NCBI GenBank assembly: GCA_004282745.1
Contig: SHMT01000011.1
Coordinates: 1-64,000 of the forward strand
Source of the DNA: Candidatus Scalindua sp. SCAELEC01
GTDB lineage: Bacteria; Planctomycetota; Brocadiia; Brocadiales; Scalinduaceae
Direction: 5' to 3'
Length of the DNA: 64,000 bases
Of the stretch, positions 1-64,000 are shown one piece after another. The position numbers and the translations under genes were made by a program. How positions within the stretch are numbered: the stretch's first letter is position 1; each line of letters opens with the position of its first letter. The notes under the pieces were generated by a model, which saw only the letters and a program-made list of their open reading frames with translations, made no database searches and was not told where the DNA came from.

Positions 1-136
1 AAAAAGAAGGAAAAGGAGAAAATAGAAGAAAATATTTTTTATTTACTTTTTTTTAAGAAGATGTTCGGGTAGAGAGTGCAATTTTAACTCGCCAGATTTA
101 AGACATTTTCAGAACGCTGGTGACATCTATTTTCTC

Positions 137-346
137 TAAAAACACAGTAACGTTCGGTTAGGTTTTTGCGTGAGTAATTTATTGCCCAAATGCAGTCATT
201 CCCGCATGTTTTCCGCTTTAAGCGTGCGGGAACAAGCTTTAGCGGGAATCTAGGATGAAACGAGTATCTGGATACCCGATAAAAGCGTTCGGGTATGACA
301 AAAACCGCCTACGCAAAAACCTAACCGGACGCTACTGATAAAAACA
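137..346. mobile_element. MITE family A, full copy 1 (194 bp plus 8-bp target duplication)
   Basis: A 194-bp non-coding element lies at 145-338. Its left end CAGTAACGTTCGGTTAGG recurs inverted at the right end (CAGTAGCGTCCGGTTAGG read from the other strand), and the terminal repeat continues into TTTTTGCG. The 8-mer TAAAAACA flanks it on both sides (137-144 and 339-346), as expected for a target-site duplication. The interior has further short inverted repeats (TTCCCGC/GCGGGAA; ATACCCGA/TCGGGTAT). A second copy of exactly the same length lies at 6293-6486. No transposase is present, so it must be mobilised in trans. Confidence 0.85.
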
Positions 347-400
347 GGGAGAAGGGTTGCGGGAAGGGAAAAGATAACAGGGGAATGATTATCCGTCACG

Positions 401-774
401 CTACAATTGGACAGATTCCACCTTGAGTGTCTCAGTGAACTGCAAAGCGACACACCACCTCTGTTTTCTGCGCTGTTTTGTGATCTCTGGTTTGCTAATT
501 CTGACTACCAAACCATTTCCGACAAGCGTGACGGTTTTTTCCGGTAATCGAGGAGAGGGCATTTTTGCAACTATCTCTATCTGGATAATCTTTCCCAGGG
601 GAAATGATCCCAATAAATCGGTATTTACATCAAAAGAGACTCCACCGGTGCAGATATTTTTTGATTTTAACTCAACTGTGGGGTCGGCAAACAACGTTAT
701 TGGCAGGGAAAGCTCTAACCTCGTATCAGCTCGCCTTTCGGCCTCTTTTGTTATCTTGGTTAAGGTTGTACTCA
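401..774 (-). CDS. PilZ-like domain protein
   Basis: A 124-residue soluble protein. The N-terminal region has an arginine-rich ERRADTR segment, then, after a beta-strand-like stretch, NICTGGVSF. This matches the RxxxR and (D/N)xSxxG signatures of c-di-GMP-binding PilZ domains, although the serine of the second motif is replaced (NICTGG). The ATG at 774 is preferred over the upstream TTG at 802 because AGGAGG sits six bases before it. It stands alone, convergent with nothing obvious, next to two mobile-element copies. The PilZ fold is a motif-based call; c-di-GMP binding is inferred and weakened by the altered second motif. Confidence 0.65.
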
Positions 775-882
775 TTTGTTCCTCCTGTACAAAACTATCC
801 AAAATATTGTATTGATTTTTAATAGATATACTATATAAGGCTATATGTCAAGAAAAAATTATATTCTTTTTGGGAGGATTTA

Positions 883-987
883 ATGTATGAACTATTGTTT
901 CACGGTATGTGCGCTTCCACTCTCCGTCAGGCATATTCACTACTGACAGTTTTATTGGTGTTTGGTAAGAGGAAAAGGAGTGTGTGA
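883..987 (+). CDS. possible small ORF, 34 residues
   Basis: GGGAGGA at 872-878 precedes an ATG at 883 that opens a 34-codon frame with a hydrophobic middle (SLLTVLLVFG) and a basic tail (KRKRSV). It ends 41 bases before a MITE-B copy. No family is recognised. It may be a tiny membrane peptide or the remnant of a gene broken by the nearby insertion. Confidence 0.25.
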   Translation: MYELLFHGMCASTLRQAYSLLTVLLVFGKRKRSV

Positions 988-1022
988 ACTATTGGAAAGT
1001 AGCAACTGGAGAAAGAGTGAGA

Positions 1023-1178
1023 TATCTAGTGATTGAACGAAAACTACCCATCTACTACGTTACTGCAACAATTTCGAAATCATCAAGTACAATTTACGTT
1101 CCGGTTACGAAATTGTTACGTGCCTTGTACCTGGGCACTTTTCACTCAAACACAGGGTTTTCGTTCAGACACCATCTA
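1023..1178. mobile_element. MITE family B, copy 1 (144 bp)
   Basis: The element occupies 1029-1172 and starts GTGATTGAACGAAAACTACC. Its right end carries two nested inverted ends, CTCAAACAC and CGTTCAGACAC. Its arms pair over CAACAATTTCG/CGAAATTGTTAC around a central GTAC-rich palindrome. TATCTA (1023-1028) and CATCTA (1173-1178) flank it, a decayed 6-bp target duplication of TANNTA type. Reading frames through it are by-products. Confidence 0.8.
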
Positions 1179-1199
1179 ATCTTTTTCCCTGAGTTTTCT

Positions 1200-1252
1200 C
1201 ATCACTGTCCGGTTAGGTTTTTAGGTACGCGGCTTTTGTCATACCCGAACGC
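1200..1252. mobile_element. MITE family A, truncated copy
   Basis: The outer end CATCACTGTCCGGTTAGG and the following sequence through CATACCCGAACGC match the right end of family A (compare 6434-6486 inverted). After about 1252 the similarity stops, so this is a one-ended fragment. It lies between MITE-B copy 1 and the ferredoxin terminator. Confidence 0.7.
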
Positions 1253-1270
1253 TTCCCCGTTTTCACGAGG

Positions 1271-1311
1271 AAAAGCTTCCGTCCTCCACTTTTACGTAGA
1301 AGGACGGAAGC
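1271..1311 (-). terminator. Rho-independent terminator of the ferredoxin gene
   Basis: An 11-bp perfect stem, GCTTCCGTCCT (1275-1285) with AGGACGGAAGC (1301-1311), lies 38 bases beyond the ferredoxin stop. Read on the minus strand the stem is followed by TTTT (1274-1271). Position, stem strength and T-tract fit an intrinsic terminator. Confidence 0.7.
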
Positions 1312-1348
1312 CATTTGATGTAAACAACAGCAAATCTCTAGATCTTAT

Positions 1349-1537
1349 TTAATCGTCAATGATAATACATTCAACCGGGCACTCTTCAGCGGCTTGTCTA
1401 CAGGTCTCTTCTAGCTCTGCAGAAACTTCACCATCTTTACAAACAGCTATGTCGCCATCCATCTCAAAGATCTCAGGACATGTTTGAGTACAAAGTTCGC
1501 AGCCCGTGCATTCGTCAGCGTTAACGCTTGCTTTCAT
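1349..1537 (-). CDS. small [4Fe-4S] ferredoxin
   Basis: A 62-residue soluble electron carrier. Near the N-terminus CTGCELCTQTCP gives CX2CX2CX3CP, and the C-terminal half has ETCRQAAEECPVEC. This is the pattern of single-cluster ferredoxins, in which three N-terminal cysteines and one late CP cysteine bind a 4Fe-4S cluster and the extra pair can form a disulfide. The rest is acidic, as usual. The ATG at 1537 is chosen over the upstream ATG at 1558 because GGAGG lies six bases before it. It is monocistronic with its own hairpin terminator. The redox partner cannot be read from the context. Confidence 0.9.
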   Translation of the reverse strand: MKASVNADECTGCELCTQTCPEIFEMDGDIAVCKDGEVSAELEETCRQAAEECPVECIIIDD

Positions 1538-1986
1538 AGTATTCCTCCATTTATACAAATAGTTACAAAACTCATTAAAATAAGAAAAACGGCTAAAAGT
1601 TGATAATGTGAAACCGGCTAAAGAAGTATTAAATATAAAAGTTTGGGGTTAATTGTCAAGCTTTTTATATTGTATTTATTTATGATAAATTAAAATTATC
1701 AGATACCTTTATTTGATGATTTTTAGTGAGAGATTTAATCCAAATTTATCTATGCATGAACCAGAATAAATGAAGTGGATAAAAACGGTCAGGGTGGATG
1801 GGGTAGCCGAATTTCAGAGCTCCTGATCTTACGGATCCGAGATGACCCCATAAGCGCATATTCCTTTCCGGTAACAAGCGCTAACCACATGTAACTTCAT
1901 ATGTTATGCTTATTTTTGAAATAGCTCTTAAATGGTACCTCTTTGAACCCAGCGGTTGGATATCTCTAATAAGCAGATAAAAAAAG
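1538..1986. other. intergenic, AT-rich; no gene recognised
   Basis: This holds the ferredoxin 5' region and then about 350 bases without a convincing frame. A 6-bp inverted pair TGGGGT/ACCCCA spans roughly 1798-1848 around a GC-richer stretch. It is too short for a tRNA and was not assigned to any RNA class. Confidence 0.4.
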
Positions 1987-2014
1987 TTGACACATATGGA
2001 TATCCATATATAAT
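1987..2014 (+). promoter_or_regulatory. arsR promoter with ArsR-type operator
   Basis: A perfect -35 TTGACA (1987-1992) and perfect -10 TATAAT (2009-2014) are separated by 16 bp. The spacer is filled by the 16-bp perfect palindrome ATATGGATATCCATAT (1994-2009), which overlaps the first base of the -10. A repressor bound there would block RNA polymerase, the usual autoregulation of ArsR proteins. The ATG of arsR starts only nine bases past the -10, so the transcript should be almost or fully leaderless. Confidence 0.85.
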
Positions 2015-2023
2015 GGGCTTGCT

Positions 2024-2377
2024 ATGGTTACTCCGGATATCTATTTTAAATGCCTTTCAGATGCAACACGCCTAAGATGCATGGTCTTACTCTATGGGGA
2101 AGGGGAGCTTTGCGTTTGTGAATTAACGTATGCACTTCAACTGTCACAACCGAAAATTTCAAGACATCTTGCCCAATTGCGACAATGCGGTCTCTTAGAT
2201 GATCGAAGACAGGGGCAATGGGTGTACTACAAAGTGAATGCGGATTTGCCTGCCTGGTCACGAGAGGTGTTATCTGTAGTTGCGAAACAACTCACTAAGA
2301 GTGGGCTCTATGATGAGGACCACTCTCGATTGCAATCAATGAAAGACCGGCCTGGTGTTACGTCTTGCTGTGGCTGA
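2024..2377 (+). CDS. arsR: ArsR family arsenite-responsive repressor
   Basis: A 117-residue winged-helix repressor. FKCLSDATRLRCMVLL is the conserved first helix, and ELCVCEL (C30, C32) is the classic As(III)/Sb(III) sensing motif at the DNA-recognition region. SQPKISRHLAQLRQCGLLDDRRQGQWVYY forms the recognition helix and wing, and the protein ends in SCCG. Arsenite binding to the cysteines should release it from the palindrome at 1994-2009. It is first in an operon with arsC and acr3. The start is fixed by alignment of the N-terminal helix. There is no SD site, which agrees with leaderless transcription from the promoter directly upstream. Confidence 0.93.
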   Translation: MVTPDIYFKCLSDATRLRCMVLLYGEGELCVCELTYALQLSQPKISRHLAQLRQCGLLDDRRQGQWVYYKVNADLPAWSREVLSVVAKQLTKSGLYDEDHSRLQSMKDRPGVTSCCG

Positions 2378-2442
2378 GTTTTTTTTATTTTATATATGTG
2401 CACATCTGTATGTGCGGATATATTTGGGAGGTAAAGGCTGCC

Positions 2443-2943
2443 ATGTTAAACATACTCATTCTTTGTACCGGCAACTCTTGTCGCAGTATTCTTGGAGAAG
2501 CGCTTCTTAATAGTTTGGGGAGAGGGCGTGTAAAGGCCTTTTCTGCAGGAAGCCATCCAACCGGAGAGGTTAACGTCAACGCTTTAGCAACACTACGAAG
2601 GCACAATGTTTCAACAGTTGATCTTTACAGTAAATCTTGGGACATATTTATGGACCAGAAGATCGATAGTATTATTACTGTTTGCGATCATGCCGCAGCA
2701 GAAACCTGTCCTGTTTTTTTACATACAACGCTTCGGGCACATTGGGGAGTGCCTGATCCTGCACACGAAGTTGGGACAGATGAAGAGATCAGGGCTGTTT
2801 TTGAAAAAACGTTTGGTGCACTAGAGCGACGAATTATTAAAATGCTTGAGCTACCTCTGGGTAAATTATCTGGTCATGAACTGATCGCTGAGCTCAATAA
2901 AATTGGAGAGATGGACAATCGGGAAGGGGACAGACATGGTTAA
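2443..2943 (+). CDS. arsC: arsenate reductase, thioredoxin-coupled low-Mr phosphatase type
   Basis: A 166-residue cytoplasmic enzyme reducing arsenate to arsenite. The P-loop CTGNSCRS begins at C8, and [10 protein letters not shown] supplies the second and third redox cysteines (about C81 and C89) of the Staphylococcus-type triple-cysteine relay that is recharged by thioredoxin. VPDPA carries the general-acid aspartate loop. The ATG at 2443 follows GGAGGT with good spacing; the longer frame starting at 2365 would add a hydrophobic stretch overlapping arsR and is rejected. Its 3' end overlaps acr3 by 8 bases, which indicates translational coupling of reduction and export. Confidence 0.93.
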
Positions 2944-4096
2944 GCAGAGGCATGATATAGGGTTTTTTGAACGTTATCTCTCTTTATGGGTCGGTTTGTG
3001 TATTGTGGTTGGTATCCTGCTCGGTAAACTTGTACCGAACTTTGCAAAAACACTCGATGGACTCAGTGTTGATGTTAATGGTGCGCCGGTTGTCTCTCTT
3101 CCTATTGCAATCTGTCTCTTTTTTATGATGTATCCTATTATGGTAAAAATAGATTTTGGTGAGGTGATAAAGGCGGGGAAAGGCCTTAAGCCCGTTGGGT
3201 TGACATTGTTTGTCAACTGGGCAATTAAGCCATTCACTATGTATGCGATAGCATACGCGTTTCTCGGGCTCTTGTTTCGCCAGTTCATTGGGCCGGATGC
3301 ATTTGATTATATCAAAATGCCCTTTGGGCTTGATCTGCCGGTAGGCGGAGAGTATGGATCGGGAACGGTGGTTATCCACGAAGGTATAAAGATGGTGGCA
3401 GTGCCTTTGTGGAGGAGTTATCTGGCCGGTTGTATCCTATTGGGCGCTGCTCCCTGTACCGCAATGGTATTGGTTTGGGGATATTTAGCGAAAGGCAATG
3501 ACGGTCTCACGCTCGTAATGGTAGCCATAAATTCATTCGTAATGTTGCTTCTTTTTGGCATAATCGGAGGTTTTTTGCTGGGGTTAGGCAAATTGCCTGT
3601 ACCTTGGCAGGCACTTCTTTTGTCTATCGGCATTTACGTGGCACTACCTCTTTTGGCAGGTTATGTGACCAGGAAATTAATTGTTACCCGCAAGGGGCAA
3701 GAGTGGTTTGAGCAGAAATTTCTGCATCTCTTGACACCAATCACGATTACGGCTCTGTTAACAACATTAATCTTACTCTTTTCATTTAAAGGGGCGGTCA
3801 TTATGGCTAATCCATTAACCATTTTATGGATTGCGATACCGCTTTTTATCCAGACCATTTTTATTTTCTCGATTACCTATTTTGGCGCAAAGATTATGAG
3901 ACTCTCATATGAAAATGCAGCACCCAGTGCTATGATCGGAGCCTCGAATCACTTTGAAGTAGCGATTGCAACAGCGGTAATGTTGTTTGGTTTATCTTCC
4001 GGGGCTGCCCTGGCAACAGTGGTTGGTGTCTTAATTGAGGTGCCGCTCATGTTAGCGTTAGTAGGGTTTTGTAAAAGAACCAAGCATTGGTTTTAA
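2936..4096 (+). CDS. acr3: ACR3 family arsenite efflux permease
   Basis: A 386-residue inner-membrane protein with about ten transmembrane segments, beginning [37 protein letters not shown] is the family motif with the essential cysteine, and a further signature, [15 protein letters not shown], lies near the C-terminus. It exports arsenite made by ArsC, driven by the proton-motive force. The ATG at 2936 follows GGAAGGGGA and overlaps arsC by 8 bases, so this start is preferred to one at 2903. It is the last gene of the ars operon; a T-rich stretch follows but no clear terminator hairpin was found. Confidence 0.93.
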
Positions 4097-4226
4097 AGTT
4101 TACTCTGTTTTTTTCTTGAAACACAAATTTACTACTGCTAGCATAAAAAAGTGAGTTAGTTCTTCGTTGGTTCTTATTATTTGAAATACGATACCGTTTA
4201 TAATGTTAATTGTTTGAGGTATTCAA

Positions 4227-5117
4227 ATGCCCTATCGCTTCTTTTTTGTGTCTTTTCTTCTGCTCTTGATCATGCCATTCCAGGTTAATGGTGACGGGAT
4301 GAGACTGGTAAACGTTGATGAAGAGCTTGTTGTCAAGATCCTTGAATTGAACGAAGACTTTGTCAAGGCGAGCATCGAGGATGTATATATTGTGTCAGTT
4401 TCGATAAGGTCGGAGCAAGATAGTCGGTATCCTGATGCCGTTATCATTGATGTTCGAGGGAAGAGACGCAAGGTTGTTTGTAAGGTTGTTGAAGTGAGCA
4501 AGAGAACGGGAGGGGTTGTATTACTGGTTCCTCGCAAGGACGTCTCCTCGATTCAGATTACCTTTAATCGTGAACTCGATGTTCAAGAGAGTCAGGCTTC
4601 CACCTTCGATAGAGAAGAGGAGAACCCACAAAATGTACCCATTGATCCCGATAAATTGCGAGAACAGATAAAGGAGGACCTGTTGTCTGAGCTTGAAGAA
4701 AAAGAGGAGAGAGAGGGGGTGGCGATTGAAGAGATGAAGGAGGAGTTGAGACTTGAATTTGAGGAGCGGGAGCAGGAAAAAGAGAGGTTGGTTGAAGAGC
4801 GCAGCTTTGGTGATGTAAAAGGGCGCATGCTTTTTAAAGACAAACCATTAAGCGGTTGTCAGGTAAAAATAATGATGTTAGAAAAATGGGGGATTTTAGG
4901 AGGTGTGAAGGAAGGGATACGTTTTGAGGCCATTACAGGTGAAGATGGCCGTTACCATTTTACAAAAATCCCACCGGGAGGATACAAATTGTACTGGAAA
5001 CCCCCTGGCGAAATTTCCTGGATCAGGAAGATGAGGATGGAACCAGATTTTTATGTTGAAGTTGGGGAGACCTCATATACGCCTGACAGGGAGACAGATG
5101 TGCGAACAGCAAATTAG
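4227..5117 (+). CDS. exported coiled-coil protein with C-terminal carboxypeptidase-regulatory-like fold
   Basis: 296 residues. An N-terminal signal peptide (about 1-23, FFFVSFLLLLIMPFQVNG) is followed by a beta-rich region. A highly charged Glu/Lys coiled coil spans about 140-195. The C-terminal domain (about 198-285) has GEDGRYHFTKIPPGGYKLYW, the typical edge-strand pattern of CarboxypepD_reg/DUF-type beta-sandwiches that often act as envelope adhesion or carbohydrate-facing modules. GAGGT precedes the ATG. No enzymatic motif is visible. It stands between the ars operon and the next membrane protein without clear coupling to either. Confidence 0.6.
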   Translation: MPYRFFFVSFLLLLIMPFQVNGDGMRLVNVDEELVVKILELNEDFVKASIEDVYIVSVSIRSEQDSRYPDAVIIDVRGKRRKVVCKVVEVSKRTGGVVLLVPRKDVSSIQITFNRELDVQESQASTFDREEENPQNVPIDPDKLREQIKEDLLSELEEKEEREGVAIEEMKEELRLEFEEREQEKERLVEERSFGDVKGRMLFKDKPLSGCQVKIMMLEKWGILGGVKEGIRFEAITGEDGRYHFTKIPPGGYKLYWKPPGEISWIRKMRMEPDFYVEVGETSYTPDRETDVRTAN

Positions 5118-5276
5118 TGTGGTTGAATGAAAACAAGACATCGGCGGAGTTGCTGTAATATGCCTATCACAAATTGATTTTTGGTTTTCAGAATACTATT
5201 CCACCTGAACATTTTGTTTTTCTCATCCATTACTTGTAGATAACGTGCTAATAATCCCAGGATAAGGATTGGTATT

Positions 5277-6026
5277 TTGAAAAGATTGAATTGGTATATT
5301 CTGCTGGGCGTAATACTGCTCGCACTGTCTACGTTGTTCTATGTTCTGCACTACTTGGTGTTTAAGGATATTCACCATATCTTCATTTTTCTCATTGGTG
5401 ATATTGCCTTTGTATTCATTGAAGTTCTTATGGTAACTTTAATTATTCACCGCGTATTTGAAGACCGGGAAAAGAAGGCCCTGCAGAAACACATGAACAT
5501 TTTCATAGGCGCATTTTTTAGCGAGGTCGGAATAAAGCTTCTGGGACTCCTGTCCAAGTGGGATCCCCAAATTGAGAGAATACAGCAAGGGCTGATTGTC
5601 GAGGAAGAGACAGCTGAGCAGAAGTTCAGGAGAGTTTGTAGGTATTTGAGAAAACATGATTTTAGCGTTGAGCGAGAGAAACCAGATTGGGAGACTTTAA
5701 AGACATTTCTTGTCGAGAAGAAGGATTATCTCTTGAGGTTGTTAGAGAATCCGAATCTGTTAGAACACGAGTCTTTCACCGACCTGTTATGGGCAGTATT
5801 TCATATGGCCGAGGAATTTGATGCTCGTAAGGATTTCGATTACTTGCCGAAAGAAGACTATGAGCACCTCCATGATGACACGGAAAGAGTATATGGGCAG
5901 TTGGCCTTGCAGTGGCTGAAGTACATGGAACACTTGATCGACAGTTATCCATATCTATTTTCGCTCTCAATGAGAACCAACCCGTTTGATCCGAGAGCTA
6001 CGCCAATAGTGCAGAAGTCACAATGA
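5277..6026 (+). CDS. membrane-anchored protein of unknown function
   Basis: 249 residues from a TTG start preceded by AAGGA. Two transmembrane helices (about 7-29 and 35-58) form an N-terminal hairpin, and the remaining 190 residues are helical, charged and probably cytoplasmic (ALQKHMNIFIGAFFSEVGIKLL, then a DFDYLPKEDYEHL region). The C-terminus contains a TNPFDP turn. No family was recognised. The gene is followed by the control region of the porin-cytochrome gene and is probably monocistronic. Confidence 0.6.
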   Translation: MKRLNWYILLGVILLALSTLFYVLHYLVFKDIHHIFIFLIGDIAFVFIEVLMVTLIIHRVFEDREKKALQKHMNIFIGAFFSEVGIKLLGLLSKWDPQIERIQQGLIVEEETAEQKFRRVCRYLRKHDFSVEREKPDWETLKTFLVEKKDYLLRLLENPNLLEHESFTDLLWAVFHMAEEFDARKDFDYLPKEDYEHLHDDTERVYGQLALQWLKYMEHLIDSYPYLFSLSMRTNPFDPRATPIVQKSQ

Positions 6027-6200
6027 TGCTGAGTGCTCAAGAGCGATGAGTATAGTTGCCATTTCTTCAACCCGCCTTTCTGTAATAGCCATTACTCCAC
6101 GAAAAACCGTAGTCACAAAAAGAGTACCTTTTTTATGCACTCCCCATCTTTTTCTCTGAAGTGCACAATCGGGAGAATCCAGCCCTATTCAAAAAAATTG

Positions 6201-6255
6201 TTGACATTCCGAGAAAGGCGGCTATTATTTAAAACTAATTAAGACTCAGTCTCAA
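6201..6255 (+). promoter_or_regulatory. promoter with palindromic operator, site 1 of the porin-cytochrome gene
   Basis: TTGACA (6201-6206), a 16-bp spacer and TATTAT (6223-6228) form a good vegetative promoter. The 17-bp near-perfect palindrome TTAAGACTCAGTCTCAA (6239-6255) begins at about +4, an ideal repression site. The core AGACTCAGTCT recurs at 6528-6538, just before the gene at 6599. Resemblance to overlapping Fur-type heptamers is weak and inferential. Confidence 0.6.
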
Positions 6256-6284
6256 GTAAAACCTTAAGTTTTTCGTCAAGGATC

Positions 6285-6494
6285 GCTATTAACCAGAAGC
6301 GTCCAGTTAGGGTTTTGCGTATTAATTTATTGCCCCAAAACTTGTCATTCCCGCATGTTTCCCGCTTTAAGCGTGCGGGAACAAGCTTTAGCGGGAATCT
6401 ATGATGAAACGAGTCTCTGGATACCCGATAAAGGCGTTCGGGTATGACGAAAGCCACCTAAGCAAAAACCTAACCGGACAATGATGGCTATTAA
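6285..6494. mobile_element. MITE family A, full copy 2 (194 bp plus 8-bp target duplication)
   Basis: The element at 6293-6486 matches copy 1 closely over its whole 194 bp, including the internal hairpins. The flanking 8-mer GCTATTAA occurs at 6285-6292 and 6487-6494 as a target duplication. The insertion separates the promoter and first operator (6201-6255) from the second operator (6528-6538) and the coding region, so the leader of the downstream mRNA should contain the element hairpins. Confidence 0.85.
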
Positions 6495-6522
6495 AGAAGA
6501 AAAAATTTTTAGATTTTATTGA

Positions 6523-6540
6523 GAATGAGACTCAGTCTGT
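6523..6540 (+). promoter_or_regulatory. palindromic operator, site 2
   Basis: AGACTCAGTCT at 6528-6538 repeats the core of the palindrome at 6239-6255. With the preceding GAGAATG it can be read as a 7-1-7 inverted repeat of Fur-box type (TGAGAAT-G-AGACTCA). It ends 60 bases before the start codon at 6599. Confidence 0.5.
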
Positions 6541-6598
6541 GTGGATTTCTATTGAAATAGTATGATACCAAAAATTTTGAGAAAGAGGGAGGGAAAGA

Positions 6599-8161
6599 AT
6601 GGACGGGAAGAGCTTTAATATGGGATTTTTGGCAGTCATAGTCATTGGGATGGTGTTTACGCTATTTCCAAGGGAAACTGAAGCAATACCGCCATTTGCA
6701 AGGAAATATAAGACGGCGTGTACGACATGCCACTGGGGTACATTTCCGAAACTCAATGCGTTTGGGAGGGCTTTTTATGCGAATGGTCTGAGAATGCCGG
6801 GTGGGGATGATGAAGTCTTTGTGAAGGAAGAACCGGTATCAATGGGTGCTTCTGCCTGGTCAAGACTGTTTCCAAAGGCAGTGTGGCCGGGAACAATACC
6901 CCATCTTCCCGCTATCGGTTTTAGGATGGTATCAGAATTTGCTATGACGAAAGAGAGACCGAGAGATCCAAGGGGAGGCGATGCTGGTAGGCCTGATAGG
7001 GGGTCGGATTCAAATTTTGTGGGGATAGAGTCGCTTGAGGTGCTGTTTGGCGGGACCTTTGGTGATACTTTGTCATTTTTTGGTGCCGGTTCAATTGATG
7101 AACTGGAGAGGGCGTATCTCAATTATGCACCGTTTCTATTTGGTGAACAGGGGTTTTTTAACTTTAGATTTGGTAGACTGGATATGCGAGTAACCCCGAT
7201 GACAAGCCACCGGAGACAGCTTTCACTCGCCCCATTTATTATGGACGTTATGCCAACCGTATCGTCGGGAAACTTCTGGGGATTTCATCCGGCACAGAAT
7301 GGGGTGGAAATTTGGGGTAGTCTCAATGGGCCTGGTGGAAAGGGCGGTCTCGAATGGGCAGCAGGTATTGTGAACGGTGAGACAGGAGAGGGGATAGAGC
7401 TGTTTGATGGCACAGGAGATATGGGGACGATTATAGAAAATGTTGAAGATGAGGCAGGGGGTCCATTTGGAGGAGAGTTTAATAACAATAAAGACTGGTA
7501 CGTAATGGTTTCATACAAGTTGGGAGGTATGGGCGTACTGGGAGGTGGGGCTCAAAATGGTTCTCTGGTTTCAAAAGGGAATTGGCAGGACAACTCGGTA
7601 AGGATTAAGGGCTATTATTATCGAGGTGTTACCGGTGCATATGTTGACGATCCAATAACGGGTAGTGCCGGAAATCCTCTCGTGGGAGGTGTCTTTGACA
7701 AAAATGCAAATCGATTCAAACGATATGGCATAGTAATAGATGCGAACTGGTGGAACTTTAACTTAATTGGTGTAGCCTCCTTTATGGAAGATGATATAAA
7801 GGGATCGGTAACGTATGAGGCCGGTTCGTTTGGGAGTAACTCACCGCGGGAATCGGGATCAAGTTTTGATACCTCTATCTATACCGGAGAGATCGAATGT
7901 GTAGTCTTGCCATGGATTGTTCCCGCCTTCAGGATAGAAAATGTCAATCCAAGTTATGACGCCAGAGATATTAAATCTTTTACAAAATACACATTTGATA
8001 CTACTATCATACCACGGGCAAATTTTAAGGTTTTAGCCGGTGTTACGTGGACAGATTATCCTGACAAAAAAACGGGTATTGATGGTCTTGATGTAGATGG
8101 GATTGATTTTGGAAGTTTTCTGGATACTACCTATAGAATAGGAGTTGATATTGCTTTCTAA
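6599..8161 (+). CDS. porin-like outer-membrane protein with one c-type heme site
   Basis: 520 residues. A signal peptide (about 1-29) is followed directly by a single heme motif, CTTCH at 41-45, inside KTACTTCHWGTFPKLNAFG. This N-terminal box is typical of heme-tagged outer-membrane beta-barrel proteins in metal- and nitrogen-cycling bacteria. The rest shows alternating beta-strands and turns, and the chain ends in a phenylalanine after YRIGVDIAF, the usual signal of an outer-membrane barrel. GGAGGG precedes the ATG. It may pass electrons or substrates across the outer membrane, but the cargo is unknown. Control appears to involve the repeated palindrome upstream. Confidence 0.75.
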   Translation: MDGKSFNMGFLAVIVIGMVFTLFPRETEAIPPFARKYKTACTTCHWGTFPKLNAFGRAFYANGLRMPGGDDEVFVKEEPVSMGASAWSRLFPKAVWPGTIPHLPAIGFRMVSEFAMTKERPRDPRGGDAGRPDRGSDSNFVGIESLEVLFGGTFGDTLSFFGAGSIDELERAYLNYAPFLFGEQGFFNFRFGRLDMRVTPMTSHRRQLSLAPFIMDVMPTVSSGNFWGFHPAQNGVEIWGSLNGPGGKGGLEWAAGIVNGETGEGIELFDGTGDMGTIIENVEDEAGGPFGGEFNNNKDWYVMVSYKLGGMGVLGGGAQNGSLVSKGNWQDNSVRIKGYYYRGVTGAYVDDPITGSAGNPLVGGVFDKNANRFKRYGIVIDANWWNFNLIGVASFMEDDIKGSVTYEAGSFGSNSPRESGSSFDTSIYTGEIECVVLPWIVPAFRIENVNPSYDARDIKSFTKYTFDTTIIPRANFKVLAGVTWTDYPDKKTGIDGLDVDGIDFGSFLDTTYRIGVDIAF

Positions 8162-8177
8162 GTTTCCCCCTGGCGAA

Positions 8178-9593
8178 TTAATCGACTTTTTCTACTTGAA
8201 TTGAGTCTATCCATTTTCCCTTATGCGTAACTTGGGTAATCGCTATAATGTAGTTTCCCTGCTCAACCAGCCCTTTGTCCTTTAACAGGATAATAGCCTG
8301 CTCCACGTTTTCAATCGGGTTTTCCTCGACAAAATCGATCAGAAACGGGCGTACGCCCCAATAGAGAGCCAATCGATTTACGACATCCCGGTTATTGGTA
8401 AAAGCATATACTCTTGTATGCAGTGTACGCATCCATGCTGCATAGCGAGCCATACGACCCGTTCGGGTGAAGACAATTAATGCCTTTGCCTCGACCTCGC
8501 GAGCCATAACCGATGCTCCTTTGACGAGCTTTGCTTCTAGGCTGTCAAGCTTTGCTAATTTTGCGTAGTCAGCACCACCGCTCCGCTCAACTCGCTGGGC
8601 AATACGATTCATGACTTCAACACACTGGTTTGGATATTGACCTACCGAGGTTTCACCCGACAACATAATGGCATCAGCCTGTTCGAAAACGGCATTTGAA
8701 ACATCAGTTATTTCGGCCCGCGTGGGAAGAGCATTTCCGATCATGGATTCGAGCATGTGAGTGGCTACAATGACGGGTATCCCTTTTGTCAGGCAGGTCT
8801 TTACTATACGCCGCTGTATAATAGGCAATTCTTCATAGGGGCATTCAATGCCCAAATCTCCGCGTGCTACCATAATCCCGTCAGCGACGTCGGCTATCGC
8901 TTCAGTATTTCTCACTCCCTCTTGGTCTTCCAGCTTGGCAATGATTTTTTGCGAGGCATGGTGTTGGCTTAATAGCTCTTGAAGCATGACTACATCTTTG
9001 GCTTCTCGAACAAAGGACATTGCAATAAAATCGACACCCAGCTCTATTCCAAGCATGACGTTGCGAATATCTTTTTCAGTCAAGGCAGGTAGGTTTACCC
9101 GGATACCGGGTAAATTGATGTGTCGGCGGCTTCCCAAAACACCCTCGGTGAGTACTTCGCAGGTTAAATGATTCTGCTGCTTCTCTATGACCTTCAGTTG
9201 AATGGTTCCATTATCCACCATGACCACATTTCCGACATGAATATCTTCTATGAGGTCATCATAATTAACATCTACCGAATGCTCTTCTTCTGATTGTTCT
9301 CCGCGTACGGTTAAGGCAATTCGTTCTCCGGGATTAAGATCGAGAGCCGAAGGGAGATCTCCTGTGCGAATAGCCGGCCCTTGCAAATCCATGAGCAACG
9401 CGATATGACGTTCGTGCTTTAAAGATAATTTCCGCACCCGCTCTACGGTATTACGGACCTGTTGGTCTGTTGCATGTGACATATTTATCCTGACCACATC
9501 TAGTCCTGAAAGTATAAGCTGTTCTAATACTTCAAGAGACTCCGTTGCCGGCCCTACGGTTCCTATAATCTTAGTTCTACGAACACTGTTCAT
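8178..9593 (-). CDS. pyk: pyruvate kinase
   Basis: A 471-residue cytoplasmic enzyme converting phosphoenolpyruvate and ADP to pyruvate and ATP. RTKIIGTVGPA opens the TIM barrel, and VRINMSHA holds the conserved Arg/Asn/Ser. DLQGPAIRTG, KLEDQEGV and MVARGDLGIECPYEELP carry the catalytic lysine region and the metal and substrate ligands. PTRAEITDVSNAV is the next signature, and the C-terminal allosteric domain is complete. Length is normal. The gene is convergent with the porin gene, with 16 bases between stops, and is probably monocistronic. AGGAA lies upstream of the ATG. Confidence 0.96.
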   Translation of the reverse strand: MNSVRRTKIIGTVGPATESLEVLEQLILSGLDVVRINMSHATDQQVRNTVERVRKLSLKHERHIALLMDLQGPAIRTGDLPSALDLNPGERIALTVRGEQSEEEHSVDVNYDDLIEDIHVGNVVMVDNGTIQLKVIEKQQNHLTCEVLTEGVLGSRRHINLPGIRVNLPALTEKDIRNVMLGIELGVDFIAMSFVREAKDVVMLQELLSQHHASQKIIAKLEDQEGVRNTEAIADVADGIMVARGDLGIECPYEELPIIQRRIVKTCLTKGIPVIVATHMLESMIGNALPTRAEITDVSNAVFEQADAIMLSGETSVGQYPNQCVEVMNRIAQRVERSGGADYAKLAKLDSLEAKLVKGASVMAREVEAKALIVFTRTGRMARYAAWMRTLHTRVYAFTNNRDVVNRLALYWGVRPFLIDFVEENPIENVEQAIILLKDKGLVEQGNYIIAITQVTHKGKWIDSIQVEKVD

Positions 9594-9968
9594 ATTAGAG
9601 TATTTCCTAATTTTATATGTTTAAAAAATTCCCTCATGATGAGGTATTCCGAGCAAGCAGGAAAAAGAAGTTAAGCCAAGTATTCTCTGTATGCTATCCC
9701 CCTGATATCCAGACCGGCCTTTAACCCTCCCGCGCAAATAAGAGGACAATGCTACAAAGAGTTGCATGATCGATTAATCATAAACAGCCTCATGAATAAT
9801 GGGGCGAAAGAATCAATACTGTTGTTCAATCGAAAAATCTAAATTTCACGCGAACTTTGACCCTTAAATTCCGAAAACCATTATAAGATGAGTATATCAG
9901 GTATGGTAATTTTACCATAGGCGATACGGCACCGGGAACGTATGCTTGAGAGGATTATTTGAGAGGTG
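9594..9968. other. intergenic between pyk and the radical-SAM gene
   Basis: 375 bases with no frame of note. It contains a 26-bp sequence shared with the region before hisD (see 9872-9897) and an 8-bp stem with 2-base loop, TATGGTAA/TTACCATA, at 9902-9919. The pyk promoter should lie here, but no consensus pair was clear. Confidence 0.4.
9872..9897. repeat. 26-bp dispersed repeat, copy 1
   Basis: Starts CGAAAACCATTATAAGATG and differs by one base from 40951-40976, upstream of hisD. In both places it is followed within a few bases by a small inverted repeat containing ATGGT. Role unknown. Confidence 0.55.
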
Positions 9969-11711
9969 TCATCCTTTTTCTGGTTTATTGAAGTTGTTTG
10001 TCTCTTGAGACAGATATTTTTGAAATTTAGTGATGATCTGTTCGTTTGTCCCACTCCTTTTTGCCAGAAAATCCTTAATTTCGTCGATTACGTCTTTTTT
10101 CTTCCTATTTTTTGTCTTTAATTTGGCCACATCAAATGCGCCTAAGTCGAGTTCATCAAAACCAAGTTTGTTCATCCTCTTTGATGCAAACTTCATCGAC
10201 TCATCCCTTATTTCCGATAAGAACTCCGACGTTATCACTTTGTATCTATTTTCTCTTGCCCTGATTTCCATGAGTTTGTAAATTCCGGGCCGTACAAAAT
10301 CAGGAGCATTTTTTACCCGCTCCAATGCTTCAGGAGACCACTCAATTTTCTCGCTTTTCCCCCTCTTTTTTAAAAGGGAGAGGAAGGGGAACATCATCTT
10401 TTTGTCTACAGCCATCCGCTCTTTTGCTTCCTTCATTATATCAGGTGTTACCTGGCTTACACCTTTTTCTCTTGCATACTCTTCAACTCTTTTGATGACC
10501 ATCCCTCGTCCAAACGAGGGTACTTTCTCCAGTCTTTTTCGGGCCTCTTCACTCCATGAGAGCTCAAAATCTTTTTTCAAGCCAAACGTGTTCTCTGCCT
10601 TGAGCACGATTTTCTCACCACCATACTTTCCCGGTTTGTAATCACACCATGCATCCTCAGCCATTTGGTCACCAGTGGTCGCAAGTGCCCGAGCTCGACA
10701 ACCTTTACATATGGAAACGAATTCACACTCTCCGCATCGCCCCTTGAGATTAGCATCCCTTAGCTCTTCCAGGGTCGTTGAAGTGTCCCAGATTTCACGA
10801 AAGCTTTTCTCCTTAAGGCTTCCGCAAGAGGTATCCATATAGGGACAGGGAGTAACATTTCCCTCTGGTGAAATCCTTACATAATTCGTTCCTGCCGGAC
10901 ATCCGCCTGAATAGTATTTTAACAGAGCCGATTCGGGATTCATCTCATAGGCTATCCTTCTATAGTGAGGGGCACATTTTGCACTGACAAGCATTTGGCC
11001 TTCGTAGAGGGTATGGAGCTGGTAAATTTGCTGTAGTGCATTCTCATATTGTTCAGGTGATATGTCGGTTAGATCTTGTCCTCTACCCGTACAAACGAGA
11101 AAAAAAAGGTTGAAGACTTTCACACCCTTCTCATTTGCGAAAGCCACTAACTTGGCAATTTCATCATAATTTCTTTTAAAAACGGTAGTCTGTATCTGTA
11201 CTTCAAGCCCCTCTTTTTGGCACGCATCTATTCCATCAATAGCTTGTTGCCAGGAGCCCTTTACCCCTCGAATCGAATCATGTATGTCGGGATCGAGGGA
11301 ATCGAGACTGATACCGATACCGGAAAAACCGTTTTCTTTCAATTTCTTGGCAACGCGAGTATCGATGAGACAGGCGTTTGTACCTAAAAGCACCATCATA
11401 CCTTTCCCGGATGCGTGTCGGGAGAGATGATAGATATCATTTCTTAAAAGAGGTTCTCCACCTGTTAGGATTAAGATTAAGTTTGGGTTGATGTCTGCAA
11501 TATCATCTATTACCTGAATTGCCGATTCGGTACTAAGCTCTTGTCCATTATCTTGTGGGCCACAAGAAGCTGTTGATGTTTTTAATAGGTCAGGTTGCTC
11601 CACAACTGTATGGTGTTGTATGTGATTATTTGTGGGGAGATAGCAGTGAGAACAGGCCAAGTTACAGGATTTTGTAAGATTCCAAGAAATTACATGAGGT
11701 ACATATTTCAT
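9969..11711 (-). CDS. radical-SAM/SPASM protein with two C-terminal PCP_red domains
   Basis: 580 residues. C16-x3-C20-x2-C23 in KSCNLACSHCY binds the radical-SAM 4Fe-4S cluster, and LTGGEPLL and GISLDS follow. The C-terminal SPASM-type cysteines (CPAGTNYVRISPEG, CPYMDTSCG, CGECEFVSICKGC) bind auxiliary clusters. FFLVCTGRG resembles the AhbC/AhbD/NirJ group of heme-modifying enzymes. From about 380 two copies of a 50-residue domain occur (WSEEARKRLEKVPSFGRGM and WSPEALERVKNAPDFVRPG), the helical PCP_red domain otherwise known at the end of protochlorophyllide reductase subunit B. The gene is divergent from the respiratory cluster, whose last gene carries a third copy. A tetrapyrrole or cofactor maturation role is inferred. 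Confidence 0.75.
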   Translation of the reverse strand: MKYVPHVISWNLTKSCNLACSHCYLPTNNHIQHHTVVEQPDLLKTSTASCGPQDNGQELSTESAIQVIDDIADINPNLILILTGGEPLLRNDIYHLSRHASGKGMMVLLGTNACLIDTRVAKKLKENGFSGIGISLDSLDPDIHDSIRGVKGSWQQAIDGIDACQKEGLEVQIQTTVFKRNYDEIAKLVAFANEKGVKVFNLFFLVCTGRGQDLTDISPEQYENALQQIYQLHTLYEGQMLVSAKCAPHYRRIAYEMNPESALLKYYSGGCPAGTNYVRISPEGNVTPCPYMDTSCGSLKEKSFREIWDTSTTLEELRDANLKGRCGECEFVSICKGCRARALATTGDQMAEDAWCDYKPGKYGGEKIVLKAENTFGLKKDFELSWSEEARKRLEKVPSFGRGMVIKRVEEYAREKGVSQVTPDIMKEAKERMAVDKKMMFPFLSLLKKRGKSEKIEWSPEALERVKNAPDFVRPGIYKLMEIRARENRYKVITSEFLSEIRDESMKFASKRMNKLGFDELDLGAFDVAKLKTKNRKKKDVIDEIKDFLAKRSGTNEQIITKFQKYLSQETNNFNKPEKG

Positions 11712-12316
11712 AGTTCTACTCGTTAGATGATAGATTGTGTCAGTAGGTAAATTTATTTAATGAGTGATCGTACGGAAGATCATATGTGCTTACATCTCGT
11801 GTATGATTCAAACAAAATTAAGGGTAATAGTCAATGGTAAATAGTCTCTGATTGTAGCTGAGAAACTCATACAGGTAATTTGTAACCGTTTACGGGTTCA
11901 ATGGTTTTCGTTTTACTGCAACGATTAATGATTATTCAGATCGGTAAGCTATAGACCTGTTGACTCTTATGAGATATATAACTTCATCTCTCTTCATTAC
12001 CAGTGTTGATGAGTACCGCATCAGGTACAAGTGATTTTAATAAATAATTTTTTTATAGCCAAAATGCATAGTAAGCGCGCATTGTTTTTTTATTCCTAAG
12101 AATTTTTTTTGACTTCATTAAGGGTAACAATGACTTAAGGAAATGTACGATGATTGTTTCACTATTATAAACAAAATGGCATTATTCTTGCACTGCAAAA
12201 ATTTGGCAAAAATAATAATTTTTATCTTGAAAAGTTTACCAAAAATAATATGATATCAAACTTTGTAAGCTTCGTTTGTATTTTGTTTTTCGCTAAGAAG
12301 GAGAGGGTATTAGATT
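11712..12316. other. 605-bp divergent intergenic control region
   Basis: The region separates the radical-SAM gene from the respiratory cluster and is strongly AT-rich toward the cluster. It contains a -24/-12 promoter (12177-12192) and the inverted pair TGTTT/AAACA at 12155-12173. It also has two similar AT-rich tracts in the leader (near 12212 and 12238). No coding frame was found. Confidence 0.5.
12177..12192 (+). promoter_or_regulatory. sigma-54 (-24/-12) promoter of the respiratory cluster
   Basis: TGGCATTATTCTTGCA fits the RpoN consensus. The GG (12178-12179) and GC (12190-12191) are exactly 10 bases apart, with TGGCA and TTGCA elements around them. Transcription would start near 12203, giving a leader of about 115 bases before the first ATG (12317). 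Such a promoter needs an AAA+ activator; one of NtrC type lies at 63266 in this window, but a regulatory link is only a possibility. Confidence 0.65.
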
Positions 12317-13033
12317 ATGATGATTATTGCTAGATATTTCTTGTTTTTAACGGTTTTAAGTGTTGCGTGTTCGGCTACTCTTTTTGCACAAGAGGCTGCT
12401 CCTACTGATGATCAGACAAAGATCATTCAGCAGAAATTGGAAGCGGCATTAAAGTCACTCAAAAAAGAGATAAAGTCAGAAGTTGCGGTTGAAAATGGTG
12501 GTGCTATCACCGGTATTGTAAAATGCAAAAGGGTTAAGCATCCCGACAATGTGGTAGTATATATCGAGAAAGTAGGGGAGAATGCCTATGATGCTCCAGA
12601 GGAACATGGGGTTCTTGACCAGTTGAATTTGACTTTTGTTCCTCATGTAATTGCGGTACAAAAAGGAACAACAATTGATTTTCCAAATAGTGACTCAGTG
12701 CGTCACAACGTCTTTACCCCTCCAGATTGCTGTCGTCAATTCAATCTAGGTACTTATGATGTCGGTGTGGTAAAGAGTGTTACCTTTGAGGAGTCTTGTG
12801 ATGTCCCAATTTTGTGTAACGTGCATGCTGAGATGTCATCCTTTGTGGTCGTGCTTGATAATCCCTACTTTTCTGTAACAGAGAAAGATGGGGTGTATAC
12901 TATTGAAAATGTACCGCCTGGTACATACAAGCTAACCGCATGGCATGAAAAACTCCAGTCGATTACGAGTGATGTTACTGTCGAGGCTGGTAAGACCGTA
13001 AATGTTGATTTTCAATTAAAGAAAAGAAAATAA
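12317..13033 (+). CDS. exported cupredoxin (plastocyanin-like) protein
   Basis: 238 residues with a signal peptide (about 1-24, ending LFAQ). After a linker of about 40 residues a cupredoxin domain spans about 60-175. Its likely blue-copper ligands are His in VRHNVF and the Cys/His/Met set in CNVHAEM. A small CarboxypepD_reg-like beta-sandwich follows (KDGVYTIENVPPGTYKLTAWHE). It is first in the cluster, 9 bases before the Rieske gene, and has a paralogue at 20355. A periplasmic electron carrier for the bc complex is the natural reading. AGGAGAGGG precedes the ATG. Confidence 0.8.
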   Translation: MMIIARYFLFLTVLSVACSATLFAQEAAPTDDQTKIIQQKLEAALKSLKKEIKSEVAVENGGAITGIVKCKRVKHPDNVVVYIEKVGENAYDAPEEHGVLDQLNLTFVPHVIAVQKGTTIDFPNSDSVRHNVFTPPDCCRQFNLGTYDVGVVKSVTFEESCDVPILCNVHAEMSSFVVVLDNPYFSVTEKDGVYTIENVPPGTYKLTAWHEKLQSITSDVTVEAGKTVNVDFQLKKRK

Positions 13034-13045
13034 ACCATTTTTTTG

Positions 13046-13609
13046 ATGGGCGCTAAAATGACACACGAAATGGGAGAAAAAGGGATAGGTGCAGGCTGTG
13101 CAGGGGGGCATGGTGCTCCTGTTGTAAGGAAACCGATAAGTCGTAGAAGGTTTTTTTATCTTCTTGGTTGGGGCTTTATAGCTGCATTTATGACAGCGGT
13201 TCTTGGGGCTATTATACGCTTCTTTTTTCCCCGAGTTTTGTATGAACCGCCTACTCGTTACAAGATAGGGTTTCCATCAGAATATACATTGGGTGTTAGT
13301 GAGAGGTTTAAGAAACAGTTCAGGGTGTGGGTAGTTCGTGAGTCCGACAGGGTATACGTTATTGAGGCAAAATGTACCCACTTGGGCTGTACTCCCAATT
13401 GGTTGGCTGCGGAGGGAAAGTTCAAGTGTCCTTGCCATGGAAGTGGTTTTACTCCTGATGGCATTAATATAGAAGGTCCGGCTCCAAGGCCCTTGGAGCG
13501 GTTCCAGGTTTCAGTAGGCGAAAGTGGCCAGTTAGAAGTCGATGAGGGAATACGGTTTCGCGGTGAAAAAGGAGAGTGGGAGAAACCTGGGGCTTTTGTC
13601 GCTGTTTAG
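13046..13609 (+). CDS. Rieske iron-sulfur protein of the bc complex
   Basis: About 187 residues. SRRRFFYLLGWGFIAAFMTAV is a twin-arginine motif plus the single membrane anchor. The C-terminal domain has CTHLGC and CPCHGSGF, which supply the two Cys and two His ligands of the 2Fe-2S cluster. It accepts electrons from quinol at the outer face. The start is uncertain: a TTG at 13043 directly precedes the ATG used here, and a further ATG lies at 13058; none has a strong SD. It is followed by cytochrome b after a gap of about 160 bases. Confidence 0.93.
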   Translation: MGAKMTHEMGEKGIGAGCAGGHGAPVVRKPISRRRFFYLLGWGFIAAFMTAVLGAIIRFFFPRVLYEPPTRYKIGFPSEYTLGVSERFKKQFRVWVVRESDRVYVIEAKCTHLGCTPNWLAAEGKFKCPCHGSGFTPDGINIEGPAPRPLERFQVSVGESGQLEVDEGIRFRGEKGEWEKPGAFVAV

Positions 13610-13766
13610 CAGGCGGGAGTGGGTGCTGCTGGATAATTAACGGCCTTAAGCGTATTTTTGGATAAGTGTCTTTCGGATCGGATAGCTCGCAGAGAAGGGT
13701 TTTGGTTGTGGCGGTTTGGGTTTTGGTTAGGTATAACTTGGTTGTGTGAGGTCGGGAGGCTTTAAA

Positions 13767-14594
13767 TTGGGAAACAAAAAAGAGAAAGGAAGTATTTTAA
13801 AGATACTTCGATTGATAAGAGAACACGGTGTTGTGAATGTTGTAAAAGATATGACCTTGAACTCTCAGGTTTGGCGTTCGTTTTTTCGTCATGGGCTTGA
13901 GGACACACCCAAAACCAGGATGGAGACAATTATTAATAACTCTTTTCTCCATCTGCATCCTGCTAAAGTTAAGAGGCACGCACCGTTGTTTCGGTTTACC
14001 TGGTGCATGGGTGGAATTACCTTCTTTTTATTTTTGGTTTTGACGATAACGGGTGTTTTTTTAATGTTTTATTACCATCCAAATGTGAGGGACGCTTACT
14101 GGGATATGAAAGGTTTGGAGTATCATGTACCTTTTGGTACGTTGTTGAGGAATTTACATAGATGGGGTGCGCATTTGATGGTTATTGCGGTCTGGTTTCA
14201 TATGTTCCGGGTGTTTATGACGGGCTCTTATAAGCCGCCGCGTGAGTTTAATTGGGTTATTGGAGTGGTATTGTTGGTAATGACGCTTCTTTTGAGTTTT
14301 ACCGGTTACCTACTTCCTTGGGATCAGTTAGGTTTTTGGGCTGTGACTGTTGGTACAAATATGGCGCGTGCTACACCTCTTTTAGGGCATGAAGGTCCTT
14401 TTGGAAATCTGTTAGGTATGACTGCGTATAATGATATACGGTTTGCCTTACTTGGCGGATCTCTCGTGGGTGGTAATGCGTTATTGAGGGCATACATTTG
14501 GCATTGTATTGGACTGCCGATGATTGTAAGTACCTTCTTGATAGTGCATTTCTGGCGAATACGTAAAGATGGTGGTATTTCCGGCAAGTTATAG
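13767..14594 (+). CDS. cytochrome b, N-terminal (b6-like) subunit
   Basis: 275 residues with four core transmembrane helices preceded by a soluble extension of about 75 residues. The bis-histidine pairs are spaced as in cytochrome b6: H-x13-H in [16 protein letters not shown] and H-x14-H in [17 protein letters not shown]. It binds the two b hemes and helps form the quinone sites. The TTG at 13767 is chosen over the GTG at 13746 because GGGAGG (13754-13759) sits seven bases before it. The C-terminal half of cytochrome b is encoded separately at 16574, so this is a split cytochrome b as in b6f-type complexes. Confidence 0.93.
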
Positions 14595-14608
14595 AGGAGA
14601 GTTGGAGT

Positions 14609-14743
14609 ATGGAAAATATTTGGTTGATTATAAGCAAACCTGATAATGTGCCAATAGTAGGGCTGATTTTGCTTATTGTACTGTTTACGTGGATGTCATT
14701 TAGTCAGGCAAGAAAAAATGATCGTCAGTCAAATGATGATTAG
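14609..14743 (+). CDS. 44-residue single-span membrane peptide of the bc complex
   Basis: The frame starts MENIWLIISKPDNVP and has one hydrophobic helix (about 15-30, PIVGLILLIVLFTW). It ends in a short basic then acidic tail (ARKNDRQSNDD). TTGGAG precedes the ATG. It fits exactly between cytochrome b (14 bases before) and the oxidoreductase gene (45 bases after). Small single-helix subunits are usual in bc1, b6f and bd complexes, so it is probably a structural subunit. No named family was recognised. Confidence 0.65.
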   Translation: MENIWLIISKPDNVPIVGLILLIVLFTWMSFSQARKNDRQSNDD

Positions 14744-14788
14744 TTCTTATAAATTATAAAGTTTTAAAGTATAAAGTGGAGATTCTTT

Positions 14789-16495
14789 TTGAAGTACAGT
14801 GTGGTGGAAGCTGATGAGAAGTGGTTTCAGGAAAATATAAACTGTCAGCACGCATGTCCTGCTCATACGCCAGCCTCGAATTATATTGAAAGGCTACAGG
14901 AGGGAGACTATGCAGGGGCGTTGCAGTTGAATTTTATGGCAAACCTGTTTCCGCATATTCTAGGGCGTGTCTGTACGCACCCTTGTGAGGCCGCTTGTCG
15001 CAGAGGTTCTATTGATAGGCCAGTTGCCATCTGTACGTTAAAACGGGTTGCCGCTGATTATGCAGATCAAAATATTCACCCGGAAAAGCCAAAGAATATA
15101 AAAAGTACCGGGAAAAAAGTAGCGGTTGTCGGGGCTGGTCCATCAGGCCTTGCTGCAGCGAACGATTTAGCACTATTGGGCTACGCGGTAACGGTATTTG
15201 AAGCCCTGCCAATGGCTGGTGGGATGTTGAGTGTTGGTATCCCTCCCTATAGATTACCCTGGCATAAAATCAATAGTGCTGTGAAGTGGATTGAGGATTT
15301 GGGTATTGAAATCAAATTCAATAGTCCGGTGAAAAATGAAGAAGAGCTTGATGCTTTGATAAAGGGCTATGATGCGGTATATTTGGCTGCCGGTGCACAT
15401 AAGTCCCCATCGCTGGATATAGCGGGAGAGGATTTAAATGGTGTTGTGCACGGTATCAAGTTTATGAAAGATCTCAATCTTGGACATCAAAAAAAGGTGC
15501 CTTCAAAAGTGGCGGTTGTCGGTGGTGGGTTTACGGCGATTGACTGCGCACGTTCATCCTTAAGGCTTGGCGCGAAGGAGGCTTCTATTATCTACCGAAG
15601 GACGCTGAAGGAGATGCCGGCCGGAGAGTTAGAAGTTTCTATGGCAGAGGAGGAGGCGATAAAAATACTCTTCTTGACTACGCCCATTAAGATACATGGG
15701 GATAAGGATGGCAATGTCAAGATGATTGAGTGTTTGAAGAACAAGCTTGGTGAGCCTGATAGTAGCGGTAGGAGGAGGCCTGAGCCCATCCAAGGAAGTG
15801 AGTTTACGGTGCCCGTAGATATGGTTGTTGCTGCTATTGGACAATCTGCCGATATGGGGTTTGTTTCAGAGGGTTTAGGGGTAAAGCTAACGAAGTGGGG
15901 ATCTATTGAGGTTAATAGCGAGACATTGATGTCTGATAGAGAGGGGCTATTTGTTGGTGGTGACTATTTGACCGGTCCAAGAAATGTTATAGAGGTCATT
16001 GCTGATGGGAGAAAAGTGGCTAGGGCGATAGATGAGTATCTTGGGGTTGCTCAGAAAAGGGAGATAAGTTATTTTTTTGCGGATAGAGATCCAGTGAGGA
16101 ATCGTGATGATTATGATGCTTTGCCTCGCCAAAAACAGCAGGCGCTCTCTATGGATGTGAGATGGGATGTGGATAAAGAGGTCGAGCTCGGTTTTACGAA
16201 AAGCGATGCCCAAAAGGAGGCAGATCGGTGTTTGCTTTGTCATTATAATATTTTTATCGATGATCAAAAGTGTGTGTTGTGTGGTGGTTGTATCGATATT
16301 TGTCCAAATAACTGCATTATGATGATGTCGCGTGATAAGATCGAATTCGAAGGGGCCATCGAGGGTGAGCTAACAGGTGATTGGGATGCTGTTATGGCCA
16401 TTGATGAAGAGAAATGTATCAGGTGTGGGCTCTGCGTCAGGAGATGTCCGGTTGATGCAATAAAAATGAAAAGGTTCTCATATGCTGAAAAGTAA
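14789..16495 (+). CDS. FAD-dependent NAD(P) oxidoreductase with ferredoxin domains (GltD/NfnB-like)
   Basis: 568 residues, no membrane helix. The N-terminal domain (about 1-100) has the GltD-type cysteines (CQHACPAHTP, CTHPCEAACRRG). VAVVGAGPSGLAAA binds FAD, VAVVGGGFTAIDCAR binds NAD(P), and FVGGDYLTGPRNVIEVIADGR closes the flavoprotein fold. A C-terminal 2[4Fe-4S] ferredoxin module has CVLCGGCIDICP and CIRCGLCVRRCP. It starts at TTG behind GTGGAG. It lies between the two halves of cytochrome b, so it should couple NAD(P)H and the quinone pool or low-potential donors through the bc complex. Direction of electron flow is not visible. Confidence 0.88.
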   Translation: MKYSVVEADEKWFQENINCQHACPAHTPASNYIERLQEGDYAGALQLNFMANLFPHILGRVCTHPCEAACRRGSIDRPVAICTLKRVAADYADQNIHPEKPKNIKSTGKKVAVVGAGPSGLAAANDLALLGYAVTVFEALPMAGGMLSVGIPPYRLPWHKINSAVKWIEDLGIEIKFNSPVKNEEELDALIKGYDAVYLAAGAHKSPSLDIAGEDLNGVVHGIKFMKDLNLGHQKKVPSKVAVVGGGFTAIDCARSSLRLGAKEASIIYRRTLKEMPAGELEVSMAEEEAIKILFLTTPIKIHGDKDGNVKMIECLKNKLGEPDSSGRRRPEPIQGSEFTVPVDMVVAAIGQSADMGFVSEGLGVKLTKWGSIEVNSETLMSDREGLFVGGDYLTGPRNVIEVIADGRKVARAIDEYLGVAQKREISYFFADRDPVRNRDDYDALPRQKQQALSMDVRWDVDKEVELGFTKSDAQKEADRCLLCHYNIFIDDQKCVLCGGCIDICPNNCIMMMSRDKIEFEGAIEGELTGDWDAVMAIDEEKCIRCGLCVRRCPVDAIKMKRFSYAEK

Positions 16496-16573
16496 TAGTG
16501 TTTATATGAGGGTTGGAAAATTAATTTGGGCAAATGGAAATGAACAGGGCTGATTGTAAGAAGGGGACAAGAA

Positions 16574-17401
16574 ATGGCGGAAGATAAAGAGACAACTAAG
16601 GGGCGGTATCGCGCGCTAGCGTTTGTTAAAGGAGAATCCCTGGCCAAAGAGAAGGATAGAGAGGTATCGAAGGATGAGGTACATACTTGGCCATATTTAG
16701 TTCGAGTGGAATTTCTTGCTGCTATCATAATGACTATTATTTTGATGGTGTGGGCGATTACGCTTGATGCGCCATTGGAGGATCCATCAGATCCTACATT
16801 GACTCCTAATCCAGCGAAGGCGCCATGGTATTTTCTTGGATTGCAGGAAATGCTTGTGTACTTTGATCCGTGGATAGCTGGTGTTATATATCCGTCTTTT
16901 ATCGTAATAGGATTAATGGTTATTCCTTATGTAGATGTCAATCCAAAGGGCAATGGTTACTACACACTCAAGGAGAGGAAGTTTGCAATTCTTACTTTTT
17001 GTTTTGGCTTTCATGTGCTTTGGATTTTGTTGATTATCGTTGGTGTTTTTATGCGAGGGCCCGGCTGGATCTGGTTTTGGCCGTGGGAAACATGGGATGC
17101 ACACAGAGTTGTAGCTGAGACAAATTATGATCTGACACACTTTATCGGTGTTGATTCGAAATCTTTTCTTGGTTCAGTTATTGGGGGTAGCGTTGTCGTT
17201 CTCTACTATTTCGTGACATTGACCATACCTTATTTATTCTTAAAACTTATTGGTAGCCAAACCCTTGAAAAACTGGGTATCGTTAGGTATGCGATTGTAG
17301 CGTTACTGTTTTGGACTATGATGACGTTGCCAATTAAGATGTTTCTGAAATTGGTTTTTCATATGAAATACATTTGGGTAACTCCTTGGTTTAATATATA
17401 G
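16574..17401 (+). CDS. cytochrome b, C-terminal (subunit IV-like) subunit
   Basis: 275 residues. A charged N-terminus is followed by a membrane helix (about 47-66), then TPNPAKAPWYFLGLQEML, the hallmark of the cytochrome b C-terminal half at the quinol-oxidation loop. Four or five more helices follow, with a WIWFWPWETWDAH loop. It completes the split cytochrome b started at 13767. It is longer than plant subunit IV, with extra helices at the C-terminus. AAGGGG precedes the ATG. Intervening genes suggest the NAD(P) module was inserted between the two b subunits. Confidence 0.88.
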   Translation: MAEDKETTKGRYRALAFVKGESLAKEKDREVSKDEVHTWPYLVRVEFLAAIIMTIILMVWAITLDAPLEDPSDPTLTPNPAKAPWYFLGLQEMLVYFDPWIAGVIYPSFIVIGLMVIPYVDVNPKGNGYYTLKERKFAILTFCFGFHVLWILLIIVGVFMRGPGWIWFWPWETWDAHRVVAETNYDLTHFIGVDSKSFLGSVIGGSVVVLYYFVTLTIPYLFLKLIGSQTLEKLGIVRYAIVALLFWTMMTLPIKMFLKLVFHMKYIWVTPWFNI

Positions 17402-17432
17402 TAAAATGTGATTAAGGGAAACTGGAATATAA

Positions 17433-20276
17433 ATGAAAAAACTAGAAGAAAAATCATATGTAGGTAGGTATGTTCTGTTAAGTTTCATTCTTTTTTTGAC
17501 GATGCTCGGTGCTATATGGAATGAATTGATTATAAAAAGGCCTTGGAAATTCTTTCAATCACGTTTTCATGAGCTCGAAATTGAGAATGCCAACGCTCGC
17601 TATGAACAGGCTGTTGAGAAACTTAAGGAGCCCGGTGTTCAGAAAGAGTATGTCTCTCTTAAAACGAAGTTGAAAGATGCAGAGGATAATTTTGAGAGGG
17701 ATATTATTCAAGTTGAGTATCAAAAGGTTCTCAGGGAGTTGGAAACACTTGATAAAGAAGAGTTGGAACCCCTAAAATTTGAAGCAATTATTACGCGAAA
17801 TAAGCTTCAAGAGGTGGCCTATAAATACGGTACGGATAAATCCGATAAGATCGCAGAGACCATTCAGAATTTAGAAGAGCGAAATAGTGAGTTGGCTGTT
17901 AGCATTAATGAGGTGCAAGGTAGAAGAGAAGTGCTTCAAGATAGGGTTGATGCATTTAGGAGTAAGATTACGGCTTACGAAAAAGAGCTAAAGGCCTTTA
18001 CGGCCGAGGTGGATGGATATAAAAAATCTGTCGATGCTCTTAAGGCAAAACGCCCAGGTTTACAGCTCTATCAGGTCAATCTTGAGGCTATTAATGAGGT
18101 TGATAGGTGTATGTCTTGTCACCCAGGAATAAACAAACGTGAAAGTGTATCGGATGAACAACCCTATGCAAGTCATCCGAGGAGAGATGTGTATCTCGGT
18201 AATCATCCGCCTGATAAATTTGGATGTGTCTTATGCCATGAGGGGCAAGCAAGGGCTACAACAAACCCCGAAAAAGCGCATGGAGAAGTCGAGTTTTGGT
18301 TGAGACCGATGCTTAAGGGTGAGATGGTGCAATCGTCCTGTATCACCTGCCATTCAAACGTAATCGGACTTGAGGGAGCTGAGAAAATTTCTGAGGGGCT
18401 ACAACTATTTGATGAATTAGGCTGTTTTGGGTGTCATCAAACAAAGGGTTTTGGTGAGGATAAATTTACGATGATCGGCCCTAGTTTAAAGGAAATAGGC
18501 AGCAAGGTGAATCCGGTATGGCTGCAAAAATGGTTGATGGGCCCTAAAAATTACAGACCATCATCACGAATGCCGGACTTCATTTTAGAAGATGCCGATG
18601 CAAAGGCCATTGCCTCGTATCTCTGGCAAAACTCCGAAGTATTTGATCCTGGAGAAGTTGAGGAATTCGATGATGAAACGATAGACGAGGGTGCGTATCT
18701 TTTTGAAAGTGCCGGTTGTCTAGCCTGTCATAGTGATCTGGAGGAAGATGGCAAGGTGCATGGGCCAAATCTGGCGAGGATAGGTGAAAAGGTCAACTAT
18801 GAATATATGGTTAGTTGGTTATTAGATCCAAAATCACATCAACCGATGACTTCCATGCCGAACCTTCAGCTCAATGATGAGAAAGCTCGATATCTTGCGG
18901 CATACTTGACAACCCTTACCAGTGAAACGTTTGAGGTTTCAGATGAGGACACTGAGTGGGTTACTGATGAAGAACTGGCTGAAGAGGGTAAAAGCTTAAT
19001 TGGAAGATATGGATGTTTTGGTTGTCATGAAATAAGAGGGATGGAGGAGAGGGGAAAAATCGGGGTTGAATTATCTGAGGTGGGTTCTAAACACGTCCAC
19101 CTTTTTGATTTCGGATTGAAGGAACATGAGATGCTTCACGAGATTGGTATTAAACATCCAACGGAAAATGTGGCGGCAACAAGACGGTCGTGGATAGAGG
19201 CGAAATTGACCGATCCGAGACAATTTGATGAAGGAAAATACAAGAAACCATCAGATAGATTAAGGATGCCCGATTTCGGACTGACGAAAGATGAGGTTGA
19301 GGCTGTTACCGCTGTCTTGCTGGGTATGAGGGAAGGTGAAATGCCGGAAGAGTACCGTTTTCAAAATTCGGAAGTCCAGCAGTCTATTTTTGAAGGAAAG
19401 AGAATCGTTAATAAATACAACTGTACCGGTTGTCATCAGTTCAGCATTGATACTTTGTATTTAAATGATGGGACCGTGTTGAAGGGTATGGTAAAACTGG
19501 AGGAGGAAGATACTCTCTTCTTCCAGCTCTGGGAGGATAATGATGATTTTGGGAGAGGTGCAGGTGAAACAGCGCAGATTCAGACCTCGCAAATTAAGGA
19601 TCGTGTTTATGCTGAGGGGGGTGATATCGGCACTTTCATCATAGATTATCACGTAGAGGTTGAAGGTCGTATGTCAGAAGAGGCAAAGGTTTTTACCCCT
19701 CCTGTACTCTATCAAGAGGGAAGAAAAGTTCAAAGCAACTGGGTATTCGATTTTCTTGAAGAGCCAATTGTCCTGCGTCCATGGCTTGATGTTCATATGC
19801 CAATGTATAAAATGCCATCTGAAGAGGCGACTTCACTGACACGTTATTTTGCTGTATTAGAAGGTGAAGAGTATCCATATGAGTTTATCAAAGAGACAAA
19901 AAGTAGTTACATAGCAGAAAAGGAAGAGGAGTGCCCTGGATACTTAGCGGATGCAATGAAGTTGTTTGATTCAAAGGACGTCAATTGCGCGTCTTGTCAT
20001 GTGAGGGGTTCTATAACGCCTGATGGGGAACCATCGAGTTGGGCTCCTGATCTCTCTTTGGCGAAGAAGAGATTAAAGCCCGATTGGATCAAGAGGTGGT
20101 TGATGGATCCGCAAATTATCCAACCCGGTACCAAAATGCCGAAGCTATTCAGGGAAGGGGAATATCAAGATATATTTCCTGGAGATCCTGATGAGCAGGC
20201 TGAGGCCATAAAAGATCTTTTAATGAACTTTCCCGATGAGAATGTAGGTGGTGGGGAAGAGATGTCTGAAGAGTAG
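17433..20276 (+). CDS. membrane-anchored octaheme c-type cytochrome
   Basis: 947 residues. One N-terminal membrane helix (about 11-30) is followed by a coiled coil of about 170 residues (about 40-205). The rest holds eight CxxCH motifs (CMSCH, CVLCH, CITCH, CFGCH, CLACH, CFGCH, CTGCH, CASCH). Several lie in cytochrome-c domains that end with distal methionine motifs such as SRMPDF, TSMPNL and LRMPDF. It should face the periplasm or anammoxosome lumen and replace cytochrome c1/f as the electron outlet of the bc complex. The coiled coil may set the distance from the membrane. AAGGGA lies upstream. Such a fusion is not a standard bc1 subunit. Confidence 0.85.
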   Translation: MKKLEEKSYVGRYVLLSFILFLTMLGAIWNELIIKRPWKFFQSRFHELEIENANARYEQAVEKLKEPGVQKEYVSLKTKLKDAEDNFERDIIQVEYQKVLRELETLDKEELEPLKFEAIITRNKLQEVAYKYGTDKSDKIAETIQNLEERNSELAVSINEVQGRREVLQDRVDAFRSKITAYEKELKAFTAEVDGYKKSVDALKAKRPGLQLYQVNLEAINEVDRCMSCHPGINKRESVSDEQPYASHPRRDVYLGNHPPDKFGCVLCHEGQARATTNPEKAHGEVEFWLRPMLKGEMVQSSCITCHSNVIGLEGAEKISEGLQLFDELGCFGCHQTKGFGEDKFTMIGPSLKEIGSKVNPVWLQKWLMGPKNYRPSSRMPDFILEDADAKAIASYLWQNSEVFDPGEVEEFDDETIDEGAYLFESAGCLACHSDLEEDGKVHGPNLARIGEKVNYEYMVSWLLDPKSHQPMTSMPNLQLNDEKARYLAAYLTTLTSETFEVSDEDTEWVTDEELAEEGKSLIGRYGCFGCHEIRGMEERGKIGVELSEVGSKHVHLFDFGLKEHEMLHEIGIKHPTENVAATRRSWIEAKLTDPRQFDEGKYKKPSDRLRMPDFGLTKDEVEAVTAVLLGMREGEMPEEYRFQNSEVQQSIFEGKRIVNKYNCTGCHQFSIDTLYLNDGTVLKGMVKLEEEDTLFFQLWEDNDDFGRGAGETAQIQTSQIKDRVYAEGGDIGTFIIDYHVEVEGRMSEEAKVFTPPVLYQEGRKVQSNWVFDFLEEPIVLRPWLDVHMPMYKMPSEEATSLTRYFAVLEGEEYPYEFIKETKSSYIAEKEEECPGYLADAMKLFDSKDVNCASCHVRGSITPDGEPSSWAPDLSLAKKRLKPDWIKRWLMDPQIIQPGTKMPKLFREGEYQDIFPGDPDEQAEAIKDLLMNFPDENVGGGEEMSEE

Positions 20277-20354
20277 GTGTGTCTGGAAAAGGGTATAACG
20301 TATTTTGAAATAATTCATAATTTGGTTATTTATTATTAGCAAAAGGAGTTATTT

Positions 20355-21125
20355 ATGAAAAAAGTTATTAATGGTATTACAAAAAATTTATTGACTGCAT
20401 TTGTTTTAGTTTCATTAACCTTGATCTTTACCAAGGTGGATGCCTCTGCTGATTATGTCGGAGGTAACGTTTCCAATGGCGGTTCGATTTCGGGAACAAT
20501 TAAGTTGAAAGGCGATGCACCGGCGGCTAAGATGCTTAAAGTAGATAAAGACCAGGCTACTTGTGGGCACGATGATATACCATCAGAGGCGTTAATTTTG
20601 TCAGCGGATAATGGCGTTAAGGATGCCGTAATTTCAATTACCGACATTACCAGTGGTAAGAAATTTTCTGATGAGAAAGTGGCAGTAGACCAAAAAAATT
20701 GTGTATTTATCCCACACGTCTCTTTGGCACCAAAGGGTCAGGCAGTTGATCTGCTTAATAGTGATGATGTTATGCACAATTTGCACTCATACTCGATGAA
20801 AAATACCGCTTTTAATGAAGGTGTGACTGGTGGAGGATCTCTACCTAAAACATTTGAATATGCGGAGACTATTAAGGTTACCTGTGATGTGCATACATGG
20901 ATGACTTCATGGTTGATTGTTCAGGATAACCCATACTATGAGTTGAGTGATGAAAACGGAAATTATAAGATTGAAAATATTCCTGCAGGAGATTATACGC
21001 TACAGGTTTGGCAGGAATCGCTTGGAAAAACGACCCAAAAAGTTTCTGTAAAAGCAGGTAAAAACACTGAAGTAAATTTTGAGTTGGCGAAGGCAACAAA
21101 GAAGAAAAGAAGAAAAAGACACTAA
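20355..21125 (+). CDS. exported cupredoxin protein, second copy
   Basis: 256 residues: a signal peptide (about 1-32), a cupredoxin domain with ligand candidates His in MHNLH and Cys/His/Met in CDVHTWM, then a short beta-sandwich (NGNYKIENIPAGDYTLQVW) and a very basic tail (KKKRRKRH). It is paralogous in architecture to the product at 12317. AAAAGGAG precedes the ATG. Two copper proteins in one cluster suggest alternative small electron carriers or two docking sites. A perfect hairpin follows the gene. Confidence 0.8.
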   Translation: MKKVINGITKNLLTAFVLVSLTLIFTKVDASADYVGGNVSNGGSISGTIKLKGDAPAAKMLKVDKDQATCGHDDIPSEALILSADNGVKDAVISITDITSGKKFSDEKVAVDQKNCVFIPHVSLAPKGQAVDLLNSDDVMHNLHSYSMKNTAFNEGVTGGGSLPKTFEYAETIKVTCDVHTWMTSWLIVQDNPYYELSDENGNYKIENIPAGDYTLQVWQESLGKTTQKVSVKAGKNTEVNFELAKATKKKRRKRH

Positions 21126-21160
21126 GGTTTTTTTGATTGTAATACCTTGGCTAATTAACT

Positions 21161-21192
21161 GCTCCTCCTTGCAATTACGTGCAAGGAGGAGC
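21161..21192 (+). other. strong intergenic stem-loop inside the respiratory cluster
   Basis: GCTCCTCCTTGCA (21161-21173) pairs perfectly with TGCAAGGAGGAGC (21180-21192) across a 6-base loop. There is no T-tract behind it, so it is more likely an mRNA-processing or stability element or partial attenuator than a standard terminator. The 3' arm contains an SD-like AGGAGG that the stem would hide. Confidence 0.6.
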
Positions 21193-21265
21193 AACGAAAA
21201 ATTTAAAAAATTATACTAATTCGTTTTGCTCATAATGCAAAATAACTACTAGGTAAAGATTAACA

Positions 21266-23221
21266 TTGAATACTATAAGAAATCTTATAAAAGTGAATAG
21301 CTTTAAAATCTTCTTTTCATTACTGGTTATACTTGTCCTGCAGGGCTTTGTATCCCAGGTTGTTGAGGCACAAGAGAGCAGTGAGCTGGTACAATACCGT
21401 AACTTTTTTGGAATAGATGCTCGGTTGGTTGTATGGATAGTGTCTGAATTGCATTTGATGTTTGCCGCTTTTGTACTTGGTGTGCCGATGTTTGCCGTAA
21501 CGGTAGAAATTATTGGTGTAAAGTCCGGAGATATTAGATTTGATAACTTAGCTCGTGAGTTTACGAAGCTGTTGTCGGCAGCCTTTGCCACTACTGCAGC
21601 ATTGGGTGGATTACTCTCTTTCTGTTTGTATGGCATGTATCCTGGTTTTATGCGTTACATGACGGACGTGTTTCATCCCATAATGTTCGTATATGCGTTG
21701 CTGTTCTTCGCTGAGGCGTTCTGCTTATACGGTTATTACTATTCGTGGGATATTTTGAAAGAGAAGGGAAAGTGGTTTCATATATTTCTCGGGATTATGC
21801 TAAACGTCTTTGGTACGACCTTAATGTTTCTGGCAAATTCCTGGGCTACATTTATGATGTCGCCTGATGGGATAGATCTTGAAACAGGTGCTGTTACCAG
21901 TCTGCGGGCAGCCTTTGACAATTTTCTCTGGATGCCTGTTAACCTACATCGCTTGATAGCCAATGTTGCTTTTGGTGGTTTTGTTGTGGGTGCTTATGCT
22001 GCGGTGAAATTTATGGGCTCTAAAAGTGATGATGACAAAGCCCATTATGATTGGATGGGCTATATCGGAAACTTTATTGGTTTAGCGGCTCTTATACCTT
22101 TGCCATTTGCTGGCTATTACTTGGGTCGTGAGATTTACAGCTCCAGTCCGGTGATGGGCAATATTATGATGGGGGGTGCGTTCTCTTGGACATTCATTAT
22201 CCAGGCGATTCTTATCGGTATGCTCTTTATCGGTGGGAATTACTATTTGTGGAATGGGATGGATAGGATCGAAGGTGCTGAACGCTATCGTAAATATATC
22301 CCATTTATTAACATAATAATTTTCTTCTGCTTTGCGGTGTGGTTGACTCCACACAATCTTCCTTTGAGTGGTGAAGAGCGAGCGCTGATTGGAGAGCAAT
22401 ATCACCCATTCTCTAAATTTTTTGGAGTCATGGCTGCAAAGAATGCAGTTGTTAACCTGTTGATTCTCTCTACATTTTTCAGCTTTCTTATTTATCGCAG
22501 AGCGAATAAAGGTGAGATTGTCAAGTTTTCACAACATGGTAATTCTGCTCGTATTGCACTCATTATAACTGCTGGATTAACTATTTTGTATTTGGTTTGG
22601 TATGCTATGGGCCTTCGAGGAGTAGAATTGGAGGCAAACATAAAACAGTATATTTCGCCTCTGATTCTCTGTATAGCAATACAAATAGTTGCCATTGTGG
22701 TTACCATTCTCATGACATTTGCTAATAAGGGAAAGGCCGCACAAATACTTCTCCTATTCGTTACTGTACTCATTGCAGTAGTCTATTTGGCCTATTATGG
22801 CTTTGTCGTTATGGAGAAGGCAAATATGGTTTTGCGCTTTTTGTCTGTAACACAGGTGTCTGTGGTAATCAGTTGTTTGATTGTGAATGCCGTTATTGAT
22901 GTCTTTTTGTTCAAAAATGCTAAAGAGGTCGGTAAGATACGTTGGGGGAAGATCCCGCTTCGTTCACAATATGCCCTGCTCTTGCTCTGCGTAGCGATAG
23001 TGACGCTGATGGGTCTTATGGGATTCATCCGTTCTGGACTTCGAATGAACTGGCATATTTACGGTTATATGCAGGATACTTCACCAGGTGCATTTACTCC
23101 CAGTATTTCATACATGGGATTAGCAACTGCCTTAGTGGTTGTTCTGTTCCTGGCACTTGTCTCCTTTGTTTTTTGGCTGGCTGGACTTGGAGAAAAGAAG
23201 AAAAGTAGTAGTAATGCTTAA
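21266..23221 (+). CDS. CydA-like (cytochrome bd subunit I family) membrane protein
   Basis: 651 residues with about 14 membrane helices after an N-terminal hydrophobic segment that may be a signal. ELHLMFAAFVLGVPMF aligns with the helix carrying the b595 histidine of CydA, and NLHRLIANVAFGGF with the b558 histidine. Only the second of the two conserved glutamates (ALLFFAEAFCLYG) is kept, and WHIYGYMQDTSPGAF matches the CydA C-terminal WVVYGVLRT-type box. No CydB gene is present. It is probably a heme-bearing quinol-interacting subunit, but O2 or NO reduction is not assured. The TTG start lies behind AGGTAAAG. Confidence 0.75.
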   Translation: MNTIRNLIKVNSFKIFFSLLVILVLQGFVSQVVEAQESSELVQYRNFFGIDARLVVWIVSELHLMFAAFVLGVPMFAVTVEIIGVKSGDIRFDNLAREFTKLLSAAFATTAALGGLLSFCLYGMYPGFMRYMTDVFHPIMFVYALLFFAEAFCLYGYYYSWDILKEKGKWFHIFLGIMLNVFGTTLMFLANSWATFMMSPDGIDLETGAVTSLRAAFDNFLWMPVNLHRLIANVAFGGFVVGAYAAVKFMGSKSDDDKAHYDWMGYIGNFIGLAALIPLPFAGYYLGREIYSSSPVMGNIMMGGAFSWTFIIQAILIGMLFIGGNYYLWNGMDRIEGAERYRKYIPFINIIIFFCFAVWLTPHNLPLSGEERALIGEQYHPFSKFFGVMAAKNAVVNLLILSTFFSFLIYRRANKGEIVKFSQHGNSARIALIITAGLTILYLVWYAMGLRGVELEANIKQYISPLILCIAIQIVAIVVTILMTFANKGKAAQILLLFVTVLIAVVYLAYYGFVVMEKANMVLRFLSVTQVSVVISCLIVNAVIDVFLFKNAKEVGKIRWGKIPLRSQYALLLLCVAIVTLMGLMGFIRSGLRMNWHIYGYMQDTSPGAFTPSISYMGLATALVVVLFLALVSFVFWLAGLGEKKKSSSNA

Positions 23222-23340
23222 TTAATTTTGGTAAATTTATTAAAACATATTGGAAAGATTTTTAGATATTTTTGATGAATAATTAAGTTTTTTTTCATAA
23301 CATTTTAACTTGTGTTATTGGGAGCTAATAAGCTAAGAAA

Positions 23341-24288
23341 ATGGGAAGTTTCGGTAAAGCTATAATATTTTCGTTACTGATATTGGGGTTTTTTGTATAT
23401 GTATGTTATTATGTAACTGGTCTTTCTGGCGGTTCCGGTGGTAGCGGTGCCAAGGGTGTTAATCCTGAAGCAGGAGAGGAAATTTACTGGGGTGAAGGTC
23501 AATGTAGTACCTGTCATAGTATTGGTACTTCTGGTAGTGCTACCAGAGGTCCGAATCAGGAAGGTCTTGCTGCTCGAGCTGAAGAGAGAGCGAAAGAGCG
23601 TGGTTTGACCAGTGGTCTTGAATACCTTATTGAGTCCATTGTTAATCCTGGTGAATATGTTGTCGATGGTTTTGATAACATTATGCCAAAAGTTTACGAC
23701 GCTCCGATCCTTTTAGATCGTGAACAGATAATGGCTGTTATTTCGTATTTGCAAACATTGGGTGGTGAAGCAGACATTGTTGCGATTAATAAACTCAAGG
23801 ATAAAATACCTGAGGCTTCAAAGAAAAAGGTTGAACCGTGGGTGCCGCCGATAGTAGTTGATGCTTCTGTAGGAGAGCAGATCTTTTTCGATGAAAAACG
23901 GGAAGTAACCTGCTCAAAATGCCACACTGTTAATGGAAAAGGTGCAAAGGTTGGTCCAGATTTGACAGGTATAGGTGCTGTTCAAACGCCTCAATATCTC
24001 ATAGAATCTATCTTGCAACCGAGTCAGGTTATCATCAAAGGGTTTGAGACTATGTATCTTATAGGCACTGATGGCATGGCATATACTGGGATATTACAGA
24101 GTCAGACGGACGAGGAGACGGTATTGCTGGTTGATGAAGAGGGTGAGATGGTTGAATATGTTTTTTATCCTGAAGAGATCGAGCAGATGCAAAAGCAGGA
24201 TGTTTCGATTATGCCGGGTAATTTTAGCGAGATGTTGACAACCTATGAATTCTATGGGATTGTTTCGTATCTTTTGAGTTTAAAATAG
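23341..24288 (+). CDS. membrane-anchored diheme cytochrome c
   Basis: 315 residues. An N-terminal helix (about 5-26) acts as anchor or signal, then a Gly/Ser-rich linker, then two cytochrome c domains with CSTCH and CSKCH. Candidate distal methionines are in NIMPKVY and SIMPGNF. The second domain has the KVGPDLTGIG pattern of small class-I cytochromes plus an inserted beta segment (GFETMYLIGTDGMAYTG) seen in planctomycete cytochromes. It follows the CydA-like gene by 120 bases and could feed it. Confidence 0.82.
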   Translation: MGSFGKAIIFSLLILGFFVYVCYYVTGLSGGSGGSGAKGVNPEAGEEIYWGEGQCSTCHSIGTSGSATRGPNQEGLAARAEERAKERGLTSGLEYLIESIVNPGEYVVDGFDNIMPKVYDAPILLDREQIMAVISYLQTLGGEADIVAINKLKDKIPEASKKKVEPWVPPIVVDASVGEQIFFDEKREVTCSKCHTVNGKGAKVGPDLTGIGAVQTPQYLIESILQPSQVIIKGFETMYLIGTDGMAYTGILQSQTDEETVLLVDEEGEMVEYVFYPEEIEQMQKQDVSIMPGNFSEMLTTYEFYGIVSYLLSLK

Positions 24289-24334
24289 TATTTGTTTTCA
24301 ATATTAAGTGCTTATATTTGAGGGAAATGAGAGA

Positions 24335-25105
24335 ATGAGAAAAAAGAAACATTCATATTCGATGATATGGGCTATATTCTCGATACTTATTGTTTTTGGT
24401 ATTATAAAATATGCATCTCCTTATGCGTTCATGATTTTGCTCGGTAAAGACCACACAATGCCAACACCAAGTACCCTAATGTTGTGGTACATGATTTTGG
24501 GTGTTTTAGGAGCGCTTGTTTATGTCTCGACAAGTGATCTGAAGTGGGCAAATTTTCTCAGTTTTATGCTTCCGGGTGAGGATGACCGAACTAAGAAATT
24601 GTTACAGAAGATTATCGTTTTAGCTTTACCTTTATTGTTAGGTTGGTTTGTTTATTCAGGTACTGTTCCTGGGACTGCATCTCCTGTAGAGCTGAGGATC
24701 CAACATCCTACACTTTTGCAAAAATATGAAAATATGGAGAATCCTTTTGCTCATGTATCGGAGGAGTTAAAGGAAAAGTACACCGAAGAGGGGAAACATC
24801 TCTACCAGCAAAACTGTCGTCCGTGTCACGGTTCTAAAGCTGATGGCAATGGTCCTTTTGCAAATTCATTTAGATTACGACCTATTAATTTTACTGATCC
24901 GGGTACTATCGGGACTGTAGTAGAAAGTTTCGTATTTTGGCGTATCATGGAAGGTGGTCCAGGTCTTCCTGATGGATCAACACCATGGGATTCAGCTATG
25001 CCATCTTGGGAAGATACATTAACTGATGAACAAGTTTGGAAAATAATTATGGGTGAATATGCTACCGCTGGAGTAGTGCCACGCCAAAGAGAAGAAGCTG
25101 AATAG
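24335..25105 (+). CDS. membrane-bound monoheme cytochrome c
   Basis: 256 residues. Three membrane segments (about 8-28, 47-66 and 85-102) are followed by one cytochrome c domain with CRPCHGSKADGNGPFA and a distal region around AMPSWEDTLTDEQVW. The ATG at 24335 is favoured over 24308 because GAGGGA/TGAGAG precedes it. The arrangement of membrane helices plus periplasmic heme resembles cytochrome subunits that dock on oxidases. It is in the same operon as its neighbours. Confidence 0.8.
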   Translation: MRKKKHSYSMIWAIFSILIVFGIIKYASPYAFMILLGKDHTMPTPSTLMLWYMILGVLGALVYVSTSDLKWANFLSFMLPGEDDRTKKLLQKIIVLALPLLLGWFVYSGTVPGTASPVELRIQHPTLLQKYENMENPFAHVSEELKEKYTEEGKHLYQQNCRPCHGSKADGNGPFANSFRLRPINFTDPGTIGTVVESFVFWRIMEGGPGLPDGSTPWDSAMPSWEDTLTDEQVWKIIMGEYATAGVVPRQREEAE

Positions 25106-25181
25106 ATACTCTCATGATTTAATTAAGAATTAAAACACGATTATCATTGAAACGTTAATAATTATCAAATTGAAAACTGCG

Positions 25182-26942
25182 ATGGACATGAAAAAAGATA
25201 AAAAGATTAGTTTTTTTCAGATTACTTGGTGCCTTTGCGTACTTGTGGTAACCTGTGCAATCTGTACACAATCTGGGTACGCACAAACGTCTCAGATATT
25301 CAGGAATTATAGCAGCGTTGTTCCCGGGAAAATTCCTGAAAACCAAGATGCAATTTCTGCTGGAAAGAAAATATACGAAAAACATTGTTACTACTGCCAT
25401 GGAATTAAAGGTGATGGCAATGGATCAGATGCATTGAGATTAAATCCAAAACCTCGGAATTTTACTAGAAATGAGTACAAAATACGATCGACTTTACTTG
25501 GTGAATTACCTACGGATGAAGATCTATTTAGAATTATATCGAGTGGTATTGAGGGCACTGCAATGCCATTTTGGAATTCCTTGACAATTAATGAGAGATG
25601 GCAGGTTGTTTATTATATTAAAACGTTTAATAAAGAGTTTGAAAATTCAAAAAATCCCGAATCATCAAGCGTAGCGAACGTTATTCCCGAAAGTCCAGAA
25701 TCAATAAAAATTGGGAGCGAGCTTTTCAAAGATGCAAAATGCGTTAACTGTCACGGTGAAGATGGAAGAGCTGACGGTAAAATAACTACTACGTTAGAAG
25801 GAGTTTGGGATCTTCCGTATAGAGCTAGAAATTTAACTAAAAGTTGGCTATTTAAAGGTGGTCATACTTCGTCTGACATTCATAGAACATTGACAACCGG
25901 TTTTAATGAATCTCCAATGGGTTCATATGCTGAATATCTTTCTCATGAAGATCGCTGGCATTTGGCTCATTATGTAAAATCTATTTCAAAAACTATGGAT
26001 ACTGATGTTGTTCTGTTATCATATATTGTAGAGACTGATCTTCCAACTGGTCCCGATGATCCTATTTGGGAGTCGATAAGTTCAATTGAAATTCCGTTAG
26101 CCGGTCAAATTATTGCGAAACCAAGGCTCTGGATGCCTTCAGTTAATTCGATACAGGTCAAATCATTTTTTTCTGATAATTACATAGTATTTTTATTAGA
26201 GTGGGATGATAAAACAAACGAGCAAAACGAAACCTATAGTGATGCTGTTGCAATACAATTTCCTACTGTTATTCCCGAAAGTTCGGAAAAACCATACTTT
26301 GCCATGGGAGGTTCTGGAAAGGGTGTTACTATCTGGCAATGGAGGGCTTATGACGAAGTACAGGAACTCGCCAAAAAGGAATTAGGTCAAGTAGATGATT
26401 CTGTAACCGCTACAGATGGTGGGAGTAGTGTGGACTCTGATGAAGAGTCTTCGGATGACGAAGGAGAGGTTGCTCCCGATAAAATCGAAGAAGCTTCTGA
26501 ATCTGAACAAACTGAAGGGGTAGTTGAAGAAGCGAGGCCTCTATTCACTAATTTTGCAAAAATGAGAGAGATGAATGCAAAAGGTTTTAAGAACGTTTCT
26601 GTTCAACCCTCTAAGAGTCAACTCACAAAGAGTCTTGGAGTTTGGAAGAATGGTAAATGGAAAGTGATGGTTACGAGCCCAATTGTAACAAATGAAAAGA
26701 AACTTGATATTCAGTTTGAAGATGGAAAGCTGATTCCCTATGCTCTTGCGGTATGGGATGGATCAAATCAAGAAATTGGTGGACTTAAATCAATTTCATC
26801 CTGGTATTATTTGAATTTAGAAAAAGTGATACCAAATAGCGTCTATTTTTATGTTATTATAGCAATTATTATTGGAACAAGTATTCAATTTTGGGTTATT
26901 GGAAGAGTTCGACGATTTCCCCCTAAGGTTAATGAAGAATAA
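25182..26942 (+). CDS. diheme cytochrome c fused to an ethylbenzene-dehydrogenase-like heme-b domain
   Basis: About 586 residues. A signal peptide ends near SGYAQ, and two cytochrome c domains follow (CYYCHGIKGDGNG and CVNCHGEDGRADG). From about 280 a domain starts DPIWESISSIEIPLAGQ and runs to a KGVTIWQW region, interrupted by an acidic insert. This resembles the heme-b-binding gamma subunit of ethylbenzene dehydrogenase and nitrite oxidoreductase. A C-terminal membrane helix (SVYFYVIIAIIIGTSIQFW) anchors it. The true start could be TTG 25170, ATG 25182 or ATG 25188. Its 3' end overlaps the next gene by 11 bases. Confidence 0.78.
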   Translation: MDMKKDKKISFFQITWCLCVLVVTCAICTQSGYAQTSQIFRNYSSVVPGKIPENQDAISAGKKIYEKHCYYCHGIKGDGNGSDALRLNPKPRNFTRNEYKIRSTLLGELPTDEDLFRIISSGIEGTAMPFWNSLTINERWQVVYYIKTFNKEFENSKNPESSSVANVIPESPESIKIGSELFKDAKCVNCHGEDGRADGKITTTLEGVWDLPYRARNLTKSWLFKGGHTSSDIHRTLTTGFNESPMGSYAEYLSHEDRWHLAHYVKSISKTMDTDVVLLSYIVETDLPTGPDDPIWESISSIEIPLAGQIIAKPRLWMPSVNSIQVKSFFSDNYIVFLLEWDDKTNEQNETYSDAVAIQFPTVIPESSEKPYFAMGGSGKGVTIWQWRAYDEVQELAKKELGQVDDSVTATDGGSSVDSDEESSDDEGEVAPDKIEEASESEQTEGVVEEARPLFTNFAKMREMNAKGFKNVSVQPSKSQLTKSLGVWKNGKWKVMVTSPIVTNEKKLDIQFEDGKLIPYALAVWDGSNQEIGGLKSISSWYYLNLEKVIPNSVYFYVIIAIIIGTSIQFWVIGRVRRFPPKVNEE

Positions 26943-28440
26943 AAAAATGAAAATAATTAATTTAATGATAAGAAATTTTTTACTTATTGTACCATTAGTC
27001 CTTCTCGTTTTTTCATTTAGTGGTATTACAACAACTTCAATTATTGCTGAAACTCATAAGGAGCAACAGTATTATCTGGAAATAGAGGAGCAATATAATG
27101 GTAAAGAAGAGTTTAGGGAGCTGCCTATTGAATTGGAAAATCCTTATAAACGTTCAAAGAATGGACCAGATCTGAAGAATGTCGTTCACAAGGCAAACAA
27201 AGAGTGGTTAAAGAAATGGATCGATAACCCTGAATCTATGATACCGAATGCCCGAATGCCACGGCTTATGTTAAGTGAGTCTGATATTGACGCGGTCTTG
27301 GCTTACTTGTCTAGTATTGCTGATAGTGATATTCCTCGTCAGAAGTGGGATGAGTATCTTATGAAAAATGAAGATGACATGACTGATGATGAATATGATA
27401 ACATGAGTGAATTAAGTGATAAGGGTAAGGCTGTATGGGGAAGGGCACGGTGTAATTTGTGTCATCCGGTTAAAGGCAAGGGTGGTGCTGTAGATGTGGG
27501 TCCAGATCTTGGTAGATTAGTAGAAAAAGTAAATCGTGATTGGCTTTTTTTGTGGATTAAAGAGCCAAAAAGCTATTTTCACAGCACTCAAATGCCACGG
27601 TATCGTTTTAGTGATCAAGAGGTTCGTCAATTGGTTGAATTTCTCATGCAATCTTATGATTTCAAACCCGAAGAAGATGATGGTGAATCTGATCAAGACG
27701 TATCAGGTGACGAGCTAGAGAATGTTGGAACTGAAGTAGAAACTGTTGAGAAAACATCGGTTTCATCGCTTCTCCCTGAAGGTTCATTAATTGAGAAGGG
27801 TAAAAGGATTATTGAACTGAACAGATGCTTTATCTGTCATAACATCGAGGGTGTGTCCGATCTGTTGCCAATTGAAGTCGCAAAAGATGAACCAGAGGAG
27901 AGTTTTGCCAATTTGTTGAATGATGTGCGGTGCATGACCTGTCATACCATACAGGGTGAAGGTGGTTTGTTTGCACCGGAATTGACTCATGAAGGAAGCA
28001 AGCTTAAAAGAGAGTGGATAAAGGGGTTTTTACAAAAACCTGACATTATACGACCTCTTTTAAAGCAAATGCCAAAGTTCAATATAACTGAGGATGAAGC
28101 AGAAAAGGCGGTAACTTTTATCGAAGAATACTTCATCAACGAAGACATTCCTGTTGAAAAATATGCTGATAGCAAACCATCTGAAGAAGAAATTGCTAAA
28201 GGTAAGGAGTTTTATGATGTAAAAGGATGTAGAAGTTGTCATGCAATAAGCGAGGGAGGGATTGTTGGGCCGACCTTAAAAAGGGTGGGTGATAGATTAG
28301 AAAACGGATTTATCTTTTATCATTTAAAGAATCCTCATTTGGAGATCCCTGATGGAATTGAACCAAATTACCAACTTTCCGACGAAGAAGCCCTTGCGAT
28401 TACCCATTATCTTATGTCATGTAAAGATGCTGAAAAATAA
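26932..28440 (+). CDS. tetraheme cytochrome c with an extra heme-less domain
   Basis: 502 residues. After a signal or anchor helix, an N-terminal domain (about 50-125; NGPDLKNVVHKANKEWLKKW, NARMPRLMLSESDID) has the cytochrome c helices and distal methionine pattern but no CxxCH. Four true motifs follow: CNLCH, CFICH, CMTCH and CRSCH. The start overlaps the preceding gene by 11 bases (the ATG at 26947 is an alternative), so the two are translationally linked. A donor or acceptor in the periplasmic heme chain is likely. Confidence 0.8.
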   Translation: MKNKKMKIINLMIRNFLLIVPLVLLVFSFSGITTTSIIAETHKEQQYYLEIEEQYNGKEEFRELPIELENPYKRSKNGPDLKNVVHKANKEWLKKWIDNPESMIPNARMPRLMLSESDIDAVLAYLSSIADSDIPRQKWDEYLMKNEDDMTDDEYDNMSELSDKGKAVWGRARCNLCHPVKGKGGAVDVGPDLGRLVEKVNRDWLFLWIKEPKSYFHSTQMPRYRFSDQEVRQLVEFLMQSYDFKPEEDDGESDQDVSGDELENVGTEVETVEKTSVSSLLPEGSLIEKGKRIIELNRCFICHNIEGVSDLLPIEVAKDEPEESFANLLNDVRCMTCHTIQGEGGLFAPELTHEGSKLKREWIKGFLQKPDIIRPLLKQMPKFNITEDEAEKAVTFIEEYFINEDIPVEKYADSKPSEEEIAKGKEFYDVKGCRSCHAISEGGIVGPTLKRVGDRLENGFIFYHLKNPHLEIPDGIEPNYQLSDEEALAITHYLMSCKDAEK

Positions 28441-28464
28441 TTAAAACTTTCGGAAAAAATTATT

Positions 28465-29103
28465 ATGAGAAATTTTATACTTACAACTACCCTAAAATCT
28501 TTTTTTGTCTTGGCTTCACTATTTCTTGTTTCGAATTTTTTCCTTCGAATCGTATCCTGTGAAGAAGAAGTTTCTGAAGTCCCTGTTGCTGAGGTGGCTG
28601 ATGCTAATAAAAAAATAACGTTACTCGAAGAGCATAAGAGTTATTTAGCTACTTCCAAAAATACGTTTCTCTATTACTGTGCACCTTGCCATGGTGATAA
28701 AGGGAACGGTAAAGGGATCTACTTTACCATTGATCTTGAACCGAAACCTACGGATCTTACGCATGTTGAATATATGGCTAAGTTGACAGATGATTACCTG
28801 ATAAATTGGATAAAGAGTGGTTCCTCTTCTATGGGAAAATCGGATTTGTGTCCACCCTGGGGAGGAACATTTGATGAAGAGAGGATTAAAGGGGTAATTG
28901 GCTATCTAAGATCCTTGACTATTGAAAAACAGGGCGATATTGCCAGTACAGAGGGTGATACTCTTGTTGCTCAATCTTCGGTATCAAATGGTGCACCTGA
29001 ATTCATTAAATGGGGAGTCTTAATACTACTCTGTCTTATATTTATGTTTGCTGCCCGTAATGAGTGGAAAAAACTAAAGGCTGAAAAAGGATCTGAATCG
29101 TAG
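28465..29103 (+). CDS. monoheme cytochrome c with C-terminal membrane anchor
   Basis: 212 residues: N-terminal signal (about 1-31), a cytochrome c domain with CAPCHGDKGNGKG and the ligand region SSSMGKSDLCPPWGG, and a C-terminal helix (about 178-195, WGVLILLCLIFMFAA) followed by a basic cytoplasmic end. It lies 24 bases after the tetraheme gene. A probable terminator follows, so the main transcript may end here. Confidence 0.8.
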   Translation: MRNFILTTTLKSFFVLASLFLVSNFFLRIVSCEEEVSEVPVAEVADANKKITLLEEHKSYLATSKNTFLYYCAPCHGDKGNGKGIYFTIDLEPKPTDLTHVEYMAKLTDDYLINWIKSGSSSMGKSDLCPPWGGTFDEERIKGVIGYLRSLTIEKQGDIASTEGDTLVAQSSVSNGAPEFIKWGVLILLCLIFMFAARNEWKKLKAEKGSES

Positions 29104-29104
29104 A

Positions 29105-29141
29105 GACAAATAGGTTTTATGATTTCCATTTGTCATTTTTT
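29105..29141 (+). terminator. Rho-independent terminator after the cytochrome genes
   Basis: GACAAAT (29105-29111) pairs with ATTTGTC (29128-29134), extended by GG/CC across a bulge. A run of six T (29136-29141) follows. It lies two bases past the stop at 29103 and would separate the stress-protein gene from the main transcript or reduce its level. Confidence 0.55.
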
Positions 29142-29173
29142 AAATTTTAAATGTTTTTAGAAAATTATTCACA

Positions 29174-30424
29174 TTGTTTAAACAAGTATTTATTCCTATA
29201 GATAATTCTAAATTCTCTGATTATTGTACGGACTTTGGAATTTCATTAGCAAAAAAGTTTGACTCTGAAATTATTGGTGGCCATGTTTATGCTGCTAATT
29301 TGCATCACAAGCGATTTAAAGAGATGGAAAGCGGTTTGCCAGAGCAGTACCGTAACGAAAAGGAGTTAATAAAGCAGAGGGAATTTCATAACACTCTGAT
29401 TGGTCGTGGCTTGCGGATGATTTCCGATTCATACCTTGATAGTCTTGAAAAGAAATGTGAGCAAAACCAGATCCTTTTTAAGAGAAATTTGCAGGAAGGT
29501 AAAAATTATATTGAACTCGTAAATCAGATTGTTAAGAATCAGTACGAGTTAGTAATTATTGGTGTTAGAGGCCTTGGAGAAGTATGTGACAAGGTGATTG
29601 GCAGTGTGTGTGAGAGGGTAGTAAGAAGGATTAATTCAGATGTTCTAATCGTTAAGAACGATCGTCCGTTAGCAGGAGATGTTTTGGTGGCTGTTGATGG
29701 AAGTGAACAGTCGTTCAGATCTGTTGATATCGTTTGCCAATTAGCAAAAAATTATGAGATAGACATCGACGTTGTATCTGTTTATGATCCCCATTTTCAT
29801 AGGGTTGCATTTGATGGTATAGCAAAAGTAATATCAGGTGAGATGGAGAATGTCTTTAAATCTGAGGAGCAGGAAGAGCTTCACGACAATGTAATCGATA
29901 AAGGTTTAGAGAAAATATATCATGACCATTTACAGGTTGCTATTAAGAAGACCAAAGGGTATGGAGTAGATGTTAAGACTACGCTTCTGGAAGGAAAATC
30001 TTATGATCAAGTTTTAAAATATGTTGATAAAGTTAAACCTTCACTTTTAGTTGTTGGGCGAACAGGGATTCACTCAAACAAGGGGTTGGATCTTGGAAGT
30101 GCAACGGAAAATATTTTACGCTTTGCCGATTGTAATGTGCTTATTACCAAAGATATAATGGTTAATAGCGAAAATCCTTTTTTTGAAAACATGGTTGTAG
30201 AAACAAGTATTGAAAGAAATGTAAAGGTCTCTTCTCAAGTTGAAGAGATTACGTGGAATGACGAGGCGAATGCATTGATTTCAAAAGTTCCAGCCTTTGT
30301 GAGAGAGATGGTTAAAAAAGAAGTAGAAACTTATGCACACCAAAATGGTAAGTCTGTGATTACCCAAGAAGTGGTAGAGGAAACAAAAGCTAAATGGTCA
30401 AATGCTATGAACATGTCGCAATGA
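29174..30424 (+). CDS. tandem universal-stress protein with C-terminal PCP_red domain
   Basis: 416 residues, soluble. Two UspA folds: the first begins FKQVFIPIDNSKFSDYCTDFG and ends with VIIGVRGLGE...SDVLIVKNDRP; the second runs from DVLVAVDGSEQSFRS to VVGRTGIHSNKGLDLGSATENILRFADCNVLIT. The second carries the more typical nucleotide-site glycines. From about 360 follows a 50-residue PCP_red domain (WNDEANALISKVPAFVREMV). The TTG start is set by the Usp alignment; no SD was found. The same domain occurs twice in the radical-SAM protein at the other edge of this cluster, which suggests a shared partner or ligand. Confidence 0.82.
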   Translation: MFKQVFIPIDNSKFSDYCTDFGISLAKKFDSEIIGGHVYAANLHHKRFKEMESGLPEQYRNEKELIKQREFHNTLIGRGLRMISDSYLDSLEKKCEQNQILFKRNLQEGKNYIELVNQIVKNQYELVIIGVRGLGEVCDKVIGSVCERVVRRINSDVLIVKNDRPLAGDVLVAVDGSEQSFRSVDIVCQLAKNYEIDIDVVSVYDPHFHRVAFDGIAKVISGEMENVFKSEEQEELHDNVIDKGLEKIYHDHLQVAIKKTKGYGVDVKTTLLEGKSYDQVLKYVDKVKPSLLVVGRTGIHSNKGLDLGSATENILRFADCNVLITKDIMVNSENPFFENMVVETSIERNVKVSSQVEEITWNDEANALISKVPAFVREMVKKEVETYAHQNGKSVITQEVVEETKAKWSNAMNMSQ

Positions 30425-30797
30425 CGTTTATAGTTTGTATTCTAGCAGCCATAACCTACCATAATTTTCCCTTTTAGTACTAATAAATTTTCATTCGTAT
30501 AAACACTATATAAAGGAAAGTAGAGGCAAGGCTTTTGACATGCTGCTGTTAAGCCTCGAAAGGTAAAACACTACTACTACCGGTACCGGTGTTATTTTAA
30601 AAAGTTGGGAACCGAACCTGAGGTACTGGCAAGATGTAGTACATGCGAAAGTACCGGAAAACCTTAGTATAATGACTCAAAACCAACTTCATGATGCATA
30701 CGGTGATTTTCTGAAATCTATCGGTATAAATTTATAAGAGATTGAGGATATTTTACCGTAATTATGGATATTCGATTTTTTATAAGGAGAGGAAAAA
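30425..30797. other. 373-bp intergenic stretch with a possible gene remnant
   Basis: A 57-codon open frame without a start runs from 30566 to a stop at 30735-30737 and reads WEPNLRYWQDVVHAKVPENL, then continues to SIGINL. A stop lies directly before it. It looks protein-like but no family was recognised. It could be the tail of a decayed gene. Nothing else was seen here. Confidence 0.25.
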
Positions 30798-31154
30798 ATG
30801 GAGAAACTATCAAGCTTTTTAGTAATTGTGCTACTTGTCTGTTTTCTAATGCAAGTAAACGGCAGTAGAAATGTTGTTGCTAAACCATATTCTGAACACA
30901 GTGTGCCAGCAAAGAGCGGTTTGCTTGTGGGGAGCGTTTTATCATCTGCCGTCTATTTCCCCTTTAAGTTGGCCTACGCTGTTCTTGGAGGCGTTACGAG
31001 CGGCTTGACGTATGGGATCACCCTTGGAAGAGAAGCGGAAGCTGCAAACAATATTGCCATCAGCTCCTTTTATGGAGATTGGTATATTCATCCGAACATC
31101 CTGACGAGTGAGGAAGAACTCAATTTTAGCGGTCCCGATGATGTATCTCCGTAA
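30798..31154 (+). CDS. small exported protein of unknown function
   Basis: 118 residues behind a strong AAGGAGAGG. A signal peptide covers about 1-29. The middle (GLLVGSVLSSAVYFPFKLAYAVLGGVTSGLTYGITLG) is glycine-rich and hydrophobic, a pattern that could lie in a membrane, followed by WYIHPNILTSEEELNF. Such short glycine-rich exported proteins are common and unnamed in planctomycetes. It is convergent with the TPR gene, with 26 bases between the ends. Confidence 0.6.
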   Translation: MEKLSSFLVIVLLVCFLMQVNGSRNVVAKPYSEHSVPAKSGLLVGSVLSSAVYFPFKLAYAVLGGVTSGLTYGITLGREAEAANNIAISSFYGDWYIHPNILTSEEELNFSGPDDVSP

Positions 31155-31180
31155 GCTATTCATGAAACAGTGCTCTTTAC

Positions 31181-33010
31181 CTATCTGTCTGATAGTTTCA
31201 GAAAATCTGGATCAGACCTGTAGTTGGCAAAATCTGGGACCTGTTGTAGTGATTCTTTATATCTTGGGTTTAACTGTACCGCTTTTGAGAGTGAAGAGAG
31301 CATACTCTCCCTCTCTTTAAGCAAAGAGTGTGAACACGCTTTATTGAACCATGCGGCATCAAACGAGGGGTTGATGCGTATTGCTGATTCGTATGACTGA
31401 ATCGCTTCACGATGTTTCCCAAGTTTATCCAGGACAAGACCTTTATTGTTAAAGGCTGCAAAAAAATTCGGATTGATCTGGACAGACTTGTTAAAGGATA
31501 TTACTGCCTCATCTAGTTGTCCAAGATCTTCAAATGCAAACCCTTTGTAGTTCCACGCCTCATAAGAGCTGGGGTTAATTTTTGTAGCCCTATCAAATGC
31601 ACGTAATGCATTTTGAAGTTCACCAATTCTCACGTTGGCTAATCCCATATTTGTCCAGGTAGAAAAGGAGTCAGGTATTAAATTTACAGCTTTGTCAAAT
31701 TCTACGGATGCTTCTTTGAATAGTTGCATCCTGACAAATGCGAGACCTTTTTTATTCAGCGCCTGGAATTTAATCTTAGCAAGGCGTGGTATCTCGTACG
31801 CCTCTTTATCTGAGATTATTTCGATTGTCCTGTCGAAAGCCTCAATAGCGCGTTCAATCTTCCCTGAAAGTGTAAGTACTTCACCTTTTGTGTTCCACGC
31901 TTGAGGATAATCATTTTTTAGATTAATCGCGGCTTCAACAGATTTCAATGCCTCGGGGTATTTTCCAAGTTTTATCAGTTCAAGTGCCTTGTTCGTTAGT
32001 GTTTCGTATGAATCCGGTTGGAGTTTGATGGCATGCTCATATGCATCGATTGCTTCGGCGTGTTTATCCATACGGGAATATGCCAGGCCCAAATTAGTCC
32101 ATGCACCGTAAGAGCCCTGATCAATTTCTACTGCTTTTTTATAAGCGACAATGGCATCCTCATTTTTTCCCAATTTGTCAAGTGATAGCCCTTTACCATT
32201 CCATGCTGCATAGGAATCGGGCTTAAGTTCTATTGCCTGAGAAAATGCAATAACAGCCTTTTTGTTATCGCCAAGATCGGCAAGGGTAAAACCTTTGTTT
32301 GCCCATGCTGCATGTTCCTTTGGTTGAATCTCGATTGCTCTGTCATAAGCCTTTACCGCATCTTCATACCTTCGAATTCGGACTGCAGCATTTCCCTTGT
32401 TGATCCACGCCTCATAATAATCCGGCTTAATGGATATTGCCATATCATATGCCTCTATAGCCTCAACTCTTCTCTCTGGAATACGTGCAAGGGTAAGGCC
32501 TTTATTGTTCCACGCTTCATATGAGTCAGGCTTCAATTTAATAATCCTTTCATATGTTTCAATCGATTCATTATACTTCCCAAGATAGTCCAGTACATTT
32601 CCCTTATTGAAGAGTACTTCTATGAAGTCAGGTTTTAACGTTAATGCTCTATTAAAACAGGAGAGAGCTTCTCCGTATTGAGTATTGTGATCTAATGCTT
32701 TTCCCTTCATAAACCAAGCATCATAGTTGTTTGGCTCAATGGTGACAGCAACGCTGAGAACCTCTACCGCGTCCTTATACCTCCCAAGATGATCTAAGAC
32801 GATTCCCTTGTTAAACAACCCTTGAAAAGAGTTGGGCTTTATGCTGAGGGCTTGATCATAAGATTCAAGTGCTTCGTTATATTTTTCCTTAACGATCAGC
32901 CTGTTTCCCTTAATGATCAGCCTGTCGTGCTGGAGGTTGTCTTGAGCATTCAAATTGCTCGTGCTGAGTACCATAAAAAGCAGAAGTAAAAAGAATTTCA
33001 TTCTATACAT
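31181..33010 (-). CDS. exported TPR-repeat protein
   Basis: About 609 residues: a signal peptide (FFLLLLFMVLSTSNLNAQ) followed by about 16 consecutive tetratricopeptide repeats of 34 residues, each with the A-W-N/Y-K-G and DEAIxxYDKAIxIxP pattern (for example YEAWNNKGLTLARI and SYAAWNGKGLSLDKLG). It forms a long protein-binding superhelix in the periplasm. Starts at 33028, 33010 and 33001 are all possible. The only SD-like AGGAG is too close to the 33028 ATG, and it is formed partly by a solo end of MITE family A. Confidence 0.85.
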   Translation of the reverse strand: MYRMKFFLLLLFMVLSTSNLNAQDNLQHDRLIIKGNRLIVKEKYNEALESYDQALSIKPNSFQGLFNKGIVLDHLGRYKDAVEVLSVAVTIEPNNYDAWFMKGKALDHNTQYGEALSCFNRALTLKPDFIEVLFNKGNVLDYLGKYNESIETYERIIKLKPDSYEAWNNKGLTLARIPERRVEAIEAYDMAISIKPDYYEAWINKGNAAVRIRRYEDAVKAYDRAIEIQPKEHAAWANKGFTLADLGDNKKAVIAFSQAIELKPDSYAAWNGKGLSLDKLGKNEDAIVAYKKAVEIDQGSYGAWTNLGLAYSRMDKHAEAIDAYEHAIKLQPDSYETLTNKALELIKLGKYPEALKSVEAAINLKNDYPQAWNTKGEVLTLSGKIERAIEAFDRTIEIISDKEAYEIPRLAKIKFQALNKKGLAFVRMQLFKEASVEFDKAVNLIPDSFSTWTNMGLANVRIGELQNALRAFDRATKINPSSYEAWNYKGFAFEDLGQLDEAVISFNKSVQINPNFFAAFNNKGLVLDKLGKHREAIQSYESAIRINPSFDAAWFNKACSHSLLKERESMLSSLSKAVQLNPRYKESLQQVPDFANYRSDPDFLKLSDR

Positions 33011-33031
33011 AGTCACACCCACTTTCATTCT

Positions 33032-33053
33032 CCTAACCGGACAGCGATGAGTA
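33032..33053. repeat. solo terminal repeat of MITE family A
   Basis: CTAACCGGACAGCGATGAG at 33035-33053 matches the outer end of family A (compare the inverted end at 1200-1217, TCATCACTGTCCGGTTAGG). No second end lies nearby. It directly abuts the 5' end of the TPR gene. Confidence 0.5.
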
Positions 33054-33090
33054 CTTCAATAAGGTAAAAAAATTTTTTAAAGTACAAATG

Positions 33091-34563
33091 TTATTGCGGT
33101 GCATCTGCTGGTTGCTCAGCAGCTTGAATATGTTCAATAGATCCATTTTCAATTCTGTAAGGTAATATATAACCCCGTCTCTTGACCAGTTTTCCCGTAT
33201 ACGTAATCATGTCACCAGCATTTGTACTCAAGACTTTTTCTTCCATCGCAACATCAAAACATAATTCAACATCGGTAATGTCGGTATGGCTTACGCCCAT
33301 TCTCAGACCACTCACTCTTCCTAATCCTCTATTTACTACTTTACCCTGCCATCGAACGCGCTTACCTTGGTATTCCCTCCACAATTTATCTTTTTGAGAT
33401 TCTGTCAATCTACTCTCATTACCAAAAATTGCTTCAAGTTCTTCAAAAGAGGTCTTGATAAATCCTTCTGGATCGGTGACAATTCCCAACTCCTCTTTTT
33501 TAATTGCCTTTGGCGCCATCGAATCTGCGACAACAACCTCAGTTTCATCTATTTTCTCTTGAGAAGTCTCTGGTTGTGTCGATTCTTCAACGGTATTGAC
33601 AAGAAATGGTTTATCACCAATTTTTAATATTTCAACATTAATGACACTGCACAAGAGGTTTCTTCCGAAAAGCTTAGCCAATACACCAGCATAGGTGATA
33701 TCATCTCCGCTCTTGATCCTCTCCATTGTGTTCACTTCTTCTTTCTCTTCATCGATGACAAGCTCTATGTTTGTTCCGGTTGTATGGCTGACTCCGATTC
33801 TGTTCAAATTTGTTTCCCCGGCGCTTTTATACGTTACGACACCTCTCCATTGCACACTTTTCCCTTCATATTTTTCCCACAACTTCTCTTTTTGATCAAA
33901 TGACAGGCGACTGAATTTGCCAAAAATACTATCAATTTCATCAAAGGTAAAATCTATAGTCTCTTCAGGAGCATCTCCAGCATCAAATGCAGAAGTTGAC
34001 GGTTCGTCACTATTCGTATCGATAGTTTCTCGAGAGGATAATTTAACACTGTTAAGTTGCTTTTCAATTAGCTCTTCCGTTGGAACACCATTAATTTTTT
34101 CGATTGTTGCATTGACGACCTCAAAGATAAGGTTTCTATCAAAGAATTGTGACAATTTCCCTGTATAAGTAATTCTATCCATTGTGTCAATCATTCCAAC
34201 AATCCTCTTCTTGTCGTCATCAAAAAGTATCTCGACGTTAGTACCCACATTGTGCCTTATGCCAACTCTCTTCCAATCTTGTTCTCCTATGCCTTTATAG
34301 GTGACAATTCCTTCCCATCGTACGTACTTTCCTTGATACTCTTTCCATAAAGCTTCTACTTGTGCGTCTGATATTGTTCGGCTTTTACCAAAGATCTTGT
34401 ATAGATCGTCAAATGAGGATTCGATAAGTTCGAATGAAGGTCTCTCTGTTGAAAAATTAAATCCCTTCAAGAGAGAGGAACTATCCTCTTCTGCAGAAAT
34501 AGAGGTTGATAGAGATAAGAGTAATGCGAGAATTACAAATAAATAGGGTTTCAAAATTTGCAT
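33091..34563 (-). CDS. exported protein with three tandem copies of an uncharacterised domain
   Basis: 490 residues with a signal peptide (about 1-24). Three units of about 120 residues repeat the order: F-x2-IFGKxSRLT.xQ, LWxEYxGKxVRWxGxVxY, GxxxxRxGVxHxxxTNxEL, and ITYTGKL with a following hydrophobic strand. The strands and the GK-V-W-G pattern suggest an OB-like fold, but no named family was recognised. Linkers are acidic and low-complexity. The ATG at 34563 is preferred to the TTG at 34593 because AAGGAG lies ten bases before it. It neighbours the TPR gene (80 bases) and may share its transcript. Confidence 0.75.
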   Translation of the reverse strand: MQILKPYLFVILALLLSLSTSISAEEDSSSLLKGFNFSTERPSFELIESSFDDLYKIFGKSRTISDAQVEALWKEYQGKYVRWEGIVTYKGIGEQDWKRVGIRHNVGTNVEILFDDDKKRIVGMIDTMDRITYTGKLSQFFDRNLIFEVVNATIEKINGVPTEELIEKQLNSVKLSSRETIDTNSDEPSTSAFDAGDAPEETIDFTFDEIDSIFGKFSRLSFDQKEKLWEKYEGKSVQWRGVVTYKSAGETNLNRIGVSHTTGTNIELVIDEEKEEVNTMERIKSGDDITYAGVLAKLFGRNLLCSVINVEILKIGDKPFLVNTVEESTQPETSQEKIDETEVVVADSMAPKAIKKEELGIVTDPEGFIKTSFEELEAIFGNESRLTESQKDKLWREYQGKRVRWQGKVVNRGLGRVSGLRMGVSHTDITDVELCFDVAMEEKVLSTNAGDMITYTGKLVKRRGYILPYRIENGSIEHIQAAEQPADAPQ

Positions 34564-34801
34564 TAGCACGTAGCTCCTTCCAGATGGCCCCAACCTGAAT
34601 GACTAAGTCAGGAAATTGAACGCATGCGGTTACTTGCCACATTTACGCTACAATAACTCAGACGGGTTATGGTGTATGTGCACTTCTTAGATTTACCTCG
34701 CAGATTGGTCAACTATACTATATACTTAAAATTTCTGCTTAATCAAATGCTATTGAAAATTTGTACTGGAGTCAAGTATTTTATATGCGTAAAATGGTAT
34801 T

Positions 34802-36514
34802 ATGAAGAGAGTCGGGAGAAAAAATAGTGAGGAACAAAAGCGGATAGGCATTATCCCGCTGTTCGTATGTCTGTGCGTGGTGATAGGTACTGTGTTCATT
34901 ATTCCCGCGGTTGGGTGGCTGTATGCAGATAGCTCCAAGCCTACTGAGTCGAAACTTTCTCAATCGGATAGGACACACCGTAAGGGGAACACATTGTTTC
35001 AAGAGTTATTACAGGCTGAGGATGGATCCATGGATATTGCTCACATTTCTTTGCGTATTGCGCAAGAGGAGTATCCAGCTATTAATATTGAGAGATATCT
35101 CGAATGTATTGATTGGTACGTTAGGGTGATTAGCATCAGGATTGCGGACAAGAGGGAACCTGTGGCGATCATTCAGACGATCAATGATTTTCTTTTCTCT
35201 GAACTTGGGTTCACCTATGTTAAAACCGGCTATTTAAAGGACCTCTATTTAAATGATGTGATTGATAGGAGAAAAGGAAATTGTGTCGGAATGTCGATCC
35301 TCTTTCTCTCTATAGCAGAGAGATTGGGTTTACCTATTTTCGGGGTCAATGTGCCGGACCATATTTTTGTCAGATATGATGATGGAGAAACGGAAATAAA
35401 TATTGAGACCGGTCATGAAGGGATAAGTTTGAATGACTCCTTTTATATTGCTCATAGCCTAGAACCTTTTGACGTAACGAGCGTGGAAAATGGTTGTTAT
35501 TTAAAAAATTTAACGAAGAAGGAGGTCTTTTCAAATATTTTTTTAAACCTTTCTAAAATAAGAAGGAAGGGGGGGCATCTTGAAGAGGCTTTGAGTGATT
35601 GCAATAAATCCATTGTTCTGAAACCGAAAGATCCTGCAGCCTATTGTAATAGGGGCGTAATCTATGAAAAGTTAGGAATGGTCCCAGAAGCAATGAAGAG
35701 CTATGGGAAAGCTATTTCTCTGAACAGGAAATATGCATCCGCATATTATAATCGAGGTTCCCTCCTAGGGGTGCTAGGCAGGATAGATGAGGCGATCAAT
35801 GATTTTGATAAAGCAATCTCCATCAACCCGGAGTTTACGATATGTTACTTTAATAGAGCAATTGCGTATAAGAAAATTGGTCAGTTAGAGAGGGCGATAG
35901 CAGATTACGATAAGGTAATTGATAATGAACCGAACAATGCACAGGCCTTTTGTAATAGAGGAGTTGCCTTTGCTGAACAGGGAAGTTTTAACGAAGCGGT
36001 TAAAGACTTTGATAGGGCAATCGTGTTAAATCCAGATCTCAGTGATGCATACTTTGCAAGGGCTATATTCTTTGCAGATAGGAATCAGAAAAAAGAGGCT
36101 ATTGAGGATTTTACAAACTGTATCGATTTGGCTCCTGACAAAACATTTGCGTACTATCTAAGAGGAAAACTGTATGGCCAGATTGGTGATTCAGTTAATG
36201 CGGTGCAGGATCTTAGCAAAGCGATAGCAATTGCACCAGATCTTGCAGGGTTATATATAGAGAGGGGAATTCTTCTCAATCAACTAAATAAGCTAGATGA
36301 AGCCATCTCTGATTTTGATAAATCCATTGTTCTTTTTCCAGGTAACCCGATTGCGTATCTCTATAGGGGGAAGTCATTTGAGAGAGATGGTCAGTTTGAA
36401 AAAGCAATTGAAGACTATGAAGTTTTTTTAGAGATGGTTCCCGACTCGCCCGATGCAGGTACGGTTAAAAAGGAACTTCGTGAATTGAAGCTATTACCAC
36501 AGGGAGTACAGTAG
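34802..36514 (+). CDS. transglutaminase-like (SirB1 type) protein with TPR repeats
   Basis: 570 residues. An N-terminal membrane helix (about 17-38) is followed by a transglutaminase-like domain (about 75-225). It has RKGNCVGMSILFLSIAERLG with the catalytic Cys, VPDHIFVRY with the His, and NIETGHEG supplying an acidic third residue. Nine or so TPR units fill about 260-550. In the SirB1/Transglut_core2 group the activity is usually unknown. A TAAAAT -10-like box lies six bases before the ATG with no SD, so a very short leader is possible. It is divergent from the three-domain protein. Confidence 0.8.
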   Translation: MKRVGRKNSEEQKRIGIIPLFVCLCVVIGTVFIIPAVGWLYADSSKPTESKLSQSDRTHRKGNTLFQELLQAEDGSMDIAHISLRIAQEEYPAINIERYLECIDWYVRVISIRIADKREPVAIIQTINDFLFSELGFTYVKTGYLKDLYLNDVIDRRKGNCVGMSILFLSIAERLGLPIFGVNVPDHIFVRYDDGETEINIETGHEGISLNDSFYIAHSLEPFDVTSVENGCYLKNLTKKEVFSNIFLNLSKIRRKGGHLEEALSDCNKSIVLKPKDPAAYCNRGVIYEKLGMVPEAMKSYGKAISLNRKYASAYYNRGSLLGVLGRIDEAINDFDKAISINPEFTICYFNRAIAYKKIGQLERAIADYDKVIDNEPNNAQAFCNRGVAFAEQGSFNEAVKDFDRAIVLNPDLSDAYFARAIFFADRNQKKEAIEDFTNCIDLAPDKTFAYYLRGKLYGQIGDSVNAVQDLSKAIAIAPDLAGLYIERGILLNQLNKLDEAISDFDKSIVLFPGNPIAYLYRGKSFERDGQFEKAIEDYEVFLEMVPDSPDAGTVKKELRELKLLPQGVQ

Positions 36515-36613
36515 TATCATACAGCAGCAAAGTCGCCAACATGTTATCGCAGTTTTGTCCGCCCGGTTCCGCCGTTCGGACGGTTACCTATTCGGGCATA
36601 TGTGTATAACACT

Positions 36614-36770
36614 TAATCAGTGTCTGAACGAAAACCCTGTGTTTGAATGAAAAGTGCCTAGGTACAAGGCGCGTAATAATTTCGTAACCGGAACGTACAA
36701 TTGTACTTGAGGATTGCGAAATTATTGCAGCAACGCAGTAGATGGGTAGTTTTCGTTCAAACACTAATTA
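36614..36770. mobile_element. MITE family B, copy 2 (145 bp)
   Basis: The element 36620-36764 starts GTGTCTGAACGAAAACCC and has the nested second end GTGTTTGAATGAAAAG. It is flanked by TAATCA (36614-36619) and TAATTA (36765-36770). The central GTACAATTGTAC is a perfect palindrome. It lies between the convergent transglutaminase-TPR and TDT transporter genes. Confidence 0.88.
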
Positions 36771-36830
36771 AACGAATAATTTCAGTGTCAAATACCTTAA
36801 AACCCTTACCTTACCTTTTGCGAAAACTGG

Positions 36831-37877
36831 TTAGGCTGCAGGAGCATCCTTTTTCCCAAAAGACTGCAGTATTGCAGTGATCATACCGATGAATATGAAA
36901 ACCCATGCAGCATAAGCAAGATAGATAAAATATTTTGAAATATTTGCCACAAAGGGAAGCTGTAAAGCCTGCGAGAGTTTATAGGTGCAGGTTGTATACA
37001 TTCCCAGGGGGAAGACCATGCCCCAATCAAGCGGCGTGTACTTAAACGATGCTTTGCGGATAATAAACTTCCAAATTCCTAAAATTATTAAGAGCGGTAT
37101 CCACCATGTGCCAAAAGACCAGAAAAAGAGGGTAAATCCCTTGATGAAGGTTAAGAAATCGGTATAAGAACCGCCTATTTTGGGGATGTTTAAGCATATT
37201 ATTGAGCCTGCCAGGGTGGTGATGGCAATTGCACCCATGTTAATCCAGTAAGGTGGTATCAATGCCTCCGGTGCTAACTTGAAGAACACCAATCGATAGA
37301 AGAGCAGGGTAATCAGAATCATATAGAGGAAAGCCCCGATCATCCACCACACAATCGAAGAGAACAGCACAAAACGGTCACAGCTTGTAAATGATGGGGC
37401 AAGTGTTGCACCCAGAACCGCAACTGATTGTGTTCCCACGGTAGCTATCAACCAACCTCCGTGTATTACCGATTCCAGTCCTTCCTCACACTTGATAAAG
37501 AGTATGCTGAAAGAAAATAACGAAACAGCAACCCAGAGGAAGATACCAAAAAACCAGAAAATTTTTGCGATTTCCGGTTGGTTTGCTATCGTGATACATT
37601 GTGCTCCCAGCACATTTGTAGCAGCAACAGTGGTAAAAAATACGAGACTGAGTTTTGGATTGCAAAGATCTTTGTACAGATTCTCCCAGTACAGTAGTAC
37701 CCGTAATGTTTGGAAAGGCAAAAGTATTGCGTAGGCGACGATGGTTAAGTAAAAAAGCGCCCATGCAATATCTGTAAAACCTAAAAGCTTGGATGCAATA
37801 GATATTATGCCCGTAGACATTACCATTGCGAAATAGGCTGGATGCAGCGTCTTCACGGAATCTTTGATAACACACAA
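36831..37877 (-). CDS. TDT/SLAC1 family transporter (TehA/Mae1-like)
   Basis: 348 residues with ten predicted membrane helices. LHPAYFAMVMSTGIISIA is the characteristic start of the tellurite-resistance/dicarboxylate transporter family, and further family features include FWFFGIFLWV and PLDWGMVFPLGMYTTCTYKL. Members carry dicarboxylates, sulfite or anions; the substrate here cannot be told from sequence. The start is TTG with GGGGAGGA about 13 bases before it, a long spacing. It is probably monocistronic. Confidence 0.85.
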   Translation of the reverse strand: MCVIKDSVKTLHPAYFAMVMSTGIISIASKLLGFTDIAWALFYLTIVAYAILLPFQTLRVLLYWENLYKDLCNPKLSLVFFTTVAATNVLGAQCITIANQPEIAKIFWFFGIFLWVAVSLFSFSILFIKCEEGLESVIHGGWLIATVGTQSVAVLGATLAPSFTSCDRFVLFSSIVWWMIGAFLYMILITLLFYRLVFFKLAPEALIPPYWINMGAIAITTLAGSIICLNIPKIGGSYTDFLTFIKGFTLFFWSFGTWWIPLLIILGIWKFIIRKASFKYTPLDWGMVFPLGMYTTCTYKLSQALQLPFVANISKYFIYLAYAAWVFIFIGMITAILQSFGKKDAPAA

Positions 37878-37941
37878 TTTTTTACTATATCCTCCCCTTT
37901 AAAAGAAATAAATATAGTCCATAGGGTGTCGCACTATATCG

Positions 37942-38964
37942 TTAACCTGAAACTGTATCAAGTAATTTTTCTGCAATTTGGACCGCATTTAAGGCCGCAC
38001 CCTTTAACAGGTTATCGCTGACTATCCACAGGTTGAGGCCATTTTCCAGAGACTCGTCTTCCCGTATTCGTCCTACGAAGGTATCGTCTTTGCCGATAGC
38101 CGTGGACGCCAATGGATAGAGTTGCCTGGTTGGGTCATCAAGCACGACTAGGCCTTCGGCCCTGCTTAATAGGTCTCTTGTCTCATCTACAGATATCTTT
38201 GACTGTGTCTCAATATTTACTGACTCGCTATGACATCGAAACACCGGTACCCTTACGGTAGTAGTGGTGATACGAAAAGAGGGATCATCTAAAATTTTTT
38301 TAGTTTCCATAATCATCTTCATCTCTTCTTCCGTATAACCGTTTTGCATAAAGGCATTACTCTGCGGTATCTGAGGTAATATATTGAATGCGATTTGGTG
38401 AGGAAATACGTTCCGTTCGTAATTTTTTCTCTTATCCAGAAGAGATTCGGTCTCTTTTTTGAGCTCCTCTATAGCAATTAATCCTGCCCCTGAAACTGCC
38501 TGATATGTCGATACCACGACGCGCTTTATCTTTACGGTGTCGTGTAGGGGCTTTAAAACAAGTACCAGTTGAATCGTTGAACAGTTAGGGTTTGCGATGA
38601 TGCCTTTATGATCGGCAATTTTATATGAGTTTACCTCCGGCACAACCAGAGGTACTTCTTCATCCATCCTAAAGGCACTGGTATTATCTACCACGACACA
38701 ATTACTCTTCACAGCATGTGGTACGAACTTTTTACTTATATCACCACCGGCACTAAAAAGGGCAATGTCGATACCCTCAAAGGAGTCTTCTCTTAGCTCT
38801 TGTATTGCTACCTTCTCTTTCCTGAAGACAACATCCTTGCCTGCAGACCGGCTGGAGGCAAGTGGTCGTAATGTCTCTACGGGAAAAGCCCTTCTCTCGA
38901 GTACCTTGAGCATTTCTGTGCCAACAGCACCGGTAACTCCAACTACAGCAACATTAACTCCCAA
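37942..38964 (-). CDS. asd: aspartate-semialdehyde dehydrogenase
   Basis: 340 residues. It makes aspartate semialdehyde from aspartyl phosphate with NADPH for lysine, threonine, methionine and diaminopimelate. VGVTGAVGTEML is the nucleotide-binding loop, NPNCSTIQLVL carries the catalytic Cys, and the STYQAVSGAG segment and the late RVPVFRCHSESV with active-site Arg and His are present. The TTG start follows AAGGAG by ten bases. A MITE-B copy at 38988-39132 separates it from rnhB, with which it was probably once directly joined. Confidence 0.95.
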   Translation of the reverse strand: MGVNVAVVGVTGAVGTEMLKVLERRAFPVETLRPLASSRSAGKDVVFRKEKVAIQELREDSFEGIDIALFSAGGDISKKFVPHAVKSNCVVVDNTSAFRMDEEVPLVVPEVNSYKIADHKGIIANPNCSTIQLVLVLKPLHDTVKIKRVVVSTYQAVSGAGLIAIEELKKETESLLDKRKNYERNVFPHQIAFNILPQIPQSNAFMQNGYTEEEMKMIMETKKILDDPSFRITTTTVRVPVFRCHSESVNIETQSKISVDETRDLLSRAEGLVVLDDPTRQLYPLASTAIGKDDTFVGRIREDESLENGLNLWIVSDNLLKGAALNAVQIAEKLLDTVSG

Positions 38965-38981
38965 ACTTCCCGCTCCTTTCT

Positions 38982-39138
38982 TATCTCGTGTTTGAATGCA
39001 AACTACCCATCTACTACGTTACTGCAACAATTTCGAAATCCTCAAGTACAATTGTACGTTCCGGTTACGAAATTGTTACGCGCCTTGTACCTGGGCGCTT
39101 TTCACCCAAACACAGGGTTTTCGTTCAGACACTATCTA
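38982..39138. mobile_element. MITE family B, copy 3 (145 bp), inserted at the rnhB stop codon
   Basis: The element 38988-39132 begins GTGTTTGAATGCAAAC and ends CGTTCAGACAC. It is flanked by TATCTC (38982-38987) and TATCTA (39133-39138). The last base of the rnhB stop codon TAG (39134-39132) is the first base of the element. The other flank holds the asd SD. Confidence 0.88.
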
Positions 39139-40097
39139 ATTCGGATTAAGATATCATCAGCGATACCTAACCGGTGTCTTGTTTGATCAATCTGAGACAA
39201 AAATCTTTTTGCATCTTCCGGGTAACCGGCTGTTGGCTTTAAGTCATTTATCTGCTCTTGCCAATAGGTATTAAATAATCTAATAAATAATTCACGAATG
39301 TATTTACTGAACATTGATGCCAGAGCTGTAGGGAAATACTTTGAATCTGCACCCTCAATGAACGATACATTCATCCTTTCCTTCTCATTACCGATTGTAT
39401 AGGTTGATATACACCTCCCTTCTGATAGTGTATTTACTTCGTGATGTTTAAAACCGGTTGTGAGTAATTGATGGTAGTAATTTCTCCCACCCAGCTTATC
39501 TATGAGGACCTTGGTGTCCTTTTCACCGAAATGGTAAATAATCTCTTTCAAATGTTGTAGACTGTTATTGAAGAGGAGTATGGCCTTATTCCGAGTGTAC
39601 TCAATCTGCCGGTTGAATTCACGAACGCACAAAAAAATACTCTTAACATCACGTAAAAATATATTTTGTAGATTTGCCGAATGAGTAATCATCTCTGCAC
39701 ATTGTAAAATTCTTGAAATATTTGAAGCTACCGGTAGTGTAATATCTTTTCCCTTATACCATGGATAGGTATCTAACACATCGCTGTCATGGTTTGACAA
39801 CAATTTTAGCAAATCAGAGAAGCTGGTTACTCTTTCCCTTTTACTCCAAAGGAAGGATAAGACCGTCTCCTCAAGGAGTCTTAATCCGCTCCTTTGTGAA
39901 TAGGTTTTTTTACTATCATTCACTACGATACGATTACGCCTGTTTTGGACCTTATCTGAAATTGCATTTTTTAACAAGGGCCAGAGATTGGTTTCATGAT
40001 CATAGCGGGATGGCAACTCCATTACAACTGAGGTTAAGACCAGCGGCCCAATTTTTGGACCATATCCGGCTTCATCAATACCCGCGATTATGGTCAT
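39132..40097 (-). CDS. rnhB: ribonuclease HII-like protein, long form
   Basis: 321 residues, longer than the usual 200-230. GIDEAGYGPKIGPLVLT holds the first Asp-Glu pair, VLIDKLGGR a further Asp, and FIEGADSKYFPTALASMFSKYIREL the last Asp plus the following helix. TAGYPEDAKRFL is the C-terminal family box. An insert of about 100 residues (about 70-170) sits in the first half. It cleaves RNA in RNA-DNA hybrids at the ribonucleotide; the long form may have a different substrate preference. Its stop codon is made at the junction with a MITE. Confidence 0.8.
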   Translation of the reverse strand: MTIIAGIDEAGYGPKIGPLVLTSVVMELPSRYDHETNLWPLLKNAISDKVQNRRNRIVVNDSKKTYSQRSGLRLLEETVLSFLWSKRERVTSFSDLLKLLSNHDSDVLDTYPWYKGKDITLPVASNISRILQCAEMITHSANLQNIFLRDVKSIFLCVREFNRQIEYTRNKAILLFNNSLQHLKEIIYHFGEKDTKVLIDKLGGRNYYHQLLTTGFKHHEVNTLSEGRCISTYTIGNEKERMNVSFIEGADSKYFPTALASMFSKYIRELFIRLFNTYWQEQINDLKPTAGYPEDAKRFLSQIDQTRHRLGIADDILIRIR

Positions 40098-40305
40098 AGT
40101 ATTTCAAAGGTTATGAATGAATTTGCTGAATGACATATCAATGAACAGGCAACAATAGTATATAATACTGGAAGATTATAACATGCTCATTATCACTGTC
40201 AAGAAGCCATTTACCCGCTGTTTTTGCGGGGAAATTTACTTTCTAACGGGGTGGAACAGTAGGTACTATTGTCCCTCTACGACAGATTACGTGTGTCAAT
40301 TCTCC

Positions 40306-40333
40306 TTGACAAAGAGGTCGACTCAAATATAAT
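40306..40333 (+). promoter_or_regulatory. consensus promoter giving a near-leaderless mRNA
   Basis: Perfect TTGACA (40306-40311) and perfect TATAAT (40328-40333) are 16 bp apart. The ATG of the next gene is at 40343, nine bases past the -10, exactly as in the arsR promoter. No SD is present. A small hairpin, CCCGC/GCGGG, lies upstream near 40213-40230. Confidence 0.8.
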
Positions 40334-40342
40334 GAAACAACT

Positions 40343-40786
40343 ATGGAAACGGTAATAGAAGGTTGTGTGGCAAGGATTCTTGATGAATATAGAGTAGTGA
40401 TGAGCGTCGGAAGCAATGATGGAGTGAAGATTGGTATGGTCTTCGTTATTATTGCGCAAAGCGAAGAGGAGATAAGAGATCCGGCAAGCAACGAAGTACT
40501 GGGAAAGCTGGAAAATGTCAAAGACTATGTCTCCGTAATACATGTGCAAGATAGAATTTCCACTTGTGTCGCAAAAGAGAGGACGCGTGGGTTCCAAGAT
40601 GGTGCGGGTATGGGTGTGCAAACGCTCAGTGGCGCTATGATGGCTGAATCAATGACTGCCAGGCCTGAAAAAGAGCGATACGAGACACAGAAACTGTTTG
40701 TTAATGCTGCCCAAATTACGGGTACACCTCAATTAGGACCAATCTCAGTGGGAGATAAGGTACGTTCGGTTGGATCGAAGGGGTAA
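40343..40786 (+). CDS. small protein with FlgT C-terminal-like domain
   Basis: 147 residues, no signal peptide. VIEGCVARILDEYRVVMSVGSNDGVKIGMVFVII, then IRDPASNEVLGKLENVKDYVSVIHV, follows the pattern of the FlgT C-terminal beta-barrel domain (a GSNDGVKxGxxF turn followed by DPxTGExLG). That domain is found in flagellar accessory and unrelated proteins, so a flagellar role is not implied. The C-terminal half is less ordered (AGMGVQTLSGAMMAES). It is transcribed from a consensus promoter with almost no leader. Confidence 0.6.
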   Translation: METVIEGCVARILDEYRVVMSVGSNDGVKIGMVFVIIAQSEEEIRDPASNEVLGKLENVKDYVSVIHVQDRISTCVAKERTRGFQDGAGMGVQTLSGAMMAESMTARPEKERYETQKLFVNAAQITGTPQLGPISVGDKVRSVGSKG

Positions 40787-40950
40787 GTGGTTGAACCAAC
40801 TACTCAATGTATGCATCCAAATGAACCATGAAATACTTGAAAGCAGATCCGGATCCATGAGGATTTGCATCTATACTAAAACCAAATCTTGGTGAAGGTA
40901 TCCTCGGACGCCGTGGACTTTACTCGCTCAATTTAATCTCGGATTTTATT

Positions 40951-40976
40951 CGAAAACCATTATGAGATGAGTATAT
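40951..40976. repeat. 26-bp dispersed repeat, copy 2
   Basis: One mismatch to 9872-9897 over 26 bases (begins CGAAAACCATTATGAGATG). It lies about 70 bases before the hisD start and is followed by an AGAG/CTCT inverted pair around CATGGT. Confidence 0.55.
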
Positions 40977-41044
40977 ACCAGAGCATGGTTCTCTGTTAAA
41001 GAGTGAATTAAAATTTTTAGAAAAACTGATAACGTAAGGGATAG

Positions 41045-42388
41045 ATGAAGGTTATAAAATTACAAGAGGGCGGCAGTGGGTATGAGATTGAACAGATCAA
41101 ACAGGGAATGAGTCTGTTTGCCGATATCCTTTCGGTAAAGATGGCGGAAAAGACGAAAGAGGTCTTTGGTAAAGCTCTTACACCGATGGAAAGTGTTAAA
41201 CGCATTATTTCAGATGTTCGGGAAAAAGGTGATAGTGCCATAGCACATTATTCAGACAAGTTTGAGGGGGTATCCTTATCTGCGAACGATTTTCGTGTCA
41301 AAGAGGAAGAGATTGAGGAAGCTTACGAGAAGGTATCCGTCGACTTTCTCCGCGCTATAAGAAATGCCCGGGAAAACATTAAGGTGTTTCAAGAACACAT
41401 TCGAGTGCGTGAACCTGAACCGTTCTCTTCAAAGGGAACCAGAATAACCGTTACCTACGATCCCATTGAAAATGTTGGTCTTTATATACCGGGAGGTTCT
41501 GCATCATATCCATCTACCGTACTCATGAATGCGATACCTGCTAAGGTGGCTGGGGTGAAAAATATTTCTGTTGTATCTCCGCCCGGTAGAGATGGCAGTC
41601 TGTCCCCGGAAAGGCTGGTTGCCTGCAGGGAGTCAGAGGTAGACGAGATCTATAAGATTGGGGGTGTTCACTCAATTGCTGCGCTTGCGTTTGGTACAGA
41701 GACAGTAGGCAAGGTTGATAAGATCGTTGGTCCGGGCAATATCTATGTTACTCTTGCCAAAAAAGAGGTATTTGGACATGTTGGAATAGATATATTAGCG
41801 GGTCCGAGCGAAGTTTTGATCATCGCCGATGATTCTGCGAATGTTGCCTTCATTGCTGCCGATCTGCTTTCGCAGGCCGAACATGCCCCTGGCATATCGA
41901 TATTGGTTACCGATTCTGAGAGGTTTGCAAGCGATGTTTTGCGTGAAACAGGGCGCCAGTTGTTGAATATGCCTGGTAGCGACTCTATTCAAGAGTCACT
42001 CGACAAATTTGGCTTCATTATTATCACAAAAGATCTAGAGGAGGCGATTGCTGTTTCGAATACCCTGGCCCCGGAGCATCTACAGATAGTTACCCAAAAT
42101 GATGAACGTGTTTTGTTGGGGATAAAGCATGCGGGGGCAATTTTTCTTGGCCCCTATTCACCCGTTGCGGTAGGGGATTATATTGCCGGCCCGTCTCATG
42201 TCTTACCAACGGGCAGCACTGCTCGATTTTTTTCAGGGTTGTCTGTCAACGACTTTCTCAAAAGGACCAGTATTATGACAAATTCAAGACACGATCTGGA
42301 AATGCTGGCCGATGATATTATCACTATTTCAGAAGCTGAAGGGCTCGTGGCACACGCGAAATCGGTACGCGTAAGAGTGGAAAAATGA
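41045..42388 (+). CDS. hisD: histidinol dehydrogenase
   Basis: 447 residues catalysing the last two NAD-dependent oxidations from histidinol to histidine. GLYIPGGSASYPSTVLMNA, KIVGPGNIYVTLAK and IDILAGPSEVLIIAD are the dehydrogenase signatures. QAEHAPG holds the zinc-binding Gln and His. The distal GDYIAGPSHVLPT and C-terminal region are complete, and length is slightly above the usual 430. AAGGGAT precedes the ATG. It is the first of a loose group of his genes on this strand, and its stop is 9 bases before a divergent MITE-B copy. Confidence 0.96.
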   Translation: MKVIKLQEGGSGYEIEQIKQGMSLFADILSVKMAEKTKEVFGKALTPMESVKRIISDVREKGDSAIAHYSDKFEGVSLSANDFRVKEEEIEEAYEKVSVDFLRAIRNARENIKVFQEHIRVREPEPFSSKGTRITVTYDPIENVGLYIPGGSASYPSTVLMNAIPAKVAGVKNISVVSPPGRDGSLSPERLVACRESEVDEIYKIGGVHSIAALAFGTETVGKVDKIVGPGNIYVTLAKKEVFGHVGIDILAGPSEVLIIADDSANVAFIAADLLSQAEHAPGISILVTDSERFASDVLRETGRQLLNMPGSDSIQESLDKFGFIIITKDLEEAIAVSNTLAPEHLQIVTQNDERVLLGIKHAGAIFLGPYSPVAVGDYIAGPSHVLPTGSTARFFSGLSVNDFLKRTSIMTNSRHDLEMLADDIITISEAEGLVAHAKSVRVRVEK

Positions 42389-42397
42389 CAACACAAT

Positions 42398-42540
42398 CAA
42401 GTTGTACTAAAACTACCCACCTACTGAGTTGCTGTAATCATTTCGTAATCCTCACGTACTTGAGTACGCTCCGGTTCCGAAATGATTACGCGCCTTGTAT
42501 CTGGACAGTTTTAGTACAACTTGAGGGCTTTCGTCAAGCA
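42398..42540. mobile_element. MITE family B, divergent copy with compensated arms
   Basis: The core (CTACCCACCTACTG, a GTACTTGAGTAC centre, CGCCTTGTATCTGG) matches family B. The outer arms are new: CAAGTTGTACTAAAACT (42398-42414) pairs perfectly with AGTTTTAGTACAACTTG (42507-42523). A decayed outer end (GGGCTTTCGTCAAGCA) follows. It fills the hisD-hisC gap and may form a long mRNA hairpin there. Confidence 0.75.
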
Positions 42541-42626
42541 ATAAATTATTTATTTTCACAGAATAACAGGATATGAATGATTTGCAACCCGATTATCTTG
42601 TAAATTCTGTCTAAGAAAGACGTAAA

Positions 42627-43697
42627 ATGGAAATTTCTATGCAATCAAGTTACTTTAGGAAGAACATTGAGAAAATGGTCGGCTATGTCCCTGGTGAACA
42701 GCCCCAGGATGGTGAATATATTAAGCTCAATACAAATGAGAATCCCTATCCACCGTCACCAAAGGTCCTGACTGCATTGAAGGAGGCCGTTAATGAAAAA
42801 TTACGCCTCTATCCTGATCCAAGTGCGACAGCGGTTAAGGAGAAGGTGGCCGAGATTCTTGGAACAAGGCCTGAACGCGTTATGGTGGGGAATGGTTCTG
42901 ATGAGCTATTAACCATTATCATCCGTTGTTTTGTCGGGAAGGGGGATAAGGTTGTTTATCCCTACCCAACCTATCTTCTCTATAAGATCCTCTCAGATAT
43001 TCAAGATGGTACGGTTTGCACCGTGGACTTTCATGAAGACTACTCTCTACCAGAAGAAATTGTCGATAAAGGGGGCTCTATTATCTTTCTCTGTAATCCG
43101 AATTCTCCTTCCGGGACTATGACGTCCGTGGATGAGGTTTCAAATATTGCGGCCAAGACAGAGAGTGTCATTGTCGTAGATGAAGCTTATGTTGATTTTG
43201 CCAATGATAACTGCTTAAGATTGGTTGATGAACACCCCAATCTGATTATCCTGCGTACCCTATCCAAGTCATATTCGCTGGCGGGAATGCGTTTGGGATT
43301 TGCTATTGCACAGGAAGGTCTGATCAGCGGGATGATGAAGGTCAAAGATTCGTATAATATAGATAGGCTGAGTATCGCAGCGGCTGTTGCGGCATTAGGT
43401 GATCAGGAAACGTTTAGAGAAAACGTTGCCAAAATAAGAGGGACGAGAGAACGTCTGATGGATGCACTTAAAAAGTTGGGATTTTCTGTATACCGGTCTC
43501 AGACCAATTTTGTGATGATAAAGTGTGCGAACAACTTTGCTGCCAAGGATATTTATGAGAGATTGAAAGAACAGAAGATCCTGATCCGCTACATCGAGGA
43601 ACCAGGCCTAGAAGATTGTCTTAGAATTACGGTCGGGACAGAGGGGGAAATAGATGCACTGCTTGAGAAGATGGGACAGATAAAGCACTCTTCGTAG
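42627..43697 (+). CDS. hisC: histidinol-phosphate aminotransferase
   Basis: 356-residue PLP enzyme converting imidazole acetol phosphate to histidinol phosphate. KLNTNENPYPPSP is the substrate-binding start, VGNGSDELL and CNPNSPSG (PLP Asn) follow, and DEAYVDFA leads to TLSKSYSLAGMRLGF with the Schiff-base lysine. RITVGTEGE carries the carboxylate-binding Arg. The ATG at 42627 is used; a second ATG four codons in is possible, and the SD is weak. It is separated from hisD by a MITE. Confidence 0.96.
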   Translation: MEISMQSSYFRKNIEKMVGYVPGEQPQDGEYIKLNTNENPYPPSPKVLTALKEAVNEKLRLYPDPSATAVKEKVAEILGTRPERVMVGNGSDELLTIIIRCFVGKGDKVVYPYPTYLLYKILSDIQDGTVCTVDFHEDYSLPEEIVDKGGSIIFLCNPNSPSGTMTSVDEVSNIAAKTESVIVVDEAYVDFANDNCLRLVDEHPNLIILRTLSKSYSLAGMRLGFAIAQEGLISGMMKVKDSYNIDRLSIAAAVAALGDQETFRENVAKIRGTRERLMDALKKLGFSVYRSQTNFVMIKCANNFAAKDIYERLKEQKILIRYIEEPGLEDCLRITVGTEGEIDALLEKMGQIKHSS

Positions 43698-44195
43698 TAC
43701 TCAGGAATTTTGGTTTAGGTGCTTACAAAACCGTAATGACCAACATGTTGTCAATTATTTGCAAAGGTTCGGTTACCAATTACTTGGTGCCCCGCAGTAA
43801 TAAGTACCCGTACTGTTAGCAATACGTTTGCTCGATGTGATAGGCGGAATGTGTTGTCGCAATACATTACAGATCTGTTCTCTACGCTTAAGACGAGAAG
43901 CCAGCCTGCATTTCTTCTTAATTTCCACGGTAGTTAGTGTCTGAACGAAAACCCTCTGTTTGAATGAAAAGTGCCCAGGTACAAGGCGCGTAGCAATTTC
44001 GTAACCGGAACGTACAATTGTACTTGAGGATTTCGAAATTGTTGCAGCAACGTAGTAGGTGGGTAGTTTTCGTTCAAACACTAGTTAGATAAAAGTAGCA
44101 GTCAAGGTAAACGGTCGTGCCTTCAAAGGGTTAATCTGGCGATCCAAATATCGATAAGTATTATTTAAGATACGCCCCCAATTTTTTTCCTAAGT
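43698..44195. other. intergenic region with a MITE-B copy
   Basis: About 500 bases. 43698-43930 has no recognisable gene. 43931-44087 is MITE-B copy 5. The remainder leads into serB, with no clear promoter consensus. Confidence 0.5.
43931..44087. mobile_element. MITE family B, copy 5 (145 bp) with perfect target duplication
   Basis: The element 43937-44081 starts GTGTCTGAACGAAAACCC and ends CGTTCAAACAC. Identical TAGTTA lies on both sides (43931-43936 and 44082-44087). Because TAGTTA differs from the usual TAATTA, this copy shows that the hexamer is a target duplication rather than part of the element. Confidence 0.9.
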
Positions 44196-44222
44196 ATGGG
44201 CGCTAACCCAAGTTTTGAGAAA

Positions 44223-45419
44223 ATGGAAAATAGTGACGATTTAATAGTAATTACGGTTAACGGTCCGGATGCCCCGGGTATTGTTTCGTCAATTATATCA
44301 ATACTTTCAGTAAATGCGGTAAAAATAATTGATATTGAACAGATTGTTATTCGTAAATTGATATTATTGTCTATGATGCTGGACTTAAGAGAGAGTAAGG
44401 GCGGTCAAATATCATTATTAAAAGATTTATTGCTTGAGGCAAGGAGACTGAATGTAGAGCTTGACTTTAAAATAGTGTCAGTTAATGAACACTTACAATA
44501 TGATAAAAATTTTATGTATGCCGTTACCTGCTTAGGAGAGCAAATAACCGCAGATGTACTTGCTCAAATTTCTCATGCAATATATTCTGAAAACGTTAAT
44601 ATTGAAAGAATTACACAACTCGGTCAGGGAGAGTTAAGCTGTATTGAGATGATTGTGAAAACGGACAAAACCATAAACGTTCCTGACATGACCAGGAAGT
44701 TGCTTTCCATAAGCTCTGATTTTGGCGTTGATATTGCTGTTCAAAAAGAGAATATATTTAGGAGATCAAAAAGGCTTGTTGTGATGGATATGGATAGTAC
44801 GCTTATACAGGTTGAAGTTATAGATGAACTGGCAAAAGTCGCTGGTAACGCCGAAGAGGTGAGAGGGATAACCCGTAAGGCAATGAACGGCGAGTTGAGC
44901 TTTAATGAGTCGTTAAACAAACGAGTGGAATTTCTCAGGGGTCTGGATGAAAATATCCTTGATGAAATTTATCATAATATTCCATTCACGCCTGGTGCAA
45001 AAAAACTGGTAAAAATATTAAAAAAACTGGGCTATAAAACTGCTGTAATAAGTGGCGGGTTTACCTTCTTTACCGATCGGTTGAAAAATGAGCTTGGCCT
45101 GGACTATGCCTTTGCCAATAAACTGGAAATAAAAAACGGGAAGTTAACCGGCAAGGTGATTGGAGACATAATCAACGGTGAATTTAAGGCAAAACTTCTT
45201 GAAGAGATAGCGAATAAGGAAAATATCAGTCTGGATCAAGTCGTGGCCATAGGCGACGGAGCAAATGATTTACTCATGCTTGACAAGGCGGGTTTAGGAA
45301 TAGCTTTCAACGCCCACAAGACGGTGAGAGAAAAAGCCGATTATAACATATCACAAAAAAATCTGGATTCTATCATCTACCTTCTGGGTATCAGCGAAAA
45401 AGAGAAAAACACAATTTAA
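44223..45419 (+). CDS. serB: phosphoserine phosphatase with N-terminal ACT domains
   Basis: 398 residues from the ATG at 44223 (an alternative at 44196 would add nine residues). Two ACT domains (about 1-175; LIVITVNGPDAPGIVSSI) may sense serine. The HAD phosphatase part has DMDSTLIQVEVIDELA (nucleophile Asp), ISGGFTFF and AIGDGANDLLML, plus the RKAMNGELSFNESLNKRV substrate cap. It makes serine from phosphoserine. It lies inside the his gene group without tight spacing, flanked by a MITE upstream. Confidence 0.94.
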   Translation: MENSDDLIVITVNGPDAPGIVSSIISILSVNAVKIIDIEQIVIRKLILLSMMLDLRESKGGQISLLKDLLLEARRLNVELDFKIVSVNEHLQYDKNFMYAVTCLGEQITADVLAQISHAIYSENVNIERITQLGQGELSCIEMIVKTDKTINVPDMTRKLLSISSDFGVDIAVQKENIFRRSKRLVVMDMDSTLIQVEVIDELAKVAGNAEEVRGITRKAMNGELSFNESLNKRVEFLRGLDENILDEIYHNIPFTPGAKKLVKILKKLGYKTAVISGGFTFFTDRLKNELGLDYAFANKLEIKNGKLTGKVIGDIINGEFKAKLLEEIANKENISLDQVVAIGDGANDLLMLDKAGLGIAFNAHKTVREKADYNISQKNLDSIIYLLGISEKEKNTI

Positions 45420-45646
45420 TTTTAAATATAGGTGAGATTCGCAAGGTCAAACCTTGAAAGCAGAAAAAACTTCTCAATTCATTGTCTCCGATTCGCTGCA
45501 CAAAACGGGAACGTTGAGCAGCCCGCTCAGCCCTGTTAAACAAAAAAACAATACTTCCAATATTTATGTGACGTGGTATACTGTTTAGAAGCAACAACTT
45601 TGAAAAAGAATTGAGCTAACCACCAGATAGTAGAAACTTTATACGT

Positions 45647-46231
45647 ATGAGAACCGCAAATGTAAAGAGAAAGACACAGGAGACCAGTGTAAGCCTATCG
45701 ATTGATTTGGATGGGAAAGGGAAGCGGTCGATAGCTACCGGCATCGGTTTCTTTGATCACATGCTGGACCTCCTGGCAAAACATGCCCTGTTTGATCTGG
45801 AGATCAAGGCATTGGGAGATATTGAGGTAGATTATCATCATACGGTTGAAGATGTTGGTATCTGTTTAGGCCAGGCAGTAAAGGAGGCTTTGGGGGACAA
45901 AGCTGGGATAACGCGTTTTGCTAATGTCAGCGTTCCAATGCAGGAGGCCCTGGCCAATGTTGCCGTAGACATAAGTGGCCGCTCTGCCCTCGTCTTTCAT
46001 GTGAAATTGAATACTGAAAAGATAGGAGACTTTGATACCGAGTTGATAAAAGAATTTTTAGAGGCGTTTACGGTAAATGCGGGTCTGAATCTTCATGTTG
46101 ACGTTCCGTATGGTGAAAATGCACACCACATATCAGAGGGAATATTCAAAGGTATTGCAAAGGCACTTGACAGGGCCACAAGGATAGACGAGCGATCGGA
46201 CGATATCCCCTCCACAAAGGGGGTACTTTGA
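45647..46231 (+). CDS. hisB: imidazoleglycerol-phosphate dehydratase
   Basis: 194 residues, the monofunctional bacterial/plant form. [26 protein letters not shown] and [12 protein letters not shown] contain the His/Glu ligands of the two Mn sites. The usual VPMDEAL segment reads VPMQEAL, an Asp-to-Gln change. It dehydrates IGP to imidazole acetol phosphate, the substrate of HisC. No SD is visible before the ATG. Confidence 0.95.
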
Positions 46232-46383
46232 TATTAGGCACTTACGGATGTTTTCCGTTATAATTGAAATGGGCTTTTTCGAAAATCTCCACTGTGAGAG
46301 AGTAAGAGCGGCTGTTTCTCGAACGTTACTATGAGAATGCTTACTTGTGCCATAAATGTACGTATTAAATCGAAAGGGATATT

Positions 46384-47601
46384 TTGATACTATATAACAA
46401 ACAGTTTTTGAGACAGAGACATTTGCAACTGATTACGTCTTTCACTTTATGGGTAATTCTCTTGGTTGCCTCTTTCCCTATTGCCTGGTCGGGTGAGCAG
46501 GTTGGCGAGAGTGTTGCGGATCGATCCAGATATTTCGGGGAAAGGGTGGCACCATCGCCCTGGCCGATGCATCGACACGATTTACGCCATACCGGGAGAA
46601 GCCCATACGTAGGCGCTCAGACAAATGCGATAAAATGGACGTTCCAGGCAGGGGCACCCATCTCTTCCTCTCCCGTTATTGGTATGGATGGGACCATCTT
46701 CTTTGGATCGCACGATAAGCACCTCTATGCAATTAACCCTGATGGTTCTCTGAAATGGAAATTTGAGACAGGAGGTGAGGTGGATTCTACTCCTGTAATT
46801 GATGTTGATGGCGTAATCTATTTCGGTTCGTGGGATGAGTATCTGTATGCACTGTTTCCGGATGGTAAACTGAAATGGAAATACAAATCAGACGGAGGCA
46901 TTATCTCATCCCCTGCGATAGGGGATGATGGGACCCTTTACTTTGGATGTTGGGACGACAAGATACATGCGGTTGATTCGAAAGGGAAAAACAAGTGGGT
47001 GTACAAGACGGCTGATCACATATGGTCTTCCCCTGCTATAGGAGATGATGGAATGGTCTATTGCGGGTCTGAAGATTACTATCTGTTTGCCCTTAGGCCT
47101 GATGGCGAGGCTGTCTGGTCATTTGGCACACGCTACCTGCTTGAATCTTCCCCTTCTATAGGAGATGATGGGACTATCTATTTTGGTTCTGAAGATGCTA
47201 ATCTCTTTGCCTTAGATCCAACGGGTAAGCTAAAATGGCAGTTTAAGACGGAATATGATATTGACTCTTCCACTGCCCTGGCCGCTGATGGGACAATTTA
47301 TATTGGATCTGGAGACGGATATTTGTACGCGCTGAATCCAGATGGTAGCATGAAGTGGAGGTTTGAGACAAGATACTCAATAATGTCGTCTCCTGCCGTG
47401 GATGCGAATGGTACTGTGTACGTAGGTTCCCGAGACAAGAAATTCTACGCCATCAATAGCGATGGTACACTGAAGTGGTATATTGAAACAGGTGGAGCCA
47501 TTGAATCATCAGCTTCCATAGATAAGGATGGAACCGTTTATATCGCCTCAACAGATGGCATACTCTACGCAATTGGGGAAAAGTTGGAACTCTTTCCATA
47601 G
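46384..47601 (+). CDS. exported eight-bladed PQQ-like beta-propeller protein
   Basis: 405 residues: a signal peptide (about 1-38, ending AWSG), then eight repeats of about 38-40 residues of the form SSPAIGDDGTIYFGSxDxxLYALxPDGxLKWxF. These are the blades of a PQQ_2-type propeller. The PQQ-dependent dehydrogenase catalytic residues were not identified, so a BamB-like scaffold or structural role is as likely as an enzyme. The start is TTG behind AAGGGAT. It sits between hisB and hisA; the reason is not evident. Confidence 0.8.
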   Translation: MILYNKQFLRQRHLQLITSFTLWVILLVASFPIAWSGEQVGESVADRSRYFGERVAPSPWPMHRHDLRHTGRSPYVGAQTNAIKWTFQAGAPISSSPVIGMDGTIFFGSHDKHLYAINPDGSLKWKFETGGEVDSTPVIDVDGVIYFGSWDEYLYALFPDGKLKWKYKSDGGIISSPAIGDDGTLYFGCWDDKIHAVDSKGKNKWVYKTADHIWSSPAIGDDGMVYCGSEDYYLFALRPDGEAVWSFGTRYLLESSPSIGDDGTIYFGSEDANLFALDPTGKLKWQFKTEYDIDSSTALAADGTIYIGSGDGYLYALNPDGSMKWRFETRYSIMSSPAVDANGTVYVGSRDKKFYAINSDGTLKWYIETGGAIESSASIDKDGTVYIASTDGILYAIGEKLELFP

Positions 47602-47656
47602 ATAACCACTCACCACAAACCCGGTAGGTTTCCCGGATAGAAAGTATAAAATACCC

Positions 47657-48424
47657 ATGAGATTTAGGCCATGCATAGACCTGCGTGAAGGGAGAGTTGT
47701 CCAAATAGTTGGCGGCTCTCTCGAGGAGGGGGACTCAAAGAGATTAAAGACCAATTTTGAGACAAATCGTTCTCCTGCAGATTTTGCGCAGATTTACAAG
47801 GAAGATAATTTTCCAGGTGGCCATGTGATATCACTTGGGCCGGGCAACAAGGAGGCCACACTTTCAGCGTTACATGTGTTCCCTGATGGGTTTCATGTTG
47901 GAGGCGGGATAACGCCTCAAAATGCCGTTATATTTCTTGATGCGGGAGCAAGTCACGTAATTGTCACATCATATGTATTCTCCGATGGAAAGGTCGACAT
48001 GGATAAGCTCCGGTTGCTTCAGAGAACCGTTGGTAAAGATCGATTGGTACTGGACCTGAGTTGTCGAAAGAGAGGATCTGACTTTTGGGTTGTAACCGAC
48101 AGATGGCAAAAGTTTACGAATGTGTCTATCAATCGTGAATTACTCAATCAACTTGCACATTATTGCGACGAATTTCTTGTACATGGGGTTGATGTTGAAG
48201 GGAAAATGGAAGGAATTCAATCAGATCTCATTAAGCTTCTTGGAAAATATTCCCCAATTCCGGTGACATACGCGGGTGGCGTTAGAGCCCTCTCAGACCT
48301 TGCCTTGGTAAAAGAGATTGGTCGGGACCGGGTTGACCTTACTATTGGCAGTGCATTGGATATTTTTGGAGGAAGTATTCCATACCGCAGTGTTGTTGAT
48401 TGGTTTGCTCAGATTACGTGTTAA
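47657..48424 (+). CDS. hisA: ProFAR isomerase, eukaryote-type HisA
   Basis: 255 residues. The family is that of fungal HIS6 and plant HISN3 rather than the ordinary bacterial HisA. Diagnostic segments are RPCIDLREGRVVQIVGGSL, GGHVISLGPGN, HVGGGITPQNA, VIVTSYVF, KDRLVLDLSCRKRG, DEFLVHGVDVEGK, VTYAGGVRALSDL and DLTIGSALDIFGG. It isomerises ProFAR to PRFAR, the fourth step of histidine synthesis. Asp in CIDLR and Asp in VLDLS are the likely acid-base pair. A TATAAAAT stretch lies shortly before the ATG, and no SD is seen. Confidence 0.88.
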   Translation: MRFRPCIDLREGRVVQIVGGSLEEGDSKRLKTNFETNRSPADFAQIYKEDNFPGGHVISLGPGNKEATLSALHVFPDGFHVGGGITPQNAVIFLDAGASHVIVTSYVFSDGKVDMDKLRLLQRTVGKDRLVLDLSCRKRGSDFWVVTDRWQKFTNVSINRELLNQLAHYCDEFLVHGVDVEGKMEGIQSDLIKLLGKYSPIPVTYAGGVRALSDLALVKEIGRDRVDLTIGSALDIFGGSIPYRSVVDWFAQITC

Positions 48425-48438
48425 TGCAGGGATGAGGT

Positions 48439-48469
48439 AAACACAGGGTTTTCGTTCAGACACTAAATA
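48439..48469. mobile_element. MITE family B, solo right end
   Basis: AACACAGGGTTTTCGTTCAG followed by ACAC (48440-48463) equals the outer right end of family B. TAAATA follows (48464-48469), fitting the TANNTA target pattern. The remainder of the element is absent. Confidence 0.65.
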
Positions 48470-48696
48470 GGTATATTGGTAAAACAAAAGGGGAAAGAGG
48501 TGAGTTGCACATTTTTTCAGACATGGATGTTCTGTAATTATGAATAACGACTCTCACTATTCAACGCTTTTTCTTGCAGTTTTTTGTCTGATTCTTAATT
48601 CCCGCACATATCCCCCTCTTCTATTACAATAAAAATTAATATAATTTATGGCCCATAATTCCTTGAACAGTTGTATTTGTTTGTACTGGATCAAGA

Positions 48697-48737
48697 AGGA
48701 GGCAAAAATGAAAGATTGGATTCCTGTCGTTGACATT
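48697..48737 (+). pseudogene. possible decapitated Hsp20-like gene start
   Basis: AGGAGG (48697-48702) is five bases before an ATG (48708). The frame reads MKDWIPVVDI and then enters the antisense of the RND gene exactly at its stop codon. W-x-P-x-V-D-I near the N-terminus is typical of small heat-shock (Hsp20) proteins. The frame continues to 48905, but that part is the shadow of the RND protein. It looks like a gene start left behind after a rearrangement. Ten codons only, so the family call is tentative. Confidence 0.3.
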
Positions 48738-51700
48738 CAAATCACGATCGAAGAATGTTCTTTTGCTCTAAATCTCCACAAACACTTTTTTAGATTGCTT
48801 ATCACCGGAGCAGTGGTTTCTCGCCACATCAGGGCTGCGGGTGTGACAACAAGTGTTAAAACAGTTGAGAAGCTGAGACCAAAAACAATCGCTGTTGAGA
48901 GCTGAACCCACCATTGTGTTGAGGGTGAACCAAAACTGGTTTTACGTGATATAAAATCTATATTCATCTGAAGCACCATAGGCATAAGTCCGATAACCGT
49001 CGTGATCGTAGTCAGCATGACAGGACGGAGTCGTTGTGCCCCTGTGCGCAGGATAATTTCATGGATATCCATGCTATCACCATATTGACGGCGTAAATGA
49101 TCAAACGTATCAATCAGCACGATATTGTTATTCACGATAATTCCGGCCAATGCAATTACTCCGACTCCAGTCATAACAATGCCGAATGGTTGACCGGTCA
49201 CCATCAAACCAATCATCACTCCAATCGTAGACATGATTACGGCCGACAGGATCAAAAATGCACTGTAGAAGCTGTTAAACTGTGTTACCAGAATTATCGC
49301 CATCATAAACAGGGCAACGATAAAGGCTTTTGTCAGAAACGATTGTGAATTACGCTGGTCTTCGTCCTGCCCTTTAAACGTGATTTCTACTTCCGGATCA
49401 AGTTTATCGAGATTATTGTTCAACCATCCTTTTATCTGTTCGACCTTTGCATTAATGTTTATCTCAGGTGGCAAATCGGCCTTTATCGTAACAATTCTCC
49501 TTTGGTCCGAGCGATAGATCACACCAACGGCAGGTTGTGCAGTACGATTAACAAAACTGCTAATTGGAACTGATCCGCCAGTGGTTTCAATACGAACGCG
49601 GTCCAGTTGGTCCAGCGTGCGCTGTCCTGTGTCATGACGAAGTACTATATCTATTTCATCGTCACTGTCATCCGGTCTGTATGCAGCTACTTTCAAACCA
49701 TTTGTTATCATGCGGATATAATAGCCAATAGTAGTTATATCCATCCCGAATTTTGCGGCCTGTGCCCTGTCAACTTCCAGCTCCCATTCGATTCCTGGTA
49801 GGGGTCTTGTATCTTCGATATCCCGAAAATCACCCAGTTCTTCCAGGATACCCAGAACTTGCACCGTTGCCGGTTCCAGCTTCTCCTGAAAGCGAGAGGA
49901 GATTAGAATTTCTACAGCTTTACCGGCTGCTGGGCCATCCTCCTGCTCACGTGTCTCGACATAAATACCCGCCAGACCGCTCGTTCTTTCTCTCATTTCA
50001 TCTAAAATTTTACTTGCCGGTTTGCGTGTATGCCAATCGGTAAATTCGATCTGAATTTGTCCAATTGAGTCCTCTGGTAGATCTGTTCCCTTCTGTTTTG
50101 ATGTTCCAATTCGTGAGTACATAGTCGCAATACCGTCTACTTCAAGGATGAGATCCTCCACCTCTTTGACCAATTTATCCTGTTCGTAAATGGACAGATT
50201 ACCTCTGGCATGAATCAAGACCGATGCAAAGTCCGGTTCAATACTTGGGAAAAACTCAACACCTTTTCCAAATTTCATGTAAGCAAACTGAACACTGACC
50301 AGCAGTGCCAGTGCAATTAGAAGGACTTTTCCAGGACGTTTAAGCGCAACTTCTAACACAGAAAGATACCATCCGGTAAAACCTGTAATGGTATTGAGAT
50401 TTCCCTCTTCCGAAGCAGTTAACATCCGCATCATCTTTGGATTACTGGCTGCACCGGGCTTTCCATACAAAGCTCCCAGTGTAGGAACAAAAACAAGCGC
50501 CATGAGCATGGATGAAGCCAGGACCGCTATCAGAGTAATTGGCATATATTTCATAAACTCACCAACAGTATCAGGCCAGAACAACAGCGGTGCAAATGCG
50601 GCCAATGTTGTTGCGGTTGAAGATATGATTGGCCATGTCATACGCCTTGCCGCTTCAGCATAAGCCTTGTTTCTCGGAATTCCTTCTGACAACCTCCGGT
50701 CCGCGTATTCGGTGACGACAATGGCCCCATCGACCAACATTCCAATTGAAAGGGTAAGGGAAAAAAGAACAACGATGTTGACCGTCAGACCCATTGCGTA
50801 GATAACAAATATACCGGTCAAAAAGGCGCCGGGAATGGCAATCCCTACTAGTGTTGCAGTACGAACACCAAGTGCAAAGACAACTACTATCATCACCAGA
50901 ATAATGGCGCTAATCACGTTATTTTGTAAATCAAGCAGCATTATTTTGATTGTCTCTGACCCGTCCTGTGTGAAAGAGACTTCAACACCTTGAGGCCAAA
51001 ATGCACTCTCCTCCGCGACTACCTTGCGTACCGCTTGTACCGTCTCAATAATGTTCTCACCCGAACGTTTAACCACCTCGATCGCGATAGCCCGCTCTCC
51101 GTGCAAACGTGCAATACTATCAGGATCTTTGAACGTTCGGCGAATCTCCGCGATATCACGTACCTTGATGACGGAATCTTCATTCACACGCAACGGCATG
51201 TTCATGACGTCGTGGACGGTTTCAAAAAGACCCGGTACCTTGATTGCAAAACGTCCGGCTCCGGTATCCAGATTGCCTGCCGCAACTAGACGATTGGAAG
51301 CGGTAAATAAATTCAGAATGTCGTTGCCATTTAATGCATAGCTCTCAAGCAATTCAGGATTTACGAGGATTTCAACAAGCTCTTCTCTATCACCTGCAAT
51401 ATTTACATCCAGCACAGAGGAGATAGCCTCTATCCTGTCTTGTAAATTTTGTGCCAATTTCAACAATGTCCGTTCAGACAAATTGCCAGAGAGTGTGACA
51501 ACCAGAACCGGAAACAGACTGAAATTCACCTCTGTAACGCTCGGTTCCTCAATATCATCCGGCAATTCAGGCCTCCCCTGATCCACGGCTTTTTGTACAT
51601 CATCCATGGCTATATCCTTGTCAAACCCTGCCTGGAATTCCAACAGAACAAAACCTCCACCCTGATACGCGGTAGATCTCATCTCCTTTACGCCCTCAAT

Positions 51701-51913
51701 TGTCGCCAGTTCCTGCTCCATCGGGCGGAGCAACAACCGCTCGGAATCGTCCGGGGATATCCCTTCCAGAGACATGGAGATGTAAATTTGTGGAATATCA
51801 ATATCCGGTGAGGACTCTTTTGCAATATCGATATAAGCATACGTTCCGACAATAAGCAACAAAATCAGTATTGAGAGGACCGTACGACTGTGATGAATAG
51901 CGGCATGAATCAT
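48737..51913 (-). CDS. RND-family efflux permease (HAE1/AcrB-like)
   Basis: 1058 residues with the usual twelve membrane helices and two large periplasmic loops: helix 1 near 10-28, helices 2-6 about 335-470, helix 7 about 530, helices 8-12 about 870-1040. SPDIDIPQIYISMSLEGISPDDSERLLLRPMEQEL is the typical start. In helix 4 the proton-relay pair usually read as VDD is VDG (GMLVDGAIVVTEYADRR), so one Asp is missing. The start codon overlaps the adaptor stop by 4 bases (ATGA). Substrate is unknown and no TolC-type gene lies nearby. Confidence 0.93.
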   Translation of the reverse strand: MIHAAIHHSRTVLSILILLLIVGTYAYIDIAKESSPDIDIPQIYISMSLEGISPDDSERLLLRPMEQELATIEGVKEMRSTAYQGGGFVLLEFQAGFDKDIAMDDVQKAVDQGRPELPDDIEEPSVTEVNFSLFPVLVVTLSGNLSERTLLKLAQNLQDRIEAISSVLDVNIAGDREELVEILVNPELLESYALNGNDILNLFTASNRLVAAGNLDTGAGRFAIKVPGLFETVHDVMNMPLRVNEDSVIKVRDIAEIRRTFKDPDSIARLHGERAIAIEVVKRSGENIIETVQAVRKVVAEESAFWPQGVEVSFTQDGSETIKIMLLDLQNNVISAIILVMIVVVFALGVRTATLVGIAIPGAFLTGIFVIYAMGLTVNIVVLFSLTLSIGMLVDGAIVVTEYADRRLSEGIPRNKAYAEAARRMTWPIISSTATTLAAFAPLLFWPDTVGEFMKYMPITLIAVLASSMLMALVFVPTLGALYGKPGAASNPKMMRMLTASEEGNLNTITGFTGWYLSVLEVALKRPGKVLLIALALLVSVQFAYMKFGKGVEFFPSIEPDFASVLIHARGNLSIYEQDKLVKEVEDLILEVDGIATMYSRIGTSKQKGTDLPEDSIGQIQIEFTDWHTRKPASKILDEMRERTSGLAGIYVETREQEDGPAAGKAVEILISSRFQEKLEPATVQVLGILEELGDFRDIEDTRPLPGIEWELEVDRAQAAKFGMDITTIGYYIRMITNGLKVAAYRPDDSDDEIDIVLRHDTGQRTLDQLDRVRIETTGGSVPISSFVNRTAQPAVGVIYRSDQRRIVTIKADLPPEININAKVEQIKGWLNNNLDKLDPEVEITFKGQDEDQRNSQSFLTKAFIVALFMMAIILVTQFNSFYSAFLILSAVIMSTIGVMIGLMVTGQPFGIVMTGVGVIALAGIIVNNNIVLIDTFDHLRRQYGDSMDIHEIILRTGAQRLRPVMLTTITTVIGLMPMVLQMNIDFISRKTSFGSPSTQWWVQLSTAIVFGLSFSTVLTLVVTPAALMWRETTAPVISNLKKCLWRFRAKEHSSIVI

Positions 51914-52992
51914 AACAGGCCATCTCCGTCCGCCACTATTGGCTGGACTGTCTGGCCGGGGGATACAAAATCCTGTCCCACCGTAATTAACCTTACATTA
52001 TCGGGAAGACCGAGAATCCACATGTGATCCGAGGTATCTGATAAAATTGTTACCGGAACAAATTGTACTCTATTCGGGGTAACTACAATCTTTACCCCGA
52101 TCTGACCGACATCATTCAGTGACAGTACTGAGGGTGAAATTTTATGTGCCTTTTGTTCCTCTACCGAAATCCTGACTTTTGCCGTCAAACCGTCCCTAAT
52201 TGAATAATCAGGATTAGGAGTTGAAATTTCGACACGGAATGTCCTTGTTGCCTGGTCTGCAACGGGGGCAATATAGCTTACGATGCCCGAAACGATATCA
52301 CCATTATAAAACTCTGCGGTTGCTTCATGTCCCAACCTGATACGAGAGATATTGCGTTCCGAAACAAAAACTACCAGATCAATTGTCTCCATATCTACAA
52401 TCGTGAACATCGTGTCACCAACCGAAACATAATCACCCACTTCAATAACTTGATCGAAAATCAAACCTTTAAAAGGTGTTTTAATTTTTATGTTCTCCTG
52501 AGCAATTACAGCCTTAGTCAATAAGGCACGTGCCGTTTCCAGATCAGCAAGGGATCGTGCTAATGTGACCTTTGAATTAAATCCCTTGCCTTCCAATGAC
52601 TTGGCCGCATCATATTCCATTTGTCTTTGCTCACATCGTTGCTTTGCTTCGATTACTTTGGCTTCGCGGTCACTCAATTCAATTCTTGCGATAACTTCAT
52701 GCTCTTCAACACGAGCACCTTTCTCTTTCAGGATCTCACTAATCTGTCCTTTGGTTTTGGCCTTGATTGCAACGGTGCGCGATGCCTTCGTACGCCCTGT
52801 TACAACTATATCATTTGCATATGGCTCTGATGTAATATCCCTGATACGAACCCCTACAACCTTTGTGGTGGAAGCTGTCCCCATCACAGATTCTTTAGCA
52901 CTCCCTCCGGCTCCAGAAAAAAACACACCGGACAAAATCCAAAGCACTGCAACTACAGATATACCAGCAGCTATATATTTTGAAGACTTCAT
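51910..52992 (-). CDS. RND periplasmic adaptor (membrane fusion protein)
   Basis: 360 residues: an N-terminal membrane helix (about 7-28) and a lipoyl/barrel-sandwich hybrid domain split around a short alpha-hairpin (IKAKTKGQISEILKEKGARVEEHEVIARIEL and IKTPFKGLIFDQVIEVGDYVSVGD). Beta-barrel and membrane-proximal domains follow. It bridges the RND pump and an outer-membrane channel. It is co-transcribed with and coupled to the permease by a 4-base overlap. A MITE-B copy lies about 50 bases before its start. Confidence 0.92.
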   Translation of the reverse strand: MKSSKYIAAGISVVAVLWILSGVFFSGAGGSAKESVMGTASTTKVVGVRIRDITSEPYANDIVVTGRTKASRTVAIKAKTKGQISEILKEKGARVEEHEVIARIELSDREAKVIEAKQRCEQRQMEYDAAKSLEGKGFNSKVTLARSLADLETARALLTKAVIAQENIKIKTPFKGLIFDQVIEVGDYVSVGDTMFTIVDMETIDLVVFVSERNISRIRLGHEATAEFYNGDIVSGIVSYIAPVADQATRTFRVEISTPNPDYSIRDGLTAKVRISVEEQKAHKISPSVLSLNDVGQIGVKIVVTPNRVQFVPVTILSDTSDHMWILGLPDNVRLITVGQDFVSPGQTVQPIVADGDGLL

Positions 52993-53033
52993 ATCTCTGA
53001 ATCCTTACACAGTATTCATGTTGTAACAACCAT

Positions 53034-53190
53034 TAATTAGTGTTTGAACGAAAACTACCCATCTACTGCGTTACTGTAACAATTTCGTAATCCTCAAGTA
53101 CAAGGGTACGTTCCGGTTACGAAATTGTTACGCGCCTTGTACCTGGGCAGTTTTGGCTCAAACACAGGGTTTCCGTTCAAGCACTAATTA
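53034..53190. mobile_element. MITE family B, copy 7 (145 bp) with perfect target duplication
   Basis: The element 53040-53184 starts GTGTTTGAACGAAAACTACC. TAATTA flanks both sides (53034-53039 and 53185-53190). It has the nested right end CTCAAACAC plus CGTTCAAGCAC. It lies just upstream of the RND operon. Confidence 0.9.
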
Positions 53191-53347
53191 CTCTATTAAA
53201 TCAATACCATCGCTCTTGAAAAAATGCTTACGTTTTCTTAAAACGTAAAGCGACAGCATCAGGAGAAGTTAAAGATTACAACGATTATTGCCAATATTTC
53301 CCGTTGAATCAAGTCAAATAAATGAATCCATTTAAAAGCAAGGAGTA

Positions 53348-53437
53348 ATGATTTTTTTGAGTACTTCCACTATTCCTTTTTTATTCACCCATATGCTGCG
53401 ACGCTGCTTTGTTGCAGATGAGTACCATCCATACTGA
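53348..53437 (+). CDS. possible 29-residue ORF
   Basis: AAGGAG six bases upstream of an ATG opens a short frame beginning MIFLSTSTIPFLF. No similarity was recognised. Listed because of the SD only. Confidence 0.15.
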   Translation: MIFLSTSTIPFLFTHMLRRCFVADEYHPY

Positions 53438-53865
53438 TTAAGGTACTTTAACGCGATCGATATGAAAGATCGGAAAATATCAGTTGATTGTGGTATAGTA
53501 TCTCGTATCTAAGTTTTGACAATAAAATATGTTGAATAGTAAAAAATTTTCGCATTAATTATATCCTGATGGAGAATACATAGCTGTTTTAACCTCATAA
53601 TTATTAATTGTAAGTGCCTTGAAAAGTAAGATTTAGAGTTTTTATTCCACAATAATAAACAGTTTGAGTGTTTTTGGTATGGTATTTGTGGGGTTTATGG
53701 TTGTACACTAAGGGTAGTGAGGGCGAATCCGGTTGTTTTTTAATAAAAGACCGCTCTCTGTCTCCAGCAATTTCCGGAGCTTGATTTTCTCTGTTCAATT
53801 TGCCATAATTGATTCCCTAACATTGCTGATATTTTTTGCGGAAAATTTTTTCAGGGAGGTGTATA

Positions 53866-54093
53866 TTGAAGTGCTACATTTGCGATCAGGAAGGGAAATC
53901 TACAGAGGCCTTAGCAATTTGCATAGTATGTGGGATTGCAGTTTGCAAAAAACATCAGATTCGTGAACAGATACCAGTAACTGAGACCTACAAATGGGGG
54001 TTAGGTGAGGAAAAGGTGACATTGCCAATACCGCTTCCCCAAGTTCTCTGTACCTGGTGTCATCAGGCCCTGGTTGTCCAAAAAACTAAATAA
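53866..54093 (+). CDS. small zinc-ribbon protein (DUF2180-like)
   Basis: 75 residues from a TTG at 53866, five bases after GGGAGGT; the longer frame from 53836 is rejected. KCYICDQEG and CIVCGIAVCKKHQIRE form the N-terminal metal-binding cysteines/histidine typical of DUF2180, a family best known from archaea. LCTWCHQAL adds a further CxxCH-like pair; with no signal peptide it should not be a heme site. It lies 38 bases before the GH15-like gene, probably in one transcript. Confidence 0.7.
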   Translation: MKCYICDQEGKSTEALAICIVCGIAVCKKHQIREQIPVTETYKWGLGEEKVTLPIPLPQVLCTWCHQALVVQKTK

Positions 54094-54131
54094 TACACCA
54101 CAGGTGTCATATGATTACGGCGAAATAGACC

Positions 54132-55484
54132 ATGGAAAAAAATATCCTTGTTGAGAAAATTGCAGAACATCTTGAAATTATTAAAAAGTGTTCGATTACC
54201 TCTAATCACGGAAAAGTTTTGTTGGCAACTATCCTGGAATCCCGCTATCCCTATGTGTACCCTAGAGATAGTTCCAGTGCCTCAATGTTGCTCAGGCAAA
54301 TAGTGGAACAAGACCTTGATCCCAGTGGAGACGCCTTTAACCTTTTAAAGGGAGTGGCCCAATTCATTGCTTTTGTGCAGGAAGAGGACGGTCAGTGGGG
54401 ACAGCGTTATGGGTTAAACGGACAGAACAAAGCTATATATATCCAAGAAGACAACACGGCTTATGGAGGCATCATCCTTGCCAACTACTTATTGACCTGC
54501 TACTCCCGACAAGAGGAGCCCGATGAATTGGAGGATTATCTTAAAAGGATAAAGAAGGCGATCCAGTATGCCCTTAAATATTTTTATCGTGAGGAGATAT
54601 TTCTCTTCTTTTCGACAACCGGCATACATGAATCAGCTATTGAGAAGGGTTACAGTATCTGGGTAAATCACGTTTACATCCTCTTCTTTAATCTTATTTT
54701 ACAACTGACCAGGAAATTTGACCTGAAAGATCTTTTTGAGGAGGAACTCTCATTCAAGTGCAGATTCTGCCAATCTGTTCATCAACGTTTCATACTCAGT
54801 GACAGATTTGTCAGACGGATAACAAAGGACGGGACCTTTGATTTAAGACCTGACGTCACCCTGATAAGTCCTGATTATTTCAAATGTGAAGAGAGCCATT
54901 GTGATACCTGTGTTTTGGGTGAGAATTCTGATATCGTTAACAATTCTGTCACCTACCTGGTAGATAACCTCTGGGACTCTGAACTTGGTATGTTACAAAG
55001 GTACCTGCCCTTTACAGAAGATATTGAGACTCATATCCACGCGGGAAACGGACCCTGGATCCAGTATACGGCTATGTTGGCACAATATTACTATAAAACC
55101 GGAGCAGTTGAGAAAGGTGATGTTATTTTAACTCAAATAGACAAATACAGAACTACTGAAGGTTATATTCCGGAACATTTGAGCACGAAAAGACGATTTG
55201 AAGAGTTTATACGTCTGGAATGGGAAGTTGGCCTTGACGCGAAGAAGGAATTCCATCCGGACATCTTACTCCCTAACCTCTCTTACGATTTTATTGTAGA
55301 GGAACTATTCTTTATGAAGAAAAGTTACGATAAGATAAAAGAGGAAATTGCTAAAGAAAAGAAAACTGTTATCCAATTTGCGGTACCCCTTATGTGGTCT
55401 CACGTAGAATACGCAAGAGCTCTTATTGCCAGGTACGTATATCAATCAGCGAATAAAAAAGATACGGTAGGTTTGACAACTTGA
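54132..55484 (+). CDS. GH15-like (six-hairpin) glycoside hydrolase family protein
   Basis: 450 residues, no signal peptide. An all-alpha fold is suggested by YVYPRDSSSAS near the N-terminus, then EDGQWGQRYGLNG, ESAIEKGYSIWVNH, HIHAGNGPWIQYTAMLAQYYYKTG and a late LMWSHVEYARALIARY. These fit the GH15 glucoamylase/dextranase/trehalase-type (alpha/alpha)6 barrel. The first catalytic glutamate region is not clear, so activity is uncertain. A four-cysteine insert (CRFCQSVH and CEESHCDTC) may bind metal. It could process cytoplasmic glycogen or trehalose-like sugars. Confidence 0.7.
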   Translation: MEKNILVEKIAEHLEIIKKCSITSNHGKVLLATILESRYPYVYPRDSSSASMLLRQIVEQDLDPSGDAFNLLKGVAQFIAFVQEEDGQWGQRYGLNGQNKAIYIQEDNTAYGGIILANYLLTCYSRQEEPDELEDYLKRIKKAIQYALKYFYREEIFLFFSTTGIHESAIEKGYSIWVNHVYILFFNLILQLTRKFDLKDLFEEELSFKCRFCQSVHQRFILSDRFVRRITKDGTFDLRPDVTLISPDYFKCEESHCDTCVLGENSDIVNNSVTYLVDNLWDSELGMLQRYLPFTEDIETHIHAGNGPWIQYTAMLAQYYYKTGAVEKGDVILTQIDKYRTTEGYIPEHLSTKRRFEEFIRLEWEVGLDAKKEFHPDILLPNLSYDFIVEELFFMKKSYDKIKEEIAKEKKTVIQFAVPLMWSHVEYARALIARYVYQSANKKDTVGLTT

Positions 55485-55523
55485 ACACTGAAAAAGTTGA
55501 ACCCATTTAAAGCGAATGCATGC

Positions 55524-55711
55524 TAAGGGTCCAGGAAAAAATAACTTGTTGTTTTATAGCGCTCAGTTTTAGATCAGATTTGGTCGATCTGATCGAGCAG
55601 GACCGCAGGCGTAGCCTGAGCTACAGCGAGGATACTGCGAGTGAAGAGCGGCCGAAGGTGGCCTGAAAATGAGATGCAAGAACGACAAGTTATTCTTTCC
55701 TGGATCCTAAG
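55524..55711. repeat. 188-bp multi-stem palindromic element (single copy)
   Basis: The outer arms begin AGGGTCCAGGAAAAAATAAC on the left, followed by TTGTTGTT, and their complement ends the element on the right (AACGACAAGTTATTCTTTCC then TGGATCC). An internal stem GATCAGAT/ATCTGATC lies near 55572-55594. The interior is GC-richer than its flanks. It lies between the GH15-like gene and the 3' end of a response regulator that seems shortened. No second copy was found in this window. Confidence 0.6.
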
Positions 55712-55757
55712 GGACCGGAGGCCTTGGTTTGACTATTCGATAGTACTCAAGCCTGTC

Positions 55758-56261
55758 TTATTTCCAATTCCCTTCGGCATCCCGAATCTTTTTACATGAA
55801 GGACAAATGGGAAGCAGGCCGGATAAGGTCGTGATCTTGGGTAACGCTCCCTGCAGTTCTTCTATGAATCTTCTCCGCTCTTTCTCTATCCGATGCTTAT
55901 ACAGGGCAATTTCTATCGATATTTTTAAATCCTCATTTACGAAAGGCTTTACAATATATCCGAACGGTTCGGTTATGCTAGCCCGTTCCAGTATTTTCTC
56001 ATCCGCATAAGCGGTGAGATAGATAATGGGAATATTATAGCAAGCGCGGATTTGACCGGCAGCTTCGATTCCATCCATTTCTCCCTTTAAGACAATATCC
56101 ATCAGCGCCAAATCAGGCATATCCTTTTCCGCATTTTTTATTGCGTCTTCACCTGATGAGGAGACAGAGGTTACGGTATAACTGAGGCTCTCCAAACTCA
56201 TCCTTATATCTTCAGCCGTTATCCATTCATCTTCAACAATCATAATCTTAGCCTTTGCCAT
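55758..56261 (-). CDS. response regulator, receiver domain with shortened zinc-motif tail
   Basis: 167 residues. The receiver domain (about 1-125) has the acidic pair in VEDEW, the phosphoacceptor Asp in LALMDIVL, Thr in YLTAY and Lys in IVKPF. A coiled helix follows, then LLPICPSCKKIRDAEGNWK and a stop. In related regulators this C-P-x-C tail runs on about 20-25 residues to a second Cys pair, so the end is probably truncated. It is the last gene of the minus-strand signalling group and a natural partner of the HisKA_2 kinases upstream. Confidence 0.85.
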   Translation of the reverse strand: MAKAKIMIVEDEWITAEDIRMSLESLSYTVTSVSSSGEDAIKNAEKDMPDLALMDIVLKGEMDGIEAAGQIRACYNIPIIYLTAYADEKILERASITEPFGYIVKPFVNEDLKISIEIALYKHRIEKERRRFIEELQGALPKITTLSGLLPICPSCKKIRDAEGNWK

Positions 56262-56408
56262 TGTTCTCCCTTTCTTACAAAAATATTCAATGTGTTGAAC
56301 CTGTTACGTTGCTTCAGTTTGTCAAGATTGTTAAACAGCAAAAATATCGTTAAATAATTTATACATTTCTCATTATTCCAAACCCATTAGTGATTGAATG
56401 GGAATCCG

Positions 56409-56540
56409 GTGTTTGAACGAAAACTGCCCAGGTACAAGGCGCGTAATAAATTCGGAACCGGAACGTACTCAAGTACGTGAGGATTACGGAATTATTACCG
56501 TAACGCCGTAGATGGGTAGTTTTCGTTCAAACACTAATTA
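56409..56540. mobile_element. MITE family B, short copy (126 bp)
   Basis: The element 56409-56534 starts GTGTTTGAACGAAAACTGCC. It lacks the 19-20 bases between the outer and nested ends, consistent with recombination between the two nested ends. TAATTA follows on the right; the left flank no longer matches. It lies between the dCache kinase and response regulator genes. Confidence 0.82.
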
Positions 56541-56583
56541 TACTAACCTTTACGACCAATGACCAGTGACTTATGATTTCTTT

Positions 56584-58404
56584 TCATGTCCTCTCCTTGT
56601 ATTTTACCTCCTGAAAGTTGATTTGAAATGCGGTCCCTTCACTCCTCTTGAGTTCTACAGTACCCAGTAATTGGTTTTCTGATAAATTGGTTATCAGTCT
56701 CAAACCTAGTGATTGGGTGTTTCGGTAATCTAAATCTTTTGGAATACCCGTACCGTTATCACTCACAATGAGTTCAAATGTTTCAGGTTGTGCGGTCACA
56801 TTTTGTACTCCTCTGTCTTGTGGGAGAATTGAGCCAGTGGGAACCCGACGGAGTGATATTTTTATTTCACCATCTTTTCCTCCTGGAAAGGCATATTTCA
56901 GTGAATTTGTTATCAGTTCATTGACAATCAATCCACAGGGAATAGCCGTATCAATTCCAAAGGAAACGGTCTCGATATTCATCTTTAGGGTGACTTTGCC
57001 GGTATTCACTTTATAGGATAAAAACAGGTCATTTACAAGATTCTTTATGTAATCGTTGAAATCAATGTGTGCCAAATCTTTGGACCGGTAGAGCTTCTCA
57101 TGAATTAAAGCCATTGCCTTTATCCGGTTTTGGCTCTCTTTAAACATCTCAACATATTTTTCATCTTTTATATGTCTGGATTGAAGCCGAAGCAGGCTTG
57201 AAATCACCTGCATATTGTTTTTGACCCGGTGGTAAATCTCCCGCGAAAGCATATCTTTTTCGCTGAGTGATTCCCTGAGTTTATTCATCATTAAATTAAA
57301 TGATTCAACCAGGTCCCTTATCTCATCTCTCCTTTTACCAACGGTTATCGGATGTTCCCAGTCACCATCCGCTACCCTCTTGGTCCCTTCTATCAGTTTT
57401 TGTATAATCGTATTTGTTTTGCCAGAGATAACAAATGCAAACATAAATACCAGAAATACTACTCCACCACCAGAAAATGCAAAAATATATTTAATTTTTA
57501 GGAGTGGCAAAAAGGCATCTTTGACGTTTTTTTCAGCGAGGATTACCCAGTTTGATTCAGGGACAAACAGTGCTGTTCCCAAAACCCGAATACCACTGTA
57601 ATTTTCATATATTCCGGATAATTCACCCTGTGAGGCTAACACCTCTTTCACGGCTTTTGTATCAACTATTTGATTTAGACCCAGATTCCCTAACATCCTT
57701 GAGCTTGTTATCATTAACTTGGTACTATTTACAATATAAATCTCACCGGAATGATCTACAACGCTTTCTTTATCAGAACGATACATAGGCTGTTTAAGGA
57801 TCTCCTGAATGATATTGCCCTTTACCTTAGTAACGATAACGCCCATGGGTCTGTGCAGATCCTTATCTGTGAGGATTGCAGAAAATACCAGCTGCAACTC
57901 CTTAGCTGTTTCCGATCTTTCAAGGGCATCCGAGAAATATGGGCCTTTGCTTTCAAGTGAAAGGAAGGGAGCCCTAAAGTAAACTTCGTGCGATTTGTCT
58001 TTGCCAACTTGGTTGCGGGAAGTTGAAGCAATAACTTTTCCTTCTCTGTTGAGAATTGACAATTCAAGAAGGTCTGGATCTACCCTTTTTTGATTCTTAA
58101 TCAAATGGGTGTTTAATTTTTCTCCGATCTGAGAATATTCAAGAGGTTTTTGGCCCATCTGCTCAACACTGTCCCTGATAAATCCATCTACACTGAAATC
58201 TGCAACCCTGAATCTTCTCTGCGATAATATGAGCTTAAGTTGTTCATTTAGACTGTGTGCCGTAAACCGTAGTTGCCTCTGTACCTCCTCTTTTGTCCTG
58301 TCATGAACGTAGGTATAAACAATGGTACCTGCAATACCAAGAGGTACGAGAGACACCAATAAAAACAGGAGAAAGAGTTTTACACCCAACTTTGTAATTT
58401 TCAT
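56584..58404 (-). CDS. dCache-HAMP-HisKA_2 sensor histidine kinase
   Basis: 606 residues: membrane helix 1 (about 10-31), an extracytoplasmic double-Cache-like domain (about 38-300), helix 2 (about 307-328) and a HAMP linker. The HisKA_2 domain has SREIYHRVKNNMQVISSLLRLQ (phosphorylated His), and the ATPase has NELITNSLKYAF and DNGTGIP. Its last 210 residues are nearly the same as those of the Amt-kinase at 59354, including the ends FQEVKYKERT and FKEAKYKKRT. It senses an unknown small molecule and probably signals to the regulator at 55758. Confidence 0.9.
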   Translation of the reverse strand: MKITKLGVKLFLLFLLVSLVPLGIAGTIVYTYVHDRTKEEVQRQLRFTAHSLNEQLKLILSQRRFRVADFSVDGFIRDSVEQMGQKPLEYSQIGEKLNTHLIKNQKRVDPDLLELSILNREGKVIASTSRNQVGKDKSHEVYFRAPFLSLESKGPYFSDALERSETAKELQLVFSAILTDKDLHRPMGVIVTKVKGNIIQEILKQPMYRSDKESVVDHSGEIYIVNSTKLMITSSRMLGNLGLNQIVDTKAVKEVLASQGELSGIYENYSGIRVLGTALFVPESNWVILAEKNVKDAFLPLLKIKYIFAFSGGGVVFLVFMFAFVISGKTNTIIQKLIEGTKRVADGDWEHPITVGKRRDEIRDLVESFNLMMNKLRESLSEKDMLSREIYHRVKNNMQVISSLLRLQSRHIKDEKYVEMFKESQNRIKAMALIHEKLYRSKDLAHIDFNDYIKNLVNDLFLSYKVNTGKVTLKMNIETVSFGIDTAIPCGLIVNELITNSLKYAFPGGKDGEIKISLRRVPTGSILPQDRGVQNVTAQPETFELIVSDNGTGIPKDLDYRNTQSLGLRLITNLSENQLLGTVELKRSEGTAFQINFQEVKYKERT

Positions 58405-58496
58405 AGTATTACAAATACTAAGCCACTTGGCAACAAGAGTAAAAATTTATAGGCAACTAAAATCAAAGATGAAAGTATACTGTCTATACGTGTTCG

Positions 58497-58653
58497 TAAT
58501 TAGTGTCTGAACGAAAACCCTGTGTTTGAGTGAAAAGTGCCCAGGTACAAGGCGCGCAACAATTTCGTAACCGGAACGTACAATTGTACTTGAGGATTTC
58601 GAAATTGTTGCAGTAACGCAGTAGATGGGTAGTTTTCGTTCAAACACTAATTA
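58497..58653. mobile_element. MITE family B, copy 9 (145 bp) with perfect target duplication
   Basis: The element 58503-58647 starts GTGTCTGAACGAAAACCC and ends CGTTCAAACAC. TAATTA flanks both sides (58497-58502 and 58648-58653). It separates the heme sensor gene from the dCache kinase gene. Confidence 0.9.
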
Positions 58654-58689
58654 TACATCTTGGTGTTTGAGAAAGTATCTTTCTCAAAC

Positions 58690-59310
58690 TTAATTCCCAA
58701 ATGGAAGAGTAATGCTTATTCCGCCACGAACGTCCCCCTCTTTGTACCCAAATGCATGGTCATACGGATATCTCTCTTCAAGGAATTTTCTTATCTCCGG
58801 TCTCAAATTTTTCTTTGTGCTATGGCATTCTAAACATGCCTTCTCAACATAAATAGGCTTCATGTATCGGTATATTTTATTATCTCCTGTTACGAGAGCC
58901 TCGCCAAATCCGGCGCCTTTTGGATACCCTGATGCCTCGAATGATCTCAGCACCTTCTCTTCCCATTCATCAGGTGCGTTATTAGGGTTTCTGAGTTTAA
59001 GACTTGTTTGCTTTAGTTTATGTCCTGTCATCAGGCTGAAGTCGTTAGCCACTTCTGAACCGACCATTGCAGGTACAAACCCTTTGAAGTAATAGTTTCC
59101 GGATACCGGATCCACATTAATAAGATCCTGGTTCTTAGCTACAACGCTTCTCGTGGCGATCAACATGTCAATTGTTGTATCTGCCAATGTCTTTACGCAT
59201 TTCGTGTGATCACACTCTCTACTTTCAGCATAAATACGCGTAAGAGTAATACTCCAGAGCAACGTTATGGTAATAAACATGGAAAACGTTATTTTGTTTA
59301 TATAATACAT
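58690..59310 (-). CDS. exported Tll0287-like (DUF3365) heme-c sensor protein
   Basis: 206 residues with a signal peptide or N-anchor (about 1-28). The DUF3365/Tll0287 PAS-like fold is marked by LADTTIDMLIATRSVVAKNQDLIN, VSGNYYFKGFVPAMVGSEVA, a TGHKLKQTSLKLRNPNN segment and a late heme site CLECHSTKKN, ending VRGGISITLPFG. Such domains normally form the sensory part of kinases or cyclases; here it is a separate protein directly after the Amt-kinase (43 bases). GGGAGG precedes the ATG. It may report redox state or NO to a neighbouring kinase. Confidence 0.85.
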   Translation of the reverse strand: MYYINKITFSMFITITLLWSITLTRIYAESRECDHTKCVKTLADTTIDMLIATRSVVAKNQDLINVDPVSGNYYFKGFVPAMVGSEVANDFSLMTGHKLKQTSLKLRNPNNAPDEWEEKVLRSFEASGYPKGAGFGEALVTGDNKIYRYMKPIYVEKACLECHSTKKNLRPEIRKFLEERYPYDHAFGYKEGDVRGGISITLPFGN

Positions 59311-59353
59311 GGCAATGTCCTCCCATTCCTAAAATTATTTTGTAACGGGGATA

Positions 59354-61363
59354 TTATGTCCTCTTCTTGTATTTTGCTTCCTTAAATGTAATTTTAAATT
59401 TTGTCCCTTTGTCCCGATTTATTTCAACTTTGCCCTGAAGTTGATTTTCCGCTAAATTGGTGATCAGTCGTAAACCTAAAGATTCGACTTTGCTAATATC
59501 CAGGTCTTGTGGTATACCAACGCCATTATCACAGACTATTAGCTCAAACAGGTCGGAATCTAACTCAGACAACCTATGCAGGGATATTCTAATTTCACCG
59601 TCTTTCCCTTTTGGAAATGCGTATTTCAGTGAATTAGATACCAATTCATTTATGATGAGCCCACAGGGAATGGCGGTATCAATCCCCAGGGAAATCGTAT
59701 CGATATCCATCTTTAACTCAACATTGGAGGCGCTTACTTTATAGGATACAAACAGATCATTTACCAGATCTTTGATGTAGTCATTGAATTCCACATTCGC
59801 AAAATCTTTGGACCGGTAAAGTTTTTCGTGGATAAGGGCCATTACTTTTATTCGGTTCTGACTCTCTCTGACCATCTCTAATGTTCGTTCATCCTTGATG
59901 TTTCTGGATTGAAGGCGGAGCAGGCTGGACATAACCTGCATGTTGTTCTTTACCCGATGGTGGATTTCTCTCAGAAGCATCTCCTTTTCTTTGAGAGAAT
60001 CTTCTGTTTTTGCTGCCTCCTTTTGAAGCGCATCCATAACCCCGTTATAATGCTCGGCAATTTGACCGACTTCCGTAAATGGTTCAACCGGTACACGGAG
60101 GCTCATATCTCCAGATTGTGCTTGGCTATCCATAGTCCTGAACATATCAAGGAGTTCTGTCGTAGCACCGTGTTCCGATACATTAAGGCCGATATATTCG
60201 TCCTCAGGTGTAACACGAAGTGGGAAGAAACGGTTTATGAGGAGAAACAGAGGATATGATGTGCCGAATGTCCATAAGAGACATACGCCTATACCAATGC
60301 ATTGAGTTAAAAGTTGATCCCAACGGTTGAGTCCTGTGCCAATGAGTTCTCTGTTGCCAAAGAGGGCAACTGCAAGTGTCCCCCAAATCCCAGCACCCAG
60401 GTGTACCGGTATTGCACTTACTGCATCATCAATGTGGAAAAATTCCAGAAGATAATCGAAGCCCAGCATTACAATACCGGCTATTCCTCCGATGGCTACT
60501 GCCGATATCGCATTTACCGCATGTGCCGTGGCCGTAATGGCTACCAGGCCCGCAATTGCTCCAAAAATTACCAGTTCCACCTCCGCTTGCTTCCGAAGTA
60601 TCCACCCTGTGGTAAGGGTTACCAACGAACCGGAGGCACCGGCCAGAAATGTGTTGGTAATGATGCCCGCGACATGGTCGCTCAACGCAAGTGTGCTGCC
60701 TCCATTGAATCCAAACCAACCCATCCAGAGGAGTAAGACCCCCAGTACCGACAGGGGAAGATTACTCCCATGAATCTTTCTGTGAGCGCCATCATGGGGA
60801 AAACGACCTTCACGAGGGCCAATAACGAGTAACGCTGCCAATGCAACCCAACCACCAACACTGTGGACCACAGTAGCCCCAGCGAAATCTACAAAGCCAA
60901 TCGATGCTAGCCAACCAGATGGTATACTCATTTGTGCACCATTCCAGGCCCAATGACCAAAGATGGGGTATATGAGGCAAGAGAGGAGAATTGATATAGT
61001 AATGTAACTTCTGAATCGAAGACGTTCTGCGGTGGAGCCGGATACTATTGTTACCGCTGTGGCACAGAACATCATCTGGAAAAGGAAAAAAGCTGTTTCC
61101 CACGGTCCCTCGTAATGTGACCAAAAAAAGCAAGTTGTCCCGATGAAACCCTGATAAGTTGCTCCATACATAAGTGCAAAACCGAAAGACCAGAACAAGA
61201 TAGTAGATATCCCAAAGTCAGTTATGTTCTTTATGGCAACATTTATGCTGTTCTTTGACCTTGTCAATCCCGATTCAAGACAGGTGAACCCAGCTTGCAT
61301 AAGAAATACAAGACCAGAGCAGATCATGACCCAAAAGATGTCCTCTAATGTTTTTTCTATCAC
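59354..61363 (-). CDS. ammonium transporter-histidine kinase fusion (Amt sensor)
   Basis: 669 residues. About 1-390 is a complete Amt/Rh channel of eleven helices, with FVDFAGATVVHSVGGWVA (structural Asp and first pore His) and SAIPVHLGAGIWG (second pore His). About 395-450 is a HAMP-like linker, then HisKA_2 (LREIHHRVKNNMQVMSSLLRL) and ATPase (NELVSNSLKYAF, DNGVGIP). This is the architecture of Kuenenia Amt5, shown to sense ammonium in its Amt part and signal by its kinase. The GTG start lies behind GGGGAA. It is first of four minus-strand signalling genes. Confidence 0.95.
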   Translation of the reverse strand: MIEKTLEDIFWVMICSGLVFLMQAGFTCLESGLTRSKNSINVAIKNITDFGISTILFWSFGFALMYGATYQGFIGTTCFFWSHYEGPWETAFFLFQMMFCATAVTIVSGSTAERLRFRSYITISILLSCLIYPIFGHWAWNGAQMSIPSGWLASIGFVDFAGATVVHSVGGWVALAALLVIGPREGRFPHDGAHRKIHGSNLPLSVLGVLLLWMGWFGFNGGSTLALSDHVAGIITNTFLAGASGSLVTLTTGWILRKQAEVELVIFGAIAGLVAITATAHAVNAISAVAIGGIAGIVMLGFDYLLEFFHIDDAVSAIPVHLGAGIWGTLAVALFGNRELIGTGLNRWDQLLTQCIGIGVCLLWTFGTSYPLFLLINRFFPLRVTPEDEYIGLNVSEHGATTELLDMFRTMDSQAQSGDMSLRVPVEPFTEVGQIAEHYNGVMDALQKEAAKTEDSLKEKEMLLREIHHRVKNNMQVMSSLLRLQSRNIKDERTLEMVRESQNRIKVMALIHEKLYRSKDFANVEFNDYIKDLVNDLFVSYKVSASNVELKMDIDTISLGIDTAIPCGLIINELVSNSLKYAFPKGKDGEIRISLHRLSELDSDLFELIVCDNGVGIPQDLDISKVESLGLRLITNLAENQLQGKVEINRDKGTKFKITFKEAKYKKRT

Positions 61364-61769
61364 GAATTCCCCGGGTAAAAGGTATTCTGGTAAAAGATAA
61401 ACAGATCTGTAACGGTTAAGTATTCATGATAAACGTTACTGAGAAAGAAAGGCAAGAGAATTTTAATGGATTGTTCGTACAGTTCAAATTTTAGAGAATA
61501 TAATCACGCCTTTGAGTTGAAAAGATTGTGAAAATTTCAAAGTGAGCAAATGTCAAAGGACAGAGAGCGTTTGAGTGTTATCTACCCATCACAAATTGTC
61601 TCAACTTTTCCTTGCTCTTTTTATCATACAAAGATAGAATGGATAACACCTTATGAAGTTGGTGTCTTTATCTATCGGGTAACGTATGTTAAAAAAAGTT
61701 AAAACCTTTAATGTGTTAATGAGAGAGGCTCTTGATAATTGAAGGTTGGTTGTATTTGTAAGAGAAAGA
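61364..61769. other. 406-bp divergent control region between the Amt sensor and PAS kinase
   Basis: AT-rich; carries the inverted repeat GTAACG/CGTTAC (about 61410-61440) near the Amt-kinase start and an imperfect hairpin GATAACACC/GGTGTC near 61640. No consensus sigma-70 or -24/-12 element was recognised. Confidence 0.4.
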
Positions 61770-63269
61770 ATGAGTTCGGACTTGCGTTTGATTTGTGAAT
61801 ATGAAGAGGCACTCAGAAATGTTTGTAATGTCCTGTTTTCATTTGATATGAGCGGGAACTTACTTTCCTGGCACAAATCTGCTGAAGAGATATTCGGGTG
61901 TTTCCGTGAACAAGTAGTAGGAAAAAGCGTACGCACTCTTTGGCCTGGGGAGAAGCGGTCAATTGCGAACAATATGTTAGGGGTCCTTAACGGTGCAGCG
62001 AAATATGCGTTTATGATCGATACACCAGCCTCCAGAACATTGGAATCTCAAATTATTACTACAATTCCCATCAAGGACCAGAGTAGTCAGGTAATTGGTG
62101 CTACAGGAGTTTCCGAGAATATAACTCATAGCAGAACGTTTCTCCAATCCATTCTAGATGGGATAGAAGACTCCGTAAAGATCGTTGATAGAGATTTTAC
62201 TATAATCCTTTTTAATGAGAGGGCTTCTAAGCGACATAAGGGTATTGAAAAAACGTTGATAGGGGAAAAATGTTATGAAGTGTTTTGGGGTAAGAATCAA
62301 CCCTGTTCTCACTGTGTCACACGGAAATGCTTTGAGACGAATAGGCCTCAGCAGACGATTGATTCGTACCTTGGAGAAGGGGGAAAACAGTATATAGAGT
62401 TTTTTAGTTTTCCCATTAAGAATGAATTCGGAGAGACTGTCTATGCGATTGAATTTGAAAGGGACGTAACTGAGAGACAGGAATTAGAACAAAAGAAGGA
62501 GAAACAGAGAGAAGAGCTTGGAAAAATTGTAAGAGAGCTGCAACTTGCCTATCAAGAGATCCAGTCGATGCAAAGCAAACTCCTCCATGCTGAAAAGTTA
62601 GCATCGATTGGTCAGATTACTTCGTGTATTGCCCATGAACTGGACAGTCCACTAACAACGATTTCTGGATACTGTGAATTAATTGAAGAGGGTTTAAAGG
62701 ACGAAAATATTCTTTCAAGAGTGAAAATTATTTCAAATCAGGTAACGCGATGCCAGAAGACCATCCGAGGAGTTTTGGATTATTCAAGAAAATCAAAAGA
62801 TCTAAAAACATTTCAAGATGTAAATATGTTAATAAAGAAGACCATTTCTCTTATGGAATATGTTCTCAAGGTGAACAGAATCCGTGTTCTATTGGAGCTG
62901 GAAAATAATTTGCCGTTAGTAAATGTGCAAGAAAACCAAATACAACAGGTGTTCTTTAATCTATTGAGGAATGCCATAGACTCAATGCCAGATGGAGGAG
63001 AGATTAAGATATCAAGTTTCAAGAGGGACGACAATACGCTGCAACTCATCTTTAAGGATACAGGGCATGGAATATCAGCGGCAAAGCAGAAGAACATTTT
63101 TGAACCTTTCTTTACGACCAAGGATCAGGGAAAAGGGACGGGCCTTGGGTTGAGTATCTGCTCTGATATAGTCAGGAGCCATGGCGGAAGCATTACCGTG
63201 GAAAGTGGAGAAGGCGAAGGTTCGAAGTTTATCACCATATTACCCATAAACAGTGAGAAAGTCGAATGA
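61770..63269 (+). CDS. PAS-PAS sensor histidine kinase (NtrB-like)
   Basis: 499 residues, soluble. PAS 1 (about 20-125, FSFDMSGNLLSWHKSAEEIFG) and PAS 2 (about 126-235, SVKIVDRDFTIILFN) are followed by a helical linker. PAS 2 carries a four-cysteine insert (GEKCYEVF, CSHCVTRKCFE) that may hold a metal or sense redox. HisKA has LASIGQITSCIAHELDSPL, and the ATPase has NLLRNAIDSM, DTGHGI and GTGLGLSIC. ATG 61770 is preferred to TTG 61746. Its stop overlaps the NtrC-type gene start, so the two form a pair. Confidence 0.9.
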   Translation: MSSDLRLICEYEEALRNVCNVLFSFDMSGNLLSWHKSAEEIFGCFREQVVGKSVRTLWPGEKRSIANNMLGVLNGAAKYAFMIDTPASRTLESQIITTIPIKDQSSQVIGATGVSENITHSRTFLQSILDGIEDSVKIVDRDFTIILFNERASKRHKGIEKTLIGEKCYEVFWGKNQPCSHCVTRKCFETNRPQQTIDSYLGEGGKQYIEFFSFPIKNEFGETVYAIEFERDVTERQELEQKKEKQREELGKIVRELQLAYQEIQSMQSKLLHAEKLASIGQITSCIAHELDSPLTTISGYCELIEEGLKDENILSRVKIISNQVTRCQKTIRGVLDYSRKSKDLKTFQDVNMLIKKTISLMEYVLKVNRIRVLLELENNLPLVNVQENQIQQVFFNLLRNAIDSMPDGGEIKISSFKRDDNTLQLIFKDTGHGISAAKQKNIFEPFFTTKDQGKGTGLGLSICSDIVRSHGGSITVESGEGEGSKFITILPINSEKVE

Positions 63270-64000
63270 AGTCTAAAAAGAGAATCCTTGTGGTTGACGA
63301 CGATACGGCACTATCGGATATGTGCAAAGAGCTCTTGAGTAATCGCGGTTACGATGTGGACGCTATTTATAGTGGTGAGCAAGCCTTAGAAAGAGTAAGA
63401 GAGGGAGATTACTCGATTGTGATCACCGACTTGGTTATGCCTGGTATTGATGGCATAGAGCTAATGAAAAAGATAAAGCTGTTAAATGGTCGAATTGACG
63501 TTATCGTAATGACAAGTTATGCAACAGTCAGTAATGCTGTGGAAGCGATGAAATTAGGAGCTTCCGATTACATTACAAAACCCTTCAAACGTGATGAACT
63601 GACATTGATCATTAATAAGATATTGCAAATGCAGTCTCTGGAAAACGAGGTGCATCGACTACGTTCTGAGCTGGATACAAAGTATAAGTTTGGAAATATC
63701 ATTGGGAAAAGTGAAAAGATGGGAAAGGTTTATGCCCTCATAAACAGTATTAGCGATACTGAGGCTAATCTACTCATTCAGGGTGAGACGGGAACGGGCA
63801 AAGAGTTAGTAGCGAAGGCAGTGCATTATAATAGCATGAGAAAGGACAAACCTTTTGTAAAGGTAGATTGTGCATCTCTTACCGAAACACTGCTTGAAAG
63901 TGAGCTTTTTGGTCACGAAAAGGGTGCCTTCACGGGAGCGACAAAAGATAGAGTTGGGAGGTTTCGGATGGCCGATAAGGGGACAATTTTTCTTGATGAG
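63266..64000 (+). CDS. NtrC-type sigma-54 response regulator (cut by window end)
   Basis: 245 codons visible from an ATG overlapping the kinase stop (ATGA). The receiver domain (about 1-120) has VVDDD, phosphoacceptor Asp in VITDLVMPG, and KPF. The AAA+ domain begins IIGKSEKM and shows Walker A GETGTGKE, the sigma-54 contact loop ESELFGHEKGAFTGA, and the Walker B start GTIFLDE at the edge. It activates RpoN-dependent promoters when phosphorylated by the adjacent kinase. One -24/-12 promoter is seen in this window (12177-12192). Confidence 0.95.
   Translation, partial: MKSKKRILVVDDDTALSDMCKELLSNRGYDVDAIYSGEQALERVREGDYSIVITDLVMPGIDGIELMKKIKLLNGRIDVIVMTSYATVSNAVEAMKLGASDYITKPFKRDELTLIINKILQMQSLENEVHRLRSELDTKYKFGNIIGKSEKMGKVYALINSISDTEANLLIQGETGTGKELVAKAVHYNSMRKDKPFVKVDCASLTETLLESELFGHEKGAFTGATKDRVGRFRMADKGTIFLDE

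Follow-up and report, generated by a model that had tools for sequence, protein, structure and literature searches.

The gene at the centre of this analysis occupies positions 21266-23221 (+) of the window, i.e., the whole 64,000-nucleotide stretch of Candidatus Scalindua DNA that was analysed, and is an open frame of 651 amino acids beginning with a TTG start codon. It lies among the following genes:

12317..13033, + strand, copper-protein-like gene, preceding the Rieske gene
13043..13609, + strand, Rieske protein of the Kustd1480 type (PDB match 9rk3)
13746..14594, + strand, cytochrome b6-like protein (domain search)
14789..16495, + strand, NAD(P) oxidoreductase with Fe-S domains (domain search)
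16574..17401, + strand, subunit IV-like cytochrome b C-terminal part (domain search)
17433..20276, + strand, octaheme cytochrome c, 947 aa
20355..21125, + strand, copper-protein-like gene with a CarboxypepD_reg domain, just upstream of the CydA-like gene, in the kustd1713 position
21266..23221, + strand, CydA-like membrane protein of the kustd1712 type, 651 aa (frame, Pfam, model and alignment)
23341..24288, + strand, membrane-anchored diheme cytochrome c, Kustd1711 ortholog, 315 aa (match to PDB 7zs0), directly downstream of the CydA-like gene
24308..25105, + strand, monoheme cytochrome c of the conserved cassette
25170..26942, + strand, NxrC-like protein with an EB_dh (ethylbenzene dehydrogenase gamma-like) domain and two CxxCH motifs (domain search)
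26872..28440, + strand, tetraheme cytochrome c; the listed ORF overlaps the previous one and its true start is probably further in
28465..29103, + strand, monoheme cytochrome c of the conserved cassette
29174..30424, + strand, universal stress protein with a PCP_red domain, the last gene of the conserved cassette

The order copper protein, CydA-like protein, diheme cytochrome c, monoheme cytochrome c, NxrC-like protein, tetraheme cytochrome c, monoheme cytochrome c and universal stress protein constitutes a cassette that recurs across Brocadiales. By the published gene table, it corresponds in Kuenenia to the order from kustd1713 down to kustd1706, the latter being uspA (PMC6423088), and kustd1713 is a blue copper protein (PMC11897245). 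The products of kustd1705-1712 were found at 84-99.5% in the Kuenenia membrane fraction (PMC11897245), and Kustd1705 has been produced in Shewanella oneidensis (PMC8387239). In the window, the cassette follows upon the genes for the Rieske protein, the cytochrome b6-like protein, the NAD(P) oxidoreductase, subunit IV and the octaheme cytochrome c. The Rieske protein matched 9rk3 (Kustd1480) with an E-value of 1.7e-66, as against 3e-21 for 9rk4 (Kuste4569), and the octaheme cytochrome c gave no match in a PDB search; an Rfam scan of the window also returned no match. Rieske/b genes were likewise found beside the CydA-like gene at L035/L066, L048, L041, L045, L046 and L197, the last in a genome reached through a Planctomycetota groundwater record; at L037, the octaheme cytochrome c is the only one of the Rieske-side genes. 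At L048 (genome G010), where the Rieske/b genes precede the CydA-like gene, the listed frames include no octaheme cytochrome c in the interval from subunit IV to the copper protein. Three genomes from families f3/f4 contain the cassette as a tandem duplicate with diverged CydA-like copies (L044, L045 and L046). In Scalindua profunda, the mono- and diheme genes have been placed on a contig other than that of nxr (PMC3655542). A literature search covering mainly open-access papers yielded none containing both kustd1480 and kustd1709, kustd1711 or kustd1700.

Other features of the window were observed alongside. The PCP_red domain (PF08369) is present in two unrelated proteins located ∼20 kb apart, a radical SAM/SPASM protein (9969-11711, -) and the universal stress protein (29174-30424, +). 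The gene at 59354-61363 (-) combines Ammonium_transp, HisKA_2 and HATPase_c domains and encodes an ammonium transporter–histidine kinase fusion, likely an ammonium sensor, and the gene at 33091-34593 (-) encodes a 500-aa secreted-looking protein with three similar repeats.

The Pfam domain Cyt_bd_oxida_I (PF01654) covers residues 52-296 of the CydA-like protein with an E-value of 8.9e-23, better than the curated cut-off, and a genome-wide profile search showed this gene to be the sole PF01654 match in its own genome (G000; 4.59 Mb, 98.6% complete). No NCBIfam model scored above its cut-off for the protein. An AlphaFold2 model based on a 32-sequence alignment (mean pLDDT 82.9, pTM 0.84) was matched by VIA-align 2 to ten cytochrome bd subunit I entries with Z scores of 31.4-34.6, the best being the CydA chains 7ose_A and 6rx4_A (Z 34.6, rmsd 3.5 over 352-353 residues). 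The next matches were far lower, i.e., the alternative complex III entries 6btm_F (Z 22.5) and 6lod_C (Z 19.0), followed by polysulfide reductase 2vpw_C (Z 15.6). Both the domain and the fold are in agreement with the CydA-like identity claimed in an earlier sequence-only reading, which had named structure prediction against cytochrome bd as a check. The layout of the protein comprises an N-terminal signal-like stretch, six core helices, extra helices replacing the Q-loop, a TM7-like helix (389-412), further extra helices and TM8/TM9-like helices. The region after TM6 is thus predicted to consist of membrane helices, and the Q-loop with its quinol-binding residues is absent. Judged from sequence and model, the product is a CydA-fold membrane protein and not a quinol oxidase subunit.

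H19, E107, K252, E257, R448 and W451 are E. coli CydA residues with roles in the canonical enzyme. The heme ligands of E. coli CydA are His186/Met393 at b558, Glu445 at b595 and Glu99 at heme d (PMC6853902). Profile-profile alignment (hhalign) placed H19 at H63, E99 at Tyr143, E107 at E150, H186 at H228, E445 at Ser590, R448 at R593 and W451 at W596. The b558-type (H228) and H19-type (H63) histidines could therefore be aligned, as stated earlier. The sequence-only reading had also held that only the second of two conserved glutamates is kept, the first being replaced by valine. The retention of the second (E150) and the loss of the first were borne out, and the replacement had to be revised to tyrosine (Tyr143); a Geobacillus phmmer alignment also places the lost first Glu on Tyr143. 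If the E. coli spacing is applied on the N-terminal side of E150, the lost Glu falls on Val142; the register was corrected because E. coli CydA carries a one-residue insertion, Leu101, in the E99 helix (PMC6853902).

Of 129 homologous frames, the 82 that were unique and not contained in another one served for counting conservation, comprising 76 of a first type (the default label for every sequence outside six named sister-type proteins) and 6 of the sister type; only the sequences covering each column were used, and the set leans strongly to Brocadiales. Position 63 is His in 74/74 sequences (68 first type and 6 sister type), 143 is Tyr in 76/76 (70 and 6), 150 is Glu in 75/76 (69 and 6), 228 is His in 80/80 (74 and 6) and 389 is Met in 80/80 (74 and 6). 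Ser590 is Ser in all the 74 first-type sequences covering it, and the same column of the sister type contains Glu in 5/6 and Ser in 1/6. The presence of Glu in five of the six sister-type sequences supports the register that equates E445 with Ser590, a site which MAFFT gaps in another way than hhalign. According to this alignment, the loss of the E445-type Glu, overlooked in the sequence-only reading, is a second heme-ligand loss besides that of E99, and recognisable ligands would remain for at most two of the three bd hemes. H597 is not favoured as a stand-in for the lost E445 ligand, as the sister type carries both. H380, which is His in 74/74 first-type and Pro in 6/6 sister-type sequences, may be put forward as a candidate compensating ligand.

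The equivalent of M393 was approached through topology. Direct alignment with canonical CydA placed M393 at S532 (MAFFT) or near M516 (hhalign). Since the sister-type proteins are devoid of the residues corresponding to ∼415-555 of the window protein, and the helix starting at M389 runs in them directly into the TM8-like helix, M389 is the likely M393 equivalent. The model of a sister-type member (465 aa, pLDDT 84.0; CydA match with Z 31.4) showed the same order around the M389 helix. Topology and conservation together suggest that M389 is probably the sixth ligand of the b558-type heme. The retained ligands and the proton-path Glu (E150) argue for a working heme site.

The absence of a CydB partner, also part of the sequence-only reading, was confirmed at both levels: CydB (PF02322) had no match in the gene cluster or in the window's genome (98.6% complete), and the same search was positive in 10 of 14 control genomes. 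Among 49 Brocadiales genomes with the CydA-like gene, cydB was present in one (G019), where it adjoins a separate canonical cydA, which rules out a strict co-occurrence of the two genes. Overall, CydB was found in 2 of 59 relatives, G019 and G033, the latter without a CydA-like gene. NXR loci led to 22 genomes, 18 of them with the CydA-like gene; CydB was detected in 2 of the 22, both among these 18. An O2-tolerance study of anammox bacteria lists E. coli cydA and cydB without an anammox match (PMC10156729), which agrees with the absence of a canonical bd oxidase.

The diheme cytochrome c encoded directly downstream matched PDB 7zs0 with an E-value of 2.5e-137, and the name and length of this entry suggest that it is Kustd1711. 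Unique copies of the CydA-like gene (82) were examined for this neighbour, of which 6 end too soon to score. Diheme cytochrome c adjoins or is fused to 73 of the 76 testable copies, 67 having it downstream and 6 in the same frame, and the other 3 lack it by the rule applied; as a control, it was found beside 31 of 334 other genes of at least 300 aa in the same loci. Of the three copies scored without it, two (L188 and L192) are accompanied by a homolog with a single CxxCH motif, and the third (L116) has an overlapping diheme frame. The linkage spans several phyla. The fusions are of two forms. One is a clade of 844-880 aa paralogs in Brocadiales, the C-terminal part of which finds its best match among the window cluster proteins in the diheme cytochrome c (E 1.4e-25 to 7.6e-29). 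The other occurs in Scalindua-family genes, where a CydA-like part (79% identical) and a diheme cytochrome c part (77% identical) share one frame, namely L007 and the contig-end fragment L049. No CydA-diheme c fusion was found in the literature search of mainly open-access papers. On the strength of gene linkage, the adjacent diheme cytochrome c is the partner of the CydA-like protein, and this fits the proposal of the sequence-only reading that the protein works with the adjacent cytochromes instead of CydB. The hemes of the Kustd1711-type diheme cytochrome c in Kuenenia lie at ∼+350 mV (PMC11791136). Electron entry from such a cytochrome and the loss of the Q-loop to membrane helices argue against the quinol-oxidising role that had also been suggested. 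A quinol oxidase identity was dropped with the absence of both the Q-loop and CydB.

The relation of the CydA-like gene to nitrite oxidoreductase varies with the family. NxrA and NxrB of the window's genome are located on contig 9 and not on the contig of the window, and this rules out the window copy as part of an NXR cluster; the NxrB is 86-92% identical to that of Scalindua and neighbouring records atop the match list, in keeping with a Scalindua-type anammox bacterium. Among Brocadiaceae with both genes, the CydA-like gene is 9.4-11.5 kb from nxrB in 20 of 24 genomes and on a separate contig in 4. The two genes are on one contig in 0 of 14 genomes of the window's family and in 0 of 3 of families f3/f4, and 8 of the 49 genomes with the CydA-like gene showed no NxrB at E 1e-100. 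All nine genomes of family f2 (G017, G020, G023, G025, G027, G029, G031, G033 and G035) are without the CydA-like gene; an NxrB-like gene is present in seven of the nine, with a best match of 617-637 bits, the corresponding values elsewhere being 817-965 bits in f1, f3 and f5 and 628-646 bits in f4. The linkage with NXR is therefore not universal. Outside Planctomycetota, MAGs of Poribacteria, Chloroflexi, Burkholderiales and Alphaproteobacteria contain the CydA-like gene in company with diheme cytochrome c, monoheme cytochrome c and NxrA/NxrB. Taking all NxrB loci together, 26 of 80 contain such a gene inside the fetched stretch.

The best reading, which we put forward as tentative and a little short of an even chance, is that of a putative cytochrome-c-fed, CydB-free bd relative serving as a high-potential electron outlet. 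Electrons would pass between the membrane-anchored diheme cytochrome c on the lumen/periplasm side and a low-spin heme b at H228/M389, and from there would arrive at a heme that is ligated by H63 and faces Tyr143. The H63 heme would be the place where a small oxidant is reduced, in the simplest case O2, with protons arriving past E150. Neither the quinol site nor a Glu445-type ligand for the second high-spin heme is retained. In the window's family, the unit would be built into the Kustd1480-type Rieske/cytochrome b/NAD(P) oxidoreductase operon as its high-potential outlet, and in the Brocadia family it would belong to the nitrite oxidoreductase cluster. This reading starts from the predicted fold, the aligned ligands, the absence of both CydB and the second ligand, the linkage and fusion with diheme cytochrome c and the operon context, and it presumes the heme content, the electron direction, the oxidant and the assembly of the operon products into one complex. 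An operon shared with the Rieske genes does not by itself imply a shared complex. The alignment offers a counterpoint, in that neither of the glutamates normally found near the high-spin hemes is present. Anammox bacteria live anaerobically, and the window's genome also encodes a cbb3-type oxidase and a qNOR-like protein. Given the anaerobic habit and the cbb3-type oxidase, a role with O2 is not required. When Kuenenia was fed NO in place of nitrite, transcript levels of kustd1712 decreased 5.2-fold, along with a decrease in the rest of the nxr cluster, and the protein was undetected (PMC6423088); the fall in transcript speaks weakly against NO as the oxidant.

By its sequence, the CydA-like protein probably belongs to the bd-like family of nitrite oxidisers, OR-N, as it shows the absence of the quinol site and the cytochrome c linkage by which this family has been described (PMC10839748). 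The Nitrospinota paper names two subunits, OR-N1 and OR-N2 (PMC10839748), which may correspond to the first type and the sister type; the Nitrospinota/Nitrospirota homologs were entered in our tree without OR-N labels. The sister type formed one clade with 100/100 support in this tree, in which long branches were flagged and several row placements are unsure. The six genomes in which it was found (four of Nitrospinota, one of Nitrospirota and one of Chloroflexi) all encode the first type as well. In one Nitrospinota sister-type protein (L182, 3786-5948, -), the first core helix is followed by a long additional hydrophobic insertion. CydAA' oxidases of OR-N1 and OR-N2 have been proposed for Nitrospinota and Nitrospirales (PMC10839748, PMC12342949). 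The window protein could accordingly be one half of a true O2 reductase, the complete active site being retained in a second CydA-like subunit and the two together forming a cytochrome c oxidase. In favour of such a pair, four Nitrospinota genomes and one Chloroflexi genome encode, beside the first type, a second type in which the E445 position is Glu, but the Nitrospirota copy has Ser at this position and all six second-type proteins have Tyr, not Glu, at the E99 position. Among the matches listed, the sister-type profile (A5) found no separate gene in Brocadiales, its matches being the same ORFs as the first type, and in the window's genome the second-type profile matches are the same frame, so that no second CydA-type subunit was found there. 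As NC10 and proteobacterial NXR genomes also gave the first type only, the first type exists without the second, among the matches listed, and we regard the paired oxidase as unlikely for the window protein. If such subunits are O2 reductases, the change from E445 to Ser means that the second heme site comes from the other subunit or is dispensable, and the natural CydA-diheme c fusion provides a single polypeptide for testing the O2-reductase proposal.

For the homolog in the NXR cluster, the authors of the Nitrospina genome paper (PMC3578206) suggested reverse electron transport, in which electrons of nitrite arriving via cytochrome c are pushed to quinone as in alternative complex III. The resemblance of the model to the alternative complex III subunits 6btm_F (Z 22.5) and 6lod_C (Z 19.0) and the distance of 9-11 kb from nxrB in 20/24 Brocadiaceae genomes are consistent with it. 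However, this resemblance may reflect shared architecture only, the protein has no recognisable quinone site, and the window copy is not near NXR (0/14 in its family), which together leave this proposal rather improbable. A heme-binding membrane anchor that docks cytochromes without catalysis would suit the loss of the E99- and E445-type residues and of CydB, but is very improbable, as the ligand His, Met and proton-path Glu show little or no variation across several phyla, a degree of conservation that simple docking would not require.

The preferred reading of a high-potential outlet can be carried further for the window's family, into a proposal that we consider a long shot. The CydA-like protein would supply the high-potential half that the NAD(P)H-generating Rieske/cytochrome b complex of the Kustd1480 type has been lacking: a high-potential electron would travel via the octaheme and diheme cytochromes c and be spent at the single H63/Tyr143 heme on a nitrogen oxide or trace O2, making quinol bifurcation to NAD(P)+ favourable. 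If true, this would be a bd-fold enzyme operating without CydB, a quinol site or a di-heme active site. According to the paper on the Rieske proteins (PMC12954380), no favourable partner reaction has been proposed so far for the Kustd1480-1485 complex, and the shared operon of the window offers a concrete candidate partner for a complex of this type in anammox NAD(P)H production. The protein itself was already named in Kuenenia, and a bd-like description exists for nitrite oxidisers (PMC3578206). The present analysis adds the loss of E445 to Ser relative to the sister type, the near-universal diheme cytochrome c linkage with its fusions, and the joining of the cassette to a Rieske operon of the Kustd1480 type.

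Comparison with known systems places the window gene closest to the nxr cluster kustd1699-1713 of Kuenenia stuttgartiensis, where kustd1712 is annotated as 'cydA, similar to subunit 1 of alternative cytochrome bd quinol oxidase' (PMC6423088). By the same cassette order and the kustd1711 match, the window gene is the counterpart of kustd1712, and complete Brocadiaceae copies are 69-71% identical to the window protein. The cassette of kustd1712 lies beside the nxr genes, whereas that of the window continues a Rieske/cytochrome b/NAD(P) operon. The OR-N proteins of Nitrospinota/Nitrospirales (CydAA') are similar in full-length homology, cytochrome c neighbours and absence of the quinol site, and differ in the second CydA-type subunit proposed for them, which was not found in the window's genome among the matches listed. 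Canonical CydAB shares with the CydA-like protein the fold and the H19, H186, E107, R448 and W451 positions; in contrast to it, the CydA-like protein is without CydB and the Q-loop, has Tyr for E99 and Ser for E445, and contains extra helices. The Kustd1480-1485 complex likewise comprises a Rieske protein, an NAD(P) oxidoreductase, subunit IV and a large multiheme cytochrome c (PMC12954380). Its gene numbers in Kuenenia are far from that of the CydA-like gene, whereas in the window both are present in one cluster.

Follow-up and report, generated by a model that had tools for sequence, protein, structure and literature searches.

Candidatus Scalindua carries a TIGR02129-type hisA of probable bacterial origin in place of the ordinary gene

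We analyzed a stretch of 64,000 nucleotides (the window) from Candidatus Scalindua sp. SCAELEC01, a member of the Planctomycetota, Brocadiales, Scalinduaceae, and found at 47657..48424 on the plus strand a hisA gene of the TIGR02129 (HIS6/HISN3) type, which encodes a predicted ProFAR isomerase of 255 aa starting with ATG. In our reading, to which we assign a probability of roughly 0.88, this gene was acquired from another bacterium, the ordinary hisA was lost by deletion and such a replacement took place at least two times in the family. Scalinduaceae would then offer an unusually clear record of gene displacement, with the old gene precisely deleted and a foreign one installed elsewhere in the genome, and this on two occasions in one family. 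Our literature search found no paper naming TIGR02129 and none describing a displacement of hisA in Scalinduaceae.

The hisA gene and its predicted role

The first-pass annotation had claimed that the protein follows the HIS6/HISN3 motif pattern and not that of the usual bacterial HisA (TIGR00007). All quoted motifs (VVQIVGGSL, SLGPGN, VIVTSYVF, DLSCRK, DVEG and GSALDIFGG) were indeed located in the translated ORF. A profile search against NCBIfam gave 339.7 bits for TIGR02129 (hisA_euk; E 1.2e-101, model positions 2–253 of 255), well over the cut-off of 229.3 bits, versus 70.6 bits for TIGR00007, which lies below the cut-off of 228.95 bits; the protein was not placed in the ordinary HisA family. 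At the level of Pfam it belongs to PF00977, which is common to ordinary HisA as well. Among PDB chains, Medicago HISN3 (9fcf) scored best with 307.6 bits, followed by yeast HIS6 (2agk) with 189.9 bits; no further chain exceeded 37 bits.

The predicted isomerase would be a TIM barrel responsible for the fourth step of histidine biosynthesis. The aminoaldose ring of ProFAR would be opened and rearranged to PRFAR by means of two candidate catalytic aspartates, Asp8 (in CIDL) and Asp133 (in DLSC), and PRFAR would then be handed to a separate HisF/HisH pair. In our alignment (A1) Asp133 is invariant and Asp8 is nearly so, the sole exception being the PDB chain of Medicago HISN3 with Asn at the equivalent position, presumably an engineered mutant.

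We also searched the whole assembly (4.59 Mb, 104 contigs, 98.57% complete) for an ordinary hisA and obtained no TIGR00007 match over 228.95 bits, leaving the TIGR02129 gene as the only hisA. Two weaker matches of 118.6 and 109.6 bits read as a normal HisF (contig C88) and a WbuZ/HisF2-like protein (contig C95). The gene of the latter adjoins a HisH-like gene (C95:12582-13894), and the two resemble a surface-sugar amidation pair. The true hisH is located on contig C32. A HisHF fusion was considered but not observed, HisF and HisH being encoded on separate contigs. Besides hisA, the pathway is represented by hisD, hisC and hisB in the window and by hisF and hisH elsewhere in the genome.

Within the window, hisD (histidinol dehydrogenase, 41045..42388, TIGR00069, 510 bits), hisC (histidinol-phosphate aminotransferase, 42627..43697, TIGR01141, 361.8 bits) and hisB (imidazoleglycerol-phosphate dehydratase, 45647..46231, NF002109, 290.7 bits) lie upstream of hisA on the same plus strand. 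They do not form an uninterrupted group: a serB gene with ACT domains (44196..45419, plus strand, TIGR00338, 281.6 bits) separates hisC from hisB, and a PQQ/BamB-like beta-propeller gene (46384..47601, plus strand), conserved beside hisB in the family, separates hisB from hisA and ends 55 bp before the hisA start. The order hisD-hisC-hisB-PQQ is kept in all relatives checked, without hisA at this place. The vicinity of hisA to these genes is peculiar to the window genome, and five relatives carry their TIGR02129 gene elsewhere, standing alone. The position of serB is also restricted to the window genome, as it is not found between hisC and hisB in the relatives (L202–L209). Since the gene is 89% identical to the serB of genome G015 (L208) at the DNA level (92% at the protein level), versus 70–76% DNA identity for neighboring genes, serB probably moved recently between Scalinduaceae. 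Further upstream, the minus strand encodes at 39132-40097 a family-conserved protein of 321 aa that resembles RNase HII over only about 23 residues at its N-terminus (34–36 bits). The window also contains a Rieske/cytochrome b and multihaem cluster, as expected of an anammox bacterium.

That the gene codes for the working enzyme had originally been concluded from its place beside hisD, hisC and hisB. The role itself is very probable. More convincing than adjacency are the facts that the gene is the only hisA of the genome and replaces a lost one, that dN/dS of the Scalinduaceae TIGR02129 copies lies at 0.05–0.11, indicating purifying selection, and that a TIGR02129 gene occupies the hisA slot in Cohnella: in two Cohnella loci (L088, L099) and in a third locus (L105) it is flanked by hisH and hisF within a hisD-hisB-hisH-hisA-hisF string. 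The protein could conceivably be a paralogue with another substrate, either TrpF-like or an unrelated isomerase, with histidine being obtained in another way. Dual-function HisA/TrpF relatives do exist among ordinary HisA enzymes, PriA being the established case. However, the remaining his genes (hisD, hisC, hisB, hisF and hisH) are present, the genome lacks a second HisA and the solved close relatives carry the name ProFAR isomerase, which makes a different substrate highly improbable.

Displacement of the ordinary hisA in Scalinduaceae

We determined the type of hisA in 17 genomes of the family (G000–G016). Only TIGR02129 was found in six and only TIGR00007 in eight of them; three had neither, and both types over cut-off were found in none of the 17. 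In carriers of the ordinary gene, hisA is part of the string recJ-pilD-lipoprotein-hisH-hisA-fusA2. Carriers of the TIGR02129 gene (L195–L200) show recJ-pilD-lipoprotein-hisH-fusA2, from which hisA is missing, and the same hisA-less hisH-fusA2 string is seen in G013 (L201), where neither hisA type was found. The junction retains the hisH end together with the fusA2 ribosome-binding region, roughly 40–100 bp lying between the two genes. In genome G012 the fusA2 following hisH looks degraded (L198, 6876-7600): all that can be recognized is a remnant of its start (MGQYGMEDNK). The ancestral TIGR00007 hisA was lost from between hisH and fusA2 by a clean deletion, while we infer the order of gain and loss.

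On a family tree built from ten genes, two changes of hisA type are needed, one within a subclade of g2 and one in the window genome, later than its divergence from G001, a member of the same genus. Nor does the new gene always have the same place: the window genome carries it downstream of hisD-hisC-hisB-PQQ, the other carriers close to an unknown ORF and a PPIase-like gene. On the family tree the replacement would have occurred at least twice, with the new gene at two different places. The HisA path between the window genome and g2 amounts to 0.27, versus about 0.66 on the family tree (g2-internal ratio about 0.7); as different models were used, this is a rough comparison. The HisA path falls short of what the family tree would predict, which favors a later transfer.

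A single ancestral acquisition, with both types co-existing for a long time until differential loss and relocation set in, would also account for the fact that all TIGR02129 copies of Scalinduaceae form one clade (100/93), and the divergence of HisA (78–80%) falls in the range of hisB (79–82%). We nevertheless regard this course of events as less likely: no surveyed family genome carries both types over cut-off, the new gene occupies different places in the two lineages and HisA has diverged less than the family tree would lead one to expect. For the repeated replacement which we prefer, Scalinduaceae would have obtained the TIGR02129 gene from another bacterium, a direction that we infer, as the tree with its very distant outgroup does not polarize it.

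Bacterial relatives and the origin of plant and fungal HisA

The first-pass annotation had regarded the gene as eukaryote-type and unusual for bacteria. Scanning of genome contigs instead yielded at least 579 confirmed bacterial relatives, the best 80 of which include Desulfobacterota, Verrucomicrobiota, Lachnospiraceae, Cohnella, Fibrobacterota, Gammaproteobacteria, Latescibacterota and others; among the matches listed, the top-ranking relative comes from a Candidatus Scalindua MAG. TIGR02129 matches over cut-off were present in 81 of 195 sampled genomes of the Pelagicoccus phylum (Verrucomicrobiota), 20 of 247 of the Desulfobacter phylum, 23 of 392 of Planctomycetota, 5 of 299 of the Roseburia phylum and 3 of 398 of the Endozoicomonas phylum, centre genome included. 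Since ordinary HisA over cut-off was found in none of 24 other genomes with the TIGR02129 type, the type is normally the sole HisA in bacteria too. In 75 of 82 fetched TIGR02129 loci none of the other tested his genes occurs within the fetched flanks (up to 5 kb). The label "eukaryote-type" or hisA_euk is misleading, as the family is largely bacterial, and the annotation is corrected here to that of a widespread bacterial enzyme repeatedly standing in for ordinary HisA. A shorter HisA-like group (L037, of about 241 aa, L038 and L039) that carries HSIEVEG and sits on a long branch reaches 151–167 bits against TIGR02129, below the cut-off, and is possibly a deep sister of this type. Two contigs from a viral collection (L120, L121) carry a TIGR02129 hisA and group together near sequences of the Pelagicoccus phylum; they may be host DNA or provirus.

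The annotation had further raised the possibility of a gene transfer between the Scalindua lineage and eukaryotes, in either direction. Our main HisA tree comprised 114 rows with only two eukaryotic sequences, the PDB chains of Medicago HISN3 and yeast HIS6, and in it the window gene grouped with bacteria: first with Scalinduaceae (100/93), then with a Nitrospina MAG and Desulfamplus (95/91), all Scalindua sequences lying inside a 16-row bacterial clade (97/98). In this tree with its two eukaryotes, Scalindua HisA is nested among bacterial, not eukaryotic, sequences. One of the relatives (L041) is a MAG contig, which could be misbinned. Acquisition from a plant-like or algal eukaryote might be suggested by the higher identity to Medicago HISN3 (55%) than to yeast HIS6 (43%) and by the motifs HGVDVEG and TSYVF, which Medicago HISN3 also has. 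Yet bacterial sequences are closer (about 80% identity within the family, 73% for the Nitrospina MAG, 64–65% for Desulfobacter) and Medicago stays outside the 16-row clade, so that we consider a eukaryotic source extremely improbable. With its nearest relatives bacterial, Scalindua hisA is, as judged from sequence comparison, a bacterial xenologue that points to gene exchange between bacteria and not to a direct swap with plants or fungi.

The bacterial breadth of TIGR02129 makes the origin of plant and fungal HisA testable. In the 114-row tree Medicago HISN3 lies just outside the 16-row clade within a 20-row clade (97/81), and yeast HIS6 is part of a separate 24-row clade (100/99) together with sequences from Planctomycetota (f16, f35) and the Pelagicoccus phylum. 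Supported branches (100/99; 95/98) separate the two, which share 47% identity, each having about 60% identity to its own nearest bacterium. Forcing them together cost 39 log units (AU p 0.055) with the 114 rows and two eukaryotes, and 52 log units (AU p 0.0035) with 55 hand-picked rows, a set in which the position of Medicago lacks good support. As a lead from two eukaryotic sequences, this suggests separate bacterial sources for plant HISN3 and yeast HIS6. We tentatively propose that TIGR02129 is an old bacterial family and that plants and fungi may have taken their HisA separately from two of its bacterial subclades, the plant gene being close to the Scalindua/Desulfobacter/Latescibacterota subclade.

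Comparison with known systems

The closest solved protein is HISN3 of Medicago truncatula (PDB 9fcf/9fcg), which is 55% identical over nearly the full length and has the same motifs as Scalindua HisA; the latter is three residues shorter in the stretch from L22 to N33 and lacks a two-residue insert after SLG. Yeast HIS6 (PDB 2agk) is likewise of the TIGR02129 type with 43% identity, but belongs to another subclade of the type and shows HAADVEG instead of HGVDVEG. The ordinary HisA (TIGR00007) of other Brocadiales carries out the same step and shares PF00977, but in the family its gene is flanked by hisH and fusA2, and Scalindua HisA scores only 70.6 bits against its profile. The TIGR02129 genes of Desulfobacterota, Verrucomicrobiota, Lachnospiraceae and Cohnella are of the same type as the Scalindua gene and the sole hisA where tested; most of the other bacterial loci lie away from the tested his genes, whereas the Scalindua copy is found near hisB.
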